Below are positions 1 through 64,000 of a stretch of 64,000 nt of DNA, in pieces. The notes below the pieces were generated by a model that was not told the origin of the DNA, made no database searches, and saw nothing but the letters and a program-made list of their open reading frames with translations. The position numbers and the translations under genes are program-made. This DNA comes from Chryseobacterium arthrosphaerae (lineage in GTDB: Bacteria > Bacteroidota > Bacteroidia > Flavobacteriales > Weeksellaceae): assembly GCF_001684965.1 (NCBI RefSeq), contig NZ_MAYG01000023.1, forward strand, positions 336,017 through 400,016, given 5' to 3'. Positions within the stretch are counted from its first letter, which is position 1; the number at the start of each line of letters is the position of its first letter.

Positions 1-231
1 TTCATTATTCATTGAAGCCAGAATCATATCCGTAGAGGCTTTCTGAATAATGACATGATAGCCCTGCCGGTCCAGAATAGCTTTAGCAATATGGGTCATT
101 GCCACATCTTCTGCCCAGCCGTCTACCATTCCTATAGTGATATATTTAGAGTTTTTTATGTTTTCACACGAATTTAATGCTGTAAAAATGAACATTAAAA
201 CGGGGAAAAAAAGGTATTTTAATTGTTTCAT
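1..231 (-). CDS. Glycine betaine ABC transporter substrate-binding lipoprotein (partial, N-terminal part)
   Basis: Only the first 77 residues lie in the window; the gene continues past base 1. A hydrophobic signal segment ends in an L-N-S-C lipobox at about residue 22, so this is a lipoprotein. The following stretch (ITIGMVDGWAEDVAMTHIAKAIL) matches the start of the OpuAC/ProX substrate-binding fold, with the pattern 'I..G...W.E....t.i...iLe..Gy'. It sits one base downstream of the permease gene on the same strand, so it is the third gene of a ProV-ProW-ProX type operon. In this family the protein captures compatible solutes outside the cytoplasmic membrane and hands them to the permease. The substrate is inferred from family and context only. 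Confidence 0.85.
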   Translation of the reverse strand, partial: MKQLKYLFFPVLMFIFTALNSCENIKNSKYITIGMVDGWAEDVAMTHIAKAILDRQGYHVIIQKASTDMILASMNNE

Positions 232-232
232 T

Positions 233-1078
233 TTATTGTTTTTTCTTTACAAATCCCTGGGTGATCCTGTCCAGGATGATGGCTAAAATCACAACGGACA
301 GTCCGCTTTCAAATCCCAGACCGATATCCAGATTATTAATTCCTTCCAGTACTTTTTCTCCTAAGCCGCCTGCAGCAATCATTCCTGCGATAACCACCAT
401 GGATAAAGATAACAGTATGGTTTGATTGATCCCTGTCAAAATAGTTTTCATCGCCAGGGGAAGCTCTACTTTAAACAAAATCTGTCGGTTGGTGGCCCCA
501 AAAGCTCTGGCTGCTTCCACAATGTCTTTCGGAACGGCTTCTATTCCAAGTGTTGTTAATCGTACCGCAGGCGGCATTGCAAAAATAATGGTGGCAAAAG
601 CACCGGGTACTTTACCGATACTGAAAAATAATACGGCAGGAATCAGATAGACGAATGCGGGCATGGTCTGCATCAGATCCAGTAACGGACGGATGATTTT
701 GTCAGCTATTTTGCTTTTAGCGGCAAAAATTCCCAGAGGGATAGAAAGGATAAGGGCTGTAATAGTGGAGACAAATATAAGGGCCAGGGTTTCCATGGTT
801 TCTTTCCATAATCCCATTAAAAATATCAGGCTCAGTCCGGCTGCGGTTATCACAGCGACGCCTTTTCCGGCCTTCCATAGTGCCAGCAGCGTAAAAAAGA
901 GAATGATTGCATAAAAAGGAGTGTTTGTTAATACCCATTCAATCCCCATGATAGAGGAATTTCCTATGTGTTTTATGACATCAAATACAGGTTTTCCGTT
1001 TTCTGTGAGCCAATTGATTGCAGTTTCTACATATTGACCTATATCTATAGTTTTATTCATCTTATTGGTTGTTTGCAA
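233..1078 (-). CDS. Glycine betaine/proline ABC transporter permease
   Basis: The 281-residue protein is hydrophobic with several membrane segments. It carries the inner-membrane permease signature of the ProW/OpuAB family: the EAA loop reads 'EAARAFGATNRQILFKVELP' near residues 187-206. The N-terminal cytoplasmic stretch precedes the first membrane helix near residue 55, as in ProW. It overlaps the upstream ATPase gene by 17 bases and is followed after one base by the binding-protein gene, so all three are probably translated from one mRNA. The complex imports osmoprotectants such as glycine betaine. Substrate choice among betaine, proline and choline cannot be read from the sequence. Confidence 0.92.
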   Translation of the reverse strand: MQTTNKMNKTIDIGQYVETAINWLTENGKPVFDVIKHIGNSSIMGIEWVLTNTPFYAIILFFTLLALWKAGKGVAVITAAGLSLIFLMGLWKETMETLALIFVSTITALILSIPLGIFAAKSKIADKIIRPLLDLMQTMPAFVYLIPAVLFFSIGKVPGAFATIIFAMPPAVRLTTLGIEAVPKDIVEAARAFGATNRQILFKVELPLAMKTILTGINQTILLSLSMVVIAGMIAAGGLGEKVLEGINNLDIGLGFESGLSVVILAIILDRITQGFVKKKQ

Positions 1079-2312
1079 TTTCTTTTAATTCAATAATTTC
1101 TTCTTCGTTAAACTTGGTCGCTTCTATGACAAGGGATAACTGGGTAACAAGACCTAAAAATTTATTGTCTTCATCAATAACAGCAATGGAAGATTTATTT
1201 TCGGAGATCAGCGGCAGCATTTCCTCTACCGTCACTTCAGGATACACTGAAGGAACGTTACTGTTGATAATTGATTCTACCGTAGGTTCTTTCTTTTTGG
1301 CGATCCGGACCACATCATTAAGGGTTACAAACCCCAGAAATTTATTCTGAAAATCTACTACCGGAAGGTTTTCTAAGCCTGTGGTTCTCATTTTTCTTAA
1401 AGCGCCTTCAGGGCCGTCTTTTCTGAAACGGACTACCGTAGCTTTGTCGAACATCAGAGATCTGGCCGTGATGATTGTTTTACGGTCTACTTTTTCTACG
1501 AAAGCTTTTACATAATCGCTGGCAGGGTTGGTTAAAATATCTTCGGCTGTACCTATCTGTTCTATGACCCCATCTTTCATAATGACGATGCGGTCTCCGA
1601 TTTTGATGGCTTCGTCCAGGTCATGGGTAATGAAGACAATGGTTTTCTGTAATGTATTCTGCAGTTCAAGCATCTGATCCTGCATTTCAGATTTTATCAG
1701 TGGGTCCAGTGCAGAGAAGGCTTCGTCCATCAGCAACACTTCGGGATCATTTGCCAAGGCTCTTGCCAGCCCGACTCTCTGCTGCATTCCTCCTGAAAGT
1801 TGCGAAGGATACTGGTTTTCGAAGCCATTTAAGCCCACAATATCGAGTGCTTTCTGTGCTTTTTTATCCCGGGAAGCTTTATCTTCACCTCTTATCTCCA
1901 GCCCGAAAGCTGCATTGTCTAAAATCGTATGATGAGGCAGCAAACCGAATTTCTGGAATACCATACTCATTTCCGTTCTTCTTACTTCCAGCAGCTCTTT
2001 ATTGTTTTTCCCTGTGATATCATCGTCATTGATGTATACTTTTCCTGATGTGGGTTCATTCAGTCTGTTCAAACAGCGCAGTAGAGTAGATTTTCCACTT
2101 CCTGACAGCCCCATGATGACAAAGAATTCGCCTTCATAGATTTCGAAACTTGCTTTGTTGATTCCTATGGTACAACCTGTTTTTTCAAGAATTTCCTTTT
2201 TGGAAAAGCCTTTGTCTAAAAGTTCCTGTGCTTTTTCTTTGTTCTTACCAAAAATAATAGTCAGATCTTCAACTTTAAGTTTTACTTTTCTACTGTTTTC
2301 ATTTTTTTCCAT
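1062..2312 (-). CDS. Glycine betaine/proline ABC transporter ATP-binding protein with CBS domains
   Basis: This 416-residue protein is the ATPase of the osmoprotectant importer (ProV/OpuAA family). Walker A (GLSGSGKST) is at residues 68-76, the ABC signature (LSGGMQQR) at 172-179, and Walker B with D-loop (VLLMDEAFSALD) at 192-203. The C-terminal third (about 275-400) holds paired CBS domains, which in this family sense ionic strength or nucleotides and gate transport. The N-terminal extension of about 50 residues before the ABC core is typical for ProV. It is the first gene of a three-gene minus-strand operon and has a 540-bp non-coding upstream region. Confidence 0.93.
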   Translation of the reverse strand: MEKNENSRKVKLKVEDLTIIFGKNKEKAQELLDKGFSKKEILEKTGCTIGINKASFEIYEGEFFVIMGLSGSGKSTLLRCLNRLNEPTSGKVYINDDDITGKNNKELLEVRRTEMSMVFQKFGLLPHHTILDNAAFGLEIRGEDKASRDKKAQKALDIVGLNGFENQYPSQLSGGMQQRVGLARALANDPEVLLMDEAFSALDPLIKSEMQDQMLELQNTLQKTIVFITHDLDEAIKIGDRIVIMKDGVIEQIGTAEDILTNPASDYVKAFVEKVDRKTIITARSLMFDKATVVRFRKDGPEGALRKMRTTGLENLPVVDFQNKFLGFVTLNDVVRIAKKKEPTVESIINSNVPSVYPEVTVEEMLPLISENKSSIAVIDEDNKFLGLVTQLSLVIEATKFNEEEIIELKEIANNQ

Positions 2313-2852
2313 ATTCAGAATTTTGAATTAATAATTGATATAAAAAATTGTACACCAATTCATTATATACGTTTAGCTTTAGTTGTTCTGCTGATGTGAC
2401 AGGATAAAATAATTTGCTGGGCTTTTAAAAAATAAAAGCTTTCAACAAAAAAAAATAATGCATAAGCACCATGAGGCCTTATGTTTATTTTAAATATTTC
2501 AATAGATTATACTCTAGAAAAAGAGTGTATATGTAAAAAGAAGCTAATCTTTTACATAGATTCTACAATTAAATTACTGATGAGGTAATTACAGATATGT
2601 GTACTGAACAACTTGAATGCCTACTTTGCATCAAAATGCAGGCCAGCATAAAAAAACTGTGTATCAATTTTTTATGACGGTGCAAATTTACGGATTTTAT
2701 ATTAAATGGATTTTTTAAGCCGTAAAGTGTTGGTTTTTAGTGTGGTTGAAAAATGAGCTGCTATTCGTGTTTTTTTTCTTTCCTGCTAAAAAATAGGAGA
2801 GTATTGACAATTGTAAAAAATTAAAGTGATCTTTACCGTATGAAGTATAAAA
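2313..2852. other. 540-bp non-coding region upstream of the betaine transporter
   Basis: No credible gene is seen on either strand. The stretch is AT-rich. A minus-strand TAAATTTG box (2683-2690) fits the Bacteroidota -10 consensus TAnnTTTG and would give a leader of roughly 360 bases before the ATPase gene. No good -33 box is visible beside it, so promoter assignment is weak. A short hairpin CATAAG...CTTATG lies near 2460-2483. The other end is the 3' side of the DUF1304 gene. Confidence 0.4.
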
Positions 2853-3218
2853 TTACTTCAGTAAAACTGCAATAATCGCCAGAATTGCGGGCAAAGCCTG
2901 TACAAAGAATATTTTCTTCGTTGCGGAAATCGCTCCATAGATCCCTGCTACAGCTACACATCCTAAGAAGAATAAGGCTACATTGGTTTGCCATTGCGGA
3001 TCTTTGATCAGAAAAGACCAGATCAGTCCTGCGGCCAGAAAACCATTGTATAATCCCTGGTTGGCAGCCAATCCCTTTGTAGGTTTAAACATTTCCGCAG
3101 GCAATGCTGCTTTGAAGACTTCTTTTCCCTTGGTTTCCCATGCGAACATTTCCATCCAGAGGATATAAAGGTGTTCTAATGCGACAGCTGCAATGAGGAT
3201 TTTAGCAATGACTTCCAT
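2853..3218 (-). CDS. DUF1304 family membrane protein
   Basis: The 121-residue product has four predicted membrane segments and matches the DUF1304 family: an opening 'IAVALEHLYILWMEMFAW' helix, the central 'NQGLYNGFLAAGLIW' helix, and a glycine-rich 'AGIYGAIS' segment. Length fits the family, whose function is unknown. It is divergently arranged with the Crp-type regulator that begins 65 bp away, which suggests, but does not show, that the regulator acts on this gene. Confidence 0.88.
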   Translation of the reverse strand: MEVIAKILIAAVALEHLYILWMEMFAWETKGKEVFKAALPAEMFKPTKGLAANQGLYNGFLAAGLIWSFLIKDPQWQTNVALFFLGCVAVAGIYGAISATKKIFFVQALPAILAIIAVLLK

Positions 3219-3283
3219 GATTTCATATTTTGTGATTGTAAAACTAAAAAAATAAAGTTAAGTTTGAGTATTCAATTCTAAAG

Positions 3284-3856
3284 ATGGATAATTTCAAGGC
3301 ACATTTAAATAAATTCATTACAGTAACAGATGAAGAATATACTTCCATTTTTTCTTTCTTCGAGGTAGTAAGGGTAAAGAAGAAACAAAGCCTGATGCTG
3401 GAAGGGGAAATCTGCAGGACCATGTATTTTGTGGTGGAAGGCTGCCTGAGAAAATACTTTATTAATGAAAAAGGGGTAGAGCACACCACTCAGTTTGCCA
3501 TTGAGAATTGGTGGATTACGGATACATTTGCTTATGAAAGGCAGATGCAGACGGATTTCAATATTCAGTCTGTAGAAAAATCTACCATTCTTGTTATTGA
3601 TTTTAAAAATCAGGAACTATTACTGGAGCAACATCCTGTGATGGAAAAATACTTCAGAATCATTTATCAGAGAGCATATGCCGCTTCTGAAAGAAAACTC
3701 CGCTATCTGGCAGAATATTCAAGAGAAGAGCTGTATGTTCATTTCAGTACATTATATCCCTGGTTTATTCAACGGATACCTCAATATCTGATCGCTTCAT
3801 TTCTGGGTTTTACTCCCGAATATTTAAGTGAAATCAAAGCAAAATTACGTTCTTAA
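3284..3856 (+). CDS. Crp/Fnr-family transcriptional regulator
   Basis: The 190-residue protein has a cyclic-nucleotide-binding-type beta-barrel (about 20-115) containing 'EGEICRTMYFVVEGCLRKYF', and a C-terminal winged helix with recognition region 'YLIASFLGFTPEYLSEIKAKL'. This short form, lacking the canonical cAMP-contact arginine-serine pair, is common in Bacteroidota, where the ligand is usually unknown. No Fnr-type cysteine cluster is seen. The genes that follow (DoxX, AhpD-like) lie on the same strand 63 bp downstream and may be its targets or partners. Confidence 0.9.
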   Translation: MDNFKAHLNKFITVTDEEYTSIFSFFEVVRVKKKQSLMLEGEICRTMYFVVEGCLRKYFINEKGVEHTTQFAIENWWITDTFAYERQMQTDFNIQSVEKSTILVIDFKNQELLLEQHPVMEKYFRIIYQRAYAASERKLRYLAEYSREELYVHFSTLYPWFIQRIPQYLIASFLGFTPEYLSEIKAKLRS

Positions 3857-3919
3857 ACCAGTTTAAGTTTTTTACGGATCAGATATCGGAAATTTGTCAT
3901 GTGATTAAAAGCCAATACA

Positions 3920-4351
3920 ATGACAGATACCCAAAATCAATTTCCACAGCTGTTTTTAAGATCAGCTCTTGCTGTAACGATGCTTTCAGCAGTGGCAGAC
4001 CGCTTCGGATGGTGGAGTAAAGAAAACTCATCATGGGGGAATATGGAGCGTTTTAAAGAATATACAAGACAGCTTACATTTTTCCTTCCCGAATCTTTGA
4101 GCACGGTTTCAGCGTATGCCGCTACTTTTCTGGAAATTCTTTTTCCTTTACTCCTGATTTTTGGATTTAAAACAAAGTTCGCAGCCTATGGAAGCAGTAT
4201 CCTGCTGCTGATTTTTGCCCTGTCTATGACCATTGCATCAGGACCAAAAGCCCCGCTGAACTATTCCGTATGGGTAGGGTGTGCAGGAGCTCTTTTACTG
4301 GCTGTGCAGCCACAATATTCTTTCAGCATAGATCAATTAACCAAAAAATAA
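3920..4351 (+). CDS. DoxX family membrane protein
   Basis: The 143-residue product has four hydrophobic segments. The central region 'AATFLEILFPLLLIFGFKTKFAA' is the typical DoxX core (E at the start of the second helix, then a glycine and a basic loop). DoxX proteins are small membrane proteins linked to oxidative and thiol stress; their exact reaction is poorly defined. The gene is followed after 7 bp by a carboxymuconolactone-decarboxylase-family gene, a pairing that fits a peroxide or thiol-stress role. Confidence 0.8.
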   Translation: MTDTQNQFPQLFLRSALAVTMLSAVADRFGWWSKENSSWGNMERFKEYTRQLTFFLPESLSTVSAYAATFLEILFPLLLIFGFKTKFAAYGSSILLLIFALSMTIASGPKAPLNYSVWVGCAGALLLAVQPQYSFSIDQLTKK

Positions 4352-4358
4352 TATAATA

Positions 4359-4802
4359 ATGAGCGCAAGATTAAACATTGCAACAGTAGATTCAGCAGCT
4401 TACAAAGCGATGATGGGATTAGAAGGATATTTACAGACAACTTCTTTAACCCCTATTCAAAAGGAATTAATTAAAATCAAGGCTTCCCAGATTAATAAGT
4501 GTGCCTTCTGTCTTGATATGCATACGAAAGATGCCATTAAATATGGAGAAACGCCTCAAAGGATCTTCATTCTGGATGGCTGGACAGAAGCCAGGGAGTT
4601 TTTTACGGAAGAAGAACAGGTACTTCTGGCAATGACTGAGGAAATTACTTTAATCAGCCACAAAGGATTAAGTGATGAAACATTCCAAAAAGCAAAAGCA
4701 TTCTTTGATGACAATCAGATTGCCCAGATCATTATGGCCATTGTAACTATCAATGCATGGAACAGAATTGCAATCAGTACCCACATGCCCATCGCTAAAT
4801 AG
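4359..4802 (+). CDS. Carboxymuconolactone decarboxylase family protein (AhpD-like)
   Basis: The 147-residue protein carries the AhpD-type redox motif C48-A-F-C51 followed by H55 ('CAFCLDMHTKDA'), with the expected preceding 'KELIKIKASQIN' helix. AhpD-like proteins use this CxxC pair for disulfide exchange in alkylhydroperoxidase activity. The length is typical for the single-domain alkylhydroperoxidase group. It lies 7 bp behind the DoxX gene and is closed by a strong terminator, so these two genes form a small transcription unit, perhaps including the Crp-like gene. Confidence 0.9.
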   Translation: MSARLNIATVDSAAYKAMMGLEGYLQTTSLTPIQKELIKIKASQINKCAFCLDMHTKDAIKYGETPQRIFILDGWTEAREFFTEEEQVLLAMTEEITLISHKGLSDETFQKAKAFFDDNQIAQIIMAIVTINAWNRIAISTHMPIAK

Positions 4803-4828
4803 GTAGTGATAATACAGTTTTTATACTA

Positions 4829-4868
4829 AAAAAAAGAGCTTTTCAACACTGAAAAGCTCTTTTTTTTG
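4829..4868 (+). terminator. Rho-independent terminator after the AhpD-like gene
   Basis: A perfect stem AAAAAGAGCTTTTC / GAAAAGCTCTTTTT with a six-base loop (AACACT) is followed by a T run. The A run on the other side means it could also stop minus-strand transcription coming from the cyclase gene. Confidence 0.93.
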
Positions 4869-4997
4869 GATGTTAAATAGCAAAGCAGAAGGTTCCGTGG
4901 GTATTAAATTCTGTAATTGATATTTTTAAAATTGTATAATCAGTACCTCAGGTCCGGAATAGTAAATTACGCATTATTCTTAAATCTGAGAAAGAAA

Positions 4998-5966
4998 TCA
5001 ATATACAGCTACCGGATTCACATTCACCTGGGTAGACCCTACATAGAGAGGCTGTCCCAGTACAAACAGGAATTCCCATACTTTCTGTTTTACCAGCGGG
5101 CGGCTGTCAATTAATTCTAAATTATAGATTCCTTTTTTGGCCAGCATATATTGGTTGATGGGAAATTCTTCTTTACTTTTTGGATTTGGATAGACCTCAG
5201 AAGCCCAGGTGTCACCACCGAAAGCAACAATTCCCTGGTCAGCTAACCATTTTGCGGCATCCATTCCGATTCCCGGCTCAGTTTCTAAGAACTGTTTATT
5301 GTCTTTACCTATCAGTTCAAGCCATCCTGTATTGAAAAGAATAACATCACCTTTTCTCAAAGTAAGCCCCTGTTTCTTTAAGACAGATTTGATATCCTCA
5401 ACGGTAAATTCTGTCCCGCCGGGTACAATGGCTTTTCCATAATGAGACACCATATCAAGAACTACACCTCTGGTTACAAAAGGAGGTACTTTCTCAACAC
5501 CCAGTTTTTTTACGCCTTCTACGGTTACAAAATCTGTAGCTTTATTCCCGTTATAGTAAACATTATCAATACCGATGTGTCCTATGCCGTTAAGCTGAGT
5601 GCCTACGCCGGTCCATCCGTTCACCAGTTCATCGTTGAATGTAAACCTGTTGGGACCAATACTTTTTCCACCCTGTTCTCCGGGCTGGATGTTGTATAGA
5701 TTGAAGCTTCTGTGTCTGAAAGCCGGTAAGTTTTTATCAATAGGAACAGCCAATGCCAATGTTTTGCCTTGTTTTACCAGTCCAAGCGCCTGTTTTACCA
5801 CTTCAGGTGTTAATAAATTCGCAGCTCCGATTTCATCCTGCGCTCCGTAAGCAGACGGATACCATGACTGGTCTGCAGGATTAACAAGGGTTTGTGCGTT
5901 TAATGCAATGCTGTTTATAGTCAATAGGGTTACTAACCCGAATATTTTAATCAGATTCTTTTTCAT
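4998..5966 (-). CDS. Exported cyclase family protein (putative metal-dependent hydrolase)
   Basis: The 322-residue protein begins with a signal peptide (MKKNLIKIFGLVTLLTINSI... ending at ALNAQ) and matches the cyclase/kynurenine-formamidase-like fold. The metal-site region reads 'GVGTQLNGIGHIG', a subgroup version of the family's H-x-G-T-H-x-D motif, and a later 'GDVILFNTGW' and 'FGGDTWASE' are also family-like. The replacement of the first motif means the metal ligands differ from classical kynurenine formamidase, so substrate is unknown. It is the last gene of a minus-strand series of redox and detoxification genes. Confidence 0.82.
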   Translation of the reverse strand: MKKNLIKIFGLVTLLTINSIALNAQTLVNPADQSWYPSAYGAQDEIGAANLLTPEVVKQALGLVKQGKTLALAVPIDKNLPAFRHRSFNLYNIQPGEQGGKSIGPNRFTFNDELVNGWTGVGTQLNGIGHIGIDNVYYNGNKATDFVTVEGVKKLGVEKVPPFVTRGVVLDMVSHYGKAIVPGGTEFTVEDIKSVLKKQGLTLRKGDVILFNTGWLELIGKDNKQFLETEPGIGMDAAKWLADQGIVAFGGDTWASEVYPNPKSKEEFPINQYMLAKKGIYNLELIDSRPLVKQKVWEFLFVLGQPLYVGSTQVNVNPVAVY

Positions 5967-6175
5967 TTTTTATGATGTATAGGTTAAAAAGAAGGGAAGT
6001 TGGAAGCGGGAAGTTGTTGCAGTCTCTGAACAGCTGGCATTCCGGTTATTGAAAATGATGCTTCCGGGGTTACTTTTCTTTAAAGAGAAAGGAAGCTGGA
6101 GGAGGGAAGTTTTTGAAGTCGGTCAACAACCTGACAGTACTTTCATCCTCCCTCTTCCGGCTTCCAGTTTTTATA
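5967..6175. repeat. GGAAGCTGGAAG-type purine-rich repeats with inverted copy
   Basis: The gap between the cyclase and aldo/keto reductase genes has degenerate copies of a GGAAG-rich unit (AGAAGGGAAGTTGGAAGCGGGAAG near 5990-6013, GGAAGCTGGAGGAGGGAAG near 6090-6108) and an inverted copy (CCTCCCTCTTCCGGCTTCCAG near 6149-6169). The inverted pair could fold into a long imperfect hairpin between the two genes. No gene is seen here. Confidence 0.55.
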
Positions 6176-7159
6176 TTAAATTTCGCTTAAAGCAGCGTTG
6201 ATGAAATTCAATTCTTCCTGAGAAAGGCTGATATCCATTGCTTTTGCATTGTCAATAGCCTGCTCTGCATTTCTGGCACCTGCCAAAACTACTGTAATGG
6301 CTGGCTGTAAAGTAGTCCATCTTAATACCAGTTGAGAAAGACTGGCCCCTTTTTCCTGAGCAATAGGTTCAATTTTTTCCAGGAATGTTTTTACTTTATT
6401 CAGATCAAACTGTGAGAAATACCCGTTTCTGTGGTCATTGTCTTTTAATTTGTTATCCTTAAAATATTTACCTGTTAAAAGACCTCTTTCCATTGGGCTG
6501 TATACGATAATTCCTGAATTGTTCTCTAATGAATAAGGAACAAGATCATTCTCAATAGAACGGTTCAGCATACTGTAAGAAACCTGGTTGCTGGCTAATT
6601 TCAAAGTTCTGTTAGCCTCTTCCATCTGGGCAACACTGTAATTGCTTACCCCTGCAGCACGAACTTTTCCTTGTTGGATCAACAGTTCCATAGCTTCCAT
6701 CGTTTCGCTGATCGCTGTGGTACTGTCCGGCCAGTGAAGCTGTAAAAGGTCGATATAATCAGTCCCGAGTCTTTTTAAGCTTTCTTCAACTTCTTTGATG
6801 ATGTTTTCTTTTGAAGCTAATTTATATACCGGAATTACTTTTCCTTCATCTTCAGCGTCAAAGAAAAACTCTCCTTTTCCGTTGTTGCTTCCGTCCCATA
6901 CCAGCCCGAACTTGGTTAGCAACTGGATTTTTGAACGGTCTTTTCCTTTGATGGCTTCACCAATCATTTCTTCGCTTAATCCGAAACCGTAGAAAGGTGC
7001 TGTATCAATAGAAGTCACTCCATGATCCAATGATGCGTGAATTGAGTTAATAGAGTCTTGTTTTTCATTACCACCCCACATGTTACCGCCAATGGCAAAA
7101 GCTCCGTGTGTGATGGTTGATAATTCTAAATCTGTATTTCCTAATGTTCTATATTCCAT
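6176..7159 (-). CDS. Aldo/keto reductase
   Basis: This 327-residue TIM-barrel oxidoreductase has the catalytic tetrad of the family: Asp in 'SIDTAPFYGFG', the Tyr four residues on, Lys in 'LLTKFGLVW', and His in 'LLQLHWPDS'. The NADPH-binding end includes 'VLAGARNAEQAIDNAKA'. It resembles the aldo/keto reductase 11/12 group often called general stress or YghZ-like reductases. It sits in the same orientation as the DJ-1-like gene upstream (244-bp gap) and the cyclase downstream, in a group of redox genes. The natural substrate is not evident. Confidence 0.9.
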   Translation of the reverse strand: MEYRTLGNTDLELSTITHGAFAIGGNMWGGNEKQDSINSIHASLDHGVTSIDTAPFYGFGLSEEMIGEAIKGKDRSKIQLLTKFGLVWDGSNNGKGEFFFDAEDEGKVIPVYKLASKENIIKEVEESLKRLGTDYIDLLQLHWPDSTTAISETMEAMELLIQQGKVRAAGVSNYSVAQMEEANRTLKLASNQVSYSMLNRSIENDLVPYSLENNSGIIVYSPMERGLLTGKYFKDNKLKDNDHRNGYFSQFDLNKVKTFLEKIEPIAQEKGASLSQLVLRWTTLQPAITVVLAGARNAEQAIDNAKAMDISLSQEELNFINAALSEI

Positions 7160-7403
7160 TTTGTTTGTTTTAAATTGTTATTGTGTGCTAAACCTTGAAA
7201 GACTCAAAATATATTGTAGACATCTGATTAACCGCCCCCGTCAAATCTTTGATTTACCACTCCTCCGAGAGAGGGATTTGCAGCCGTTTGATCAGAAACT
7301 CATGAAAATCGTAGATCTTCAAAAACTTAAGTGCTCTTCTCAATAGTCTCTGCATAATCACTTGTATTTACTTAAGTGTTTAAAAGCTTTTGTGCCTTTG
7401 TGG

Positions 7404-8165
7404 TTAAAATGATTTATTATGTAATTCTTTTAAAATTGCTTCCCCAACACTCTTGGCAGATTGCGGATTTTGCCCGGTGATCACTCTCTGATCAGCAACT
7501 ACATGGTTCTGCCAAAGCCCTGATTTTTCAAATTGTGCCCCTCTTTCTTTCAGTCTGTTTTCTAATAAGAAAGGAACAACGTTTGTTAATTTTACTTCAG
7601 ATTCTTCTTCATTGGTAAACGCATTGATTTTCTTTCCATCTACCAGGTATTTTCCATTATTAAGTCTGATATTTACCAATCCTGCCGGCCCATGGCATAC
7701 CCCTGCAACAATACCACCGTTTTCGTAAATTTCTGAAGCAATAGCTGCCAGTTCTTTATTATCTGCAAAATCCCACATGGCCCCGTGTCCTCCTGCATAA
7801 AAGATGGTTGAATATTCTTTAGGATCCACCTGTGACGGTGTCATAGAATGATCAATCTTGTTTTTGTATTCCTTGTTTTCCCAGAATTCTTTATTGACAG
7901 GATCTTTTAAATCAAATCCATCTACCGGTGGCGTTCCTCCTTTGGGGCTTACAAAATCTATCTCATACCCGGCTTTGTAAAGAACTTCCCATGGATGGGA
8001 AACTTCACCCAGGTAGTATCCTGTATCTTCACCTGTACTTCCTTTTTTATCATGGCTTGTAACGACGAATAAAATTTTCTTTTTCATGTGTTTTGATTTT
8101 TTAGTTTGTGCCTGAACGAACCCGATACTCAGGACTGTCAGCATTAACAGCATTATTTTCTTCAT
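7404..8165 (-). CDS. DJ-1/PfpI-type glutamine amidotransferase-like protein (Hsp31-like)
   Basis: The 253-residue product has the DJ-1/PfpI fold with the nucleophile elbow 'GVCHGPAGL', and 'FVVTSHDKKGSTGEDTGYYLGE' typical for the Hsp31/glyoxalase III branch. Relatives act as methylglyoxal or protein deglycases or chaperones. Unusually, a signal-peptide-like stretch (about residues 1-20, ending VQAQ) precedes the catalytic domain; a second Met at about residue 27 (MKKKILFVV) would give the usual cytosolic form. The gene is 2 bp downstream of the quinol monooxygenase gene and so is probably cotranscribed with it. Confidence 0.88.
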   Translation of the reverse strand: MKKIMLLMLTVLSIGFVQAQTKKSKHMKKKILFVVTSHDKKGSTGEDTGYYLGEVSHPWEVLYKAGYEIDFVSPKGGTPPVDGFDLKDPVNKEFWENKEYKNKIDHSMTPSQVDPKEYSTIFYAGGHGAMWDFADNKELAAIASEIYENGGIVAGVCHGPAGLVNIRLNNGKYLVDGKKINAFTNEEESEVKLTNVVPFLLENRLKERGAQFEKSGLWQNHVVADQRVITGQNPQSAKSVGEAILKELHNKSF

Positions 8166-8167
8166 CG

Positions 8168-8455
8168 TTAAATGATATGGGTTAGGTATATCTGAGGCTT
8201 TTCCTGGAGTTTTTCATCTGCCAGAGCTCCAAATGCTTTGATGTAAGGCTGTTGATTATGTAATGCCAATCCTTCTTCACTTTTCCAGATCTCATAGAAA
8301 ATAAAATGGTTCTTATTTTCAATTCCCTGGTGAAGGTTGTAAAGTTCGCAAGCCTCTTCTTTTCTGGTTTCTTTTACCATGTTCTGAAGAACTTTCAGTA
8401 CCTCTTCCTGGTGTTCTTCTTTTGCTTTTATGACTGCTGTAAGGTGAATTTTCAT
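8168..8455 (-). CDS. Putative quinol monooxygenase (ABM domain)
   Basis: The 95-residue protein matches the antibiotic-biosynthesis-monooxygenase/YgiN family: 'AVIKAKEEHQEEVLKVLQNMV' followed by 'RKEEACELYNLHQG' and 'FIFYEIWKSEEGLALHNQQPYIKAF'. Members are small dimeric ferredoxin-like folds; E. coli YgiN pairs with the quinone reductase MdaB. Here the gene overlaps the MdaB-like gene by 4 bp (8452-8455), reproducing that pair, which supports a quinol redox-cycle role. Confidence 0.9.
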   Translation of the reverse strand: MKIHLTAVIKAKEEHQEEVLKVLQNMVKETRKEEACELYNLHQGIENKNHFIFYEIWKSEEGLALHNQQPYIKAFGALADEKLQEKPQIYLTHII

Positions 8456-9069
8456 GATACAAATTCCGGTTTTAATTCCTGTTCAAAAACATTTCTCACA
8501 TGCTCTCTGTAAAGCTTCATATCGCGCTCTATATTGGCATTTTTTTCCACATCATGGAAGTGGAAGCTCTCCATTTTTTCTAAAGACACAAAGGCATTCA
8601 TTCTGTGGAACCCAAATAATGGCCCGTCATCTACACTTGTTTCATTGAAAAATTCTCCGGGAAGCGTAAAGGCCGTTGCCGGTGCATTCCAGCTTGTGGT
8701 CAGCATATATTTTCTGCCACCAAGCATTCCTCCTGTTCCGTAATTGATCTCAGGATTCGCTGCATTTCTTCCGTCACTCATATAAATTCCTTTGGCGTGG
8801 CCTGCAGTGAAAACTTCATCGATATATTTTTTCAACCCGTTAGGAAGCTGAAACCACCAGATTGGGGTATGGTAAATAATATAATCTGCCCAAACGAATT
8901 TTTTTACTTCTTCATGCTTGTCATAATCCTCGCTTACATTAGTGATTTTTACTTCTACATTTTCAAACTCCTGAAGAACGGCTAATGTATTTTCTGCGAT
9001 AGTCTGATTATATTTTCCTCCGGAATGTCCGAAGTTCTGCCCTCCGTTGATGATGAGTACTTTTTTCAT
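8452..9069 (-). CDS. NAD(P)H-dependent flavin oxidoreductase, MdaB-like
   Basis: This 205-residue flavodoxin-fold protein begins 'KVLIINGGQNFGHSGGKYN', a phosphate-binding loop for FAD, and includes 'ADYIIYHTPIWWFQLPNGLKKYIDEVF', the MdaB/NQO signature, and 'TTSWNAPATAF'. MdaB enzymes reduce quinones by two electrons. It is the first gene of a minus-strand unit with the quinol monooxygenase and DJ-1-like genes. A minus-strand TAACTTTG box (9098-9105) is a good -10, and an identical 13-base motif occurs about 45 bp further upstream and at the start of the nearby LysR gene. Confidence 0.92.
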   Translation of the reverse strand: MKKVLIINGGQNFGHSGGKYNQTIAENTLAVLQEFENVEVKITNVSEDYDKHEEVKKFVWADYIIYHTPIWWFQLPNGLKKYIDEVFTAGHAKGIYMSDGRNAANPEINYGTGGMLGGRKYMLTTSWNAPATAFTLPGEFFNETSVDDGPLFGFHRMNAFVSLEKMESFHFHDVEKNANIERDMKLYREHVRNVFEQELKPEFVS

Positions 9070-9375
9070 TTTTTATGACTGTTTAAATTTTACTCTGCAA
9101 AGTTAGTAGTGTATTTTGTATAATAAAAATAATATAAATTATAGTAAAGTATCAGAATATTTATAATTTGTTTTTTGATGTAAATCAGTTCGTTTGTGAG
9201 CTTTCAGAATAAAATTTAATGCAATGGCTTTTGATAAAATGCCTGATGATTGCTAAGGGAATACTTAATAGTAGTCTATGAATTGATGAATAAAAATTGT
9301 CCGTTATGGTCAAATATCATATCCCTAAAGAATTGATTTCATTCTGTGTCATGTACATTTGTTTGGCAAAATTGA
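9070..9375. promoter_or_regulatory. Divergent promoter region between mdaB-like and phosphoesterase genes
   Basis: This 306-bp AT-rich gap has no gene. On the minus strand TAACTTTG at 9098-9105 fits the -10 consensus. On the plus strand TTG (9333-9335) and TACATTTG (9354-9361), spaced 18 bp, form a good promoter for the phosphoesterase gene with a very short leader. GTATCAGAATATT at 9149-9161 recurs at 10144-10156. Confidence 0.65.
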
Positions 9376-10128
9376 ATGATAATGATACAGATAGCGATTT
9401 TCAGTGATGTGCATGGGAACCTTCCGGCGTTGGAAGTGGTCTTGAAAGATATGGACCGAAGAGGAATTCATCAGAAATTCTGTTTGGGAGACCTGGTAGA
9501 TTTTGCTCCCTGGGGAAATGAAGTGATCCAGAAAATAAGGGATCAGAACATTCCCTGTCTGATGGGAAATCATGATGAAAGAATTGCTTTCGATATGCCT
9601 GTTTTTCCTTTGGATAAGCATTCTGAAGAAGAAACAGAGGCGAGGTTTATCGCTATAGACCATTCAAAAAAGCATATTATAGAAGAAAACAAAAAATTTC
9701 TTTCTGTACTTCCTTTCCATTTGAAATTAAACTACAAAATAGGGAATAAACATTGGGATATTCAATTGGTTCATTCCAGTCTGGAAAGCAATGATACTTA
9801 CTTATATGACTCCGAAAAAGATGAGGTTTTTATCAGTATGCTGGATGACTCCGGGGCAGATCTGATCGCTATGGGGCATACTCATATATCCTTTACAAAA
9901 CAGTTTGAAAATAGCAGATGGGCTGTCAATTGTGGCTCTGTGGGCCGCTCTAAAGAAGAAAACAGGCTGGCTTCCTATCTGCTTCTTACGATGGATGAAG
10001 AGAAAATAACCCCTGAAATTATACAGCTGGCCTATCCGGTGGAGAAAACAGTGCGTCAGATACGGGAAAGCGGGATTCCTGATTATTATGCTTCGTTTTT
10101 AAAGAATGAAAATGTATTAATATTATAA
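9376..10128 (+). CDS. Metallophosphoesterase family protein
   Basis: The 250-residue protein shows the calcineurin-like metal-binding motifs in order: 'FSDVHGNLPALE' (D-x-H), 'FCLGDLVDF' (GD), 'MGNHDE' (GNHD/E), and 'MGHTHISF' (GHTH), with 'VNCGSVGR' after. This is the YfcE-like subgroup. The metal ligands are all present, so it is probably an active phosphodiesterase, substrate unknown. Two ATG codons six bases apart (9376, 9382) can serve as start; the predicted transcription start is so close that the second is equally likely. Confidence 0.9.
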   Translation: MIMIQIAIFSDVHGNLPALEVVLKDMDRRGIHQKFCLGDLVDFAPWGNEVIQKIRDQNIPCLMGNHDERIAFDMPVFPLDKHSEEETEARFIAIDHSKKHIIEENKKFLSVLPFHLKLNYKIGNKHWDIQLVHSSLESNDTYLYDSEKDEVFISMLDDSGADLIAMGHTHISFTKQFENSRWAVNCGSVGRSKEENRLASYLLLTMDEEKITPEIIQLAYPVEKTVRQIRESGIPDYYASFLKNENVLIL

Positions 10129-10136
10129 TTATTTTG

Positions 10137-10156
10137 TAATTTTGTATCAGAATATT
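10137..10156 (+). promoter_or_regulatory. LysR gene promoter with overlapping repeated motif
   Basis: TAATTTTG (10137-10144) is a match to TAnnTTTG. It runs directly into GTATCAGAATATT (10144-10156), the same 13 bases found upstream of the mdaB-like gene. A regulator bound here would sit on the transcription start, which fits autorepression. Confidence 0.5.
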
Positions 10157-10168
10157 AATAAATAAGTC

Positions 10169-11068
10169 ATGGTCAATTTAGAATGGTACCGTACTTTTAA
10201 GGCGATCTATAAAACCGGGACGCTTACCGGAGCTGCTGATGCTTTATTCATTTCACAGCCGGGAGTAAGTTTACATTTAAGTTCGCTGGAAGCGTATGTA
10301 GGGTATAAATTATTCGACAGGACCGGCAGAAAAATGATTCCTACAGAAAGAGGAAAAGTATTGTTTAATGCCGTCGCAGAGCCTCTTACCAGATTGGAGG
10401 ATGTGGAGAAAAACTTTCAGAAATCTACAGAGAAACATACCCCAACCATTAGTGTCGGAATGTGTTTTGAAACGTTTCAGACTACGCTGGAGCAATATGT
10501 TTCTACATTACCTTTTAATCTGATCATCAGCTTTGGAGAATATCCGGAAATGCTGGATCAGCTGGATAAAGGAATTCTTGATCTTATTATCACCCCGAAA
10601 AAAGGATCTTCTCCCAACATAGAACATGAAGCATTCTCGTCTGAGCAGATCGTTTTGGTCGGAGGAAGAGATGTTGATAAAACTGCTTTCAATAAAGTGC
10701 TGAAAACAAAAGATGCAGAACAGATCGAAGCGTGGCTGAAGAATGAGAAATGGTACGGAACCACCGGAGATATGGAACACCTTTTCCAATACTGGACTCT
10801 GAATTTCGGGCACAAACCGAATTTCCGTCCCAATTATATCGTTCCCAACCTGAATTCCATCGTCCGTTGTCTGAAGGGAGGAACCGGACTTGCTGTTGTT
10901 CCCGATTTCCTATGCAAAAATGCCATTGAGAGCGGTGAGATACAGCTGATCTGGGAAGGAAAGAAAAAACTTGAAAATACCCTTTATTTCGGATGTAGAA
11001 AAAAAACGAACTATCAAACGGAAATAGAACATATTAAAGGTCTATTCCGTAAGGTGATGGGTAAGTAA
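10169..11068 (+). CDS. LysR-family transcriptional regulator
   Basis: The 299-residue protein has the N-terminal LysR helix-turn-helix ('TGAADALFISQPGVSLHLSSLEAYVGYKLFDR', about 17-50) and a C-terminal periplasmic-binding-like effector domain. The LysR fold usually senses a small molecule. Its neighbour to the left is the mdaB-like quinone-reductase operon, read on the opposite strand beyond the phosphoesterase gene; a shared 13-base motif in both promoters suggests it controls that operon. The 3' end overlaps the convergent acetyltransferase gene by 27 bp. Confidence 0.92.
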   Translation: MVNLEWYRTFKAIYKTGTLTGAADALFISQPGVSLHLSSLEAYVGYKLFDRTGRKMIPTERGKVLFNAVAEPLTRLEDVEKNFQKSTEKHTPTISVGMCFETFQTTLEQYVSTLPFNLIISFGEYPEMLDQLDKGILDLIITPKKGSSPNIEHEAFSSEQIVLVGGRDVDKTAFNKVLKTKDAEQIEAWLKNEKWYGTTGDMEHLFQYWTLNFGHKPNFRPNYIVPNLNSIVRCLKGGTGLAVVPDFLCKNAIESGEIQLIWEGKKKLENTLYFGCRKKTNYQTEIEHIKGLFRKVMGK

Positions 11069-11509
11069 AACCATATCCCGCATCTGTAAACCGTTTTCAT
11101 AAATCGGGGATGGGTAATTTTCAATAAAGAAATCTTTACGCATCCCTGTTTTAATAAAATTATTTCTCTCATAAAACCTGATCTGCTGGAAACCTGTATC
11201 TGAAGTTCCTACCGCTAAGGTTTTATAACCATTTTCTCTGGCAATTTCCTTTGCCTTGCTGATGAGAAGACTGCCGATTCCTTTGCTTCTGTAGTTTTCA
11301 ATAACAGCCATATTTTTTATTTCCAGTTCAGTAGCGCTGTTTTTGTACAATGCCATCACAGCGATATCTTCATCTCCTGAGGACAAAAGATAAATATCGG
11401 AACTGAAAATATACTGATTAATCGCTTCGACAGTTTCATCCGCCAGTAATAATAAGCTATACGGGATTTCCGAATCCGGACTGATCTTATAAAACGTGAA
11501 TTCTTCCAT
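11042..11509 (-). CDS. GNAT family N-acetyltransferase
   Basis: The 155-residue product has the GNAT acetyl-CoA site 'ENYRSKGIGSLLISKAKEIA' (R/Q-x-x-G-x-G/A) in the middle and 'FYERNNFIKTG' near the C-terminus. The acceptor substrate cannot be told. The start codon directly follows the stop of the upstream acetyltransferase gene (TAAATG), so the two are cotranscribed. Its last codons overlap the convergent LysR gene. Confidence 0.9.
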   Translation of the reverse strand: MEEFTFYKISPDSEIPYSLLLLADETVEAINQYIFSSDIYLLSSGDEDIAVMALYKNSATELEIKNMAVIENYRSKGIGSLLISKAKEIARENGYKTLAVGTSDTGFQQIRFYERNNFIKTGMRKDFFIENYPSPIYENGLQMRDMVLLTHHLTE

Positions 11510-11944
11510 TTACAGACTCATATGAATAAGCGGATAATCTTTTCCTGAGCCATCTTTTTCTGACCTTCCCACTTTTTTGAATCCCATTTTTTCATAAAAG
11601 CCGATTGCCTGCGGATTCTGTTCATTGACATCTACTTTGGTAAGTCCTGTTTTTTCTTTCATAAATTGATAAAGTTCCTTTCCATAGCCTTTCCCACGCA
11701 TGTCGTTATGAATGAACAGCATTTCCAGGTTGCCTTCCACTACTGAAGCGAAACCTTTGGCTTCCTCATTTTCTGTAATTAAATACACTTCCAGGTTGGG
11801 AAGATAATCTCTTGGAATAGCTTCTTTGAAATAGTTGAAATCTTCTTCTGACAGAAAATCATGGGTAGCCTTTACAGCAGATTCCCAGATTTCCATAATA
11901 GCAGGATAATCTCCGGTGTTGGCTGGTCTGATATGATGTGTCAT
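11510..11944 (-). CDS. GNAT family N-acetyltransferase
   Basis: This GNAT protein starts 'MTHHIRPANTGDYPAIMEIW', contains the acetyl-CoA motif 'HNDMRGKGYGKELYQFM', and ends with 'GFYEKMGFKKVGRSEKDGSG', a pattern seen in YjaB/PhnO-like acetyltransferases. An in-frame ATG six codons upstream (11962) exists, but the chosen start gives the usual family N-terminus. It is the first gene of a two-gene unit with the next acetyltransferase. Substrate unknown. Confidence 0.88.
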   Translation of the reverse strand: MTHHIRPANTGDYPAIMEIWESAVKATHDFLSEEDFNYFKEAIPRDYLPNLEVYLITENEEAKGFASVVEGNLEMLFIHNDMRGKGYGKELYQFMKEKTGLTKVDVNEQNPQAIGFYEKMGFKKVGRSEKDGSGKDYPLIHMSL

Positions 11945-12221
11945 AATTCTGAATTTATACAAAAATAAGGAAAATAGCGACTGGAAGCCAGATAAGACAT
12001 GGTTTGTTTGCCATTAGAAAGGTTTATATCCATCTTAAAAACCTATGTAGCTGCTGGGTTTAATATTTACATGCAGATTTAAACATAAAGATCCTTCCGT
12101 CTGTCAAGACTTGCTCAATACCATTTTTTAACAGAAACAGTAAAATTGGTAAGTCTAAATCCCGATTTTTTATCGCAAATTTGTTTAATCACTTTATATT
12201 AAAATCAAAAATCAAGAGATT

Positions 12222-13097
12222 ATGCAAAAGAAAACCTATGCAGGGCAACCTGTGGTCACTTTAAATAACGGGGTAGATATTCCGGCTTTAGGATTTGGAG
12301 TATGGCAGATGGATGATCTGAAAGAATGTGAAAATGCTGTCATCAAAGCTATTCAGACAGGATACAGAATGATTGATACGGCGGCTATCTATCAGAATGA
12401 AACTGCTGTAGGCGCTGCTGTGAAAAACAGTGGAGTAAACAGGGATGAACTGTTCATTACTTCAAAAGTATGGGTTCAGGATCATGGGTATGAAAAAGCT
12501 AAAAGTGCTTTTCAGAGAACATTAGACAGGTTGCAGACGGATTATCTGGATATGTACCTGATCCACTGGCCGTATGGAGATTTCCTGGGCACCTGGAAAG
12601 CATTGGAAGAACTTTATCAGCAAGGGAAAATAAAAGCCATAGGTGTTTGTAATTTTACTGTTGAGAAACTGGAAGAGCTGAAGGCCCACTCAACGGTTTT
12701 ACCGGTTATCAATCAGATTGAGCTGCATCCTGTATTCCAGCAGAAAGAATTACAGGTTTATGACAGGGAAAATAATATTGTAACACAGCCATGGAGCCCG
12801 CTTGGAAACGGTAATGCAGATCTTTTGAACAATGCAGATCTGAAAGCGGTTGCAGAGAAATATGGTAAAACTGTTGCTCAGGTCATTTTAAGATGGCATT
12901 TGCAGGAAGGGTTTGTTGTGATCCCGAAATCTGTAACACCGTCAAGAATTGAAGAAAATTTTAATGTATTTGATTTTGAACTGACAGAAGATGAAATGAA
13001 CGTTGTTCGTTCTTTAGATACAGGAAAAAGATTATTCTTTGATCCGAAAGATCCGGAATGGGAGCAGAAAATGCTGAAATCTGTAGCAGATATTTAA
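12222..13097 (+). CDS. Aldo/keto reductase (2,5-diketogluconate reductase type)
   Basis: The 291-residue TIM-barrel enzyme has Asp and Tyr of the tetrad in 'MIDTAAIYQNE', Lys in 'FITSKVWV', His in 'YLIHWPYGDF', and the cofactor loop 'VIPKSVTPSRIEEN'. This is the AKR5-like group (YvgN, DkgA), NADPH-dependent aldehyde/ketone reductases. A 259-bp non-coding gap precedes it. The stop codon overlaps the next start by one base (TAATG), so the unknown downstream gene is translationally coupled. Confidence 0.93.
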   Translation: MQKKTYAGQPVVTLNNGVDIPALGFGVWQMDDLKECENAVIKAIQTGYRMIDTAAIYQNETAVGAAVKNSGVNRDELFITSKVWVQDHGYEKAKSAFQRTLDRLQTDYLDMYLIHWPYGDFLGTWKALEELYQQGKIKAIGVCNFTVEKLEELKAHSTVLPVINQIELHPVFQQKELQVYDRENNIVTQPWSPLGNGNADLLNNADLKAVAEKYGKTVAQVILRWHLQEGFVVIPKSVTPSRIEENFNVFDFELTEDEMNVVRSLDTGKRLFFDPKDPEWEQKMLKSVADI

Positions 13098-13600
13098 TGG
13101 CAAATGTGGATTGGATCTATTCCAAAAGATTTGATGAAGATAAAAAAATAGTCACTTTAAAGAGTGGCTATATTTTTTCTTTTTCAAAGTATGAAGGGTT
13201 TAGTTACAGGCTTTTAGTTATTGAATTTTTGATTGATGATGATTTCAATTATCTCCTTCAGATGAGCGTTGCTGAACATGAAGACAGGGCAAAGAATAAT
13301 TCTGATCTGTTTCAGGAAAAGGGTAGGGTGCCTGAAAAGATATTGGATTATCTGGAAATATTATTGGATTCAGATTTTAAAAGCCTGAAGCAGAATTATA
13401 ATTTTAGTGATTATGATATTTCTGACATCGGCTCACAGCAGTTTCTGATCAATGTGGATGAGGGTATTGAAGTTAATATCAAAGAAGGACTGCCTGTAGA
13501 GTATTTTGAAACAGAGGTTGAATTGTTTTTGTTTGAATTTAATGAGTACATGAAAAAATGGGTGGAAGAAAAATATGAAGCCTGGATCCTAAATGAGTAA
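13097..13600 (+). CDS. Hypothetical acidic protein
   Basis: No family is recognised. The 167-residue product is acidic and soluble, without signal peptide or membrane segment. The start at 13097 overlaps the aldo/keto reductase stop by one base (TAATG); a longer reading from 13058 would overlap that gene by 40 bases and is less likely. Size and acidity resemble contact-toxin immunity proteins, but that is only a resemblance. Confidence 0.75.
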   Translation: MANVDWIYSKRFDEDKKIVTLKSGYIFSFSKYEGFSYRLLVIEFLIDDDFNYLLQMSVAEHEDRAKNNSDLFQEKGRVPEKILDYLEILLDSDFKSLKQNYNFSDYDISDIGSQQFLINVDEGIEVNIKEGLPVEYFETEVELFLFEFNEYMKKWVEEKYEAWILNE

Positions 13601-13664
13601 TATCATGAAAGATCTCTAACCTTTATTCCTGTTTTATTCGTAAATTTTATTTAAAATAATTCTT

Positions 13665-14726
13665 ATGTTCTGGCCGGATACAATCAGTAAAAAATTAGGT
13701 GTTAAATACCCTGTCGTTCAGGCTCCCATGTTTGGAATGAGCACGCCACAAATGGTTGCAGCAGCCGGGAAAGCCGACTGTCTGGGATCGCTGGCGCTGG
13801 CTGACCTTTCTGCAGATCAGTCTGTCGAACTTATCAGGGAAACCCGGAAGTTAACAGACAGGCCTTTTGCTGTCAACATTTTTGCCCATCGTATTCCTGA
13901 AGTGACAGATGCACTGCGGGACAAATATCATAAAACAAAAAAGTTTATAGAAGATTTAGCAAGGGAAAATAATATCCACGTAACTCTTCCTGAACTTGGT
14001 GCCATTCAGGTGAAAAGCTACCATGATCTGATAGATCCCATTATTCAGGAAAACTGTAAAATTTTAAGTTTTATTTTCGGAAGCCTGGATGACGAAAGTA
14101 TCCAAAAATTAAAAGCAAACGGTACAGTTCTTATCGGAACCTGTACTTCAGTAGAGGAGGCTCTGATTCTGGAAAGGTCGGGAACAGATATCATCTGTGT
14201 ACAGGGGATTGAAGCAGGTGGCCACCGGGGAGCCTTTGATGCAGACCATATTCCACAGATCGGAGGACTGTCTTTGTTATCTCAGGTATATGATCACGTG
14301 AAAGTACCCTTGATCTATGCTGGAGGTCTTTACAACGCCGGAACGGTACATGCAGCAAAAGACCTGGGAGCAAAGGGCTTTCAGGTGGGAAGCCTGCTGC
14401 TGGCATCTGAAGAAAGTGCCTTGAGACCTTTTGAAAAAGAAAGGCTTAAAAAGGTAAAAGAAGAAGATATTATGCTGACAAGAAGTTTTTCAGGACGATT
14501 TGCCAGAGGGATCAGGAATAAATATATAGAAACGGTTGAAAACTCAGGATATATTTTACCCTATCCCTATCAAAATAAACTGACAAATGAACTGCGTAAA
14601 GCCGCCAAACTTCAGCAGAATGCAGATTTTGTGGGAATCTGGACCGGACAGTCTATTCACGATTACAGTGAACGTTCTGCCACAGATATCCTGAGAAACC
14701 TCATTGAACAGGTGGAAGCTGTTTAG
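13665..14726 (+). CDS. Nitronate monooxygenase / NAD(P)H-dependent flavin oxidoreductase
   Basis: This 353-residue FMN-binding TIM barrel starts 'YPVVQAPMFGMSTPQMVAAA' and carries 'VQGIEAGGHRGAF', the phosphate/FMN loop with the catalytic His of nitronate monooxygenases (2-nitropropane dioxygenase family), and 'YAGGLYNAGTVHAAKDLGAKGFQVGS'. The enzyme oxidises nitronates such as propionate-3-nitronate using oxygen. It stands alone on its strand; the next gene is convergent and 34 bp away. Confidence 0.92.
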   Translation: MFWPDTISKKLGVKYPVVQAPMFGMSTPQMVAAAGKADCLGSLALADLSADQSVELIRETRKLTDRPFAVNIFAHRIPEVTDALRDKYHKTKKFIEDLARENNIHVTLPELGAIQVKSYHDLIDPIIQENCKILSFIFGSLDDESIQKLKANGTVLIGTCTSVEEALILERSGTDIICVQGIEAGGHRGAFDADHIPQIGGLSLLSQVYDHVKVPLIYAGGLYNAGTVHAAKDLGAKGFQVGSLLLASEESALRPFEKERLKKVKEEDIMLTRSFSGRFARGIRNKYIETVENSGYILPYPYQNKLTNELRKAAKLQQNADFVGIWTGQSIHDYSERSATDILRNLIEQVEAV

Positions 14727-14760
14727 CGTATAAAAGTTCTGGTACGCATTACATCTTCAA

Positions 14761-15204
14761 CTAGGGCTTTTGAAAAACAGACTGGAAGTTAAATGCATAG
14801 GGTGAAGGACCATTTTCCTGCAAATATTCTAAACGTTTCAAAGCTTCGTCTATATCCGGGTATTCATCATTTTTAATCCACCACAATGCATAGTAGGCTT
14901 TTCCATATTTTTGAAACCATTCCTTTCTTCTTCTTAAAAAATCAACATGAAATGTTTTATAAGTGTAATATTCCAGGGATTCTATGTTTTTCCATACAGA
15001 TAAGTTGATCATGACCTGTTCATCATGTAATGGATTAAATCCTGTAGCATTGTTGTCATCATCTTTCAGTCTCCAGATAAATCCATCACTTTCTTCGGCC
15101 AATTGGTTGACCGAATCAAGATGGCTCACAAACTCAGTCATTATGGGATCTTCAATATTAGCTCCGATCATTCTGGCAATATTAATTTGTGCTAGTTGGT
15201 ACAT
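14761..15204 (-). CDS. DUF3291 domain-containing protein
   Basis: The 147-residue protein begins 'MYQLAQINIARM' and includes 'SDGFIWRLKDDD', 'MINLSVWKNIESLEYYTYKT' and 'YALWWIKNDEYPDIDEALKRL', which match DUF3291, a family related to ABM-type dimeric alpha-beta folds and of unknown function. A start 18 codons upstream is possible but would run through the promoter shared with the divergent HxlR gene, so the shorter form is used. Divergence from HxlR suggests it is the regulator's target. Confidence 0.85.
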   Translation of the reverse strand: MYQLAQINIARMIGANIEDPIMTEFVSHLDSVNQLAEESDGFIWRLKDDDNNATGFNPLHDEQVMINLSVWKNIESLEYYTYKTFHVDFLRRRKEWFQKYGKAYYALWWIKNDEYPDIDEALKRLEYLQENGPSPYAFNFQSVFQKP

Positions 15205-15258
15205 TTTTCTATTTCTTTTATTCTGATTAATATTGTGTAAAAATAGGTCCTGTACCAT

Positions 15259-15289
15259 TAGTATAAAATAACTATCAATATAGATACTA
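15259..15289. promoter_or_regulatory. Candidate HxlR operator between divergent genes
   Basis: Nested inverted repeats lie in the 94-bp gap: TAGTAT (15259-15264) pairs with ATACTA (15284-15289), and inside it CTAT-CAAT-ATAG (15272-15283). HxlR proteins bind short dyads of this size as dimers, and the site is placed to cover both promoters. Confidence 0.45.
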
Positions 15290-15298
15290 TTAAAAAAA

Positions 15299-15670
15299 AT
15301 GAAAAAAGAATGTGAAACCTCCTATATTAATGTTGATCAAAAATCTTATCCCTGTGCAGTAAGCTTTGTTATGGATCTCATTGGAGGAAGATGGAAAGGA
15401 GTTATTCTCTGCCATTTAAAAAATGGAGATAGAAGATTTGGTGAGCTGAAGAAAGAGCTTTCTTTTATTACAGAAACAACCTTAAGTATCCAATTGAGAC
15501 AACTGGAAAGGGATCAGCTGATAACAAGAACCGTGTTTGGAACCAAGCCTCCGGTAAAAGTGATATACAGTTTATCTGATCTGGGTTTGACATTTATCCC
15601 TCTGCTTGATCATATTAACGATTGGGGTAAAATTACTTTAGAAAATAGAAAAAAGCTGTCCCAAAAGTGA
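15299..15670 (+). CDS. HxlR-family transcriptional regulator
   Basis: The 123-residue protein has the HxlR winged helix: 'CAVSFVMDLIGGRWKGVILCHLKNGDRRFGELKKEL' followed by 'ETTLSIQLRQLERDQLITRTVF' and 'KVIYSLSDLGLTFIPLLD'. One cysteine (about residue 19) before the helix is typical of redox- or aldehyde-sensing members. The DUF3291 gene is divergent. A bidirectional terminator overlaps its stop codon. Confidence 0.93.
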   Translation: MKKECETSYINVDQKSYPCAVSFVMDLIGGRWKGVILCHLKNGDRRFGELKKELSFITETTLSIQLRQLERDQLITRTVFGTKPPVKVIYSLSDLGLTFIPLLDHINDWGKITLENRKKLSQK

Positions 15671-15685
15671 GACAGCCATTTTTAT
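15653..15685. terminator. Bidirectional terminator between HxlR and lectin genes
   Basis: GCTGTC (15655-15660) pairs with GACAGC (15671-15676) over a 10-base loop. On the minus strand a run of T follows, serving the lectin pair; on the plus strand the flank is CATTTTTATT, serving hxlR. It overlaps the HxlR stop codon. Confidence 0.8.
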
Positions 15686-16470
15686 TCGTTGAATTCAATG
15701 ATAAGCTGGTTCATGGCCGAGCCGGTAAAGGTTGTGGTAGAGCCACTTAAATCGTTCCATCTTCTTTCTGTATTGCCGGAAGTATTATAAATATGAGTAG
15801 AACCCTCAGTTCCTCCTGAATTGTTAGGCTCTCCTGGCGCAAACCAGTTTTCCGTAGTGGCCGGGTTGGTAGACCAGTTCATTCTGAACTCTTCTCCCGT
15901 AATCCATTGAAGCCTGTCCGGGTTGCCGGGTCTCTGAATCTTATTAAAGCCGATCCATATATTGTTCCCCAGATTATATCCGGTTCCTGAAGCTACTATA
16001 TTGGTTGCCACCCAGATTCTTTCAGCATCGCTGGGCATTGTTACCAGATAACCTCCCATTTGTTTTCCAAAGCTGAACGCATTGAACCAGTTGATTCCCT
16101 GTGTAAGCTGGTATGCACAGTAGGTGTGATTATTTACAGACCATTTTTTACATCCCAGTTCTGCCGCTGTTCCTCCTCCCGGTACTGGACCGGGCGGTTG
16201 AGGCCTTGTAGCTACCGGTTTGGGATCATAACCTAATATGGTGCTGTTAAATCCTGATGATCCGCTACCGAGATCACTTCTGGAAATCTTTCTTACATTT
16301 CCGTTAGTATCAGCAGAAAGTATATCGTCATTGCCAGCTCCCTGTGGTAGAGTACGGATCCTTAATTCTCCGTTATTATCGAGCGATTTTGTGGGAGTAG
16401 TTGTATTGATCCCCACCTGAGCTCCTATGAAATACGGTAAGACAATGAATGCTAAAATTGATTTCTTCAT
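15682..16470 (-). CDS. C-type lectin-domain secreted protein (copy 2)
   Basis: The 262-residue protein has a signal peptide (to about residue 17, FIGAQ) and a 'VGINTTTPTKSLD.NGELRIRTLP' segment common at the N-terminus of Chryseobacterium surface proteins. After a proline-rich linker a C-type lectin-like domain follows (about 108-262) with 'YCAYQ', 'WIGFN', 'EPNN' and 'RRWNDL'. EPN and WND are the calcium and mannose-type sugar ligands of classical C-type lectins, so sugar binding is plausible. It is a tandem paralogue of the next gene upstream, 14 bp away, and ends at a strong terminator. Confidence 0.85.
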   Translation of the reverse strand: MKKSILAFIVLPYFIGAQVGINTTTPTKSLDNNGELRIRTLPQGAGNDDILSADTNGNVRKISRSDLGSGSSGFNSTILGYDPKPVATRPQPPGPVPGGGTAAELGCKKWSVNNHTYCAYQLTQGINWFNAFSFGKQMGGYLVTMPSDAERIWVATNIVASGTGYNLGNNIWIGFNKIQRPGNPDRLQWITGEEFRMNWSTNPATTENWFAPGEPNNSGGTEGSTHIYNTSGNTERRWNDLSGSTTTFTGSAMNQLIIEFNE

Positions 16471-16484
16471 GTGTTTCCTTTTTA

Positions 16485-17270
16485 TTATTCATTAAACTCA
16501 ATGATGAGTTGGTTCATAGAAACATTGGAATTGGCAGTCAGTGTACCGTCAAGATCATTCCATCTTCTTTCAGCATTGGCTGAACTTGTAAATATATGGG
16601 TGGCTCCTTCAACTCCGTTAGAGTTATTGGGTTCTCCGGTATTAAACCAGTTTTCTGTTGTTGCAGGATTGGTAGACCAGTTGATTTTGAATTCTTCTCC
16701 GGTAATCCATTGAAGCTGATCCGGATTTCCGGGTCTCTTGATTTTATTGAAACCAATCCATATGTTATTGGCCAGGTTATATCCTGTTCCTGAGTTTACG
16801 ATATTAGTATTTACCCAGGCCCTTTCCGCATCATTAGTCATGGTTACCAGATAACCTCCCATTTGTTTTCCGAAGCTGAATGCGTTAAACCAGTTGATAG
16901 GCTGTGAAATTTGATAGGCACAATATGTATGATTATTCACTGACCATTTTTTACATCCCAGTTCTGCCGCTGTTCCTCCTCCCGGTACTGATCCGGGTGG
17001 TTGAGGCCTTGTAGCAACCGGTTTGGGATCATAACCTAATATGGTACTGTTAAATCCTGATGACCCACTGCCGAGATCACTTCTGGATATCTTTCTTACA
17101 TTTCCATTTGTGTCTGTAGAGAGAATATCATCAGCCGCTACGCCTATGGGTAAAGTGCGGATCCGTAATTCTCCGTTGATGTCGAGTGATTTTGTAGGAG
17201 CGGTTGTATTAATACCAACTTGTGCATTTAAAGCGCAGGGTATAATAAAAAGTAGAATCGTTTTTTTCAT
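16485..17270 (-). CDS. C-type lectin-domain secreted protein (copy 1)
   Basis: This 261-residue paralogue has the same layout: signal peptide, VGINT-type segment, Gly/Pro linker, and a C-type lectin-like domain with 'YCAYQ', 'WIGFN', 'EPNN' and 'RRWNDL'. It is the first gene of the lectin pair. From about residue 68 to 123 the two proteins differ by a single residue, while flanks differ more, suggesting local gene conversion. No T9SS-type C-terminal domain is seen. The ligand is unknown. Confidence 0.85.
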   Translation of the reverse strand: MKKTILLFIIPCALNAQVGINTTAPTKSLDINGELRIRTLPIGVAADDILSTDTNGNVRKISRSDLGSGSSGFNSTILGYDPKPVATRPQPPGSVPGGGTAAELGCKKWSVNNHTYCAYQISQPINWFNAFSFGKQMGGYLVTMTNDAERAWVNTNIVNSGTGYNLANNIWIGFNKIKRPGNPDQLQWITGEEFKINWSTNPATTENWFNTGEPNNSNGVEGATHIFTSSANAERRWNDLDGTLTANSNVSMNQLIIEFNE

Positions 17271-17693
17271 TTTATGTTTTGTTTATTGTACCAAATATAT
17301 AAAAAATATCTTATGATAAATACTGTAACTATTTGATTTTTAAATGTTTGTGAATTTAATTTAAAATACTTTCTGTATTCATATTTGTTTATATGTGAAT
17401 ATTTTTAATCTATAATTGGTTTTTTATTAAAATCATAAAATGTATTTGAATTATGTATGGTAAATTGATTGTGTCAATAGCATGATAAATGAGACCTTAT
17501 CATATCAATAGTTATGACATAGGATGATTGTTGAAATGCTATAAGTTTTGACATAGCAGGTGAACGATACAGCTTATTTACGGGCATAGAATGGTTAAAA
17601 AAACTCCTTCCAGAGCTAACTGAGAGGAGTTTAGGTATTGTATAGAAGCAATTATCCGATTTTAAAATTCAACCGGCTTATCGTTCAGATTGG
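17271..17693. other. Intergenic region between lectin genes and mpl
   Basis: This 423-bp AT-rich stretch holds the lectin-pair promoter (not resolved) and the mpl terminator. Two copies of a TGACATAG motif (about 17514-17521 and 17550-17557) are the only other structure seen. No gene is visible. Confidence 0.5.
17597..17632 (-). terminator. Terminator downstream of mpl
   Basis: On the minus strand AAACTCCT and AGGAGTTT pair over a 16-base loop and are followed by a T run. It lies about 60 bp after the mpl stop. Confidence 0.8.
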
Positions 17694-19031
17694 TTATTTC
17701 GTCAGATCCAGCCCTCCGAAGTTTCCGGAGCTCATCATCAGATAGACTCCATCTGTTTTATCCAGAGTATTCCAATAGGCGTGAAGATCTTCTGCATTGG
17801 TGAATACCCTTAAGCTTTCATTTTTGAATTTCTCTTTGATGAATTCAGGAGAGATAGGTTCCATTCTTTTGATCTTCAGGGCATCTTCGGAATAGAAAAC
17901 AACAGCTTCATCCAAACCGTCCATAGCGTGATCATACTGTTCAAGGAAAGCAGGATTTAAACTTGAATAGGTATGAAGTTCCAGGAATCCGTATTTCTTT
18001 TCATTCTTAAACTGTTCTTTGAAAGCTTTTACAGCAGCTTTTACTTTACTCGGTGCATGGGCAAAATCTTTATAAAGGGTTCCTTTATCTTCTCTTTCCA
18101 CTTTTTCAAGACGTTTGGAAGCTCCTTTGAAACTCATGATCGCTTCGTAGAAATCCTCATCCATGATTCCCAGCTGCTGGCAGATATGTCTGGCTCCTTC
18201 AAGGTTCAGCAGGTTGTGGGCACCGAAAACAGAAAGAGGAACATCTCCCATTTCGGTTTTTAAATATACTTTCCCGTTATTGATCTCATATTCCGGAGTT
18301 TTATAAGGGATCTTCCTGAAGTAGTTTTCTGCATTTTCCACTACCTTCACTACCTCGGGGTCTTCTTCATTATAGACAAGAACGCCTCCGGCAGTAATGC
18401 TTGCCACAAACTTCCTGAACTGCTCAATATAATCATCAAACGTTTTGAAAACATTGATATGGTCCCATGCAATACCGCTCATCAAAGCAATATTCGGTTG
18501 GTATAGTAAGAATTTTGAACGCAGGTCAATAGGGGAGGAAAGGTATTCGTCTCCTTCCAGCACCATAAAGTCATTGTCCTGAGTAAGCTTTACCATACAG
18601 TCGAAACCTTCCAGTTGTGCTCCTACCATAAAATCCACATCTTTGCTGTGGAAATTCAGGACATGAAGGATCATTGAAGTAATCGTTGTTTTCCCGTGAG
18701 ATCCTGCAATGACAACTCTTGTTTTATTTTTAGACTGCTCGTACAGGAATTCAGGATACGAATATATTTTCAGACCCAGTTCCTTTGCTCTTGCCAGCTC
18801 AGGGTTATCCTGATGGGCGTGCATCCCAAGAATGACAGCATCAATATCCGGAGTTATTTTTTCCGGGAACCAGCCCATTTCCTGAGGCAGTATTCCCTTT
18901 TTCTCCAGTCTTGATTTTGATGGTTCAAAGATCGCATCATCTGAACCGGTAACCTGGTATCCTTTATCTTTTAATGCGATGGCAAGATTGTGCATGGCGC
19001 TGCCGCCAATGGCAATGAAGTGGGTTTTCAA
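17694..19031 (-). CDS. mpl: UDP-N-acetylmuramate:L-alanyl-gamma-D-glutamyl-meso-diaminopimelate ligase
   Basis: The 445-residue Mur ligase has the N-terminal UDP-binding 'HFIAIGGSAMHNLAIAL', the ATP P-loop 'AGSHGKTT' at 109-116, and 'YKDFAHAPSKVKAAVKAF', the Mpl-type version of the Mur C-domain signature. Mpl recycles peptidoglycan by joining the released tripeptide to UDP-MurNAc in the cytoplasm. The H-A-P-S motif and the short domain 1 set it apart from MurC. A small lipoprotein gene lies 6 bp upstream on the same strand and is probably cotranscribed. Confidence 0.92.
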   Translation of the reverse strand: MKTHFIAIGGSAMHNLAIALKDKGYQVTGSDDAIFEPSKSRLEKKGILPQEMGWFPEKITPDIDAVILGMHAHQDNPELARAKELGLKIYSYPEFLYEQSKNKTRVVIAGSHGKTTITSMILHVLNFHSKDVDFMVGAQLEGFDCMVKLTQDNDFMVLEGDEYLSSPIDLRSKFLLYQPNIALMSGIAWDHINVFKTFDDYIEQFRKFVASITAGGVLVYNEEDPEVVKVVENAENYFRKIPYKTPEYEINNGKVYLKTEMGDVPLSVFGAHNLLNLEGARHICQQLGIMDEDFYEAIMSFKGASKRLEKVEREDKGTLYKDFAHAPSKVKAAVKAFKEQFKNEKKYGFLELHTYSSLNPAFLEQYDHAMDGLDEAVVFYSEDALKIKRMEPISPEFIKEKFKNESLRVFTNAEDLHAYWNTLDKTDGVYLMMSSGNFGGLDLTK

Positions 19032-19037
19032 TTGTAT

Positions 19038-19475
19038 TTACTGTTTTTTAACATTAGTATTAATGATCTGCTGGAAAGCCTCAAGAATATTATTCCAATT
19101 CGTCTGATAATTTGGAGTGATCATGCTGGCATCTGATTTACTGCCTTCATTAGGACCTTTCTTGATGTTGACAGACGTAGAAATATTGTCGTACAATTTT
19201 TTATGGTCTTCCTGAATTCTTCTGAAATTATTCTGAGAAAGAGTCTGATCCAGTTTCTTTAAATCTTCATCTGAAATTTTAAAATCCTGTTTGTATTTTT
19301 TTCCCTGGCCTTCAAAAGAATAATGGGCATTATTTCCTTTTATAAGCAGGTTTTCATAGACAGGGGCATAGCCTCCGCTTTTTGCATAGCTGATATCAAA
19401 ATCCGAATATACTTTCTGGCTGTTGCATGAAACTAATACTATGACTGCGAATAAGATTCCAAGTATTCTGTTCAT
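19038..19475 (-). CDS. Hypothetical lipoprotein
   Basis: The 145-residue product has a signal sequence with lipobox ending at C17 ('IVLVSC'). The rest, 'ISYAKSGGYAPVYENLLIKGNNAHYSF', suggests a small beta-rich domain seen in other Flavobacteriia lipoproteins; no function is known to me. It is between the PlsC-like and mpl genes on the same strand with gaps of 16 and 6 bp, so it shares their transcript. Confidence 0.8.
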   Translation of the reverse strand: MNRILGILFAVIVLVSCNSQKVYSDFDISYAKSGGYAPVYENLLIKGNNAHYSFEGQGKKYKQDFKISDEDLKKLDQTLSQNNFRRIQEDHKKLYDNISTSVNIKKGPNEGSKSDASMITPNYQTNWNNILEAFQQIINTNVKKQ

Positions 19476-19491
19476 AATTTTCTTATTTACT

Positions 19492-20298
19492 TTAATTATT
19501 TGAGTCCTTTTGTTCTAATTTTTTAGCTTTAAGTTCTTCATCATAACTGTGTAATAGGTTGAAGTCTTCAGTCTGCTCAATGGCAGTCATGATCTTCAGT
19601 AAAATTTCCGGTGCTTTTTCATTATCGTAGTCGATATCCAGGGGGGCCTTAAACTCCATGGTAGGTTTTACACCGGTAACCTTTACCCGAAGTCCTTTTT
19701 TATCAAAAGCTCTTCTGAATCCGTTGATCTTGATAGGGATTACGATAGGACGCTGATTTTTTACCAGTTTAGCGGTTCCTCTTCGTCCCTGTGCAAAAGC
19801 GGATGTTGTTCCCTGCGGGAAAGTAGCCACCCAGCCATTATCCAGTGCCTTCATGATATTGTCTACTTCACTCATATCTACCATCCTGTTGACGGTTTTC
19901 CCTTCAGCTCTCCAGGTTCTTTTTACCGTTACAGCACCTGCAATCTTAAAAATTTTAGGAAGAATACCTTTATTCATGGTTTCTTCAGCTGCAACATAGT
20001 AAAAATCAATCTTGGGATTCAAAAGATAGATCGGATTTTTAATGGTATTTAAATATCCGTTGTTTACGGCACAGAAAGCATGGTACATGGCAGCAACATC
20101 TGCAAAATAAGTCTGATGATTAGACACAAACAATACATTGGAATCCGGAAGATCCACAAGATGCTCTGTGCCGGTAATTTTCAGTTTATTAAAGCCATTA
20201 AACCTTCTGTAGGATACAACTCCCAAGATAAAAATAATAAACCTTTTCAAAAAATAAGGGGTACCGAATGCATCGGTGAAAATATTTTTCTTCGCCAT
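19492..20298 (-). CDS. 1-acyl-sn-glycerol-3-phosphate acyltransferase-like protein
   Basis: The 268-residue protein has PlsC-type motifs: 'VSNHQTYFADV' (motif I) and 'FPQGTTSAFAQGRRG' (motif III, in place of FPEGTRS). Motif I has five residues between His and Asp rather than the usual four, and motif III has Gln instead of Glu, so it is a divergent subgroup. It likely transfers acyl chains to a lipid precursor at the inner membrane face. The NUDIX hydrolase gene is 27 bp upstream. Confidence 0.85.
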   Translation of the reverse strand: MAKKNIFTDAFGTPYFLKRFIIFILGVVSYRRFNGFNKLKITGTEHLVDLPDSNVLFVSNHQTYFADVAAMYHAFCAVNNGYLNTIKNPIYLLNPKIDFYYVAAEETMNKGILPKIFKIAGAVTVKRTWRAEGKTVNRMVDMSEVDNIMKALDNGWVATFPQGTTSAFAQGRRGTAKLVKNQRPIVIPIKINGFRRAFDKKGLRVKVTGVKPTMEFKAPLDIDYDNEKAPEILLKIMTAIEQTEDFNLLHSYDEELKAKKLEQKDSNN

Positions 20299-20325
20299 TT
20301 TTCAATTAAACACGGTAGTGCAAAG

Positions 20326-20955
20326 TTACATTTTTTTCAGCAACTGGCTGAATTCACTTAATATCATCGCTGTAGCACCCCAGATAATGTATCCGTTAAA
20401 GTTGATGACAGGAACTTCTTTTCCGCCCGCACTCGGAAGTGCCATAATTTCAGGAGTGTCTGAAAGGCTTAGAAATGAAGTAATGGGAAATTCGATAACT
20501 TCCACCGCTTCACTCTGCTGTAAAATAAATGCGGGATTCTTTCTGGTATATGAAATATAGGGATATACATAAAAGTTGCTCGGCGGAATATAGATGGGAG
20601 ACATTTCCCTGATGATCCGTACATAATGTTTATCAATGCCTATTTCTTCAGAAGTTTCACGAATAGCCGTCTCAGCAAAGTCCCGGTCCATTTCCTCACG
20701 TTTTCCGCCCGGTAAAGAAATCTGTCCGCTGTGCCTGTCGTGTTCATTGATGGTTCTCTGGATCAATGGAAAATACCACTCGTTATCCTTCAGGTACAAA
20801 ACAATATTGACGGCAGCAAATTTGGGATTTTTGGCCAGCACTTCATCGTAGGTGAAAACAGGACGGTAGGGAGGGGAAAATATTCCATGGGCATGTTCCC
20901 CGGGAAGTTCTATACTTTTTATTTTCCGTAATAAATCTTTTCCAAAATTTTCCAT
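20326..20955 (-). CDS. NUDIX hydrolase, CoA pyrophosphatase type
   Basis: The 209-residue protein has the CoA-specific NUDIX signature: 'HDRHSGQISLPGGKREEMD' preceding 'ETAIRETSEEIGID', i.e. the Nudix box with the Asp-variant spacing seen in NUDT7/NudL-type enzymes. These hydrolyse CoA to 3',5'-ADP and phosphopantetheine. It heads a minus-strand unit with the PlsC-like, lipoprotein and mpl genes. Substrate assignment rests on the HxGQxxxPGGK motif. Confidence 0.88.
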   Translation of the reverse strand: MENFGKDLLRKIKSIELPGEHAHGIFSPPYRPVFTYDEVLAKNPKFAAVNIVLYLKDNEWYFPLIQRTINEHDRHSGQISLPGGKREEMDRDFAETAIRETSEEIGIDKHYVRIIREMSPIYIPPSNFYVYPYISYTRKNPAFILQQSEAVEVIEFPITSFLSLSDTPEIMALPSAGGKEVPVINFNGYIIWGATAMILSEFSQLLKKM

Positions 20956-21114
20956 AGCTCAAATTTAACAATATATCTTGAAGAAACGGGAGACTTAACA
21001 TTAATTAACCTATGCCGATAAGCAGGAAAACTGTATGATAAAGACTGATGATCACAATAACCTGTATGCAAAGCATATCGATATTTTCTCAAGAGCGGGT
21101 TGGGAAAAACAGTA

Positions 21115-21582
21115 TTATTTAACCGTTACAGTAGCAATATGTTTCACCGGAAAATTAACAGAATTGGCGATGAAACAATATTCGTTAGCTTTATGATGAA
21201 GTTCTTTTGCTCTTTCAATCATTGATTCTTCTGTTACTGTGACAGCAGGATGCAGGACTGCTTCAGTGAAATGCCCGCTTCCATTGGTTGTTTCTTCCAT
21301 AATGCCCGTTGCTTCATCCGTATATTCTGTAACGATAATCCCGGCTTCTGAGCAGAAGTGCAGATACCATAGCATATGGCATGATGAAAGCGAAGAAAGA
21401 AACAGCTCTTCAGGATTATGTTTGGTTCTGTCCCCACGGAATGAAGGATCAGAAGATCCCTGAATGACAGCTTTATGCTCTGCCGAAATAGTATGGCTTC
21501 TTTCATAATCCCTGTAACCGGTGGTTCCAGTTCCCTTATTTCCTGTCCACTGAGTGGTAATTTTGTAATGGTGATTTTTCAT
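21115..21582 (-). CDS. OsmC family peroxiredoxin-like protein
   Basis: The 155-residue protein has the OsmC/Ohr fold features: 'NPEELFLSSLSSCHMLWYLHFC' with the peroxidatic Cys at the start of the long helix, and 'VTVTEESMIERAKELHHKANEYCFIANSV' with the second Cys. Both cysteines needed for organic hydroperoxide reduction are present. It is an isolated minus-strand gene. A 136-bp tandem repeat array begins 9 bp upstream of its start codon, in the place where the promoter should be. Confidence 0.9.
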   Translation of the reverse strand: MKNHHYKITTQWTGNKGTGTTGYRDYERSHTISAEHKAVIQGSSDPSFRGDRTKHNPEELFLSSLSSCHMLWYLHFCSEAGIIVTEYTDEATGIMEETTNGSGHFTEAVLHPAVTVTEESMIERAKELHHKANEYCFIANSVNFPVKHIATVTVK

Positions 21583-21591
21583 GTTATAAAG

Positions 21592-21727
21592 TTAAAAGAT
21601 TAAAAGATTAAAAGATTAAAAGATTAAAAGATTAAAAGATTAAAAGATTAAATGATTAAATGATTAAATGATTAAATGATTAAATGATTAAATGATTAAA
21701 TGATTAAATGATTAAATGATTAAATGA
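21592..21727. repeat. 8-bp tandem repeat array, 17 copies in two blocks
   Basis: Seven copies of TTAAAAGA (21592-21647) are followed without a break by ten copies of TTAAATGA (21648-21727). The block change is a single base. The array lies just upstream of the osmC start, so its copy number could alter promoter spacing. Confidence 0.95.
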
Positions 21728-21754
21728 TCTTGCTGTTAAACCTCAATATTGTTT

Positions 21755-21830
21755 TGGCCTCATCGATAGGAATTTTAGCCCGGTCAAATTAAAATAAACC
21801 CAAAGTTCCGTTGGCTTTAGCCTGAACCTA
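21755..21830. repeat. GGCTTTAGCC-type dispersed element
   Basis: TTTTAGCCCGGTC (from about 21774) and CGTTGGCTTTAGCCTGAAC (about 21808-21827) resemble the palindromic elements at 63129-63185. The core GGCTTTAGCC is a hairpin with a TTTA loop. Confidence 0.6.
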
Positions 21831-21845
21831 TGTTTTTTCTGCATC

Positions 21846-21876
21846 ATAAAAAAACCTCCGGTACAGCCGGAGGTTT
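21846..21876 (-). terminator. Terminator of the RNase E/G gene
   Basis: Perfect 10-bp stem AAACCTCCGG / CCGGAGGTTT with a five-base loop, followed on the minus strand by a T run. It lies 11 bp after the stop codon. Confidence 0.92.
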
Positions 21877-21886
21877 GAATTTTGTC

Positions 21887-23446
21887 TTAATTAGAGAATT
21901 CTATCAATTCTTCTTTTTTGGAATTGTAGATTTTGTATTCTAAATATTTAAAAGAATCCCTTGGTACAATGGTTACCCACTTTTTGTATTTGATAAACCA
22001 TTTCATCTGGATGCTTTTGATGCCTTTGGTTAAATAGGCTTCTACGAAAGGGTGTACGTGCAGGTAGATTTTTCCTTTTTCTTTCTGCAGGATGTTTCTT
22101 AAAGTTTCACCCATTCTTTCCACGATTACGATCGGAGCTACAATTTCTCCGTCTTTGTTCGGGTTTTCTTCTTTGGTTTCGATCTGCTTTTCCGGACGGT
22201 TTCTTTGTCTGGTGATCTGGATCAGTCCAAATTTACTTGGAGGAAGTATTTTATGGCGAGCCTTGTCGCGCTTCATTTCCTCTTTTAGATGTTCATAGAG
22301 ATCTCTTCTATGTTCAGAATTCGGCATGTCGATGAAGTCAATCACAATGATTCCTCCCATATCACGGAGGCGAAGCTGCCTTGCGATCTCGGTAGCTGCC
22401 ATTTTGTTCACTTTCAGTGCGTGTTCTTTATTGACAGCGGTTCCGGTGGTAATATTATTCCCGGAATTAACGTCTACGACGTGAAGAGCTTCTGTGTGCT
22501 CAATAACAAGATAAGCGCCTTTAGAACTTGGAATATTAACGTGTTTTCCAAAGCTCTGTTTAAGTTGTTTTTCAACATTGTAATATTCCAGAAGAGGAAT
22601 ATGAGAATCATAAAACTGGACAATATTTTTCTTTTCAGGAGCAATTACTTCAATGTAATTTTTCATTTCACCTACCATCTGCTCGTCATCACAGATGATA
22701 TTGACGAAGTCCTGGTTAAAATTGTCTCTTAAAATAGCTGAAGCCTTGTCTTCTTCGCTTAAAACTTTAGATGGAACCTTATTTCTCTGGATGTTTTTAA
22801 AAGTGCTTTCCCATTTCTGAACCAGCTGGTTCATATCATTGTGAAGGTCGGCTACTTTTTTTCCTTCGGCCACTGTTCTGATGATGACCCCGAAACCTTC
22901 AGGTTTAATGCTGTCAATCAGGGTTCTCAGTCTTTCTTTTTCTTCAGAACTTCTGATTTTTTTGGATATTGAAACCTTGTTGTCGAAAGGAATCAGTACC
23001 AGAAAACGTCCTGTCAGAGAGATCTGGGTAGAAATTCTTGGGCCTTTTGTAGATATAGGTTCTTTAGTAATCTGTAACAGAACCAGATCGTCTTTGGCGA
23101 TCACTTTATCTACTGTTCCGTTTTTGTCTATTTCGGGTTGTATCTCGAAATTTTTTAAGCTTGAAGTGCTTTGTTTTTTAGAAATAGTATCTTTTAAAAA
23201 CTTTCTGTATGTAAGATATTGGGGCCCCAGGTCCTGATAATGCAGGAATGCATCTTTATCATATCCGATGTTGACGAATGCAGCATTCAGATTGGGTGCC
23301 AGTTTTTTTACTTTTCCTATAAACAGATCTCCAACTATAAAATCGCTTTTGTCTTCTTGCTCATGAAGTTCACATAGTCTTCCGTCTTCCAGCAGTGCAA
23401 TCTTTGTAAGATCATCTTCATGCGAAACTATTAGTTCTTTCTTCAT
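21887..23446 (-). CDS. rng: Ribonuclease E/G family endoribonuclease
   Basis: The 519-residue protein has an N-terminal S1-like RNA-binding segment (about 35-120, 'VGDLFIGKVKKLAPNLNAAFVNIGYDKDAFLH') and the DNase I-like catalytic region with the two Mg-binding Asp motifs, 'EALHVVDVNSGN' and 'GGIIVIDFIDM'. No Zn-link CPxC or long C-terminal scaffold is seen, so it is of RNase G length. In this group it acts in rRNA maturation and mRNA decay. Upstream, at 236 bp, lies the small basic ribosome-type gene. Confidence 0.92.
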   Translation of the reverse strand: MKKELIVSHEDDLTKIALLEDGRLCELHEQEDKSDFIVGDLFIGKVKKLAPNLNAAFVNIGYDKDAFLHYQDLGPQYLTYRKFLKDTISKKQSTSSLKNFEIQPEIDKNGTVDKVIAKDDLVLLQITKEPISTKGPRISTQISLTGRFLVLIPFDNKVSISKKIRSSEEKERLRTLIDSIKPEGFGVIIRTVAEGKKVADLHNDMNQLVQKWESTFKNIQRNKVPSKVLSEEDKASAILRDNFNQDFVNIICDDEQMVGEMKNYIEVIAPEKKNIVQFYDSHIPLLEYYNVEKQLKQSFGKHVNIPSSKGAYLVIEHTEALHVVDVNSGNNITTGTAVNKEHALKVNKMAATEIARQLRLRDMGGIIVIDFIDMPNSEHRRDLYEHLKEEMKRDKARHKILPPSKFGLIQITRQRNRPEKQIETKEENPNKDGEIVAPIVIVERMGETLRNILQKEKGKIYLHVHPFVEAYLTKGIKSIQMKWFIKYKKWVTIVPRDSFKYLEYKIYNSKKEELIEFSN

Positions 23447-23682
23447 TTTGTTATAAGATAAAATTGTTTAAGATTATAGGAAGTGGATGTTTTTTCTCGA
23501 ATAATTCATCTAATAAATATAAGGATTTAGAATGAAAACCTGTATATTTTTATTAAAATAATATTTGAAATCTTCCGTTTTCCGCAGAATCTTATAGTTG
23601 CAAACAAAAATATAGTCGGTGAACTTTAAAAATATAAAACCACCAACTATATTATTATATTGTAAATCTCGAGAAGAAGAGA

Positions 23683-23772
23683 TTATTTTTTCTTATGTCT
23701 GTTCGCTCTTCTTCTTTTCTTTCTTTTGTGAGTCGCAACCTTGTGTCTTTTTCTTTTCTTTCCGCTTGGCAT
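23683..23772 (-). CDS. 29-residue highly basic ribosome-associated protein
   Basis: The minus strand encodes a 29-residue protein opening MPSGKKRKRHKVATHKRK and ending NRHKKK, then TAA. Eighteen of its residues are Lys or Arg and no acidic residue is present. Nearly the same sequence is conserved next to rng and HU genes in Flavobacteriia; from memory a protein of this kind was seen in the Flavobacterium johnsoniae ribosome structure (bL38), but I cannot verify that name here. It is often missed by gene callers because of its length. It lies between HU and rng on the same strand. Confidence 0.8.
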   Translation of the reverse strand: MPSGKKRKRHKVATHKRKKRRRANRHKKK

Positions 23773-23815
23773 AATTTTAATTTTTTAGTAACTAGTTAAT
23801 ATTCAGTTAATGTTC

Positions 23816-24106
23816 TTATTTTACTGCAACTTTAGTTTTTACTTTCTCTACAAAAGACTTTGAAGGTTTGAAAGCAGGAATGTTATGAGCAGGAATCTCA
23901 ATTGCAGTATTCTTAGAAATATTTCTTCCTGTTTTAGCAGCTCTTGTTTTAATGATAAAAGATCCAAAACCTCTCAGATAAACGTTATCCCCATTATACA
24001 TAGAAGTTCTGATCTCCTGCATAAAAGCTTCTACAACTTTCTGTGTTTCATTCTTTTCTGTTCCCAACTTATTTGAGATGGTGTTTACCAATTCTGCCTT
24101 TGTCAT
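23816..24106 (-). CDS. HU/IHF-family DNA-binding protein
   Basis: The 96-residue protein is a full-length HU-type chaperone: 'MTKAELVNTISNKLG' start, 'NVYLRGFGSFIIKTRAAKTGRNI' beta arm with the intercalating 'IPAHNIPAFKPSK'. The proline at the arm tip is present. It would bind and bend DNA as a dimer in the nucleoid. The promoter is clear: TTTG (24167-24170) and TAAATTTG (24138-24145) on the minus strand with 21-bp spacing. It precedes the small ribosomal-type gene and rng in the same direction. Confidence 0.95.
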   Translation of the reverse strand: MTKAELVNTISNKLGTEKNETQKVVEAFMQEIRTSMYNGDNVYLRGFGSFIIKTRAAKTGRNISKNTAIEIPAHNIPAFKPSKSFVEKVKTKVAVK

Positions 24107-24137
24107 TTCCTTATTTTAATTTTAAATTTTAGGTGTG

Positions 24138-24170
24138 CAAATTTAGTTAAAAAAATTGAATACTAGCAAA
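24138..24170 (-). promoter_or_regulatory. Promoter of the HU gene
   Basis: Minus-strand TTTG (24167-24170) and TAAATTTG (24138-24145), separated by 21 bp, match the Bacteroidota housekeeping promoter pattern. The predicted leader is about 25 bases. Confidence 0.7.
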
Positions 24171-24390
24171 TTAGTGGCAAAATATTTTTATTCAGACAGT
24201 TGAGATCTTAATGTATACACTATATTAAGGAGGTCTCAGGAGAATTTAATAATTTAATAATATAGCTCTGTCATAAGCCGGAATTCTACAGAAAATCCAC
24301 TGAAATAATTTTTCTTAATAACTGTCAGACAATGATTTGTTGTCTTGAAAACTTATTTTTGCTACAGTTATTATTCAGGGGAAGTGGGGC

Positions 24391-25062
24391 CTACATACTT
24401 GAATTATAGTATCCGTTTTCCACACAGAAACGGATCAGGTGAAGTTTTGTTTTCAGGCCAAGCTTTTCTGTAAGACGGTTGATGTAAGTGTCAATAGTTC
24501 TTGTACTCAGATTAAGTTTTTCCGCAATTTCTTTGTTGCTGAACCCTTCATAGCAGAATCTCATCAGCTGTATTTCGGCCGGGGAAAGCTCTTCCTGTCC
24601 CTTTTTCTGCCTGTCCATATACTCCTGCACTGCAAGGGGCTGCTGTTCCCATTCTTTGGAGTAGGCTTGGTAATCAAACTCTTCAGAAGCTATGCTGCCT
24701 TTGATAATATCTTTAATGATGGTGCTCTTTTTCTCACAATAATAGATATTGGGTATTTTGGCCAGAATATCTGCCATGTCTTCCTGGTAGGTGCCGGAAT
24801 ACGTGATAATAGGTGTTTCAGAATTATTTTTTCTGATGTATTTGATAGCTTCAATTCCGCTTAATACCGGCATAAACAATTCGATGATGAACACATCTTC
24901 CTGTCTTCTGTAGATTCTGTTCACAAGTTCATGCCCATTATTACAGTCGTTCAGAAGCATATAAAAAGGATTCTCCATCAGTGTTTTGATCATTATTTTC
25001 TTAAAATAAAAATCACTGTCTGCAATTGAGAAACGCACGGTATTAGATAATATTTTACTCAT
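24391..25062 (-). CDS. Atypical response regulator with LuxR-type DNA-binding domain
   Basis: The 223-residue protein has a receiver-like domain (about 8-125) and a C-terminal LuxR/NarL helix-turn-helix (about 155-215, 'LSPAEIQLMRFCYEGFSNKEIAEKLNLSTRTIDTYINRLTEKLGL'). In the receiver the phospho-acceptor Asp is replaced by Glu61 ('IIELFMPVLSGIEA' where 'LLDlxMP' is usual), a change that can mimic the phosphorylated state. No histidine kinase gene is beside it. It is divergent from the tss operon starting 180 bp away, so it is a good candidate for the regulator of the secretion genes. This link is inferred. Confidence 0.88.
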   Translation of the reverse strand: MSKILSNTVRFSIADSDFYFKKIMIKTLMENPFYMLLNDCNNGHELVNRIYRRQEDVFIIELFMPVLSGIEAIKYIRKNNSETPIITYSGTYQEDMADILAKIPNIYYCEKKSTIIKDIIKGSIASEEFDYQAYSKEWEQQPLAVQEYMDRQKKGQEELSPAEIQLMRFCYEGFSNKEIAEKLNLSTRTIDTYINRLTEKLGLKTKLHLIRFCVENGYYNSSM

Positions 25063-25210
25063 TTTTCAATATCGATTTGGCGAATGATATTTAAAATTCC
25101 GAGGCCTAATTTATGAAAAACTTATTAAAGAGGAAATTAATATTAATTTAATCAGGGTTTTCACGAAACCGGCCTGGGGAAATTACGTATTGTGCATAAA
25201 ATTTTTTTTT

Positions 25211-25218
25211 TATATTTT
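25211..25218 (+). promoter_or_regulatory. Possible -10 box of the tss operon
   Basis: TATATTTT differs by one base from TAnnTTTG and lies 25 bp before the chosen tssO start. No clear -33 box is visible. Confidence 0.35.
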
Positions 25219-25242
25219 CACAGGCCAAACAAATCGCAAATT

Positions 25243-25779
25243 ATGTCTTCGAACAGGGAAAAAAAATTAAACAAATCTGACGTCAGAATAGGCATTTGGA
25301 AGTTTATTCTGTCTTTTGCTATTTTGTCAGTAGTATCATTCGCATGTCTGTTTCTCTTCTTTAAGAGCTACGACATACAGCGGGAAGGGATCAGCAAGGA
25401 CTCTGAAGCCTACAAAGAACTGATGCTCCGGAGCGACGTGCTGAAAAATCAAGTTGACGAAATCTATGATAAAATGGCCCAGCTTAGTCTTAATAAGGTG
25501 GAAAATGAGGTTTTTCTCAGAACCAGTATTATGGATAACGTAAGAGACGTTAAAAATATTATGAAAGCAGACAGTGTTCAGAATTTTAAACATTATGCTG
25601 TACTGATGAAACAGATAGAACCCATGCTGAAATTAAAAGCAGACATCATGGTTGTGGAATCCCGCAAAAAATTTGCGAAAAGGGATCTTGAAGACTGTAT
25701 GAACAAAATAGACAGAGCCAACAGCGAGCTTAGAAAGGATCCTACAAGAAATTTTACAGGAAGTAAAAGAAGAAGATAA
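25243..25779 (+). CDS. tssO: T6SS-iii membrane protein, TssO-like
   Basis: The product starting at ATG 25243 has 178 residues; a longer reading from 25192 adds 17 residues with no sign of being used. It has a basic N-terminus, one membrane helix (about 20-43, 'FILSFAILSVVSFACLFLFF') and a long charged, coiled-coil-like periplasmic part. Length and layout match TssO, a Bacteroidota-specific component of subtype iii type VI secretion. It opens a four-gene operon with the PKD and TssR genes. I rely on order and topology more than on motif matches. Confidence 0.75.
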   Translation: MSSNREKKLNKSDVRIGIWKFILSFAILSVVSFACLFLFFKSYDIQREGISKDSEAYKELMLRSDVLKNQVDEIYDKMAQLSLNKVENEVFLRTSIMDNVRDVKNIMKADSVQNFKHYAVLMKQIEPMLKLKADIMVVESRKKFAKRDLEDCMNKIDRANSELRKDPTRNFTGSKRRR

Positions 25780-25790
25780 AAAGAAAAGAT

Positions 25791-26315
25791 ATGCAAGGAC
25801 AAATCACATTATCTAAAAAGGAAAGGCATTATCAGTTTTTTTATTTAATACTGATGCTGATCACTGCCATGATATTTTTGGGCATCATTTTTCTGAAAGG
25901 ATTTGTATCTCCTTTTTCTGATGAAGATGTAAGAGGAATCCAGAACCTGGAACAGAAAGCTGAATTTGAACAGCACCAAAAAGTTATTTTACCGATCATG
26001 GACAGCACTTATACTATGATCACCAAACTTACGACTGACGGCCCGCAGCCTTTTGCTGAAAATAATATCCAGTTGGGAGTGAATGATCTTAACAGCTATT
26101 TCAGCAACAATAACGTCATCGATATTCGAAAGGACGCCTATCCTCAGATTGCCAAATTTTACAAAATGTATTTTGAAGACAAAAAGGTAATTGCAACAAC
26201 CACAGAAGATATTAAGATCTTTGAAAAGCAGGTGGAAGACTGTAGAATCGGATTTAAAGATAAACAGAACAAAATTTACGAACGCGAAAAAGACCTGAAG
26301 GCAAGAACGCAGTAG
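25791..26315 (+). CDS. T6SS-iii membrane protein, TssP/TssO-like
   Basis: The 174-residue product mirrors its neighbour: short cytosolic N-terminus, one membrane helix (about 17-37, 'LILMLITAMIFLGIIFLKGF'), then a helical periplasmic domain. In Bacteroidota loci this slot is occupied by a second small TssO-type protein, named TssP in some schemes; databases may call either. Gap to tssO is 11 bp. It likely forms part of the membrane or periplasmic scaffold of the apparatus, which is an inference from position. Confidence 0.7.
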   Translation: MQGQITLSKKERHYQFFYLILMLITAMIFLGIIFLKGFVSPFSDEDVRGIQNLEQKAEFEQHQKVILPIMDSTYTMITKLTTDGPQPFAENNIQLGVNDLNSYFSNNNVIDIRKDAYPQIAKFYKMYFEDKKVIATTTEDIKIFEKQVEDCRIGFKDKQNKIYEREKDLKARTQ

Positions 26316-26369
26316 GGAAAGCATGGAAATACTAGGAACTAAAAATAAAACACATCACAATTATTAACT

Positions 26370-27281
26370 ATGAATTATTTTCAAAAGAACAAGAAGAACA
26401 TTATTATTGGTGTTATAGCAACATTGCTCATTGCGGCACTGGTTGCTTTGTGGCTGCAGAAAAAAGTGATTCACTCTGCCGATGATATTGTTGGAGTGGT
26501 TTACCCTAACTCTCTGGCAGTAGGAGATACCCTTTTATTTGAAGATAAAACCCAATTTGCAAAAACCAAAAGATGGAATTTCGGAGACGGTACAACTTCT
26601 GATAAAAGCAATGGTATACACTTCTACAATAAACCCGGATATTACCAGGTAAGTTTGATCATAGACAACAAGTATACGAAGTCTTTCCCGGTAATGGTAA
26701 ACGCAAGAAGCATCCAGAAAGCCAAAGATACGGCACAGATCAAAACAACGATTGAGGCGCCGGCTCAGGCTATGCAGAATGAAAATGTGTCTTTCCGCGC
26801 CGTTTCAGAAGCTAAATCGTTTGCATGGAAATTCGGGGAAACAGGAGGTACGGATGCCAAAGAAAAATTTGCTATTTATTCTTATAAACAGCCGGGAGAT
26901 TATCTGGTAACCCTGCTTACCGAAGAAAATGAAAACCCTGTCTACCACCGCATCAAAATTCTTCCTGCTTATAATGCCCTTGCGGAAGAAGAGGTATCTG
27001 TAGAAGATTCTTATGCCAAAATAGATGATGATTTCAAATACCACCTGCAGCAGATTGCTAACGGAAACAGCTTCAATATGCACTACAACTACCTGCTGAA
27101 AACTTATCTGTGTAACAATGAAAATACAGTGGTGAAAGTAAATGACAGCAAGGTAAACAATTTTTATATGTATTGTGCAGGCCTTCAGTTTGACAAGAAT
27201 ACCGTAATTCAGACTGTAAAAGTGAATTTCGATGATAAGCAGAATTGCGTAACGAAAGTAGATATCAACCAAAGCAAATAA
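26370..27281 (+). CDS. T6SS-associated PKD-domain membrane protein (TssQ position)
   Basis: The 303-residue protein has one N-terminal membrane helix (about 11-29) followed by two PKD-like Ig folds: 'KRWNFGDGTTSDKSNGIHFYNKPGYYQVSL' (about 65-95) and 'KSFAWKFGETGG....FAIYSYKQPGDYLVTL' (about 145-180). Both have the W-x-F-G-D/E and Y-x-x-PG-x-Y hallmarks. In T6SS-iii loci a PKD protein is found between tssO/P and tssR, so it is probably a periplasmic structural piece that may contact peptidoglycan. The exact Tss letter is uncertain. Confidence 0.75.
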   Translation: MNYFQKNKKNIIIGVIATLLIAALVALWLQKKVIHSADDIVGVVYPNSLAVGDTLLFEDKTQFAKTKRWNFGDGTTSDKSNGIHFYNKPGYYQVSLIIDNKYTKSFPVMVNARSIQKAKDTAQIKTTIEAPAQAMQNENVSFRAVSEAKSFAWKFGETGGTDAKEKFAIYSYKQPGDYLVTLLTEENENPVYHRIKILPAYNALAEEEVSVEDSYAKIDDDFKYHLQQIANGNSFNMHYNYLLKTYLCNNENTVVKVNDSKVNNFYMYCAGLQFDKNTVIQTVKVNFDDKQNCVTKVDINQSK

Positions 27282-27328
27282 TACCGTCCGGAATTCCGGA
27301 TGCGCCAATCATAAAAAGATAAAATAGG

Positions 27329-29734
27329 ATGAAAAATAAATTTCCTCTAGCAGCATATTATATAGGGTTATCAGTATTATTGACGAGTTGCCAGGTAAAG
27401 CTTCCGTCTAAGAAAACCCCCGAGCCTTCTCAATACAGTATGGTAGACGGCTCTCCCGTAGTCAACGGATTTCCTAAAAAGTCAGTGCCTTGGATTGTGG
27501 TTTCAGACCGTTCAAGAAATACGGCTTATCTGGATAAAGATGATGAAAAGTCATACAAAGAAGTGAAATTCCTGGAGCCTCTGATGGTGCTGAAACACAG
27601 GGACGGAATGGTAAAAGTAGCAGAATATGTTCCTGATGCTTTAATGAAAAAAGTTTCATCAAAATCCATTAAAACATATGGCTGGATTCCTGAATCCGAC
27701 CTGCTTCTGTGGAACAATTCCCTGAAAAGCGAAAGAACAGGATATCCCGTAAGAGTAGCGGTAGTGCCGAACAACAGCGAAGTCATCAGAAGTGCTGAAA
27801 GGTACTATAAAAATGACTCGATCATGGTGTTCAACTCACCAAGCCTTATTGAAACAGCCAATGTGAAAATTCCTAACGGACAGATGGTATATGTTTACAA
27901 ACAGGCTGAAAATAACAAGAGATTCCTGGTAGGGAAGAAACCCACTATTGATATAGACAGCATTGGCACCAGCCTTTACGGTTGGGTAAGTTCCAATGTG
28001 ATCTCCACATGGGGTGAGCGCTCTGCCATAAAGCTGAAAAATACAACAGGAATCAGTGATACCGGTTTAGGAATCCATGAAGGGTATCCGGGCGGATCAG
28101 CATCAGATGCAGAAAACAAAACGGCAATTCTTCTTACAGATGTCAATAAAAGACCTCCGCTAGAAAATATTTTCCCGGTAACTTTACCATTGGAAGGAAC
28201 CCCTACTCCTGATCTCAAGACGAAATATTTTACCAATATTTTAGATTACAGCAAGAATTACGTATTCAACGTTTTGGGTGAGGAAATTTATTTCGACCGT
28301 TATAAGGAGATTACGGAAAGAGATAAGAAAATGAATATTGTTTTTGCATTGGATATCAGTGCTGCCAATGCACCGTATGCTTCCATTGTAAAATCATTAT
28401 TACAGGATCTTCAGCTTAGATTTGAAAAACCGTCTTATTTCAGTACTGTAAAATATGGGGTGGTTTTATATAAAAATAATCCTTGCGGAAATAATGTTTC
28501 CGTTTCTAACCTGAGCACTGATTACAGCAAAATTACGACGTTTATCACTGAGAAGAGTAATGAAATGAACTGTGCGAGTAACAGCGGCTACCAGCCGGTA
28601 GGTGAGGCTCTTTCTGCAGCCGGAAACCTTCTTTCAAATGTTCCTGATGAAACCAATATCGTAGTGACTGTAGGGACCTCTGCCAGCCAGAGCGGGAATA
28701 TGTACAGCGTGATAAGTTCCCTTACACAGGCTCAGGCAAGACTGATTATGTTCCAGACCAATGCAAGATCTTCAGATAACTACAACGATTTTGTATTGAT
28801 GGCAGAAAATGTGGTAACTAACACCGCAAAAAATATTGCTGAACTTAAAAAACAGAAGATCACTGACCAGTATGATGTTCTTACCAAAAATAACTTCAGC
28901 CTGGTAGAAGGCGACGAAGGATTCTTCTCGCTGGCCTATCCTAAGCAAAGTATGTCTCAGGGCTTTGTAATCTTCCCTAAAAAAGGTGATGTTGCAACGC
29001 CTGGATTCCTGAAAAAATCTGTAGACAGCCTTATTGCACAGGTAACGGTAGATAACCAGAATATTGATAAATCACTTAATAACTATTTCCACTCTTCTGT
29101 AGGAGCGGGTAAAACAGATGTTGATCTGAAGTACAAGTATCTGTATCCGGGGCTTACCAATCCTGTATCTGCAGGAATTGCTGCACAGCTGATCAACTAC
29201 GGAAATCCGTTCCTGGTAAAAGGATACATTCCAAAAGATCTGAAAGATTATGAGCCAGCCATAGAAAAAGGGATCCTGATTTCTGAAACAGAATATGATA
29301 ATCTGAAAGCTTTCTACACAGAAGTATATAAGAATACCGAAGCAGATCGTCCGAACTTTAACCAGGCAAAAGCCGTGAAGGAATATGTGAAACTGCTGAA
29401 GAAGTACAATCCTACCATTAAATTCCTGGATAAAGGAGAGCTTTATGAGCTGCCAATGTCCTATGCAATTGGAATGAGTACAGGATTCGACCTTTCAGAA
29501 GAAGAACTGATGGCGAAATATAAGCTGAAGGGATGGAAAAAATCAAAAGTAGTTCCTAGTGAGACCGTAAGAAATTATTTCCAGCATTATAAAAATCTGG
29601 CAGACAGAATGCTTGCCAACAGAAATAATCCTGCAGTAAAAATTCAGCAGAACGGACAGACATTCTACTGGCTTAATGAATACTTTACCCCAACAAGGAT
29701 CCCAAGAGAACAGCCGGAGTATACTAAACATTAA
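27329..29734 (+). CDS. tssR: T6SS-iii lipoprotein TssR
   Basis: The 801-residue lipoprotein has a signal sequence ending 'SVLLTSC' (C21). It carries an SH3-like N-terminal part and a von Willebrand A-like region from about residue 335 ('MNIVFALDISAANAPYASIVKSLLQ') to about 480 ('NIVVTVGTSASQSG'), though the MIDAS motif is incomplete. Length, lipobox and position after the PKD gene match TssR of Bacteroidota T6SS. It probably anchors the apparatus at a membrane. The operon ends at a clear terminator 20 bp on. Confidence 0.85.
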   Translation: MKNKFPLAAYYIGLSVLLTSCQVKLPSKKTPEPSQYSMVDGSPVVNGFPKKSVPWIVVSDRSRNTAYLDKDDEKSYKEVKFLEPLMVLKHRDGMVKVAEYVPDALMKKVSSKSIKTYGWIPESDLLLWNNSLKSERTGYPVRVAVVPNNSEVIRSAERYYKNDSIMVFNSPSLIETANVKIPNGQMVYVYKQAENNKRFLVGKKPTIDIDSIGTSLYGWVSSNVISTWGERSAIKLKNTTGISDTGLGIHEGYPGGSASDAENKTAILLTDVNKRPPLENIFPVTLPLEGTPTPDLKTKYFTNILDYSKNYVFNVLGEEIYFDRYKEITERDKKMNIVFALDISAANAPYASIVKSLLQDLQLRFEKPSYFSTVKYGVVLYKNNPCGNNVSVSNLSTDYSKITTFITEKSNEMNCASNSGYQPVGEALSAAGNLLSNVPDETNIVVTVGTSASQSGNMYSVISSLTQAQARLIMFQTNARSSDNYNDFVLMAENVVTNTAKNIAELKKQKITDQYDVLTKNNFSLVEGDEGFFSLAYPKQSMSQGFVIFPKKGDVATPGFLKKSVDSLIAQVTVDNQNIDKSLNNYFHSSVGAGKTDVDLKYKYLYPGLTNPVSAGIAAQLINYGNPFLVKGYIPKDLKDYEPAIEKGILISETEYDNLKAFYTEVYKNTEADRPNFNQAKAVKEYVKLLKKYNPTIKFLDKGELYELPMSYAIGMSTGFDLSEEELMAKYKLKGWKKSKVVPSETVRNYFQHYKNLADRMLANRNNPAVKIQQNGQTFYWLNEYFTPTRIPREQPEYTKH

Positions 29735-29753
29735 TTGTTAGTTTTTATAATAT

Positions 29754-29787
29754 CAAAAGCAGGAGTTTGTACTTCTGCTTTTTTTGT
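29754..29787 (+). terminator. Terminator of the tssO-tssR operon
   Basis: AAAAGCAG-G-AGT pairs with ACT-T-CTGCTTTT around a TTGT loop, followed by a T run. It separates the tss operon from hcp1. Confidence 0.85.
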
Positions 29788-30013
29788 TGATGAAAAACTG
29801 AAATCAGAAATTACTTTAAATAATAGACATGAATTTTCTATCCGGAATTATCTTATTGCACTCTCAGTTTTCCTTTCTCAATGTTCACTTTTTGGTTTGA
29901 TTTTTACTCTGTTATTTCTCTTTATAGTGTAAAAATTATATTTTTCTTAAAATCGGGAAATAATTTAAAATGCCTTATTGACAGGAGTTGCATAGTAGTT
30001 TGTAAATCAAATA
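29788..30013. other. AT-rich gap before the hcp1 control region
   Basis: No gene is supported. The stretch lies between the tssR terminator and the conserved hcp1 upstream block. The similarity to the hcp2 and hcp3 upstream regions begins only at about 30014, so this part seems free to vary. Confidence 0.5.
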
Positions 30014-30158
30014 TCGTAGAATTACGACAAGAAATCGTAGAACTACTACAATTTTTCAGATTTATGGTGAAAAGTTTTTTTTAGAAAAAAAGAGCCTCTA
30101 TATTTGCTATACAATCACCGAATCACAAAATATTATTAACGATTAAAATTTACAAATC
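30014..30158 (+). promoter_or_regulatory. hcp1 upstream control block with two 15-bp repeats
   Basis: TCGTAGAATTACGAC (30014-30028) and TCGTAGAACTACTAC (30035-30049) repeat with a 21-bp period, two helix turns. The first is an inverted repeat TCGTA-gaat-TACGA. A -10 box TATATTTG lies at 30099-30106. The leader (AACGATTAAAATTTACAAATC before ATG) is shared by all three hcp genes. The layout fits an activator bound upstream. Confidence 0.8.
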
Positions 30159-30572
30159 ATGGCAGAAAGAAATTCGAGAGGAATCTTAAAATTCAACAAC
30201 GGCGAAGGACAGAAATTATTAAAAATGAACTACAGCGTATCGAGATCTACAGACGTATCCGGACGTGTAGCATCAGATCCTTCCAATGCATTGATCAAAG
30301 TTACAGTAGAAGCTACTGACAAATCAGACATCCTTGAAAGCTTACTGAACGGAAAATATAAGCCTACGGTAGGAGAGATTGTTTTCAACAAATCTCACGA
30401 AGAAGGAACACTGATCACCCTGAAATGGGAAAACGGATATGTGATCCAGCACGAAGTAGACTTTGACGCTATTGACAGCAACAGTATGTTGATCAGTTTC
30501 GTAATCAGTGCAGAAGGAATTGACTATGGAAACTCACGTTTCGATGGTTTATGGCCTGCAGCTGGTAAATAA
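30159..30572 (+). CDS. tssD: T6SS tube protein Hcp/TssD (copy 1)
   Basis: The 137-residue protein belongs to the Bacteroidota TssD (Hcp-like) family: 'GILKFNNGEGQKLLKMNYSV' opening, 'WENGYVIQHEVDFD' and an end with 'SFVISAEGIDYGNSRFDGLWP'. Hcp hexamers stack to form the inner tube expelled by the contractile sheath. It is identical in protein sequence to copy 3 and differs from copy 2 at residues 54 and 134. It has its own promoter and terminator, as expected for a protein needed in large amounts, and precedes vgrG1 by 170 bp. Confidence 0.95.
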   Translation: MAERNSRGILKFNNGEGQKLLKMNYSVSRSTDVSGRVASDPSNALIKVTVEATDKSDILESLLNGKYKPTVGEIVFNKSHEEGTLITLKWENGYVIQHEVDFDAIDSNSMLISFVISAEGIDYGNSRFDGLWPAAGK

Positions 30573-30618
30573 GCTGATGATACATCTGAAAATTATACAC
30601 ATTATCAACATTCATAAG

Positions 30619-30653
30619 AAAAAGACTGTCCTTGTTAAAGACAGTCTTTTTTG
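30619..30653 (+). terminator. Terminator after hcp1
   Basis: AAAAGACTGTC / GACAGTCTTTT with a nine-base loop and a T run, 46 bp after the hcp1 stop. Confidence 0.92.
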
Positions 30654-30742
30654 CCTGAAATTTTTCTTTATTTAAACTTAAGAAATAGCTGTTTCGCAAA
30701 ATATTATTATCTTTAATACTCACCAAATCAAACACAAAGCAT

Positions 30743-32674
30743 ATGAAAACCGAATTGTCAACGAAGGGACCATCTTTCCGGCCTGCTCAAAATGCAGATG
30801 CCATATCTGAGAACCATCATACAGGAATCAACCGGCTGGTAAAGCTGTCGCTGGTGGTGGAAGGTAAGATTATTAAATACTATAAACATTTCACCCTTAA
30901 GCAAAAAGCAAATCACCACCACGAATTCAATCTTATTTTAGCCCATGATGCGTTGGGAGACAGACAAAGTCATACTCTTGAAGAAGCGAATAAATTCCTT
31001 GGGAAGCGGCTCACAGCAGTGATTGCCTATAAAGATATTGAAAACAGTCCGGAAAGGAATTTTGTGGGAATCATTACCAAAGTAGGTTTCAGCCAGGAAA
31101 AGATGAGCCTTGGGAATATTGTAATTTCAGGATACAGTCCTACTATTTTGCTGGATGGAGCTCCGCATATCCAGAGTTTTGGCGGCGGACAGGCTGTTAA
31201 TATGGGAATCATTGCGGAAGAAGTAATCAGACAGGGAATTGATAAAGGGCGTTTTGATATAAGAGTGGATACGAATGACTATTCTCAGATCATCTACAGC
31301 AGCCAGTATAATGAAACGCATTACAATTATCTCGCAAGGATGGCAGAAGCCTATGGCGAGCAGTTTTATTATGATGGTGAAGTATTGCACTTCGGGAAAC
31401 TTCCGCCTCAGAATAAGCCGATCAAACTGGTCTACGGAAGCAATGCGAATGATATCAGGGTAGAGCTGAAGGCTGTTCATACAAAACCACAATATTACGG
31501 TTACAACAGCAGCAAAAATGAAAAACTGACTTCAGGGGAAACACCTGTAAAACATTTGGGGGATCTTGCCCAAACAGCATACAGCCATAATGAAAATATA
31601 TATAAAACGCCGGCACTTCAGGTAGCACCCATCAAAGCATCTACCCATCTGGACGTAGAACATTCCCAGAGAAGCACTGCAGGAAGTGAAGCTGTAAGTG
31701 TATTCTCAGTTTCCGGTTCTACAACAGTTCCGTTTCTGCACCCCGGTTGCGTTGCAGATGTTTATATGAGAAAACCTGACAGCAATGAAACCTCTTATTT
31801 TACCAAAGTGATGATTACGGATGCCGTTCACGAAATTGATACCATCGGTCACTATACCGGAAGTTTTGAATCCATTGCAGCCGACACAGGATTTTTACCC
31901 AAACCTGAATTTACAGTTCCTGTCGCACAACCTCAGATCGCAACCGTGGTAGCCAATGCAGACCCTGAAGGACAGGGAAGGGTACAGGTAAGATTCGACT
32001 GGCAGATGAATGATACGACGCATTTTGTACGGGTTATGAGCCCGGATGCCGGAGGAACAGACAGAATTACCCAAAACCGCGGTTATGTAGCCATTCCCGA
32101 AGTAGGAGATCAGGTTATGGTCAATTTTGTACACAATCATCCTGACAGACCTTTTGTCATGGGCGGAATGTTCCACGGCGGAATCGGCCTTGGAGGCGGA
32201 ATCGATAACCGTGTAAAATCTATCCAGACCAGGAGCGGGCACAAAGTAGTCTTTACAGAAGATGAAAGCATTATCATCACAGATAAAAGCGGCAATGAGA
32301 TCCATCTGGATACTACAGGAAGCAATATCACCATCACAGCCCCGGAAACCATGACCCTGAACTGTAAGAATATGAATATTAATGTGGGGGAGAATATGAA
32401 TACAAGTGTAGGGATGAATAAATCTGACAGTATTACCATGAATCATACTGAAAGTGTAGGGATGATGAAAAATATTTCTGTGGGAACTAACTTTATGACG
32501 AATGTTGTAGGTAAAATGGTAGAATTTATTACAGGAAATAAAGAATCTCATACAGAAAAAGACAGGCTTCGGGTAAGCAATGGAAAAATAACAGCTCAAA
32601 GTACAGGTTCTTATGAGCAGCATTCTGAAAAAGAGATACAAAATAATTCAGGAGAAATATCTAAAAACCATTAA
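30743..32674 (+). CDS. vgrG: T6SS spike protein VgrG/TssI (copy 1)
   Basis: The 643-residue protein has the gp27-like part with 'RNFVGIITKVGFSQEKMSLGNIVISGYSP' and 'ETHYNYLARMAEAYGEQFYYDGEVLHFG', the gp5 OB fold near residues 400-480 ('DPEGQGRVQVRFDW', 'VAIPEVGDQVMVNFVHNHPDRPFVMGGMFHGG'), and a C-terminal beta-spike of short repeats rich in Asn, Met and Val. VgrG trimers cap the Hcp tube and carry effectors. The C-terminal end is unlike that of copy 2, and only 2 bp separate it from a large putative effector gene. It lacks the 72-residue N-terminal extension of copy 2. Confidence 0.95.
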   Translation: MKTELSTKGPSFRPAQNADAISENHHTGINRLVKLSLVVEGKIIKYYKHFTLKQKANHHHEFNLILAHDALGDRQSHTLEEANKFLGKRLTAVIAYKDIENSPERNFVGIITKVGFSQEKMSLGNIVISGYSPTILLDGAPHIQSFGGGQAVNMGIIAEEVIRQGIDKGRFDIRVDTNDYSQIIYSSQYNETHYNYLARMAEAYGEQFYYDGEVLHFGKLPPQNKPIKLVYGSNANDIRVELKAVHTKPQYYGYNSSKNEKLTSGETPVKHLGDLAQTAYSHNENIYKTPALQVAPIKASTHLDVEHSQRSTAGSEAVSVFSVSGSTTVPFLHPGCVADVYMRKPDSNETSYFTKVMITDAVHEIDTIGHYTGSFESIAADTGFLPKPEFTVPVAQPQIATVVANADPEGQGRVQVRFDWQMNDTTHFVRVMSPDAGGTDRITQNRGYVAIPEVGDQVMVNFVHNHPDRPFVMGGMFHGGIGLGGGIDNRVKSIQTRSGHKVVFTEDESIIITDKSGNEIHLDTTGSNITITAPETMTLNCKNMNINVGENMNTSVGMNKSDSITMNHTESVGMMKNISVGTNFMTNVVGKMVEFITGNKESHTEKDRLRVSNGKITAQSTGSYEQHSEKEIQNNSGEISKNH

Positions 32675-32676
32675 TC

Positions 32677-34635
32677 ATGAGTGTGTGTAAAGAGTCTTAT
32701 ATAGGAGGAGATTATATTGAAATTACTGGTGGAAGCTGCAAAGTTTATGCAAAAGATAATATAAATAATATCTCTGTAAATGGTCCATTTGGACAGAATG
32801 GTTTAAAAAATGGTGTTTTGTATGCTACTAATGGGCAAGCACCAATAATTGGAGCAGAGGATTTAGATTTCTATGTTGATATATTTAGATCAAATAGCCA
32901 AAATCCAGATAATTTTGGAAAAAAGGATTCTGATTATAAAGGAACATTTGGTTTTGATAGGTATAATGAAAATACAAGTGGGAAAGGCAAACAGTCCGTA
33001 AGTGGTTTTGATGTTATGCATTTTAATGGTATAAAATATTATACACCATGGATCTCTTTATGGCCCCCAAAACAGAATTTACAATCTATTTCTGAAATTG
33101 ATTCTAATTACAATCCTGTAACAAGTGCAGTACTTGTTTTAAAAGTTTTACCTGGGAAAACTTCTAATGGAAACGCTAAGATATTTATCTCTTCTGATAA
33201 TCTCAATATTAAAATCGATAATAATGATTCTGTTACGAAGGAAACATCGATAAATGGTACTATAATCATTACTGTTTCATGTGTAGGTGTTTTAGAAAAA
33301 GATGCCAAGATAGAGATAAAGCAAAACGATCAATATGGTATTGTTGTTGGCAAATTGAAAATTATAAAAAATAATGTTGTCTATATTGCCAATACTAAAT
33401 TTATTACCGTAATAGAAGAAGAACAGGTCACAAATAATGAAAAAAAATTGCAAAAAAGAGAAGCTGAAAAAAAGGAATTTCAAAATCTTATAAAAGATGT
33501 AATTACTTATCTTAATACTAACTCTTTAAATCAATCTCTTATCTATATAAAAGGTACAGTAGAAGATATTTTTGTAATAGATAAAGGAGAGATAAAAAGG
33601 AATGCTGGAGAAGGAGTATATAGCAATAGTATAACTATTCCTTATTTTGAAGGTAAACATCAAGACAAAGCAATAGATGATACTAAAGAAACTAAGGAAG
33701 AACGTGAGTTAGATAAGGCAATTAAAAATCTTTATAATGCACTAAATAAAAATTATAATAAATATAAGAAAAATACATATTATTGTAGTGATACAGTAAA
33801 TAATACTGATCAAGAATTGTTTAAAATTTATGAAGAAAAATATCAAGCATATCTTAATACTTTAACTGGTAATCAAAAGATAGGGGGAAAAGAAAGAAGA
33901 AATGATACAATCTATGTTTTTATAGATAAAAATCAAGAAACATTGGATATTGGTGGTTTTAGCTATTATGGATATACTTTAGGAGCAGATAATGTAGCTT
34001 TTGTATTTAATAAACATGTGAAAGAAAGGAAATTTGGAACCTTTGCTCATGAAATAGCCCATTCATTAGGGCTAGATCATACTTTTGAATTAAGGGATAA
34101 AGAATATAGGAGTAATAAAACGCTTGATGCTGATATAATACAAAAGGAAAAATTACTAAAAGAAAAACAACAAAATAATTCTCCACAAGTATTAAATAAT
34201 AGCGCTGTTAATGCGCAAACAAGGTTTACACGGATAATGGAGAAAAATTTACATTATCCAATTGTGCAGAAGCCAGAACAAATTTCAGCAAATTTTGGGG
34301 GAAGTAAAGAAAAATATTATCTTCATATAAGCTCAATGTTTAGTTCTTTAAAATTATTAGCTAATTCTGAAGGAGCTGTCTCTCAATCACAGTCTCAGGG
34401 TATAGATCCAGTTGCTTCATTACAAAGTGATATAAATGAACTTAAAACAAAGAGACAAGCCAATGAAAATAAATATATTGATGTGGATATTTCAGCTACA
34501 CAAGAAAATTTCATGGATTACGATTATGATTCTAATAATACTCATAATCCTAATTTTGAACCTAAAAGTTTATGGTATTGGCAATGGAAGGAATTACAGA
34601 ATAGTAAATTTTTAATCAAGAAAGTTATAAAATAA
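32677..34635 (+). CDS. Putative T6SS effector with metzincin-type protease domain
   Basis: The 652-residue protein has an N-terminal 'YIEITGGSCKVYAKDNI' segment like that seen at the start of many Bacteroidota T6SS cargo proteins, a middle beta-rich part, a charged coiled-coil-like stretch (about 245-265), and a zinc-protease site HEIAHSLGLDH at 458-468 (HExxHxxGxxH). A Met-turn candidate 'NFMDYD' is at about 611-616, with a long insertion of about 145 residues before it. The gene begins 2 bp after vgrG1 and is more AT-rich than it. I infer an effector loaded on VgrG1; the target is unknown. Confidence 0.8.
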   Translation: MSVCKESYIGGDYIEITGGSCKVYAKDNINNISVNGPFGQNGLKNGVLYATNGQAPIIGAEDLDFYVDIFRSNSQNPDNFGKKDSDYKGTFGFDRYNENTSGKGKQSVSGFDVMHFNGIKYYTPWISLWPPKQNLQSISEIDSNYNPVTSAVLVLKVLPGKTSNGNAKIFISSDNLNIKIDNNDSVTKETSINGTIIITVSCVGVLEKDAKIEIKQNDQYGIVVGKLKIIKNNVVYIANTKFITVIEEEQVTNNEKKLQKREAEKKEFQNLIKDVITYLNTNSLNQSLIYIKGTVEDIFVIDKGEIKRNAGEGVYSNSITIPYFEGKHQDKAIDDTKETKEERELDKAIKNLYNALNKNYNKYKKNTYYCSDTVNNTDQELFKIYEEKYQAYLNTLTGNQKIGGKERRNDTIYVFIDKNQETLDIGGFSYYGYTLGADNVAFVFNKHVKERKFGTFAHEIAHSLGLDHTFELRDKEYRSNKTLDADIIQKEKLLKEKQQNNSPQVLNNSAVNAQTRFTRIMEKNLHYPIVQKPEQISANFGGSKEKYYLHISSMFSSLKLLANSEGAVSQSQSQGIDPVASLQSDINELKTKRQANENKYIDVDISATQENFMDYDYDSNNTHNPNFEPKSLWYWQWKELQNSKFLIKKVIK

Positions 34636-34636
34636 T

Positions 34637-35365
34637 ATGAGTAATAATTTCTTTATAATTTTGATTTTATTTATATTGACTTCAAATAGTTGTGCTACAG
34701 CGCAAGATTTTTCAAAGTATAAAACTATTGATGATGTAAAAAGAGAAAATAGTTACTGTAATCAACGATTTTCTAAGGATGGAAAATTCCTGAATGGTTT
34801 CTATAAAGTTTCATCAAAAAAAGGTTCCACCATTTTTGCTAGCTATAAAGATGGATACTATAAGGAAGTGTTTAATCAGTCGAAAGGTATGCTTTGGTCA
34901 AAAGAGAAATTCAATGAAGATAATAATTTAGTAGAGTATGTATCATATTTTAATCCCAAAAGAATTAAAGAAGACGAATATTATCAGGTGCAAAAATATG
35001 ATTCAATAAAAACATTTTTTCAACCACACTTTCCTGAAAAATCTATTATATATTTTAAAAATAAGATGTATATTTTAAACTATACTGTTGAAAGTAAATA
35101 TTTAAAAATTACTACAGAACTGGATAATTTTAAAATTTTTAATTCAATGGATGTCTTTATGGCAATACCAGCTAAATTTTTCTTTTCAGACTGTTATAAT
35201 AGTAAATTCATTTTTGGAAATAATTCAGATTACAGAAATAGAGAACTATATGTAGAAATAAAAAATACTAATAAAACGATTCAACAAAAATTTGTAGTAG
35301 GAGATTCTAACAAAAAGGATTCTGAAATTAATTATTTTGATTATTTTGAAATAGAGAATTTATAA
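34637..35365 (+). CDS. Lipoprotein, candidate immunity protein for the metzincin effector
   Basis: The 242-residue product has a signal sequence with a likely lipobox 'LTSNSC' (C19). No family is recognised. It begins one base after the effector stop (TAATATG) and shares its AT-rich composition, so the two move and are expressed together. A periplasm- or membrane-anchored partner is what one would expect for immunity to a protease delivered to the periplasm. The function is inferred only from position. Confidence 0.65.
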   Translation: MSNNFFIILILFILTSNSCATAQDFSKYKTIDDVKRENSYCNQRFSKDGKFLNGFYKVSSKKGSTIFASYKDGYYKEVFNQSKGMLWSKEKFNEDNNLVEYVSYFNPKRIKEDEYYQVQKYDSIKTFFQPHFPEKSIIYFKNKMYILNYTVESKYLKITTELDNFKIFNSMDVFMAIPAKFFFSDCYNSKFIFGNNSDYRNRELYVEIKNTNKTIQQKFVVGDSNKKDSEINYFDYFEIENL

Positions 35366-35388
35366 AGGAATCCTCTAAGTTATATTAA

Positions 35389-36600
35389 ATGAAATTAAAT
35401 AAGAGTATATTGATCATCTTTAAAATATGGATGCTTACGGGTATGGCGATAACTTGTCATCCAAATAAATCAAAATCATTGGAAAGTAATGAACCCGTTG
35501 AAAAATTTAATTCTGTAGAGGAGTTTGCAAATCATAAAACCGCTTTTGAAAAGATTAATGATAAAGTTTCTTTTTACAAGCCTGACGGAAATAAAATCTT
35601 AATGATAGATTTGAAACGATCTGTCTATAATGTTTATTTTCCGGAAGTCTACAGCGAAGGACTCATCAAAATAAATAATATGCTTTATTTTTTACCTGCA
35701 AAAGTAGAGAAGTATCAAACATTTTCAACGGGAGAAACCGGAACAGCAACCGGAACTTTTAAAACAGAAAACGTCACAAGTGATACGGGTCTATTATTAA
35801 AGAAAAACATTGAATATCCGGTTGGTAATACTATGAAAACAAATGACATTTCTTATGAGTATAACAAATTTGGACAGTTATTGAAGGTTCAACAAAATAA
35901 TAAAACAACCATCAGGAATACCTACGACAGTAATGGTAATTTAATAGAGACTCAGACACCAGATAAGCAAATTAAATATAATTACAATAATGAAGGAAAT
36001 ATTGTCTCGGAAGAATGGGATAGCCAGGGTGAAAAAATAGTATTCAAATACCAATACAACTCTTCCGGACAGCTGGTAAAAAAATATACTGATGATCAGA
36101 ATCAGGTAGAAGAATTTACATATGATTCTAAGGGAAGAATTATAAATGTCATTGAATATTCTGCCGAGATAGATAAAAGTGATTCTAATAAATTAATCAA
36201 CCTTTTTTTCAAAAAAACATATTCTTACACCAATGATCAGCTTACAAATGAAAAACAACTTGAATACAAAATTACCAATACATCTGTTTTGGTCAACAAA
36301 AAATGGCAGGCGATCAACATTGAGCAACAAAGAAAATTAGCTTGGGAAAAAATTAGTGATCCTTCTGAAATTCCGTTTGCTGAAACAGACAGGAATTATA
36401 CTTATCTGGAAAAACAAATCAATGTATTGATAAATAATTTTGGTTTCTCCAACAGGGTTGAAAACGGAAAATTATCTCAGGAAAAAGAAGTTCTTCAAAC
36501 AGAATCTATAAAATTTTCTCTTGACGATGTAGGGCGTATTATAAAAAAAGAAAGTATTGATAAGGATAAAAAAATTATCATAGAAAAATACTTTTATTAA
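35389..36600 (+). CDS. Lipoprotein-like protein with YD (RHS-type) repeats
   Basis: The 403-residue protein begins with a hydrophobic signal (to about 23, 'GMAITC' as weak lipobox). Its centre has YD/RHS-type repeats: 'YEYNKFGQLLKVQQ', 'NTYDSNGNLIET', 'YNYNNEGNIVSEEWDSQG', 'YQYNSSGQLVKKYTD', 'FTYDSKGRIINV'. These Y-x-Y/D-x-x-G-x-L units usually wrap or bind other chains. It follows the candidate immunity gene by 23 bp and may be a second immunity or accessory lipoprotein in the cassette. It is shorter than RHS toxins and lacks a core cleavage motif, so I do not call it a toxin. Confidence 0.65.
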   Translation: MKLNKSILIIFKIWMLTGMAITCHPNKSKSLESNEPVEKFNSVEEFANHKTAFEKINDKVSFYKPDGNKILMIDLKRSVYNVYFPEVYSEGLIKINNMLYFLPAKVEKYQTFSTGETGTATGTFKTENVTSDTGLLLKKNIEYPVGNTMKTNDISYEYNKFGQLLKVQQNNKTTIRNTYDSNGNLIETQTPDKQIKYNYNNEGNIVSEEWDSQGEKIVFKYQYNSSGQLVKKYTDDQNQVEEFTYDSKGRIINVIEYSAEIDKSDSNKLINLFFKKTYSYTNDQLTNEKQLEYKITNTSVLVNKKWQAINIEQQRKLAWEKISDPSEIPFAETDRNYTYLEKQINVLINNFGFSNRVENGKLSQEKEVLQTESIKFSLDDVGRIIKKESIDKDKKIIIEKYFY

Positions 36601-36601
36601 T

Positions 36602-36703
36602 ATTTTACCAAAACAATTTTCTCCGGAATTCAAAGAAAATGATGTACTGTTTTTATTTATTGAGAAAGAAGTAAAAGATAAACAATACCCACCTATAAAA
36701 TGA
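36602..36703 (+). pseudogene. 3' remnant of a lost gene (33 codons)
   Basis: A frame of 33 codons opening ILPKQFSPEF and ending in QYPPIK reads like the C-terminal end of a protein and has no start of its own. Its TGA overlaps the ATG of the following lipoprotein gene (ATGA), a normal coupling arrangement. It is best read as the tail of a deleted gene in the immunity cassette. Confidence 0.5.
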
Positions 36704-37086
36704 ACACAATAAAATACATCATCATAACCTTTTTTATCTCAAGTTTATTGATCCATTGCAGCTATGCAGATAAACATCATATAATAACCTATAATAGTGA
36801 TGAGTTCAAAAAATTTGAAGCAGGAGCAACTGTAAAACTTAAGCAGGCATGGGATATTCAGAAGAAATATGCTATGGATAAAGGAGAACCTCCGGAAGGC
36901 TGGCTTTTTTTTGTTATTGATGGGAATTATGTATTTACATCCATATTCCGGCCGAAAATCCCTGAGGCCTATACCGGTGGAATCTGGGTGAATTCAGAAA
37001 CAGGCGAAGTTAAAGAAACAGACGCTGATGCATATATACGGTATAAGGATGCCTACAACGGAGACGGTCATCCCTTTTACTTTTAA
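36700..37086 (+). CDS. Small lipoprotein of the vgrG1 cassette
   Basis: The 128-residue product has a signal sequence with lipobox 'SLLIHC' (C20). Residues after the lipobox include 'KLKQAWDIQKKYAMDKGEPPEGWLFFVIDGNYVF' and 'GGIWVNSETGEVKE', which suggest a small alpha-beta domain; a resemblance to the YopX-free 'NTF2-like immunity' type cannot be proved by eye. The start overlaps the stop of an upstream gene remnant. It may be another immunity protein kept after effector exchange. Confidence 0.6.
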   Translation: MNTIKYIIITFFISSLLIHCSYADKHHIITYNSDEFKKFEAGATVKLKQAWDIQKKYAMDKGEPPEGWLFFVIDGNYVFTSIFRPKIPEAYTGGIWVNSETGEVKETDADAYIRYKDAYNGDGHPFYF

Positions 37087-37149
37087 AAATAGAGTAATTT
37101 TTCTTACCTTGAAAAGCAAAACAATAACCTGACAACTTCAACACCATCA

Positions 37150-37770
37150 ATGAACAGAATCACCGATCACCTGAAATATTTCTCAAAGCTATCTGCTGTA
37201 TTCATCTTCAGTCTGTTTAAGATCTATGCTATAGGCATAATTTCGACTATTACTGTCCTCGTACTGGGAATTTATATTCTGGCAGAAAGTTTAGGCTCAT
37301 CACTGGGCCACAGTGGAGCTCTGGCATTTATAGTGGCTACAGTTATGGCTAAACCTGTATCGGCAGGACTTTTCTATCTGCTGATCATTATCGCACCGTT
37401 TGTAATTGCCATTTTTGCTACCAAATATGCGATGGCAGGAATCATCAGTAGGCTGCTCAAAGACCATACGAAAACAATTCTGATTCCTTTTATTGATAAG
37501 GTGCTGGATAAATTCAAAACCAATCAGCCAGCTGTAGTTCGTACCAGTGCAGATTTTGCGCTGGCCAAAATGAAACTTCTTAACGAATTCAGGAGCAGCT
37601 CAGAAAATAAAATCCTCAAACGTATTCTGGGCTATGCTCTGAATAAAATAAAATTTGATGAACTGAACCTGGGAGATGAGCATGCCAATTTCTATGATAT
37701 CATTAAAACAACCCTTATTGAAAAATTGCATGAGCTGGCAGAGCCTTCAGCCATGATTTTCTATATATAG
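37150..37770 (+). CDS. Hypothetical two-helix membrane protein
   Basis: The 206-residue product has two strong membrane segments (about 17-47 and 71-98) and a basic, helical C-terminal half of about 105 residues. I do not recognise the family. The base composition is closer to that of the T6SS core than to the AT-rich cassette. It lies between the immunity-type lipoproteins and clpV, preceded by a 63-bp gap, and may be structural or regulatory; nothing more can be said. Confidence 0.65.
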   Translation: MNRITDHLKYFSKLSAVFIFSLFKIYAIGIISTITVLVLGIYILAESLGSSLGHSGALAFIVATVMAKPVSAGLFYLLIIIAPFVIAIFATKYAMAGIISRLLKDHTKTILIPFIDKVLDKFKTNQPAVVRTSADFALAKMKLLNEFRSSSENKILKRILGYALNKIKFDELNLGDEHANFYDIIKTTLIEKLHELAEPSAMIFYI

Positions 37771-38047
37771 GATTGCAGTGGGTAAGTTTAATTTTATTGT
37801 ACTTTTTGAATATTTAAGATCAGTAAGATCCTGAAATGGGTGATGTATAGATCATCTCGGCAACCGGTTAAAAAAGAAAAAAGCCCTCTGTTACTTCTCT
37901 AATAGAAGAATTAACTATCTTTATCTCATTTAGAATAAAATATTTAATTTTAGAGACACTAAAAAAATAATTTCCGGAACATTTTCAGATGATCCGGAAG
38001 CAAGATCAAAACAGAACGCAAATATATTAATATAAGAAAAATTATAA

Positions 38048-40543
38048 ATGGGAGTACTAGTAACCAACGAAACAGTAAAGCAACTATTTCATATTGCTCA
38101 GTCGATAGCGAAGGAAAACTATAATGGAACGTATGGAGGTCCGCATATTCTGCAGGCTTTAATGCATAAAGATATCGGCCTTAATGAATTCCTGAAAAGC
38201 ATAGATAAAGATCCTGGATATTTCTATGAATGGGCAGACGTCCGTATTGAAGAATATCCTAAAACAGCACACCTGCCGGATGAAGTAGGGCAGGACGATG
38301 CTGTAGATACCCTTATAGAAGAAGCAGATGATATCCGTCTGAAACTGGGACTGGATGAGATTACCCCCATCTGTATTCTGACAGCCATTGTAAAACCTCA
38401 GGTGGTATTCTCTCTTCAGCAGCTGAAATCACTTCCGCTCAGAGAACATGAAATCTTTAACCTGTACAGAAAAGATACACCGTTTACCGTTTCAGAAGAT
38501 GGAGATTTCTCATCAATATTTTCCAACGGATCAGATTATACAGATTCCTCCTTTCCTTCTATTAAAAGCTATTGTGTAGACAGAACAGCACAGGCAAGAA
38601 AAGGAGAACTTGAAAATATCATCGGTAGAGACAAAGAATTGAGAATGCTGGTGGAGATCCTTTGCCGGAGAAGCAAACCGAATGTAATCATTATCGGAGA
38701 GCCGGGAGTAGGAAAAACAGCATTGGTAGAAGGTTTTGCCATTGAAATTACAAAAGGGAACGTTCCGGAGATGCTTAAAAACGGAACCCTTTTAGAGCTG
38801 GATACCGGAGCATTGCTTGCAGGAACCTCTTACAAAGGTGAAATTGAAGACCGTCTGAAGAAAGTGATCAATGAATGTAAAAAAATTGAAAAAGCAATCC
38901 TTTTCATTGATGAGATCCACACCCTTTTAGACCCGAAAGGAAGCATCGGAAACGTAGCCAACCTTTTGAAACCTGAATTGGCAAGAGGAGAAATTACCGT
39001 AATCGGAGCAACTACCCAGGAAGAATACAGAAAAATTATTGAGCCGGAACAGGCTTTCAACCGTCGTTTCGAGGTATTAACCGTTAATGAGCCGGATGAA
39101 AAGACCTGTGTGAAAATGATTGACGTACTCCTTGAAGGCTACAAAAAACACCATGGCATCGAGGTGGAAAAAACAGCCCTTCCGGAATGCGTACGTCTGG
39201 CAAAAAGATATGCAAAAGGTAAGAAATTACCGGATGCGGCTATTGACTTGTTAGACAGAACGATGGCTGCCATCAAAATGCTTGATGAGCTTTCAGAAAA
39301 AGAACTGGACAGCTGGAAAGAAAGCTATGATGCCATCTTAAAAGAAGAATATGCAGACAGCAAAGACAAAGCTGACGAGCTGATCTGGACGTATAATTTA
39401 TTAAGGGATAAAATAAGCCCTATTCTCTGGGGATCCCTTAGTGAACAACCTGCCCTGGACAACGCTATGCCGGTAGATCAGATCCAGAAGATCATTGAAG
39501 ATACCTATGCAGAGCTTTTACAGCATGCAGCAAAGAAAAGAGAAAAAGTAGACCGTCTTGAACTGGCTGCTGTAATGGCTGCCAAAACCAATATCCCGAT
39601 CGGGAAAATTCAGGCACAGGAAAAAGAAAAGCTCCTGAATATGGAATCCCTTCTCCTAAACAGGGTAGTAGGGCAGGACCATGCTCTAAAAATCCTTTCC
39701 GATGCTATCGTAGAAAACCGAAGCGGATTAAACAAACCGGGGCAGCCGATAGGATCATTCTTCCTTTTAGGACCTACCGGAACCGGTAAAACAGAGCTGG
39801 CAAAATCTATGGCAGAATTGCTTTTCAACGATGAAAAGGCCATGGTACGTTTCGATATGTCAGAATTCAAAGAAGAACATTCTGCAGCGTTATTGTATGG
39901 TGCGCCTCCGGGATATGTAGGTTATGAAGAAGGAGGGATGCTGGTCAACAAAATCAGACAACAGCCTTATACCGTTGTTTTATTTGATGAAATTGAAAAA
40001 GCCCACCATTCCGTTTTTGATGTATTCCTTCAGATTATGGACGAAGGAAAAGTACATGATAAACTGGGGAAAGAAGGAGACTTCAGCAATGCTCTGATTC
40101 TCTTTACCTCCAATATCGGAAGTGAAGAAATTGTAAAACAGTTTGAAGAAGGCAAAGTTCCGGAATCATCGTCACTGATGCAGATCATGTCAAACTCAGG
40201 CAGATTCAGACCGGAATTCCTGGCAAGAATTACAGAGATCATTCCTTTTGCACCGATCACGGAATCTATTGCAGAAAGAATCTTCAATATCCAGCTGAAA
40301 TCACTTCATACCTCGCTGACGAGACTGGGAATTGCTCTGCAGATCAGTGATGATGCTGTGAGAAACCTTGCATTGGGAGGATTCAGCAGTAAATATGGAG
40401 CGAGACAGATCTCGGGAGTGATCCGTGCACAGCTTGCCAGACCAATCTCTAAAATGATTGTGAGAGAAGAAGTAAAATCCGGCCAGACCATCCATGTAGA
40501 CTGGAATAAAGAAGAAGATAAACTAAGCTGGAAAGTAGATTAA
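38048..40543 (+). CDS. clpV: T6SS ATPase ClpV/TssH
   Basis: The 831-residue AAA+ protein has a Clp N-domain (1-150) and two ATPase modules, with Walker A GEPGVGKT at 217-224 and GPTGTGKT at 575-582, and Walker B 'ILFIDEIHTLL' and 'VVLFDEIEKAH'. Its length and domain order are those of ClpV-type unfoldases; the middle domain is short as in the Bacteroidota versions. ClpV takes apart contracted sheath for re-use. A chromosomal ClpB would have a longer middle domain, and the neighbourhood supports ClpV. It is preceded by a 277-bp gap and followed by a terminator. Confidence 0.9.
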   Translation: MGVLVTNETVKQLFHIAQSIAKENYNGTYGGPHILQALMHKDIGLNEFLKSIDKDPGYFYEWADVRIEEYPKTAHLPDEVGQDDAVDTLIEEADDIRLKLGLDEITPICILTAIVKPQVVFSLQQLKSLPLREHEIFNLYRKDTPFTVSEDGDFSSIFSNGSDYTDSSFPSIKSYCVDRTAQARKGELENIIGRDKELRMLVEILCRRSKPNVIIIGEPGVGKTALVEGFAIEITKGNVPEMLKNGTLLELDTGALLAGTSYKGEIEDRLKKVINECKKIEKAILFIDEIHTLLDPKGSIGNVANLLKPELARGEITVIGATTQEEYRKIIEPEQAFNRRFEVLTVNEPDEKTCVKMIDVLLEGYKKHHGIEVEKTALPECVRLAKRYAKGKKLPDAAIDLLDRTMAAIKMLDELSEKELDSWKESYDAILKEEYADSKDKADELIWTYNLLRDKISPILWGSLSEQPALDNAMPVDQIQKIIEDTYAELLQHAAKKREKVDRLELAAVMAAKTNIPIGKIQAQEKEKLLNMESLLLNRVVGQDHALKILSDAIVENRSGLNKPGQPIGSFFLLGPTGTGKTELAKSMAELLFNDEKAMVRFDMSEFKEEHSAALLYGAPPGYVGYEEGGMLVNKIRQQPYTVVLFDEIEKAHHSVFDVFLQIMDEGKVHDKLGKEGDFSNALILFTSNIGSEEIVKQFEEGKVPESSSLMQIMSNSGRFRPEFLARITEIIPFAPITESIAERIFNIQLKSLHTSLTRLGIALQISDDAVRNLALGGFSSKYGARQISGVIRAQLARPISKMIVREEVKSGQTIHVDWNKEEDKLSWKVD

Positions 40544-40553
40544 AGGATATCGT

Positions 40554-40594
40554 AAAAAGGCTTAACAGCAAAAAACTGCCTTGAGCCTTTTTAC
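40554..40594 (+). terminator. Terminator after clpV
   Basis: AAAAAGGCT (40554-40562) pairs with AGCCTTTTT (40584-40592) over a 21-base loop. The loop is long, so efficiency may be moderate. Confidence 0.65.
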
Positions 40595-40621
40595 CTTTTT
40601 TGCTTATTAAATACATTTAAG

Positions 40622-41488
40622 ATGAAAACGATTGTCAGGAATATCTTTACAGGTTTACTGCTAATGGGAACAACTGTCTTTGTAAACGGGCAGTTTCTTG
40701 CTGCTTCCGATACCTCAGAAAGCAGTGTGAAAAAGTATAAGGGAATCATTAATGCCAATAAAGATCTTGTAGAATTTATAGAGCAGCTGCTTCTTCAGAA
40801 GGGGCTTCCAAAGCATCTGAGAAATCTGGCACTGATAGAATCTCATTTTAACAAAAATATTACTTCAGGAGCAGGGGCCGTGGGGATCTGGCAGTTTATG
40901 ACTGCACATGCGAACCAATACGGGCTTACCGAGCAGGGCCGTACAGATATTTATAAAAGTACCAAGACCGCTGCGATTTCCCTGAGTAATCTTTACAAAA
41001 AATACAATAATTGGGTAACGGTAGTGGCTGCTTATAACTGTGGCGAAGGAAATATTGCAAAAGCCATGCAGGCAGCAGGCTCCTCTCAATACCATGAGTT
41101 TTCTAAATATCTTCCAGGGGAAACCATCAATCACGTGAAGAAATATCTGAATGCGTGCTATGCCACAGGTGAGCTTCAAAGCGTGCTGAGCAATTACAAT
41201 TCTTCGAGACTTCATAAGGTTTTCTTTGAAAACGGGAACCGTAAAGTAACAGATGAGGTTCTTTCTGAAACTGATATCAATGCCGGTTTCAATCTGAAGG
41301 TTGTTGCTGCTGAACTGAACGTAGATGTTGACAAAATTCTGGCATGGAATCCCGGAATTGAAGAAGAACTGCAGAAAAAAGGAGAAAGTACCCTTTATCT
41401 GCCAACCGATCTGATGCCTGATTTTCTTTTGAGAAAAAATAAAATACTGATGCGTTCCATAAAAGAAGGAGCTGCTGTTCAGCAATAA
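40622..41488 (+). CDS. Lytic transglycosylase (SLT family) with C-terminal LysM-like domain
   Basis: The 288-residue protein has a signal peptide (to about residue 24, VNGQ), an SLT goose-lysozyme-like domain with the catalytic Glu73 in 'LALIESHFNKNITSGAGAVGIWQFM', and a C-terminal LysM-like module (about 223-268, ending 'KGESTLYLPTDL'). Such MltD-like enzymes cut peptidoglycan glycan strands. Its place in the locus suggests a dedicated enzyme that makes room for the trans-envelope apparatus, as seen for other T6SSs, though a general MltD role is not excluded. Confidence 0.9.
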   Translation: MKTIVRNIFTGLLLMGTTVFVNGQFLAASDTSESSVKKYKGIINANKDLVEFIEQLLLQKGLPKHLRNLALIESHFNKNITSGAGAVGIWQFMTAHANQYGLTEQGRTDIYKSTKTAAISLSNLYKKYNNWVTVVAAYNCGEGNIAKAMQAAGSSQYHEFSKYLPGETINHVKKYLNACYATGELQSVLSNYNSSRLHKVFFENGNRKVTDEVLSETDINAGFNLKVVAAELNVDVDKILAWNPGIEEELQKKGESTLYLPTDLMPDFLLRKNKILMRSIKEGAAVQQ

Positions 41489-41564
41489 GATAATCCATAT
41501 TATCCGTACAAAATAGTAGGATCTTCTTTTTTTAAGAAGGTCCTATTACATTCTATAAAGCTAC

Positions 41565-42119
41565 ATGATGAAAAATAAATTAAAATATATCTTCTTATTA
41601 CCGGTTCTCTGGTTTTTTATTCACTGTGTTTATATCATAGCTGACGGATTGATTGACAGGCAGGGAAAAGCCGATGTAGCTGTAGTTTTGGGAAATAAAG
41701 TGAATGAAGACGGAACCTTATCGGATAGACTGGCAGCCCGGATGGATCAGAGTATTACATTATATACTTCAGGCCGGGTAAAAAAGATTCTCGTAAGCGG
41801 AGGGTTGGGCAAAGAAGGCTATTGGGAAGGAAACAAAATGGAGGAATATCTGGTGAAAAAAAATATTCCAAAAAAAGATATCATTGTAGATAATAATGGA
41901 AATAATACTGAAATGACCGTTAAGAATGCCATCAGAATATGTGATAGTCTGCATTTTAAAAAAGTAATTTCCGTTTCCCAGTATTACCACCAGACAAGAA
42001 TTAAAAAGCTCTTCAAAAAATCTCAATTCCATGCTATTGAAAGTTCAAGCCCGCAATATTTTGAAATAAGAGATTTTTACTCAATTTTCAGAGAGTTTTT
42101 CGCGTACTATTTTGGGTAA
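41565..42119 (+). CDS. YdcF/DUF218 family membrane protein
   Basis: The 184-residue protein has one N-terminal membrane segment (about 5-28) and a DUF218 domain: 'VAVVLGNKVNEDGTLSDRLAARMDQSI', 'ILVSGGLGKEG', 'VKNAIRICDS', 'VISVSQYYHQTRIKKLFKK'. ElyC/SanA/YdcF-type proteins are linked to envelope integrity. An ATG three bases later may also serve as start. A hairpin (about 41510-41549) lies just before it. Why it is here in the T6SS region is unknown. Confidence 0.85.
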   Translation: MMKNKLKYIFLLPVLWFFIHCVYIIADGLIDRQGKADVAVVLGNKVNEDGTLSDRLAARMDQSITLYTSGRVKKILVSGGLGKEGYWEGNKMEEYLVKKNIPKKDIIVDNNGNNTEMTVKNAIRICDSLHFKKVISVSQYYHQTRIKKLFKKSQFHAIESSSPQYFEIRDFYSIFREFFAYYFG

Positions 42120-42340
42120 GAGCTTTCTGATTTTTCAATTTTCAGGATTAAGCTACTCCATATTTTTTCAAACAACAGTTTATTTTTTTTGATTCAGCCA
42201 TCTGTTAAAAGATTGCTAATTTTTATTAAAAATTATTAATATTTCTCTTTGGAGTGGAAAAATATAATAGTATTTGATTTTTTAATTTGTATTTAAGATT
42301 TTGATTTTCAGACTGTTGTATTTGTTTATTAAGTCAAATG
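42120..42340. other. Non-coding gap upstream of the hcp2 control block
   Basis: No gene is seen. The stretch is AT-rich and not related to the other hcp upstream gaps until the conserved block begins at 42341. Confidence 0.5.
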
Positions 42341-42485
42341 TCGTAGAATTACGACAAGAAATCGTAGAACTACTACAATTTCTGAGATTTATAGTGAAAA
42401 GTTTTTTTTAGAAAAAAAGAGCCTCTATATTTGCTATACAATCACCGAATCACAAAATATTATTAACGATTAAAATTTACAAATC
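42341..42485 (+). promoter_or_regulatory. hcp2 upstream control block with two 15-bp repeats
   Basis: The same TCGTAGAATTACGAC (42341-42355) and TCGTAGAACTACTAC (42362-42376) as upstream of hcp1, with the same 21-bp period, a TATATTTG box at 42426-42433 and an identical leader. From 42341 to the start codon it differs from the hcp1 block at only a few positions. Confidence 0.8.
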
Positions 42486-42899
42486 ATGGCAGAAAGAAAT
42501 TCGAGAGGAATCTTAAAATTCAACAACGGCGAAGGACAGAAATTATTAAAAATGAACTACAGCGTATCGAGATCTACAGATGTATCCGGACGTGTAGCAT
42601 CAGATCCTTCCAATGCATTGATCAAAGTTACAGTAGAAGCTACTGAAAAATCAGACATTCTTGAAAGCTTACTGAACGGAAAATATAAGCCTACGGTAGG
42701 AGAAATTGTTTTCAACAAATCTCACGAAGAAGGAACACTGATCACCCTGAAATGGGAAAACGGATATGTGATCCAGCACGAAGTAGATTTCGACGCTATC
42801 GACAGCAACAGTATGCTGATCAGTTTCGTAATCAGTGCAGAAGGAATTGACTATGGAAACTCACGTTTCGATGGTTTATGGCCTTCGGCAGGTAAATAA
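42486..42899 (+). CDS. tssD: T6SS tube protein Hcp/TssD (copy 2)
   Basis: The 137-residue tube protein differs from copies 1 and 3 only by D54E and A134S. At the DNA level it is nearly identical over the whole gene, so the copies have been kept alike by conversion or recent duplication. It precedes vgrG2 by about 200 bp and has its own terminator. Having one hcp in front of each vgrG module suggests that modules spread by duplication. Confidence 0.95.
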   Translation: MAERNSRGILKFNNGEGQKLLKMNYSVSRSTDVSGRVASDPSNALIKVTVEATEKSDILESLLNGKYKPTVGEIVFNKSHEEGTLITLKWENGYVIQHEVDFDAIDSNSMLISFVISAEGIDYGNSRFDGLWPSAGK

Positions 42900-42933
42900 G
42901 CCTATTCATCATCTTAGTAAAAATAAAATTGGT

Positions 42934-42973
42934 ACAGAACAGCGGCTTGCAAGAGTATGCTGTTCTGTTTTTC
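42934..42973 (+). terminator. Terminator after hcp2
   Basis: ACAGAACAGC (42934-42943) pairs with GCTGTTCTGT (42959-42968) over a 15-base loop, followed by T residues. The stem resembles the one after hcp3. Confidence 0.88.
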
Positions 42974-43101
42974 CATGTACAGCGTACCGGGATTTAACCC
43001 AATTAATCATAGAATACTAAGATTTCAGCCTATATTTTTTTGATTCTGTGTGCTGTACTATCAGCAGTTTATTTAATAGTTAATTTTAAACACAAAACGC
43101 T

Positions 43102-45255
43102 ATGTTTCAGGATGACAAAACAATTAAAGTAGAGAACCCGAAGACTACTGTAAAAGGCAGTAAGGAGAAGTTGAAGGATGCAGCCAAAGAAAATATTGCC
43201 CAAAAAACAGATGCAAAATTAAATAAAGCGGGAGATCATATAAAAAATACTGTAAAAACAGAACAACAGGGGGCAGATATGTTCATGAACCAGACTTTTG
43301 TTCCGAACAACCCGTCTATCGTTGAAAATAAAGTGTGGGCCAGGCAGCCTACCTCAAAAATACATAATGCCGAAGCAATCCCACAAAGTATTATCGCCGG
43401 TATCAACCGTGTGGTGAAGCTGGATATCGTGATTGAAGGGCAGATGATTAAGCATTTCAAGCATTTCAAACTGGTGCAGAGTGCGAGCAAACATCATGAA
43501 TTTAATCTGACACTTGCCCATGATACTTTAGGAAGTGCTGAAAATCATAACCTGGAAAATGCTCAGAACTTTTTAGGAAAGAGAATTACAGTGGTCTTCA
43601 AATATAAGGATATTGATAAAGGAGCAGAACGAAACTTTGTAGGAGTTGTGACGGAAGTTGGTTTCAGTCAGGAAAAGGGAAGTCTTGGGAATATCGTTCT
43701 TAAAGGATACAGTCCCACTGTACTTCTGGATGCAGCTCCGCATATTCAGAGCTTTGGAGGAAGCCAGCCGGTCAGCCTGAACAGTATTGCAGATCATGTC
43801 ATCAGAGAAGGCCTTGGACAAAATAAATTTGACTTCAGGGTAGATGCCCAGTATGGCAATGTTTCCTATAGCTCACAATACGAAGAAACCCATTATAACT
43901 ACCTTGCCAGAATGGCGGAAGCTTACGGTGAGCAGTTTTACTATGACGGTGAAGTGCTGCATTTCGGAAAACTTCCCCCTCAGGAGAAACCTGTAAAACT
44001 TACTTATGGAAGCACCGTAAGTGATATTGCCATTAAAATGAGAGCACAGCATGTAAGCCCGACTTTTTATGGCTATAACAGCAGCAAAAATGAAAAGCTT
44101 ACTGCCGGAAGTTCGAAAATAAACCATACCTCTGATATTGCCAGAAGGGCCTATGAAATCTCAGAAAAAACCTTTACTACACCTTCTTTGAGAGTTGCTC
44201 CCATCAAAGCTTCATCTTTTATGGATATCGATGCTTCTCAGAAAGGAACCGCAGGAAGTAAGGCCTCAGAAGTTTTTATCACTTCAGGAACTACAACAGT
44301 ACCTTTCCTCTATCCTGGATGTACCGCTGATATTGAAATGCGTAAGGCAGACAGTAGTGATACATCTTACTTTACCAAATTGATGATTCTGGAAGTTACC
44401 CATGAAGTAGATGCAAGAGGATATTATGACGGTCAGTTTGAAGCAATTGCCGCCGATACAGGTTTTATCCCACGGCCGGAATTCGAAACCCCAAGAGCAG
44501 AAGCCCAGTTTGCCAAAGTAATTTCCAATACGGATCCTTTAAACCAGGGAAGAGTTCAGGTCCAGTTTGATTGGCAGAACGGCCCTGATATCTCAGAATT
44601 TATCCGTGTCATGTCACCTGATGCCGGAAGCAGTGATAAAGTCAATAAGAACCGTGGCTTCATGTCTGTACCGGAAGTAGGAGACCAGGTGATCGTCAAC
44701 TTCGTACACCAGCATCCTGACCGCCCGTTTGTGATGGGGGGAATGTACCATGGAGGTATCGGAGGCGGTGGTGGTGCCGGAAATAATATTATGAGCTTAA
44801 GCAGTAAAAGCGGAAATATTATCCAGTTTCATGACGGATGCGGAATTGAGATTAAAGACCGAAGCGGAAATCATGTTACTTTGAGCGGAACAGGAAATAT
44901 AGATACAAAAGTAAGTAACAACAGCAAAGAAGAGATCGGAAACGACAGTACAGTAAAAATTGGAAATAAAAGTACTGTTAATGTCACTTCAAAAAGTACC
45001 CATACTGTGGGAGAAGAGCAAAGTGTTCTTACAATGGGGAGTGATGGAGTTATTGATCTGAGTGGGAAAACTTCCGTTAAGATAAAAGTATCTGATACCA
45101 GTTATATTGAAATTACCAGTACCAAAATCATTATTGAAAGTGATATCATTGAAATAAAAGGAAAAACTTCCTCTACAATTACAGGAAGTGGAAGTGCAAA
45201 AGCTGTTTTTAATGGAAAAACTGTTGTCGAAGGAAAGCCTGTAGAAATAAATTAA
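43102..45255 (+). CDS. vgrG: T6SS spike protein VgrG/TssI (copy 2)
   Basis: The 717-residue protein has the same gp27/gp5 core as copy 1 ('ERNFVGVVTEVGFSQEKGSLGNIVLKGYSP', 'EVGDQVIVNFVHQHPDRPFVMGGMYHGG'). It has an extra Lys-rich N-terminal stretch of about 72 residues ('KTTVKGSKEKLKDAAKENIAQKTDAKL') and a different C-terminal beta-spike ('KVSNNSKEEIGNDSTVKIGNKSTVNV', ending 'VVEGKPVEIN'). The tip likely selects the cargo coded just downstream: a LysM protein starts 4 bp on. Confidence 0.95.
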   Translation: MFQDDKTIKVENPKTTVKGSKEKLKDAAKENIAQKTDAKLNKAGDHIKNTVKTEQQGADMFMNQTFVPNNPSIVENKVWARQPTSKIHNAEAIPQSIIAGINRVVKLDIVIEGQMIKHFKHFKLVQSASKHHEFNLTLAHDTLGSAENHNLENAQNFLGKRITVVFKYKDIDKGAERNFVGVVTEVGFSQEKGSLGNIVLKGYSPTVLLDAAPHIQSFGGSQPVSLNSIADHVIREGLGQNKFDFRVDAQYGNVSYSSQYEETHYNYLARMAEAYGEQFYYDGEVLHFGKLPPQEKPVKLTYGSTVSDIAIKMRAQHVSPTFYGYNSSKNEKLTAGSSKINHTSDIARRAYEISEKTFTTPSLRVAPIKASSFMDIDASQKGTAGSKASEVFITSGTTTVPFLYPGCTADIEMRKADSSDTSYFTKLMILEVTHEVDARGYYDGQFEAIAADTGFIPRPEFETPRAEAQFAKVISNTDPLNQGRVQVQFDWQNGPDISEFIRVMSPDAGSSDKVNKNRGFMSVPEVGDQVIVNFVHQHPDRPFVMGGMYHGGIGGGGGAGNNIMSLSSKSGNIIQFHDGCGIEIKDRSGNHVTLSGTGNIDTKVSNNSKEEIGNDSTVKIGNKSTVNVTSKSTHTVGEEQSVLTMGSDGVIDLSGKTSVKIKVSDTSYIEITSTKIIIESDIIEIKGKTSSTITGSGSAKAVFNGKTVVEGKPVEIN

Positions 45256-45259
45256 TGAT

Positions 45260-46315
45260 ATGGAGATTATTAGATATGATATAAAAAAAGGAGATACTTT
45301 AGAATCAATAGCAAATGATCATGACTTATCAGTTAAAGAGCTTATAAACTTCCATAATGATAATTGCGGTCTGACAAGCATGATTATTGGAAAAGAAATT
45401 CCGATACAGTTAAATTTTTTATTATTAGAAAAAAATAGGGAAAAAAGGATTGTAAATATTAATGATGAATATGAAGATACAGCAAGGTACAGATGCGAGC
45501 AAACTGTTATTACAAAACTTAATGGAATACCTACCAATACAGCTGATACAAAAAGAGAATATATTGTAAAAAAAAGAAAGATCAATAACATACCTGTTGT
45601 AGAAGTCAGTATAACGGATCAGATAGTAGTAATGAATCCTAACCAGTATCAGGATGCTGTTTTATTAGTGGCAGATCTGGATCGTATAAAATGTAATGGT
45701 GTTATTTTGGAAATCAATATTCAATCCGGTAATATTGAAAAGATTATTAATCATGATGATATCATAAAACATTGGCAGAAACATAAACATAAGCTTGAAG
45801 AAGGCTATTCATTTGTAAGAAACCCTAAAGCAGCCGAGGCGATCAGATCTTTTATAAATATGGCCGAAAAACAAATTATAAATCAAGAAACTCTGATTGA
45901 AGATCTAAAAACGAAAATGTTTTTTGATGCTTTTTTTGATAAGCATTTAGTGAATGCAGAGGATAAACTGGAGCCCTATAAAAGAAAGTTTTATTCTCAA
46001 CTTTTTTTGGGAGAAATCATAGATTTGCATATTAAGCAGGATTTATTACGAGAAACTGAATCTAAAATTCTTATTAGAAAAGTGAGCTCAATTGGTAAAG
46101 AAATTCAGCACTCAGACCGGATTCAGAAACAGTATGAAGAAAAATATAAACCTGTAATACATTACAGATTTTCTGAGTATAATATCAGTTACAGGGAAAG
46201 GGTTGTCTATGATGAAGAACAGGAGTGGCTTGAGCACGCTGATATTACTGTTATCGAAGAGGTTAAAAACAATGTACAACTTTTGGTTAATTATAAATTA
46301 CAAAAAATTGAATAA
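45260..46315 (+). CDS. LysM-domain protein of the vgrG2 cassette
   Basis: The 351-residue protein has no signal peptide and opens with a LysM module (about 4-51, 'YDIKKGDTLESIANDHDLSVKELINFHND'). The rest is charged and helical with no known domain. A cytosolic LysM protein next to VgrG is common in Bacteroidota T6SS cassettes, where it may act as an adaptor or chaperone that joins cargo to the spike. Its stop overlaps the next start by one base (TAATG), so it is made together with the putative effector. The segment is AT-rich. Confidence 0.72.
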   Translation: MEIIRYDIKKGDTLESIANDHDLSVKELINFHNDNCGLTSMIIGKEIPIQLNFLLLEKNREKRIVNINDEYEDTARYRCEQTVITKLNGIPTNTADTKREYIVKKRKINNIPVVEVSITDQIVVMNPNQYQDAVLLVADLDRIKCNGVILEINIQSGNIEKIINHDDIIKHWQKHKHKLEEGYSFVRNPKAAEAIRSFINMAEKQIINQETLIEDLKTKMFFDAFFDKHLVNAEDKLEPYKRKFYSQLFLGEIIDLHIKQDLLRETESKILIRKVSSIGKEIQHSDRIQKQYEEKYKPVIHYRFSEYNISYRERVVYDEEQEWLEHADITVIEEVKNNVQLLVNYKLQKIE

Positions 46316-47439
46316 TGGCAGATTCCTATATCATTCAAAGTGTAAATGTAGTTTGTACTAATATGCAGGTTCCTGGTCCACTTAAAATAGGGGTTTCCAG
46401 AAGTGAACCTAGTGTTTATAATACAAATAAGGCTCATTATTTTTTGACTGTTGATGACAAAAAAATAAGTGAAACTTTTAAATGTAAAATGGCAGCTAAA
46501 AAATGGGGTGGGCTTGCAATGCTATGTGCAGGTTTAGCAATAGGAGGCGCAATACTTCTTTGTGTTGCAACAGGAGGTCTTGCCGCACCTGCATTACTCG
46601 CAGTTGCTGTTGCAGCTACCTCTACAGCTGGTGTTGTAATTGGCGCAGTTGGTACTGTGGGGGCTCTGGCTTATGGATTTTACAGAGAGGCTCATGATTG
46701 TGATGCAACATTGGAATCAAAATGGGAGAACTTCCATACTAATGTAATGTTTGAGAAAAAAAACGCATTATTGAACAGTTCTTTCATGGCTTGCAGTGTT
46801 GGAGGTAAGATAACGCTTATTGTAGATGATGCTATTGCCAATGAGGCAGCAACATTTATCAGTAATAATAATGCGAAAGAAATTACAGCACAGGCACTCA
46901 GCAAATTTGGTGCGGGATTGATTGGCGGTTTAACAGGAGGAGCAAATATCCCGGGAATGTTGATCGCTATAGGATGTGATATAAAATTTGAGGATGGAGA
47001 AAACTCTACTTATGATATGGAGAAATTTCAATCCGAAGCTGTTGAAACTGGAATTGAAGAAGGGATCGGATTAGGTGCTGATGCCGTTGAAGAAGGTAGT
47101 GAAATGTATAAAATAACCCAGCATAACCAGGCTGTAACCCGTGAAATGACCCAATATAGTACAGATGCTATTAATGCAGGTATTGCAGGTGATGCTTCCC
47201 GTCAGGCAAGTCGTGAACTGGCTGCAGACATTGCTTCCCGTTCTTTTTTAGATTATAATTGGAAAGACGCTCTGAAGGGAGTAGGACTTGGTTTGGGAGG
47301 TGCTGTGGTAGGTTTTGCATTAGAGCAGTCGGTGAATGTGTATGAGAATAGTCTGCAGTCTGAGGCAATGCTAAAACAAAGAGAAATGGATAAAGCAGAT
47401 AATAAAAACAATATTGGAGTTATTGCACATAGAAAATAA
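46315..47439 (+). CDS. Putative T6SS effector: PAAR-like (DUF4280-type) N-terminus with glycine-zipper membrane segments
   Basis: The 374-residue protein has an N-terminal half resembling DUF4280 PAAR-like tip proteins ('MADSYIIQSVNVVCTNMQVPGPLKIG', then 'SSFMACSVGGKITLIVDD'). Between these pieces lies a long hydrophobic, Gly/Ala-rich segment (about 64-119, 'GGLAMLCAGLAIGGAILL...AAPALLAVAVAA'). The C-terminal half has two more glycine-zipper-like stretches ('FGAGLIGGLTGGANIPGM', 'GVGLGLGGAVVGFALE'). This suggests a pore-forming or membrane-inserting cargo carried on VgrG2. It is coupled to the LysM gene and followed 6 bp later by a membrane-anchored candidate immunity gene. Toxic activity is an inference. 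Confidence 0.65.
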   Translation: MADSYIIQSVNVVCTNMQVPGPLKIGVSRSEPSVYNTNKAHYFLTVDDKKISETFKCKMAAKKWGGLAMLCAGLAIGGAILLCVATGGLAAPALLAVAVAATSTAGVVIGAVGTVGALAYGFYREAHDCDATLESKWENFHTNVMFEKKNALLNSSFMACSVGGKITLIVDDAIANEAATFISNNNAKEITAQALSKFGAGLIGGLTGGANIPGMLIAIGCDIKFEDGENSTYDMEKFQSEAVETGIEEGIGLGADAVEEGSEMYKITQHNQAVTREMTQYSTDAINAGIAGDASRQASRELAADIASRSFLDYNWKDALKGVGLGLGGAVVGFALEQSVNVYENSLQSEAMLKQREMDKADNKNNIGVIAHRK

Positions 47440-47445
47440 TATTTT

Positions 47446-48009
47446 ATGAAAAAAATGGGTTTCGTAATTGGTCTATTGATAGGTATACCTTTATTTATAA
47501 TTCTTATTAATTTCTTGTTTTTCAGAGGAAATGATCCTTCAGAAAATGAAATAAACAGTTATATATCACACTCAAAAAAAGAAATGATCATCTTACCACA
47601 AAATGCTAAAACCGAGAATAAACAATATATTGCTGGCTTAAGCAGACGAGGCCGCCCATCTGCTTTTTTAAAGAAATATTATTTTTATGACAGCCGGCAT
47701 AAAAAGTTTTTTGCTCTATTGATTTTTGATGGCTTTGACAAAAAATCTAATGATAGATGGTGGGTATTAGGAGATAATGAAGAAGGGGATAAAATCTCTG
47801 TGCAAATCAACCAAGATCAGCTTAATGATCCCAAATATGGTACTGAAAACAATCCTGTCCCTGTATTTCCAAGAGATATACACAATTTGAAGGGAGGTTT
47901 TACATCAGATCCTTTTCATGTTTCGGATCCTTTGAATTTTATATTTGTAGAGCAATATTTGAAATTTTTTATGCCCAAAGATGAGTTTGCAAAAATGTTT
48001 AAACAATGA
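47446..48009 (+). CDS. Membrane-anchored candidate immunity protein
   Basis: The 187-residue product has one N-terminal membrane helix (about 6-26, 'FVIGLLIGIPLFIILINFLF') and a soluble domain of about 155 residues, with 'WWVLGDNEEGDKISVQI' and 'VPVFPRDIHNLKGGF'. No family is recognised. It starts 6 bp after the putative pore-forming effector; inner-membrane location fits immunity to such a toxin. A shorter related start sequence follows it at 48019. Confidence 0.65.
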   Translation: MKKMGFVIGLLIGIPLFIILINFLFFRGNDPSENEINSYISHSKKEMIILPQNAKTENKQYIAGLSRRGRPSAFLKKYYFYDSRHKKFFALLIFDGFDKKSNDRWWVLGDNEEGDKISVQINQDQLNDPKYGTENNPVPVFPRDIHNLKGGFTSDPFHVSDPLNFIFVEQYLKFFMPKDEFAKMFKQ

Positions 48010-48018
48010 TTTAGTTTA

Positions 48019-48090
48019 ATGAAAAAAAGGGTTATAGCTGGCTTATTAATCGGTATTTTACTCAAATCAAATAAATATATTATAACCTAA
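48019..48090 (+). pseudogene. Truncated paralogue of the immunity gene start, ended by in-frame TAA
   Basis: This short frame opens MKKRVIAGLLIGILL, which resembles the N-terminus of the preceding gene (MKKMGFVIGLLIGIPL), and stops at TAA 48088-48090. The following frame, 48091-48792, is in the same phase, so one gene was probably interrupted here. Confidence 0.55.
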
Positions 48091-48147
48091 GTTATTAATA
48101 CTGTATTTATTCCTAATACTACGCACTATATAAGAAATAGTATATAC

Positions 48148-48792
48148 TTGGATCAAGCAGGTGAGCAAACTCTTCTGTATTTTTTATTTAATAGCATCAG
48201 CTTTGGAAGCGAAGCAGGAATAGCTTTATTTTTGGGGAATATTATGTATAGAATGAAAAAAAGAAAAGAGTTCATCTTCAAAAATGTTTTGCCCTTTCAC
48301 ATGATCTGGACAATATTCATCATCATCCCGTCCCTGGCTTTTTACGGAGCGTTATATTACTTTTTATTACATGGAGATTTCAATTTATCTTTTATAATCC
48401 TCTTTGCATTGCTGTACTTTGGAACCTGTTATGTACTATTGAAAGCACTTTCTGTAGAAGTTGCTATAGGATTTGATGAGCACTATCTTTATCTGAGAAA
48501 AGGAAAAAGGCTTCAGAAGTATGCTAAAGCTGATATTACAGGATTGTATGCCCATGATTATGAAACAGAAACACCGGAGCTGAAAAGCTCAAAAATCTAC
48601 TTTACTTTCTCTCTGAAAAATAAGAAGAGTATCCATTTATATGACGTGGAGTATAAAAATCAATTTGAAGAAGAAAAAGGAGCCAAATTGAAAGAGTTTT
48701 TGAAAGAAATTCAGAGTGAACTGAAGTTTTCAAAGAGAGAAAGGAAAAATAATTATCAGAATATTTATTGGTACTCCGGTGATCAGCTTTAA
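48148..48792 (+). CDS. Hypothetical membrane protein with non-ATG start (possibly the 3' part of a broken gene)
   Basis: The 214-residue reading starts at TTG 48148; the first ATG in frame is at 48243. The phase is open back to the TAA at 48088, in frame with the short piece at 48019. Two or three membrane segments (about 15-30, 51-72, 80-99) precede a cytosolic domain ('SVEVAIGFDEHYLYLRKGKRLQKYAKADITGLYAHDYE', PH-like in appearance). It may be a decayed immunity gene or a gene expressed from a rare start. Family not recognised. Confidence 0.55.
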   Translation: MDQAGEQTLLYFLFNSISFGSEAGIALFLGNIMYRMKKRKEFIFKNVLPFHMIWTIFIIIPSLAFYGALYYFLLHGDFNLSFIILFALLYFGTCYVLLKALSVEVAIGFDEHYLYLRKGKRLQKYAKADITGLYAHDYETETPELKSSKIYFTFSLKNKKSIHLYDVEYKNQFEEEKGAKLKEFLKEIQSELKFSKRERKNNYQNIYWYSGDQL

Positions 48793-48957
48793 ACATCATT
48801 TGGAAGTCCCATCCTGTTCAGTTTAAAATCCAATAATAAGAGCTTTTTACTGCGCATATCTCTCCTGATGGTGGAATAATAGAGGTTCTGTTTCTGTTTT
48901 TAAATTGTTGTTAAATCGTTTATTATTAATTGTTTATATTTTGTTTTAAGTCCGGTG
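48793..48957. other. Non-coding gap upstream of the hcp3 control block
   Basis: No gene is seen. The stretch is AT-rich. Confidence 0.5.
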
Positions 48958-49101
48958 TCGTAGAATTACGACAAGAAATCGTAGAACTACTACAATTTTT
49001 CAGATTTCATGTCAAAAGCTTTTTTATCAGGATCAACCGTTTTATATTTGCTATATAATTATTGAACAACAAAATATTATTAACGATTAAAATTTACAAT
49101 C
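48958..49101 (+). promoter_or_regulatory. hcp3 upstream control block with two 15-bp repeats
   Basis: TCGTAGAATTACGAC (48958-48972) and TCGTAGAACTACTAC (48979-48993) are identical to those upstream of hcp1 and hcp2. The stretch between them and the TATATTTG box (49043-49050) has diverged, while the leader is again conserved. Conservation of just these two parts suggests both are functional. Confidence 0.82.
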
Positions 49102-49515
49102 ATGGCAGAAAGAAACTCAAGAGGAATCTTAAAATTCAACAACGGCGAAGGACAGAAATTATTAAAAATGAACTACAGCGTATCGAGATCTACAGACGTA
49201 TCCGGACGTGTAGCATCAGATCCTTCCAATGCATTGATCAAAGTTACAGTAGAAGCTACTGACAAATCAGACATCCTTGAAAGCTTACTGAACGGAAAAT
49301 ATAAGCCTACAGTAGGAGAAATCGTTTTCAACAAATCTCACGAAGAAGGAACACTGATCACCCTGAAATGGGAAAACGGATATGTGATTCAGCACGAAGT
49401 AGACTTCGACGCTATCGACAGCAACAGTATGCTGATCAGCTTCGTAATCAGTGCAGAAGGAATTGATTATGGAAACTCACGTTTCGATGGTTTATGGCCT
49501 GCAGCTGGTAAATAA
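49102..49515 (+). CDS. tssD: T6SS tube protein Hcp/TssD (copy 3)
   Basis: The 137-residue protein is identical to copy 1. A clear terminator follows, and no vgrG is next to it; polA comes next. It is thus a stand-alone hcp, or the left edge of a lost module. The leader lacks one A compared with the other two copies. Confidence 0.95.
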   Translation: MAERNSRGILKFNNGEGQKLLKMNYSVSRSTDVSGRVASDPSNALIKVTVEATDKSDILESLLNGKYKPTVGEIVFNKSHEEGTLITLKWENGYVIQHEVDFDAIDSNSMLISFVISAEGIDYGNSRFDGLWPAAGK

Positions 49516-49541
49516 ACTATTTACACTTAAAAAAACTACCG

Positions 49542-49576
49542 GAACAGTATGCTCACAGAGTATACTGTTCTTTTTT
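49542..49576 (+). terminator. Terminator after hcp3
   Basis: GAACAGTAT (49542-49550) pairs with ATACTGTTC (49562-49570) over an 11-base loop and a T run follows. Confidence 0.92.
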
Positions 49577-49706
49577 ATAATAATCTCCCAATATTGCCTC
49601 CCGATACCGAGGATATCCCGCAATCAATCTCCCGTACGCCGTGACTCCTCATACTTTCGCCGTTCCGAATCCCCTCCAAAACTAGCAACTTATCTTCCTA
49701 TTTTCT

Positions 49707-49714
49707 TATATTTG
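49707..49714 (+). promoter_or_regulatory. -10 box of polA
   Basis: TATATTTG matches TAnnTTTG exactly and lies 15 bp before the polA start, giving a very short leader. A -33 box is not evident. Confidence 0.5.
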
Positions 49715-49729
49715 TTCATTATAGATAAT

Positions 49730-52564
49730 ATGGACGCAACACAAGATAAAAGGCTGTTTCTCATCGATGCTTATGCGATGATTTTCAGAGGATATTACGC
49801 ATTAATCAGGAATCCGAGATTGACCAGCAAAGGGCTGGACACCTCTGCCATTTTCGGTTTTACCAATTCTTTGATCGAATTGATCAGAAGAGAAAGACCA
49901 ACCCATCTGGCAGTTGTTTTTGATGTAGGGCAGGCCAGTGTAAGAACAGATGATTTTTCAGATTACAAAGCCAACAGAAGTGAAACTCCTGAAGCCATCA
50001 AGATTGCTGTTCCATACATTCACAGGATCCTTGAAGCCATGCACATTCCGATTCTTGGAGTGGAAGGATATGAGGCGGATGATGTCATAGGAACGATTGC
50101 TTGTAAAGCGGAAAAAGAAGGCTATACCACTTTTATGGTGACACCGGATAAAGACTTTGCTCAATTGGTGACAGACAAAATCAAAATTTATAAACCGGGC
50201 TTAAAGGGTGGTGATATAGAAATTCTGGGCGTAGAAGAGGTAAAGGCAAAATATGAGATCGAAGATCCTAAGCAGGTCATAGACTTCCTTGCTATGATGG
50301 GAGATGCGGTGGATAATATTCCCGGTTTGGAAGGAGTAGGAGAAAAAACAGCAATGAAGTTCCTTAAAGAATTCGGAAGTATAGAAAACTTACTCGCCAA
50401 TACAGATAAGCTGAAAGGAAAGCTGAAGGAAAAAGTAGAAGCTTCCGCAGAACGCGGTATCTTATCCAAAAAATTAGCAACCATTATCTGTGATGCACCG
50501 GTAGAATTCCACCAGGAGCAATACGATCTTGAAACTCCGGACTTTGAAAAAGTAAAAGAGGTCTTTGATGAAATAGAATTCAGAAGACTCTACGAAAACC
50601 TGTACAGAGCTTTTGCTCCGGCTGCCACAGAAACCGTTATCGTAAGTGAAGTAGAAGTGAAGCAGACTCCGGCGGGAACAGAAGTAAAAGGACAGGTAAT
50701 GCAGCTTGATCTTTTTGCCAACTTCGAAGAACTGGATCAGGCTACCTCTACAAAATCTACCATTGAACAGAATGATCATCTGTACCAGTTCATCAACAAT
50801 CCAAAGGCCCAGAAAAAACTGGTTGATAACCTTCTGAAGCAGAGAGCGGTCTGTTTTGATACAGAAACAACCTCACTCAATGAGCTTGAAGCAGAGCTTG
50901 TAGGAATGAGTTTCTCCTACAAAAAAGGACTTGCCTATTACATTCCTTTGTCTGAAGACAGAAGCGAAGTTTTACAGACACTGGAAATTTTCAGACCGTT
51001 TTTCGAAAAGGAAGACCTGCTGAAAATCGCTCATAATCTGAAATTCGATTATAAAATATTAAAGCAGTATGACATCACCGTAAAAGGTGCCATGTTTGAT
51101 ACAATGATTGCCCATTACCTGCTGAATCCGGATGGAAGACACGGTATGGATTACCTTTCAGAAGTATACCTGAACTATAAACCGGTATCTATAGAAACCA
51201 TCATCGGAAAGAAAGGAAAAAAACAAGGGAATTTCAGAGACGCAGACCTGAGAACCCAGACCGATTATGCTGCAGAAGATGCAGATATAACCTTCCAGCT
51301 GTATGAATTGTTTGCTCCGCAGCTGAAAAAAGAAAACCTGGAAGACCTTTTCTTCAATATAGAAATGCCTCTGATGGAAGTGCTGGCAAAAATGGAGCTG
51401 GCAGGAATATCGCTGGATGAAAAATGGCTGGCTCAGGAAAGTATTGATCTTGAAAATGACCTGAAGCAGCTGGAAGCCACTATTTTTGAACTTTCCGGAG
51501 AAGAATTCAATATGAACTCTCCAAAGCAACTGGGAGAAATCCTGTTTGAGAAGATGCAGCTGGATCCAAAAGCTAAAAAAACGAAAACAGGCCAATATGC
51601 TACCTCAGAAGATGTACTTCAGAAACTGGCATCCAAACATGAGATCATCAAGCATATCCTGGAATACAGAACCTACCAGAAGCTGAAATCTACCTATGTG
51701 GATGCTTTACCTTCACAGATCGATAAAGAAGACAACAGGGTACACACCAATTTCTCACAGACGACAGCCGCTACGGGACGTCTGGCAAGTGTAAACCCGA
51801 ATCTGCAGAATATTCCGATCAGAACACTGAGAGGCCAGCAGATCCGTGGAGCCTTTGTTTCAGGAGAAGGAAAGAAAATTATCTCTGCCGATTATTCCCA
51901 GATAGAACTTCGCCTTATTGCAGAGATCTCGGGTGAGGAAAATATGATCAAAGCCTTCCAGGATGGGGAAGACATTCACGCTTCTACTGCAGCCAAACTC
52001 TTTAAAATTCCTTTAGAAGAAGTTTCTAAAACACAGAGAAGCCAGGCCAAAACAGTAAATTTTGGAATTATCTACGGACAGGGAGCTTTTGCTTTGGCAG
52101 AGCAGACCGGATTATCCCGTACAGAAGCCAAACAAATGATCGAAGCCTATTTTGAAACCTATCCGAAGCTGAAAGAATATATGGCAGAACAGGTAAATAA
52201 AGCACGGCAGATAGGATATGTGGAAACCATCCTTGGCAGGAAACGCCACTTAAAAGATATCAATTCCAATAATTTTGTTGTAAGAGGCCATGCCGAACGA
52301 AATGCTGTCAACGCCCCGGTTCAGGGAAGTGCTGCAGATATTGTAAAGATTGCCATGATTAAAATCGACAGAGAACTTGAAGAACAGCAGCTGAAAACCA
52401 AAATGTTACTTCAGGTACATGACGAACTGGTCTTTGAAGCCCCGGCTGATGAAATTGAAGCCGCTTCAAAATTAATTAAAACAGAAATGGAAAATGCTTT
52501 AAAAACACAGGTCCCGTTACTGGTAGAAATAGGAGTGGGAGACAACTGGCTGGAAGCTCATTAA
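49730..52564 (+). CDS. polA: DNA polymerase I
   Basis: The 944-residue protein starts MDATQDKRLF; the open frame reaches back to 49451 but that part overlaps hcp3 and its terminator. It has the 5'-3' exonuclease (about 1-290, 'LIDAYAMIFRGYYAL', 'GVEGYEADDVIGT'), a proofreading 3'-5' exonuclease with D-x-E ('CFDTETTSL') and 'YAAEDADIT', and the polymerase with motif A 'DYSQIELRLIAEISGEE', O helix 'KTVNFGIIYG' and motif C 'VHDELVFEAP'. It fills gaps in replication and repair. The proofreading residues are present, unlike in some relatives. Confidence 0.96.
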   Translation: MDATQDKRLFLIDAYAMIFRGYYALIRNPRLTSKGLDTSAIFGFTNSLIELIRRERPTHLAVVFDVGQASVRTDDFSDYKANRSETPEAIKIAVPYIHRILEAMHIPILGVEGYEADDVIGTIACKAEKEGYTTFMVTPDKDFAQLVTDKIKIYKPGLKGGDIEILGVEEVKAKYEIEDPKQVIDFLAMMGDAVDNIPGLEGVGEKTAMKFLKEFGSIENLLANTDKLKGKLKEKVEASAERGILSKKLATIICDAPVEFHQEQYDLETPDFEKVKEVFDEIEFRRLYENLYRAFAPAATETVIVSEVEVKQTPAGTEVKGQVMQLDLFANFEELDQATSTKSTIEQNDHLYQFINNPKAQKKLVDNLLKQRAVCFDTETTSLNELEAELVGMSFSYKKGLAYYIPLSEDRSEVLQTLEIFRPFFEKEDLLKIAHNLKFDYKILKQYDITVKGAMFDTMIAHYLLNPDGRHGMDYLSEVYLNYKPVSIETIIGKKGKKQGNFRDADLRTQTDYAAEDADITFQLYELFAPQLKKENLEDLFFNIEMPLMEVLAKMELAGISLDEKWLAQESIDLENDLKQLEATIFELSGEEFNMNSPKQLGEILFEKMQLDPKAKKTKTGQYATSEDVLQKLASKHEIIKHILEYRTYQKLKSTYVDALPSQIDKEDNRVHTNFSQTTAATGRLASVNPNLQNIPIRTLRGQQIRGAFVSGEGKKIISADYSQIELRLIAEISGEENMIKAFQDGEDIHASTAAKLFKIPLEEVSKTQRSQAKTVNFGIIYGQGAFALAEQTGLSRTEAKQMIEAYFETYPKLKEYMAEQVNKARQIGYVETILGRKRHLKDINSNNFVVRGHAERNAVNAPVQGSAADIVKIAMIKIDRELEEQQLKTKMLLQVHDELVFEAPADEIEAASKLIKTEMENALKTQVPLLVEIGVGDNWLEAH

Positions 52565-52585
52565 TCATAAGAACATTATCAAAAT

Positions 52586-52626
52586 AAAAAAACAGGCTGC
52601 CTTATATGAAGCAGCCTGTTTTTATT
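52586..52626. terminator. Bidirectional terminator between polA and the PP2C-like gene
   Basis: AACAGGCTGC (52591-52600) pairs with GCAGCCTGTT (52611-52620) over CTTATATGAA, with A/T runs on both sides. Confidence 0.93.
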
Positions 52627-52667
52627 TTTACCCAATAATGTACTAATAAAATGTAGCGGCAAGAAGA

Positions 52668-53414
52668 TTAAATATCTTGTTTTTTTATTAACCGTATTAT
52701 CGCAAGATCATCTGTGGGCTTTACTCCGTATTGATGTTCTAAGGTCTTGATTTTCTTGTTAAGCATTTCTTCAGTATTATCATCAGACGGAGTGATCATT
52801 AAATATTCCATACAATTGACGATTCCATCAAAGTCTGTTTTTTTTATTTTTGAAAAAGAAAGGATTCCATCGGTGGCTATAGATATATCCTCCATGCGGT
52901 CGAAAAAAATTTTCTGTTGTAGTGAGTCATACCAATGGTCAAAATCTTCATGAAGATGATAAGCTAAATAATCAGGTTTATTATCACGGTCAAATTCAGT
53001 GATTTTCCCATTAATACAAACAACACCGTCACCAATTGCTAAAACGATTCCTTTATCAGCTGTTCTATTGTAAATTAGAATGATTAAAGTTGTTAATAGT
53101 TCTTTCTCATTCAGCATTAGATGATTCTTAATAAACAGGAGTTCTTTGAATACGCTTCTCACAATCTCTTTAAGTTCTTCTTCTACATTACGCTGAACCT
53201 CTTTCTCATATAATTCTTTATAACCTGCTTCAACAATTGCTTTTCGTAAAATTTTAGCAAAAAGTGTCGAGGCAAAATGACTGTCCATAGCAGTTGAGCA
53301 GCCGTCCATTACTGCACAAACGATTTTATCAGCATTGATTTTTTTAATCAGAAGATCGTCTTCACAATGAAGAGTATGATAATCACCGATTTGTAATGAG
53401 GAATATGTTTTCAT
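52668..53414 (-). CDS. PP2C-like Ser/Thr protein phosphatase
   Basis: The 248-residue protein has the metal-binding Asp positions of the PP2C fold: 'CAVMDGCSTAMDSHFAS' (in place of DGMGGH), 'LAIGDGVVCING', 'ISIATDGILSF' and 'PTDDLAIIRLI'. Motif 2 is altered (DGCSTAMDS), which is seen in the SpoIIE/PP2C-like subgroup in Bacteroidota. It may dephosphorylate Ser/Thr residues; no kinase is nearby. Because some T6SSs are controlled by a Ser/Thr phosphatase, a link to the neighbouring locus is possible but polA lies between. Confidence 0.8.
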   Translation of the reverse strand: MKTYSSLQIGDYHTLHCEDDLLIKKINADKIVCAVMDGCSTAMDSHFASTLFAKILRKAIVEAGYKELYEKEVQRNVEEELKEIVRSVFKELLFIKNHLMLNEKELLTTLIILIYNRTADKGIVLAIGDGVVCINGKITEFDRDNKPDYLAYHLHEDFDHWYDSLQQKIFFDRMEDISIATDGILSFSKIKKTDFDGIVNCMEYLMITPSDDNTEEMLNKKIKTLEHQYGVKPTDDLAIIRLIKKQDI

Positions 53415-53495
53415 GAATTTTGTGAGAAACCTGATGAAATTTCGGCTTTTAGATAAGAAACATTGCTATAATAGGAATGAACTGAAGTTCAGATT

Positions 53496-53894
53496 TTAAG
53501 TATTGAATTCAATTTCCCCCATATAGTAAAGCTTGTTTTCTTCCCCATCCACAGAAACCGGGTTAGGAATAGCAAATCTGCTGGCGAAAATAATGGCATT
53601 GACCGGAGTGTCCAGATTCATTTCATTAAGTCTGCTTTCAAGAACCGGAAGCCATTCGTCTGCATAGGAATATTCAGAAAATTTCTCGTAAAGTCCCAGA
53701 TTTTCATCTTCAAAACCATATTCCATAAAATCATCATCAAACCACTTGATCCCCTGTGATTCTGCAAATTTTGAAACATACTGGTCTTCAGTTTCTTCGT
53801 CTATATAATAATTTTCATCCTCTTCTACGAAACTGTAAAAGTCCTCTTCATCTTTAAAATACCCTAACCAGAAGTGTGAAATTTCTTTATCCAT
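53496..53894 (-). CDS. Immunity protein 22-type (Imm22) protein
   Basis: The 132-residue acidic protein resembles the Imm22 family: 'HFWLGYFKDEEDFYSFVEEDE', 'SKFAESQGIKWFDDDFMEYGF' and a C-terminal 'VNAIIFASRFAIPNPVSVDGE'. Imm22 proteins protect against contact-delivered toxins. No toxin gene is next to it, so it is an orphan, perhaps left after module loss or serving as defence against neighbours' toxins. It is on the opposite strand from the T6SS genes. Confidence 0.78.
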   Translation of the reverse strand: MDKEISHFWLGYFKDEEDFYSFVEEDENYYIDEETEDQYVSKFAESQGIKWFDDDFMEYGFEDENLGLYEKFSEYSYADEWLPVLESRLNEMNLDTPVNAIIFASRFAIPNPVSVDGEENKLYYMGEIEFNT

Positions 53895-54072
53895 TGGAAA
53901 ATATATTGAATGTTTATGTTTATTGATACCCCTGTATCATGTAATTGAGACTGTAATATTACGAAAGTTTTTCAGTCAAATAAAATCTTCTTATCCCCAA
54001 ACAGCGTTGGATGACTGAATTTACGGATAAAATTTTTTATTGTAATTTTATTCTGTGTTTAAATTATAAAAA

Positions 54073-54720
54073 ATGGATTTTCTTCAGGACCATTACCTTG
54101 TAAAAAATGAATTACTGCTCATCCTTATTTCCGTCATACTGGGGCTGTTTATTGGTGCTGAGCGGGAGTACCGTAATAAGTCTGCAGGGCTGAGGACTTT
54201 TATTCTCGTTTGTTTTGGCGCCTGTCTGTTTACAATCCTTTCCATCAAAATAGGTGTGGAGAATCCGGACCGTCTTGCAGCCAATATTATTACCGGGATC
54301 GGTTTTTTGGGAGCGGGAGTGATTTTTAAAGGAGACAATAAAATTGAAGGAATCACCACTGCAACTACCATCTGGGCAACCGCTTCAATAGGAATGGCTG
54401 TAGGCTCAGGCTATGTATACTTTTCCCTGCTGGGAACCGCTTTGGTGCTTATTGTTTTAAGCGCTTTAACGTATCTTCAGAATTTTATAGACAACTATAA
54501 TAAAGTAAGGGAATACAGAATTACGATTATCAGTTCGGGAGATATCAGATATTGTGAGAATATCTTCAAAGAACACCATTTAAAATATCTGATGATTAAG
54601 CAGCTGTACTCTCAGGGAAGTCTTACTGTTGTCTGGCGGCTGACGGGTAAGAATACTCATCATGAAGAAGTCATCAGACGGCTTGTAGATGACCCGAAAA
54701 TTACAGCTTATCAGTTTTAA
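54073..54720 (+). CDS. MgtC/SapB family membrane protein
   Basis: The 215-residue protein has the MgtC-type N-terminal domain with four to five membrane helices: 'VILGLFIGAEREYRNKSAGLRTFILVCFGACLFTI', 'RLAANIITGIGFLGAGVIFKG' and 'GITTATTIWATASIGMAVGSGYVYFS'. The C-terminal soluble part (about 145-215) is ACT-like. MgtC proteins help survival at low magnesium and in hosts by affecting ATP synthase or membrane potential. It is a single-gene unit. Confidence 0.9.
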   Translation: MDFLQDHYLVKNELLLILISVILGLFIGAEREYRNKSAGLRTFILVCFGACLFTILSIKIGVENPDRLAANIITGIGFLGAGVIFKGDNKIEGITTATTIWATASIGMAVGSGYVYFSLLGTALVLIVLSALTYLQNFIDNYNKVREYRITIISSGDIRYCENIFKEHHLKYLMIKQLYSQGSLTVVWRLTGKNTHHEEVIRRLVDDPKITAYQF

Positions 54721-54761
54721 ACAGATGATCCCAATCTGTTACATTTAACTTTACTGCAAAA

Positions 54762-54787
54762 AAATAAAGGCCGAAGCCTTTATTTCC
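54762..54787. terminator. Bidirectional terminator between mgtC-like and nlpE-like genes
   Basis: AAATAAAGGC (54762-54771) pairs with GCCTTTATTT (54776-54785) over a CGAA loop, with A and T flanks on both sides. Confidence 0.85.
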
Positions 54788-55284
54788 TATTTTTTCTTGA
54801 ATACATACAGATCCTTGTTGGGACCGGTGATTTCTTTTCCGTCCATATCCAGTTGGATCAGCATGCCTTCACCTACTTTGTATTTGTAATTGGCAGTTTT
54901 ACCTTTTAAAGTAATAATACTTCCTGTAGCATCCCAGGTAAAAGATCCTTTGTCTTCATTTTTTGATTTTCTGTCGATATACTCTTCAGTAATGCTGAAG
55001 GTTTTATCATTGTTTAATGTCAGTGAAGTCTTGATTCCCGGGCAGTCGGCGCAAGGAACTGTAGCTTCATAAGTACCGTTCCAGTCTAATGCATTTTCAG
55101 AAGTATCCCCCTGTGCACTCGTTACTGCCTGTGTACTGTCAGTTGCAGTGGGTTGCGCAGTAGCGGTAGAATCTGCTACAACATCTGCCGGCTCACCTAC
55201 CTGTCCGTCTTTTTTGTCTTTTGTACAGGAAGCAAGGAATAAGGCAGCTCCAATTCCAAGGATAAGCATTTTGTTTTTCATCAT
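54787..55284 (-). CDS. NlpE-like copper-resistance/envelope lipoprotein
   Basis: The 165-residue lipoprotein has a lipobox ending at C20 ('ALFLASC'), a low-complexity Thr/Ala/Asp linker (about 25-65), and an NlpE N-terminal-type barrel starting 'WNGTYEATVPCADCPGIKTSLTL'. The C-A-D-C motif is the signature of NlpE, which senses surface and copper stress in other bacteria. Here it lacks the C-terminal OB domain of E. coli NlpE, as in most Bacteroidota versions. Confidence 0.88.
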   Translation of the reverse strand: MMKNKMLILGIGAALFLASCTKDKKDGQVGEPADVVADSTATAQPTATDSTQAVTSAQGDTSENALDWNGTYEATVPCADCPGIKTSLTLNNDKTFSITEEYIDRKSKNEDKGSFTWDATGSIITLKGKTANYKYKVGEGMLIQLDMDGKEITGPNKDLYVFKKK

Positions 55285-55351
55285 AATAAATAATTTAAGG
55301 ATGTTTTTATTAAGTACCTAGCAATACGCAAAAATCGAGCCAGAGGGTGGG

Positions 55352-55370
55352 GGAGTAATGAGTAATGAGT
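55352..55370. repeat. Short GAGTAAT repeats
   Basis: Two full copies and a partial copy of the 7-mer GAGTAAT lie here, preceded by a G-rich tract (GGTGGGGGAG). The arrangement resembles the TAATAAG array at 63041-63110, which also follows a G-rich tract. Confidence 0.6.
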
Positions 55371-55521
55371 GGCGGATTTCGGGTTACTACTTATAGGGCT
55401 CCGGTTTTAATTCAGATCTCTTTTCATCAGTTGGGCAAAAAAATCCCCATCAGTAACTTTTCCACCCGTTTTATGAAGTCTATTCCTATTTTTCTTCGTA
55501 AATTGGGGCAAAATTTTGATT

Positions 55522-57660
55522 ATGACAAAAAAGATACTTTTATCTGTATTTCTTTTGCCAGCTGCAATGGCATTTGCACAACAATATGGAGGAATGTGGA
55601 TTCCTACAGAGCTGAATGAAAAGGAAATGAAGGATTTGGGAATGAAGATTTCCGCTAAAGATATTTTCAACCCTCAAAAACCAAGCATAAAGGATGCGGT
55701 AGTACAGTTTAACGGTGGATGTACCGCAGAGATCATCTCTCCTAAAGGATTGCTGCTGACCAATCACCACTGTGGATATGGCCAGATTCAGGCACACTCT
55801 ACAGTACAGAATGACCTTCTGTCTAATGGTTTCTGGGCTAAAAATATGCAGGGAGAACTTCCTAATCCGGGAGTAAAAGTAGATTTTATCGTAGATATAA
55901 AAGAAGTAACAGATCAGATTTTAGAAGGAACGGATAACCTTACGGAGCCTGAGCTTACTAAAAAGATCAATAACAATATCGAGGTTTATAAAAACTCTCA
56001 GAAAATAGAATCTTACCAGTCAATCATGGTAAAACCTATGTACTATGGAAACAAGTACTATGCTTACACGATCGAAACTTATAAAGATATCCGTCTTGTA
56101 GGGGCACCGCCTCAAAGCATCGGGAAATTCGGTAGCGATACAGATAACTGGGTTTGGCCAAGACATACGGGAGATTTCTCAATGTTCAGAATCTATGCAG
56201 ATAAAAACAACAGACCTGCAGAGTACTCAAAAGATAATGTGCCTTACGTTCCAAAGCACTACCTTCCGGTTTCTATCAAAGATAAGAATGAAAATGACTT
56301 TACATTTGTATTCGGATTCCCTGGAAGAACCACGGAATATCTTCCGGCAATAGCAGTAGAAAAGATCATGAAAGAAATTGATCCTGCCAGAATTGCCGTA
56401 CGTGATGTTGCTTTGAAAACTCTGGACGAAAAAATGCGTGTGGATAATGAGACACGTATCAAATATGCTTCAAAATATGCCTCAGTAGCCAATTACTGGA
56501 AAAAATGGATCGGCGAAGTGGAAGGATTGAAAAAATCCAATGCTGTTGAGAAAAAAGTAATGTATGAAGGATCCCTGGTAGCTAAAAATCCTGAGATCAA
56601 AACAACTTTGGATCAGCTGAACAAATACTACAACGAGCAGGCTCCTTATGCTTTAAACAATGCATATTATACCGAAGTGGTAAGAAATGCAGAGACTTTG
56701 AAGCTGGCAGGTGATTATTATGATTTTGTAGCAGCTGTGGAAGCAGGCAGAATGGATGAAAAGGAGCTTGGCAAATTAAAAACAAAGTTAACCTCATTCT
56801 ATAAAGATTACAGTGCAGAGCTTGATGCAAAGGTAACAGCTAAGTTATTGGCTTTATATGTGAATAAAACTGCACCACAGTTTTTACCGGCAGGTTTCGG
56901 TAAATACAAAGATGAGGCTGCCAATATGCCTTTGATGGAGGATATGTCTAAGAACTCTATCATTACAGGAAGAACTGCTGTAAACGGAGCTGCTTTGAAT
57001 GCTGATATTGATAAAGCTTTTTCCAATCAGGATAAGTTGATCAAAACCTTGAAAAAAGATCCTGTGTATCAGCTGTACGTTTCTATGAAAGAAGGATATA
57101 TGAAAACTGCTGATCCGCAATACACTGCTCTTCAGACCAAAATTGATGCTTTGCAGAAAAAATTTATGGCACAGCAGATGGCAACTGATAAAGACAGAAA
57201 ATTCTTCCCGGATGCCAATTCTACCCTTCGTGTAACCTATGGAAAAGTGAAAGGTTCTACACCGAGAGACGCTGTTTCTTACGGTTACCAGACCCACCTG
57301 GCAGGAGTAATGGAGAAATATGTTCCTGGAGATTACGAATTTGATGTTCCTAAAAAGCTGATCGATCTTTATAACAAAAAAGATTTCGGAATCTATAAAG
57401 ATAAAACGGGAGATGTTCCGGTAGGATTTACTGCTACCAACCACACTACAGGAGGGAACTCGGGAAGTCCGGCTCTTGATGCCAACGGAAACCTGGTAGG
57501 TCTTAACTTCGACAGACAGTGGGAAGGTACAATGAGTGATATCAATTACGACCCCCGTTTCAGCAGAAACATCATGGTAGATACAAAATACATCCTTTTC
57601 ATCGTTGAAAAATTTGCCGATTCCAAATGGCTTGTAGATGAAATGAAAGTGATAAAATAA
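55522..57660 (+). CDS. S46 family dipeptidyl-peptidase, DPP11-type
   Basis: The 712-residue protein (start at ATG 55522) has a signal peptide (MTKKILLSVFLLPAAMAFAQ) and the chymotrypsin-like S46 triad regions: 'LLLTNHHCGYGQIQAHS' (His83), 'WVWPRHTGDFSMFR' (Asp), and 'TGGNSGSPALDANGN' (Ser647). The residue 18 after the catalytic Ser is Arg665 ('NFDRQWEG'); in S46 enzymes Arg here marks DPP11, which prefers Asp or Glu at P1, while Gly marks DPP7. It would cut dipeptides from peptides in the periplasm. The 237 bp upstream hold repeats and no gene. Confidence 0.9.
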   Translation: MTKKILLSVFLLPAAMAFAQQYGGMWIPTELNEKEMKDLGMKISAKDIFNPQKPSIKDAVVQFNGGCTAEIISPKGLLLTNHHCGYGQIQAHSTVQNDLLSNGFWAKNMQGELPNPGVKVDFIVDIKEVTDQILEGTDNLTEPELTKKINNNIEVYKNSQKIESYQSIMVKPMYYGNKYYAYTIETYKDIRLVGAPPQSIGKFGSDTDNWVWPRHTGDFSMFRIYADKNNRPAEYSKDNVPYVPKHYLPVSIKDKNENDFTFVFGFPGRTTEYLPAIAVEKIMKEIDPARIAVRDVALKTLDEKMRVDNETRIKYASKYASVANYWKKWIGEVEGLKKSNAVEKKVMYEGSLVAKNPEIKTTLDQLNKYYNEQAPYALNNAYYTEVVRNAETLKLAGDYYDFVAAVEAGRMDEKELGKLKTKLTSFYKDYSAELDAKVTAKLLALYVNKTAPQFLPAGFGKYKDEAANMPLMEDMSKNSIITGRTAVNGAALNADIDKAFSNQDKLIKTLKKDPVYQLYVSMKEGYMKTADPQYTALQTKIDALQKKFMAQQMATDKDRKFFPDANSTLRVTYGKVKGSTPRDAVSYGYQTHLAGVMEKYVPGDYEFDVPKKLIDLYNKKDFGIYKDKTGDVPVGFTATNHTTGGNSGSPALDANGNLVGLNFDRQWEGTMSDINYDPRFSRNIMVDTKYILFIVEKFADSKWLVDEMKVIK

Positions 57661-57680
57661 TTTATAAAAGTTATACCTTT

Positions 57681-57722
57681 AAGAATCTATTTGAATTGAG
57701 TTTTGAATAGATTCTTTTTTAT
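57681..57722 (+). terminator. Terminator after the S46 peptidase gene
   Basis: AAGAATCTATT (57681-57691) pairs with AATAGATTCTT (57706-57716) over a 14-base loop followed by T residues. Confidence 0.88.
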
Positions 57723-57731
57723 TTTTAAGAG

Positions 57732-58733
57732 ATGAAAGATAGGATCATCAACGTATTGACCGCCTTTGAAACAGATAATATCGGGAAATCTTTTCCGTTG
57801 GAGTATTGCCTGCCACTTTATCACTCGGTTTCGGATCAGGAGCTGCCCCATATCAGGCATGTGATCCGGTATAAAAATACCAGGCAGTTTGAAGATGATC
57901 TTGATTATATTTCGAAATACTTTCAGTTTGTAGACTGGCAGGAGTTTAAAGACTTTACTTCCGGAAACTTCAGATCAGGAAAAAAAATAGCTTTGCTCAC
58001 TTTTGATGACGGCTTCAGGGAATTTTATGATACGGTAGCGCCTATATTGGAGCGTAAAGGAATTTATGCCTGCAACTTTATAAATCCCGCTTTTATTGAC
58101 AATAAAGACATGATGTTCAGGTGTAAAGCCAGCCTGCTTATTGATCTTCTGGAGAAAAAGAGCATCGTAAATCCCGAAATAGCTCATATTCTGTCTCTTC
58201 AGAATAATAGTTCGGCAGAAGCTATTCGACAAAGGATTTTAAAGGTTACTTATCAGGAAAAACATATTTTGGATCTTCTTGCTGAAAAACTTGAATTTGA
58301 TTTTAAAGCTTATTCGAGAGAATTCAGACCTTATTTAAGTACTGAAGAATTAAAAATACTTACGGATAAAGGATTCGGGATCGCATCCCATAGCTGGGAT
58401 CATCCGAAATACGGGGAGCTTTCTCTGAAAGAACAGATGGAAACTACCCATCAGACTTTTGTGTATTTAAAAGAAAATGGATTCCTGTATGAAACCTTTG
58501 CCTTTCCGTTCACTGATTTCCAGGTAAAACAGGATTTCTTCGAAGAACTTTTTAAAAATAAAGAAATCTATTGTAGTTTTGGATGTGCCGGGGTAAAGCT
58601 GGACAGTGTAAGGAAAAATTTCCAGAGAATACCAATGGAAATGGGGGAGACTGGTGAAACCATACTGAAAAAAGAAATCGCCTACTTCAGACTGAAAAAA
58701 CTGATGAATAAAAATACCATTATAAGAAAATGA
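57732..58733 (+). CDS. Polysaccharide deacetylase family protein
   Basis: The 333-residue protein has NodB-type motifs: 'ALLTFDDGFREFYDTVAPIL' (Asp-Asp) and 'IASHSWDHPKYGELS' with the H-x-x-x-H zinc site. No signal peptide is seen. Such enzymes remove acetyl groups from sugars of surface glycans or lipid-linked intermediates. The stop overlaps the start of the next gene by 4 bp (ATGA), so the two products probably act in one pathway, perhaps glycan modification. Confidence 0.88.
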   Translation: MKDRIINVLTAFETDNIGKSFPLEYCLPLYHSVSDQELPHIRHVIRYKNTRQFEDDLDYISKYFQFVDWQEFKDFTSGNFRSGKKIALLTFDDGFREFYDTVAPILERKGIYACNFINPAFIDNKDMMFRCKASLLIDLLEKKSIVNPEIAHILSLQNNSSAEAIRQRILKVTYQEKHILDLLAEKLEFDFKAYSREFRPYLSTEELKILTDKGFGIASHSWDHPKYGELSLKEQMETTHQTFVYLKENGFLYETFAFPFTDFQVKQDFFEELFKNKEIYCSFGCAGVKLDSVRKNFQRIPMEMGETGETILKKEIAYFRLKKLMNKNTIIRK

Positions 58734-59806
58734 TACAGCTGAAAACATTCAACAGGAAAGAACTGGAAGACTTTGTGCTGTCCGGTGCTTTTCAGCAGTA
58801 CGATTTTCTTCCGGTTACAAAACACCGTGCCTTATCCCAGATCAGAAATCCAAAGGCATCAGATGAAGATACACTCCTTATTCTTGCCTTCTCTGAAGAT
58901 AAACTGGCAGGCTATGTAGGATGCTTCCCGGACTGTTTTAATGTAAATGGTAAAAAGATCAGCTACGCATGGCTCAGTACTTTATATGTAAACCCTGCGT
59001 TCAGAAAAGAAAGGCCTGCCAAAAAATTGCTGAAGAAAGTTTTTGAAGATTACGAAGGGAGAATTGCCATCACGGAATTTACCAGAGAAGCAGAAGCCCT
59101 TTATAATATTATGGGTGTTTTTGATTATGCCTTTCCGAAAGAAGGAAAACGGTATTACTTCAGGACCGATGCTGCAAAAATGATCCCTGAGAAAAAACCG
59201 GGCACAGAAAAACTGAAACCTCTTTTCAATTTGATGGATGCAGCAGCCAACTCTTTAATTTCAATTAAAAATATTACAACAGAAAAACCGGATTTTCATT
59301 ATGAAATTCTTGACCGTATTGATCCGGAAAGTGTTGATTTTATAGCTGAATTCCCTGGTCAGCGTGATGCAGAAGCCATCAACACGTTCATAGACAATCC
59401 GTGGGTTCTGGAAGGGACAAAAGACAACAGATATCTTTTCTCGAGTTTTGCTGAGGTCTTTCAGTACTTTTGGGTAAAGATTTACGATGAAAATAACAAG
59501 CTTGATACATGCTTATTATTACAGCTTCGTGACGGATATCTTAAAATTCCCTACCTTTTTTCAAATTCTGAACCGGATAAAGCAGTCCGTTTTTTAAATT
59601 ACTTCATTGTTACAAATAAGGTGAAAGCTTTCACCAGCTATCAGACCGGGCTTAATAATGCTATAGAAAAATCCAAAGCGTTCCCTGAAATCTATAAACG
59701 TGATTTTAAAAGAGAATACCTTTTTCACAGGCAGCTGTTACAAAGCCTGCCGGAGAATTTTGATCCCCGGTACCAGGATGGTGACGGAGATTGCATGATG
59801 ACATAA
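58730..59806 (+). CDS. GNAT-fold acetyltransferase family protein
   Basis: The 358-residue protein has a GNAT-like N-terminal domain with 'YAWLSTLYVNPAFRKERPAKKLLKKVFED' as the acetyl-CoA region (residue near R-x-x-G/A altered) and a second GNAT-like half ('YQTGLNNAIEKSKAFP' end). Two-domain GNATs of this kind occur beside NodB deacetylases in Flavobacteriia polysaccharide clusters. It is coupled to the deacetylase gene by the ATGA overlap and closed by a terminator. Substrate unknown. Confidence 0.75.
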   Translation: MIQLKTFNRKELEDFVLSGAFQQYDFLPVTKHRALSQIRNPKASDEDTLLILAFSEDKLAGYVGCFPDCFNVNGKKISYAWLSTLYVNPAFRKERPAKKLLKKVFEDYEGRIAITEFTREAEALYNIMGVFDYAFPKEGKRYYFRTDAAKMIPEKKPGTEKLKPLFNLMDAAANSLISIKNITTEKPDFHYEILDRIDPESVDFIAEFPGQRDAEAINTFIDNPWVLEGTKDNRYLFSSFAEVFQYFWVKIYDENNKLDTCLLLQLRDGYLKIPYLFSNSEPDKAVRFLNYFIVTNKVKAFTSYQTGLNNAIEKSKAFPEIYKRDFKREYLFHRQLLQSLPENFDPRYQDGDGDCMMT

Positions 59807-59812
59807 ACTTAT

Positions 59813-59844
59813 AAAAAAACGCCTGAACTGATCAGGCGTTTTTT
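59813..59844. terminator. Bidirectional terminator between GNAT and M16 genes
   Basis: AACGCCTGA (59818-59826) pairs with TCAGGCGTT (59832-59840) over ACTGA, with A and T runs on both sides. Confidence 0.93.
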
Positions 59845-59847
59845 ATT

Positions 59848-62715
59848 CTAGTGTCCGAAAATATCTTTCAGATCTACTTCTTTGAAGGTTCCCATTTTTT
59901 GGACCGCTTCCATATTCAGATTTTCTTTCTTTCCGATAATGGCCGTATTGAACCGGACGGATTTGATTTCCGTTTCATAAAATTGTCTGATATCTTCAAA
60001 CGTCAGCTTCTGGATCTGTTCATAAATATCTTTTCTGAAATCGTGGTAGATATTCAGTTTCTTTAATCGTAAAGTATTGAAGAATATATTATTTCTGGTA
60101 ACTCTGGTGGAAGCGATCTGTTTCAGAGCAGCATTTCTGGCATTCTCAAACTGAATGGTCACTTCCGGAAGCTCGTTCATCAGCTCATTCAGAGTATCCA
60201 CGGCAATCATCAGCTTGTCGGGCTGCGTCCCAATGTAGGTGGTGATATAGTCAGGATGCTTCAGTTCCGCATTGGCTGCATAAGAAACATAAGCGGAGTA
60301 GGCAAGGCTCTTACTTTCACGCATTTCCTGAAAGACAATCGAAGACAATCCTCTGCCGAAATATTCATTAAAGACGTTGATCATTCCAAAATGCTGGGGA
60401 TTCACCTCGTTTCCTTTTCCTATCTTACTCATTTCCATCTGAACCATATCGTAAGTGGTAAAATAAACATGGCCTCCCGTAGCCGGCTCAGGATATTGTT
60501 TAGGTTCAGGAATACTGAGGCTTTCCGTTTCGATATACTGACCGATGTAACCTTTAAAATTTTCAAAATCTTTTCCATAGAAAAATACCTGATAAGGGTA
60601 TTTGAAAAGCCTTTTCATTCTGTCGGTAAAAACTTCAGGCTGGCTGCTTTCAAGCTCTTCTTTGGAAATCACGTCCGTAAAACGTGAGGTACTGCCCAAT
60701 TTTGTATAATTAGTCAGGGCAGTCATGATGCGGTTTTTATCTTTTTTCATGGCCTGACGGTTCTCCAGGACAGTTCCTACAAACTGGTTGTAGATGTTCT
60801 GATCCGGCTGTACAGCGTGCATCCAGTGTTGCAGAAGAGCAATTCCTTTCTCTATGTTTTCTTCCAGCCCGCTCAGGGAAATCAGCAGCTGGTCATTGCT
60901 GGTTTTAAAATCATTGCTGATCCCGATTTTAAAGAATTCCTTTTTCAGATCCTCAGGAGAAAGACTGTCTGTGCCAAGATATTGTAACAGTTGGGTAGAT
61001 ATTCCTAAATCCCTGTCATGATCACTTCCGAAAGGGAAAATAAAATGTACCTGCGCAATATCGTTGTACTTGTTTCTTACAAAACTTAGCTTCTTTCCTT
61101 TAATTTCATCAGTTGTGATTTCCTTCTGATAGTCGATGAATTCAGGCTTTATATCTTCAGTGACATCCGATAAAATCTCCTTTAAAAACTCAGACTGGGC
61201 ATCACGGTTGATCTTTACAGGAGTAATACCAGGATTTTCAACCCGTAGAAGCCTGTCATTGATTCCTTTTTCCTTATTAACGACAACATAATTGTCTTTG
61301 AAAAAAGTATTGGCAAAATGGATGATATCTTCCTTAGTAAAGCTGGCATACTCATCCATTTCATTCAGTTCCTCTTCCCAGGTTCTTCCTTTTATATAAG
61401 AATCATAAAGAGTTGTAGCCAGTCCCTCTGCTGTTTCCAGGCCTTTCATTCTCTGAAGTTTAAAATCATTGATGATCGCAGGAAGCATCCAGTCCGGGAA
61501 ATCCCCTTTTTTGATCAGTTCAATCTCTTCCAGAACCATCTGCTTTGCTTCTTCCAGGGTTTGAGTTTCCTTAGGAACAGCAACAATAGAAAAATAACCG
61601 TACTGTTTAAGCCCTACAGAAAAAGCCTGTGCCCAAAGCATTTTTTGAGTCTGGTTAATATGAAGGTCTAATAAACCGGCTTCTCCTCTGTTACTGAGGA
61701 TATTGGCAACCACGTCAGCCAGCATAGCTTCTTTTGTACCGTAGCTATCTGTTCTCCATGCCAGCTGAACCCGTGGAGTGGTAGGACTTTTTACCGTTCT
61801 TTCTACAATTTCTGTAATAGGCTTTTCTATAACAGGCGTCTTTTTGGGAAGCTCTTTATAAGGTAACACTCCAAAATACTGATCTACGAGCTGAATAGTC
61901 TCTTCAAAATCAAGATCCCCAACAAGAACCATTGCATAATTATTAGGAACATAATATTCATCAAAATATTTATGGATAGCCTTCATGGAAGGATTTTTCA
62001 AATGTTCCGGCTTCCCGAGGGTTGTTTGCTGGCCGTTAGGATGGGTTGGGAAAAGCGCATCCATCAGTTCGTAGCTTACAAGTCGGGTATCATTATCCTG
62101 TGCCCTGTTGAATTCCTCATAAACAGACTCCAGTTCCGTATGGAAAAGCCGGAGGGTCATTTCGGAGAATCTTTCTTTCTCTATTTTCAGCCATTTTTCA
62201 AGCTCATTGTTCGGGATATTATTTTTATATACCGTTTCGTCAAACCAGGTGTGGGCATTGGTTCCGGTAGCTCCCAGGGAAGAGATGGCCTTGTCATATT
62301 CATTGGCGATGGCATATTGGCTGGCTTCCTGGGATACTTCATCGATCTTTTTATAGATGGCCTTTTTCTTTTCAGGATCCTGTTCCGCTTTATGATCTTC
62401 GTAGAGGGCAGAAATCTGGTCCAGAAGTTCTTTTTCCTTTTCCCAGTTTTGAGTTCCGATCCTGGAAGTTCCTTTAAACATCATGTGTTCCAGGTAATGG
62501 GCTAATCCTGTATTGTCGGCCGGATCATTATTGCTTCCCGTTCTTACCGGAATAAAAGTCTGAATTCTGGGTGCGTCAAAATTTTGGGCAAGGAAAACCT
62601 TAAGCCCGTTTTTTAAAGTATAAATTCTGACTCTGTTCTCATCGTGGGTTATGGTGATATATTCGTAATTGTTGGGGTCAGTGTGAACTGTTTCTTTATA
62701 TTTTCTGTCAATCAT
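59848..62715 (-). CDS. M16 family zinc metallopeptidase
   Basis: The 955-residue protein has the inverted zinc motif H73-Y-L-E76-H77 ('AHYLEHMMFKGTSRIG') and a downstream Glu in 'ELESVYEEFNRAQD', which together form the M16 active site. The rest is the four-domain pitrilysin/insulinase layout with a second, inactive M16 half. There is no signal peptide, so it likely acts in the cytosol on peptides, unlike secreted relatives. It is a single gene with a bidirectional terminator behind it. Confidence 0.92.
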   Translation of the reverse strand: MIDRKYKETVHTDPNNYEYITITHDENRVRIYTLKNGLKVFLAQNFDAPRIQTFIPVRTGSNNDPADNTGLAHYLEHMMFKGTSRIGTQNWEKEKELLDQISALYEDHKAEQDPEKKKAIYKKIDEVSQEASQYAIANEYDKAISSLGATGTNAHTWFDETVYKNNIPNNELEKWLKIEKERFSEMTLRLFHTELESVYEEFNRAQDNDTRLVSYELMDALFPTHPNGQQTTLGKPEHLKNPSMKAIHKYFDEYYVPNNYAMVLVGDLDFEETIQLVDQYFGVLPYKELPKKTPVIEKPITEIVERTVKSPTTPRVQLAWRTDSYGTKEAMLADVVANILSNRGEAGLLDLHINQTQKMLWAQAFSVGLKQYGYFSIVAVPKETQTLEEAKQMVLEEIELIKKGDFPDWMLPAIINDFKLQRMKGLETAEGLATTLYDSYIKGRTWEEELNEMDEYASFTKEDIIHFANTFFKDNYVVVNKEKGINDRLLRVENPGITPVKINRDAQSEFLKEILSDVTEDIKPEFIDYQKEITTDEIKGKKLSFVRNKYNDIAQVHFIFPFGSDHDRDLGISTQLLQYLGTDSLSPEDLKKEFFKIGISNDFKTSNDQLLISLSGLEENIEKGIALLQHWMHAVQPDQNIYNQFVGTVLENRQAMKKDKNRIMTALTNYTKLGSTSRFTDVISKEELESSQPEVFTDRMKRLFKYPYQVFFYGKDFENFKGYIGQYIETESLSIPEPKQYPEPATGGHVYFTTYDMVQMEMSKIGKGNEVNPQHFGMINVFNEYFGRGLSSIVFQEMRESKSLAYSAYVSYAANAELKHPDYITTYIGTQPDKLMIAVDTLNELMNELPEVTIQFENARNAALKQIASTRVTRNNIFFNTLRLKKLNIYHDFRKDIYEQIQKLTFEDIRQFYETEIKSVRFNTAIIGKKENLNMEAVQKMGTFKEVDLKDIFGH

Positions 62716-63040
62716 ATAGTAAACTCATTTCATTCCATAACATCCGGAATGTGTTACAAATGTAAGCAATCAAAAAAATGTTTTCTGCTTTTTTATAACG
62801 ATTACGTCTGTTATGATGATTGGAAAAACAATAAAAGTCCTGTATTAAGGACTATCCTGCAGTATTTATTTTTTATGATTTTTTTGAGTGGTACGAAAAT
62901 AAAAAATTTTGTTTTCAGGAGCTTCATCCTGCTATCCACTCATACTCCTCACGCCTTTGGCTTCCAGGCATCAATCCGGCAGCTTTCCAGCCTATGCTGC
63001 GGGGTAACCGTTTCTATCAGGGTTAGGGGAGGAGGTGTTG

Positions 63041-63110
63041 TAATAAGTAATAAGTAATAAGTAATAAGTAATAAGTAATAAGTAATAAGTAATAAGTAAT
63101 AAGTAATAAG
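63041..63110. repeat. TAATAAG tandem array, 10 perfect copies
   Basis: Ten uninterrupted copies of the 7-mer TAATAAG occupy exactly 70 bp, preceded by GGGGAGGAGGTGTTG. The G-rich lead and 7-mer period recall the shorter GAGTAAT set at 55352. Confidence 0.95.
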
Positions 63111-63128
63111 GCATACAATATTCAATAG

Positions 63129-63185
63129 GAACGGGCTTTAGCCCGTTCTTATAAAAAAGCTCCCATCCATTGGCTTTAGCCCAAA
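63129..63185. repeat. GGCTTTAGCC palindromic element pair
   Basis: GAACGGGC-TTTA-GCCCGTTC (63129-63148) is a perfect 8-bp hairpin with a TTTA loop. A second, weaker copy, TTGGC-TTTA-GCCCAA, lies at 63170-63184. Similar sequence occurs at 21774 and 21808. Confidence 0.85.
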
Positions 63186-63215
63186 CTTAAAAACACTTAA
63201 AAACACTTAAAAACA
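63186..63215. repeat. Three 10-bp tandem repeats (CTTAAAAACA)
   Basis: Three exact copies of CTTAAAAACA follow directly on the GGCTTTAGCC element. Confidence 0.9.
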
Positions 63216-63506
63216 CAAATCACCACACGCAAAGTATATCCACTCCCTTTGTCATGCTGCAGGCATCCCAACCCAGTTTTCACATAACCAAAAACTAATA
63301 TAATATAAATAGAACTTCCGCAGCTATCTCTCATTACCCATCTTATATATACTCCAACCCCCTTTCAGTCCCTTATTTTCCCTCCAACTCTCTCCCTCTC
63401 TCACCCTCCCACCCCTTCCTCAAACATTTGTTTAAAATTTTTCTACCTCCCTGTCAGCCGTTTAGCGAAAAAACCTACCGGAATATGAAATTTATGTTAA
63501 ATAAAC

Positions 63507-63538
63507 TTGTTTTGCTTTATTATAAGTTGTTATCTTTG
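63507..63538 (+). promoter_or_regulatory. rRNA operon promoter P1
   Basis: TATCTTTG (63531-63538) is a perfect TAnnTTTG box; TTG (63507-63509) lies 21 bp upstream, and TTTG (63511-63514) 16 bp upstream. Confidence 0.75.
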
Positions 63539-63657
63539 CCCCACTGAAAAACGAAAGACATTCAGTAAGCGCAGAAGAGCTTTTAGATAAGCAGAAACGA
63601 TATACTTTTCAAGAGAGACAGGCGAAAAAAAAACTTTTAATTTTTATCAGATAAAAG

Positions 63658-63687
63658 TTGCGGGTTAAAATAAAGTTTGTATCTTTG
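63658..63687 (+). promoter_or_regulatory. rRNA operon promoter P2
   Basis: TTG (63658-63660), 19 bp, TATCTTTG (63680-63687). The spacing and both boxes fit the Bacteroidota consensus. Confidence 0.82.
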
Positions 63688-63782
63688 CAGTCCCAATTAA
63701 GGGAGCGCAGGAGAGTAGAAAGATTGAGGTTTGGGAAGGAATTAAGGTTACTTAAAAAACTTTAAAATTTTCTTCAGAAACA

Positions 63783-63814
63783 TTTGGTCAAATCAAAATA
63801 AAGTTTTACTTTTG
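63783..63814 (+). promoter_or_regulatory. rRNA operon promoter P3
   Basis: TTTG (63783-63786), 20 bp, TACTTTTG (63807-63814). It is the promoter nearest to 16S, about 150 bp ahead of it. Confidence 0.78.
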
Positions 63815-63954
63815 CACTCGCAAATACGGAGCGACACTGACAGAAAAGATTGCTACGTTAAAAAGCGGAAGATATAAAGATCATTGACATACAATATAAC
63901 AACCAAGTAAGGAAAAACTAAAGCGTTAAAAACTTTGAGTGAGTCAGACAAACA

Positions 63955-64000
<46 letters not shown>

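Follow-up and report, generated by a model that had tools for sequence, protein, structure and literature searches.

An inverted-repeat operator centred on hcp genes of the Chryseobacterium T6SS-iii and its probable NarL/LuxR-type activator

The T6SS-iii gene cluster

The window, i.e. the whole stretch of 64,000 nucleotides of Chryseobacterium arthrosphaerae DNA analysed here, harbours genes of a T6SS-iii, as judged by Pfam matches of 40 window reading frames to TssO (PF17561), TssR (PF17643 with PF20780-PF20782) and TssD (PF17642). The cluster comprises two tssO genes, a gene coding for a PKD-domain protein, tssR, three hcp genes, two vgrG genes, clpV and cargo genes. The two tssO genes, the PKD-domain gene (probable tssP) and tssR are located on the forward strand (25192..29734), divergent from a regulator gene on the reverse strand (24391..25062). 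The three hcp genes, all encoding TssD proteins on the forward strand, are found at 30159..30572 (hcp1), 42486..42899 (hcp2) and 49102..49515 (hcp3) and have 400-403 of 414 bases in common. A vgrG gene lies behind hcp1 (30743..32674, forward) and another behind hcp2 (43102..45255, forward), each probably co-transcribed with the preceding hcp gene, and a ClpV-type AAA ATPase is encoded in the same cluster (38048..40543, forward). TssC (PF17541) is encoded elsewhere in this genome, outside the window, and is not recognised by PF05943.

TssO, TssR, TssD and a PKD-domain TssP-like protein are likewise found in the Bacteroidota T6SS-iii treated in PMC10781749. The portion of that paper covered here notes a multi-locus organisation in Chryseobacterium, contains no match for LuxR and one for “regulator”, and does not describe the present operator.

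The island behind the first vgrG gene (32677-36600) contains genes for a reprolysin-like metallopeptidase and an RHS-repeat protein, which are probable cargo. A gene of the Immunity protein 22 family (DUF4284) is located near the end of the cluster (53496-53894), and two adjacent C-type lectin domain genes form a tandem at 15682-17270.

Operator repeats upstream of the hcp genes

Each of the three hcp genes is preceded by two copies of a short element on the forward strand. Upstream of hcp1, the distal copy (TCGTAGAATTACGAC) occupies positions 30014..30028 and the proximal or core copy (TCGTAGAACTACTAC), the equivalent of the single site at other promoters, positions 30035..30049. The window pattern scan and promoter alignments place the distal and proximal copies of hcp2 at 42341..42355 and 42362..42376, and those of hcp3 at 48958..48972 and 48979..48993. 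An earlier sequence-only reading had reported these repeats about 145 bp before the hcp starts, and its positions are exact to the base: the copies are 21 bp apart at all three promoters, and the first copy lies 145, 145 and 144 bp ahead of hcp1, hcp2 and hcp3, respectively. A -7 box follows at 30099..30106 for hcp1 (TATATTTG, 49 bp after the proximal site; consensus TAnnTTTG in the covered part of PMC9723704), at 42426..42433 for hcp2 and at 49043..49050 for hcp3, all on the forward strand.

The promoters of hcp1 and hcp2 are nearly identical. The hcp3 promoter, where repeats and leader were said to be kept while the intervening sequence has diverged, indeed shows this pattern in an alignment with hcp1: the repeat block is identical in 37 of 37 bases, the -7 box in 8/8 and the leader in 31/32, and the 35-bp spacer ahead of the -7 box in 17/35.

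A single imperfect inverted repeat, TMGTAG-WW-YTACKA(C), constitutes the operator unit. At the window hcp genes the 21-bp pair, which had been taken as the form of the operator, is real, but it is not the unit itself. As an obligate unit the pair is rejected: among the matches listed for 19 genomes, 58 of 103 site groups are devoid of a second site when a wider pattern is used (a narrow pattern had at first given 64 of 103). Many hcp genes thus have the tandem as an addition to the basic unit. With the wider pattern and the same matches, 43 of 65 hcp groups possess a second site 21 bp upstream, as do two of the 15 groups for which no gene was recognised (one of the two at 2-3 mismatches); none of the 23 vgrG, LysM, clpV or 164-aa family groups does. 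A control with other offsets yields 0/618. The spacing of these pairs is 21 bp (46 pairs) or 42 bp (two pairs), with no other spacing within 120 bp.

Within the window, a scan allowing up to three mismatches adds two further matches, both of them the same palindromes read on the reverse strand. The total of 8 at three mismatches is unremarkable given a mean of 2.95 in shuffled sequences, of which 3/100 reach 8; the strength of the motif lies in its exact matches, not in this bare count.

Target genes in the genome and the genus

The 5.05-Mb genome contains the exact pattern at 10 places, six of which are the three window pairs, and one further site with a single mismatch. The other four exact sites and the single-mismatch site stand alone: two precede hcp followed by vgrG, two precede vgrG and one precedes a gene for a 164-aa protein. 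The whole-genome search proposed by the sequence-only reading thus returns exact and single-mismatch sites solely before hcp, vgrG or one uncharacterised gene, the latter being counted as T6SS-linked only because the operator is present at the same gene in other genomes, which is circular. Seven two-mismatch places (L006-L012) were rejected as further regulon members and look like background; inspection of the ORFs listed around them reveals no hcp- or vgrG-like gene, and at the two-mismatch level the whole genome contains more matches to a reversed control pattern (39+34) than to the motif (16+3). Of the six hcp genes in this genome, one (G000:C1:2392969; L335:2949-3353) is without a site; the end of the gene before it lies about 104 bp upstream. 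At tssB-tssC (L328) no site is present when up to two mismatches to the pattern used are allowed, and the window scan finds none at the tssO-R operon or at the promoter of the regulator gene.

In related Chryseobacterium genomes the operator is conserved before hcp, and among the matches listed for 19 genomes no exact site occurs at an unrelated gene. Neighbourhoods were read for the 103 site groups among the matches listed for 19 genomes (including the genome of the window, G000, with the window itself excluded). All 70 groups with an exact site precede hcp (51), vgrG (8, plus 1 with the palindrome reversed), LysM (4), clpV (2) or 164-aa family genes (4). The 33 groups with one-mismatch sites only, again among the matches listed, include 19 before hcp or vgrG and 14 without a recognised gene; 20 of the 33 have a box at +49, three more have it reversed, and the 10 boxless groups look like background. 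The proposed “hcp regulon switch” therefore holds as to an hcp-centred operator, but the regulon is wider and extends to stand-alone vgrG and LysM-adaptor genes. Judging from site positions, clpV is possibly part of the regulon in some genomes; its control is uncertain because 456-675 bp separate it from its sites (505 and 570 bp for the two exact groups in the 19-genome listing).

A scan of GTDB contigs for the composite promoter yields at least 119 loci, of which, among the matches listed, 115 are from Chryseobacterium, three from one Weeksellaceae MAG and one from Elizabethkingia. The 131 composite promoters among these matches precede recognised regulon genes in 121 cases (hcp 95, vgrG 19, clpV 5, LysM 1, 164-aa family 1) and unrecognised genes in four, while six run off the locus; this set overlaps with the 19-genome set (e.g., L211) and is not independent of it. 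Conversely, when up to one mismatch to TMGTAGWWYTACKAC is tolerated, a site lies within 400 bp of 33 of 34 hcp genes. To avoid choice by motif, 22 of these genes were hand-picked from TssD lists (L335-L354), L335 and L336 being included for their lack of a listed site, and the other 12 came from regulator-anchored regions (L173-L181). In control scans, simply shuffled sequence contains 0.0003 sites per gene, and 27,720 positions hold no match to the reversed pattern.

Promoter architecture

The distance between operator and core promoter is nearly invariant. Among the matches listed for 19 genomes, 69 of 70 exact groups (68 direct and one reverse, with L093 as the exception) show a TANNTT (-7 type) box beginning exactly 49 bp beyond the site, and the fuller box TANNTTTG is found at 49 bp in 74 of all 103 groups. 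From 34 non-redundant promoters the consensus TCGTAGAAtTACtACAa.tttT.AaAttt emerges, followed by an A/T-rich stretch with a T-run where the -33 element would lie.

Box types known from Flavobacterium psychrophilum recur here. The covered part of a promoter study of this species (PMC9723704) gives TAnnTTTG, spanning -12 to -5, as the sigma-A box of flavobacteria and ascribes motif SM5, with TAnnTTGY in that position, to an alternative sigma factor; that part contains no match for “t6ss” or “type vi” and does not describe the upstream operator. Among 230 distinct promoters with the 49-bp spacing, 166 of the 171 hcp promoters carry TAnnTTTG and in this respect resemble flavobacterial sigma-A promoters. 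The 35 stand-alone vgrG and LysM promoters comprise 10 with TTTG, 11 with TTGY, 6 with TTGG and 8 others; accordingly, 17 of the 35 (e.g., L077, L082, L084, L085, L097 and L106) have TAnnTTGY or TAnnTTGG, not TAnnTTTG, and the TAnnTTGY box at many of them is akin to the SM5 class (PMC9723704, same part).

If the box spans -12 to -5, the 49-bp spacing puts the centre of the site at about -69.5. A second spacing of 22 bp is found at hcp genes of three sister genera (g77, g96 and g75; L173, L174, L175 and L195-L199), and two others (g92 and g94) have 49 bp at hcp. The 22-bp and 49-bp spacings would bring the site centres near -42.5 and -69.5, the places of class II and class I sites, respectively. 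The sites are thus located at a fixed distance upstream of a core promoter, as are activator sites of class I and class II promoters, and the two discrete spacings with their class I versus class II geometry point to an activator. Some results deviate: the spacing is 48 bp at one Chryseobacterium hcp gene (L338) and, in sister genera, at LysM or tssB sites whose boxes are poor (L191, L194 and L326), and for two hcp sites of one genome (G172) the scanned orientation shows a box at neither 22 nor 49 bp.

The candidate regulator

The protein encoded at 24391..25062 on the reverse strand, next to tssO, is the only recognised transcription factor among the 40 Pfam-scanned window reading frames, an HU-type protein at 23816 aside. 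It combines a C-terminal GerE/LuxR helix-turn-helix (HTH; PF00196, E 3.2e-15, 55.9 bits, cut-off 23.5) with an N-terminal receiver (PF00072, Response_reg, E 2.5e-9, 37.7 bits, cut-off 30.2). This is the domain set of the NarL/FixJ family, but the phosphorylatable Asp is replaced by Glu (residue 61). The window protein and the best 120 of 364 matches have Glu at this position in 120 of 121 cases and Asp in one, and hence the protein is not filed as a phosphorylation-controlled response regulator. In 55 locus sequences the position is occupied by Glu (43), Asn (8), Asp (2), Ser (1) or a gap (1), and ten sister-genus sequences have Asn (8), Ser (1) or Asp (1). Lys111 and Ser89 are invariant in 176 rows, and no kinase domain is present among the 40 scanned window reading frames.

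A receiver lacking the Asp is the hallmark of aspartate-less receiver (ALR) regulators, a known class that includes RitR of Streptococcus pneumoniae (PMC4395418, in the part covered). The window regulator shares with RitR the receiver domain with a replaced Asp and differs from it, going by the same part of that source, by its NarL/LuxR-type HTH, its T6SS-iii linkage and the replacing residue, which is mostly Glu in Chryseobacterium and Asn in sister genera. Among solved structures, EvgA is the nearest in sequence (E-value 3.7e-13); it has the same REC plus GerE architecture and aligns the Asp of its IIDVDIP stretch with E61 of the regulator. EvgA keeps the Asp and works with a kinase. In contrast, the window regulator has Glu for Asp, lacks a kinase partner among the 40 scanned ORFs and is linked to a different regulon.

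Regulator and operator largely occur together in the genus. Among 98 genomes, 95 contain the motif at up to one mismatch (a noisy count, as the reversed control matches 0-7 times per genome), 95 contain TssD, and an intact regulator ortholog (E below 1e-120 with the window protein) is encoded in 93. Three genomes (G067, G072 and G079) have neither TssD nor any site. One of these, G067, represents a natural loss: a regulator remnant with four stops persists between RNase G/HU and polA (L146), together with a TssC fragment containing a stop, in the absence of TssD and sites. G053 encodes only a second TssD type (E about 1e-48) and no regulator ortholog, and its two single-mismatch sites are both located inside or beside other genes. 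In G021, TssD, TssC and sites are present and the regulator is not found in an assembly that is 90% complete and split into 360 contigs. A second T6SS-iii type in the genus (L147:6070-9587) features a different TssD and three tandem hcp genes followed by vgrG, without the operator.

Beyond Chryseobacterium, the family sample yields regulator orthologs with 59-65% identity from six further genera; a search of 196 genomes of the order (E up to 1e-25) finds none outside the family. The regulator gene directly precedes tssO in the same direction in nine of ten sister-genus regions, the tenth (L177) holding no neighbour; the divergent arrangement is that of Chryseobacterium. Among 120 family genomes, the regulator is found in 21, the exact motif TMGTAGAAYTACKAC in 21 and both in 20, figures that ignore the kinship of these related genomes, so that a Fisher value computed for them does not represent a true probability, and that cannot separate the regulator from another T6SS gene, as regulator and T6SS type are inherited together. 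None of the 14 regulator-free genomes among the 35 with TssD has an exact motif, and exact sites in the 120 genomes total 92, as compared to 13 for the reversed control.

Several family genomes deviate from this pattern. G304 encodes a 59%-identical regulator and has no exact site; variant sites (TCGTAGTATTACTAC) with a box at 49 bp are present. One exact site occurs without TssD or TssC in G305. In G358, an hcp-vgrG island (L322:5595-6119) carries a one-mismatch site in a genome without regulator (E up to 1e-25) or TssC; this island is probably a relic, or perhaps was acquired. A TssB-like gene and tssC of G339 lie downstream of an exact site (L326:429-2454), and from this arrangement the regulon of that genus may have come to include sheath genes. 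A two-mismatch pattern was also tried on ten sister-genus genomes, and its matches were rejected as mostly background.

A model for operator function and its alternatives

Target specificity, conservation in relatives and fixed promoter geometry make an hcp-centred activator operator a well-supported reading of the repeats. They probably serve as binding sites for an activator dedicated to the T6SS-iii, for which the NarL/LuxR-type protein encoded beside tssO is a strong and the most likely candidate. A regulator dimer would bind each inverted repeat TMGTAG-WW-YTACKA; bound at the core site 49 bp upstream of the -7 box, it would recruit RNA polymerase through an upstream contact. At many hcp genes, a second dimer site two helical turns further upstream may confer stronger expression, and the two dimers may bind cooperatively. 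Since the receiver has Glu or Asn for Asp, the regulator probably is controlled not by aspartyl phosphorylation but by its level or by another signal. The predicted regulon corresponds to the consumable part of the weapon, comprising the Hcp tube, the VgrG spike, LysM adaptors and cargo islands. Tube, spike and adaptors are spent when the T6SS fires, and a regulon dedicated to ammunition therefore makes sense.

The most serious alternative, to which we give roughly a one-in-six chance, leaves the operator intact and assigns it to another factor, encoded elsewhere and likewise confined to genomes with this T6SS type. The link between regulator and sites consists of co-occurrence and synteny, not binding; the regulator promoter and the tssO operon, being without a site, offer no autoregulatory signature; and G021 has sites where no regulator was found. 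On the other hand, the protein is alone among the scanned window ORFs as a recognised transcription factor (HU-type aside), it adjoins tssO in the window and directly precedes tssO in sister genera, and NarL/LuxR-type HTHs commonly bind short inverted repeats. Should the same protein bind as a repressor that silences hcp and vgrG until a signal arrives, which we regard as improbable, its non-phosphorylatable receiver would be equally suitable, and the 22-bp spacing class overlaps the -33 region, where repressors also act. Yet the common site is far upstream at a rigid distance (69 of 70 exact groups at 49 bp among the matches listed), an exactness that repression does not obviously need, and the existence of two separate distances recalls the geometries of class I and class II activation.

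Two further explanations address the repeats themselves. LytTR sites consist of 9-bp direct repeats separated by about 12 bp and so have a 21-bp period, and 46 of the 48 pairs among the matches listed for 19 genomes are 21 bp apart, as expected if an AgrA-like LytTR-type regulator bound the pair as two direct repeats. This is nevertheless very unlikely: two obligatory direct repeats are at odds with the 58 of 103 listed groups that lack the second copy, each copy is itself an inverted repeat that is also found read in reverse, and no LytTR domain occurs among the 40 scanned window reading frames. The least credible proposal, with next to no chance of being correct, holds that the repeats are kept merely because the three hcp promoters are recent duplicates or gene-converted. 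The near identity of the hcp1 and hcp2 promoters and of the three hcp genes fits this idea, but the hcp3 spacer has diverged to 17/35 and the sites have not, and the same 49-bp spacing is found at vgrG and LysM genes and in other genera. Conservation by duplication alone was thus rejected, being refuted by the relatives.

Relation to described T6SS regulation

The statement that no operator of this form had been described agrees with the top-listed papers of the open PMC library, in whose titles and abstract starts no regulator or operator for a Bacteroidota T6SS is described; subscription papers mostly are outside this scope. A 2023 review on T6SS regulation (PMC10482370) shares the subject, i.e. 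transcriptional control of T6SS genes, and its main text contains no word beginning with Bacteroid, T6SSiii or Flavobact. A base-exact operator together with a named candidate regulator makes the control of Bacteroidota T6SS testable.

More tentatively, and with less than even confidence, we envisage a portable cassette of operator, exact 49-bp spacer and -7 box that places dispersed islands of vgrG, hcp and adaptor-cargo genes under one master regulator, which acts independently of phosphorylation and travels with the T6SS core. If so, the level of ammunition could be set apart from the machine itself; the main sigma factor would serve the hcp promoters, and a second, SM5-like one many of the stand-alone vgrG and LysM promoters.

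The operator may also be employed as a finder for scattered T6SS genes, such as adaptors, orphan vgrG islands and the 164-aa family. The latter (L001:2118-2612) has no Pfam match and repeatedly carries the operator, which makes it a candidate T6SS component or cargo.
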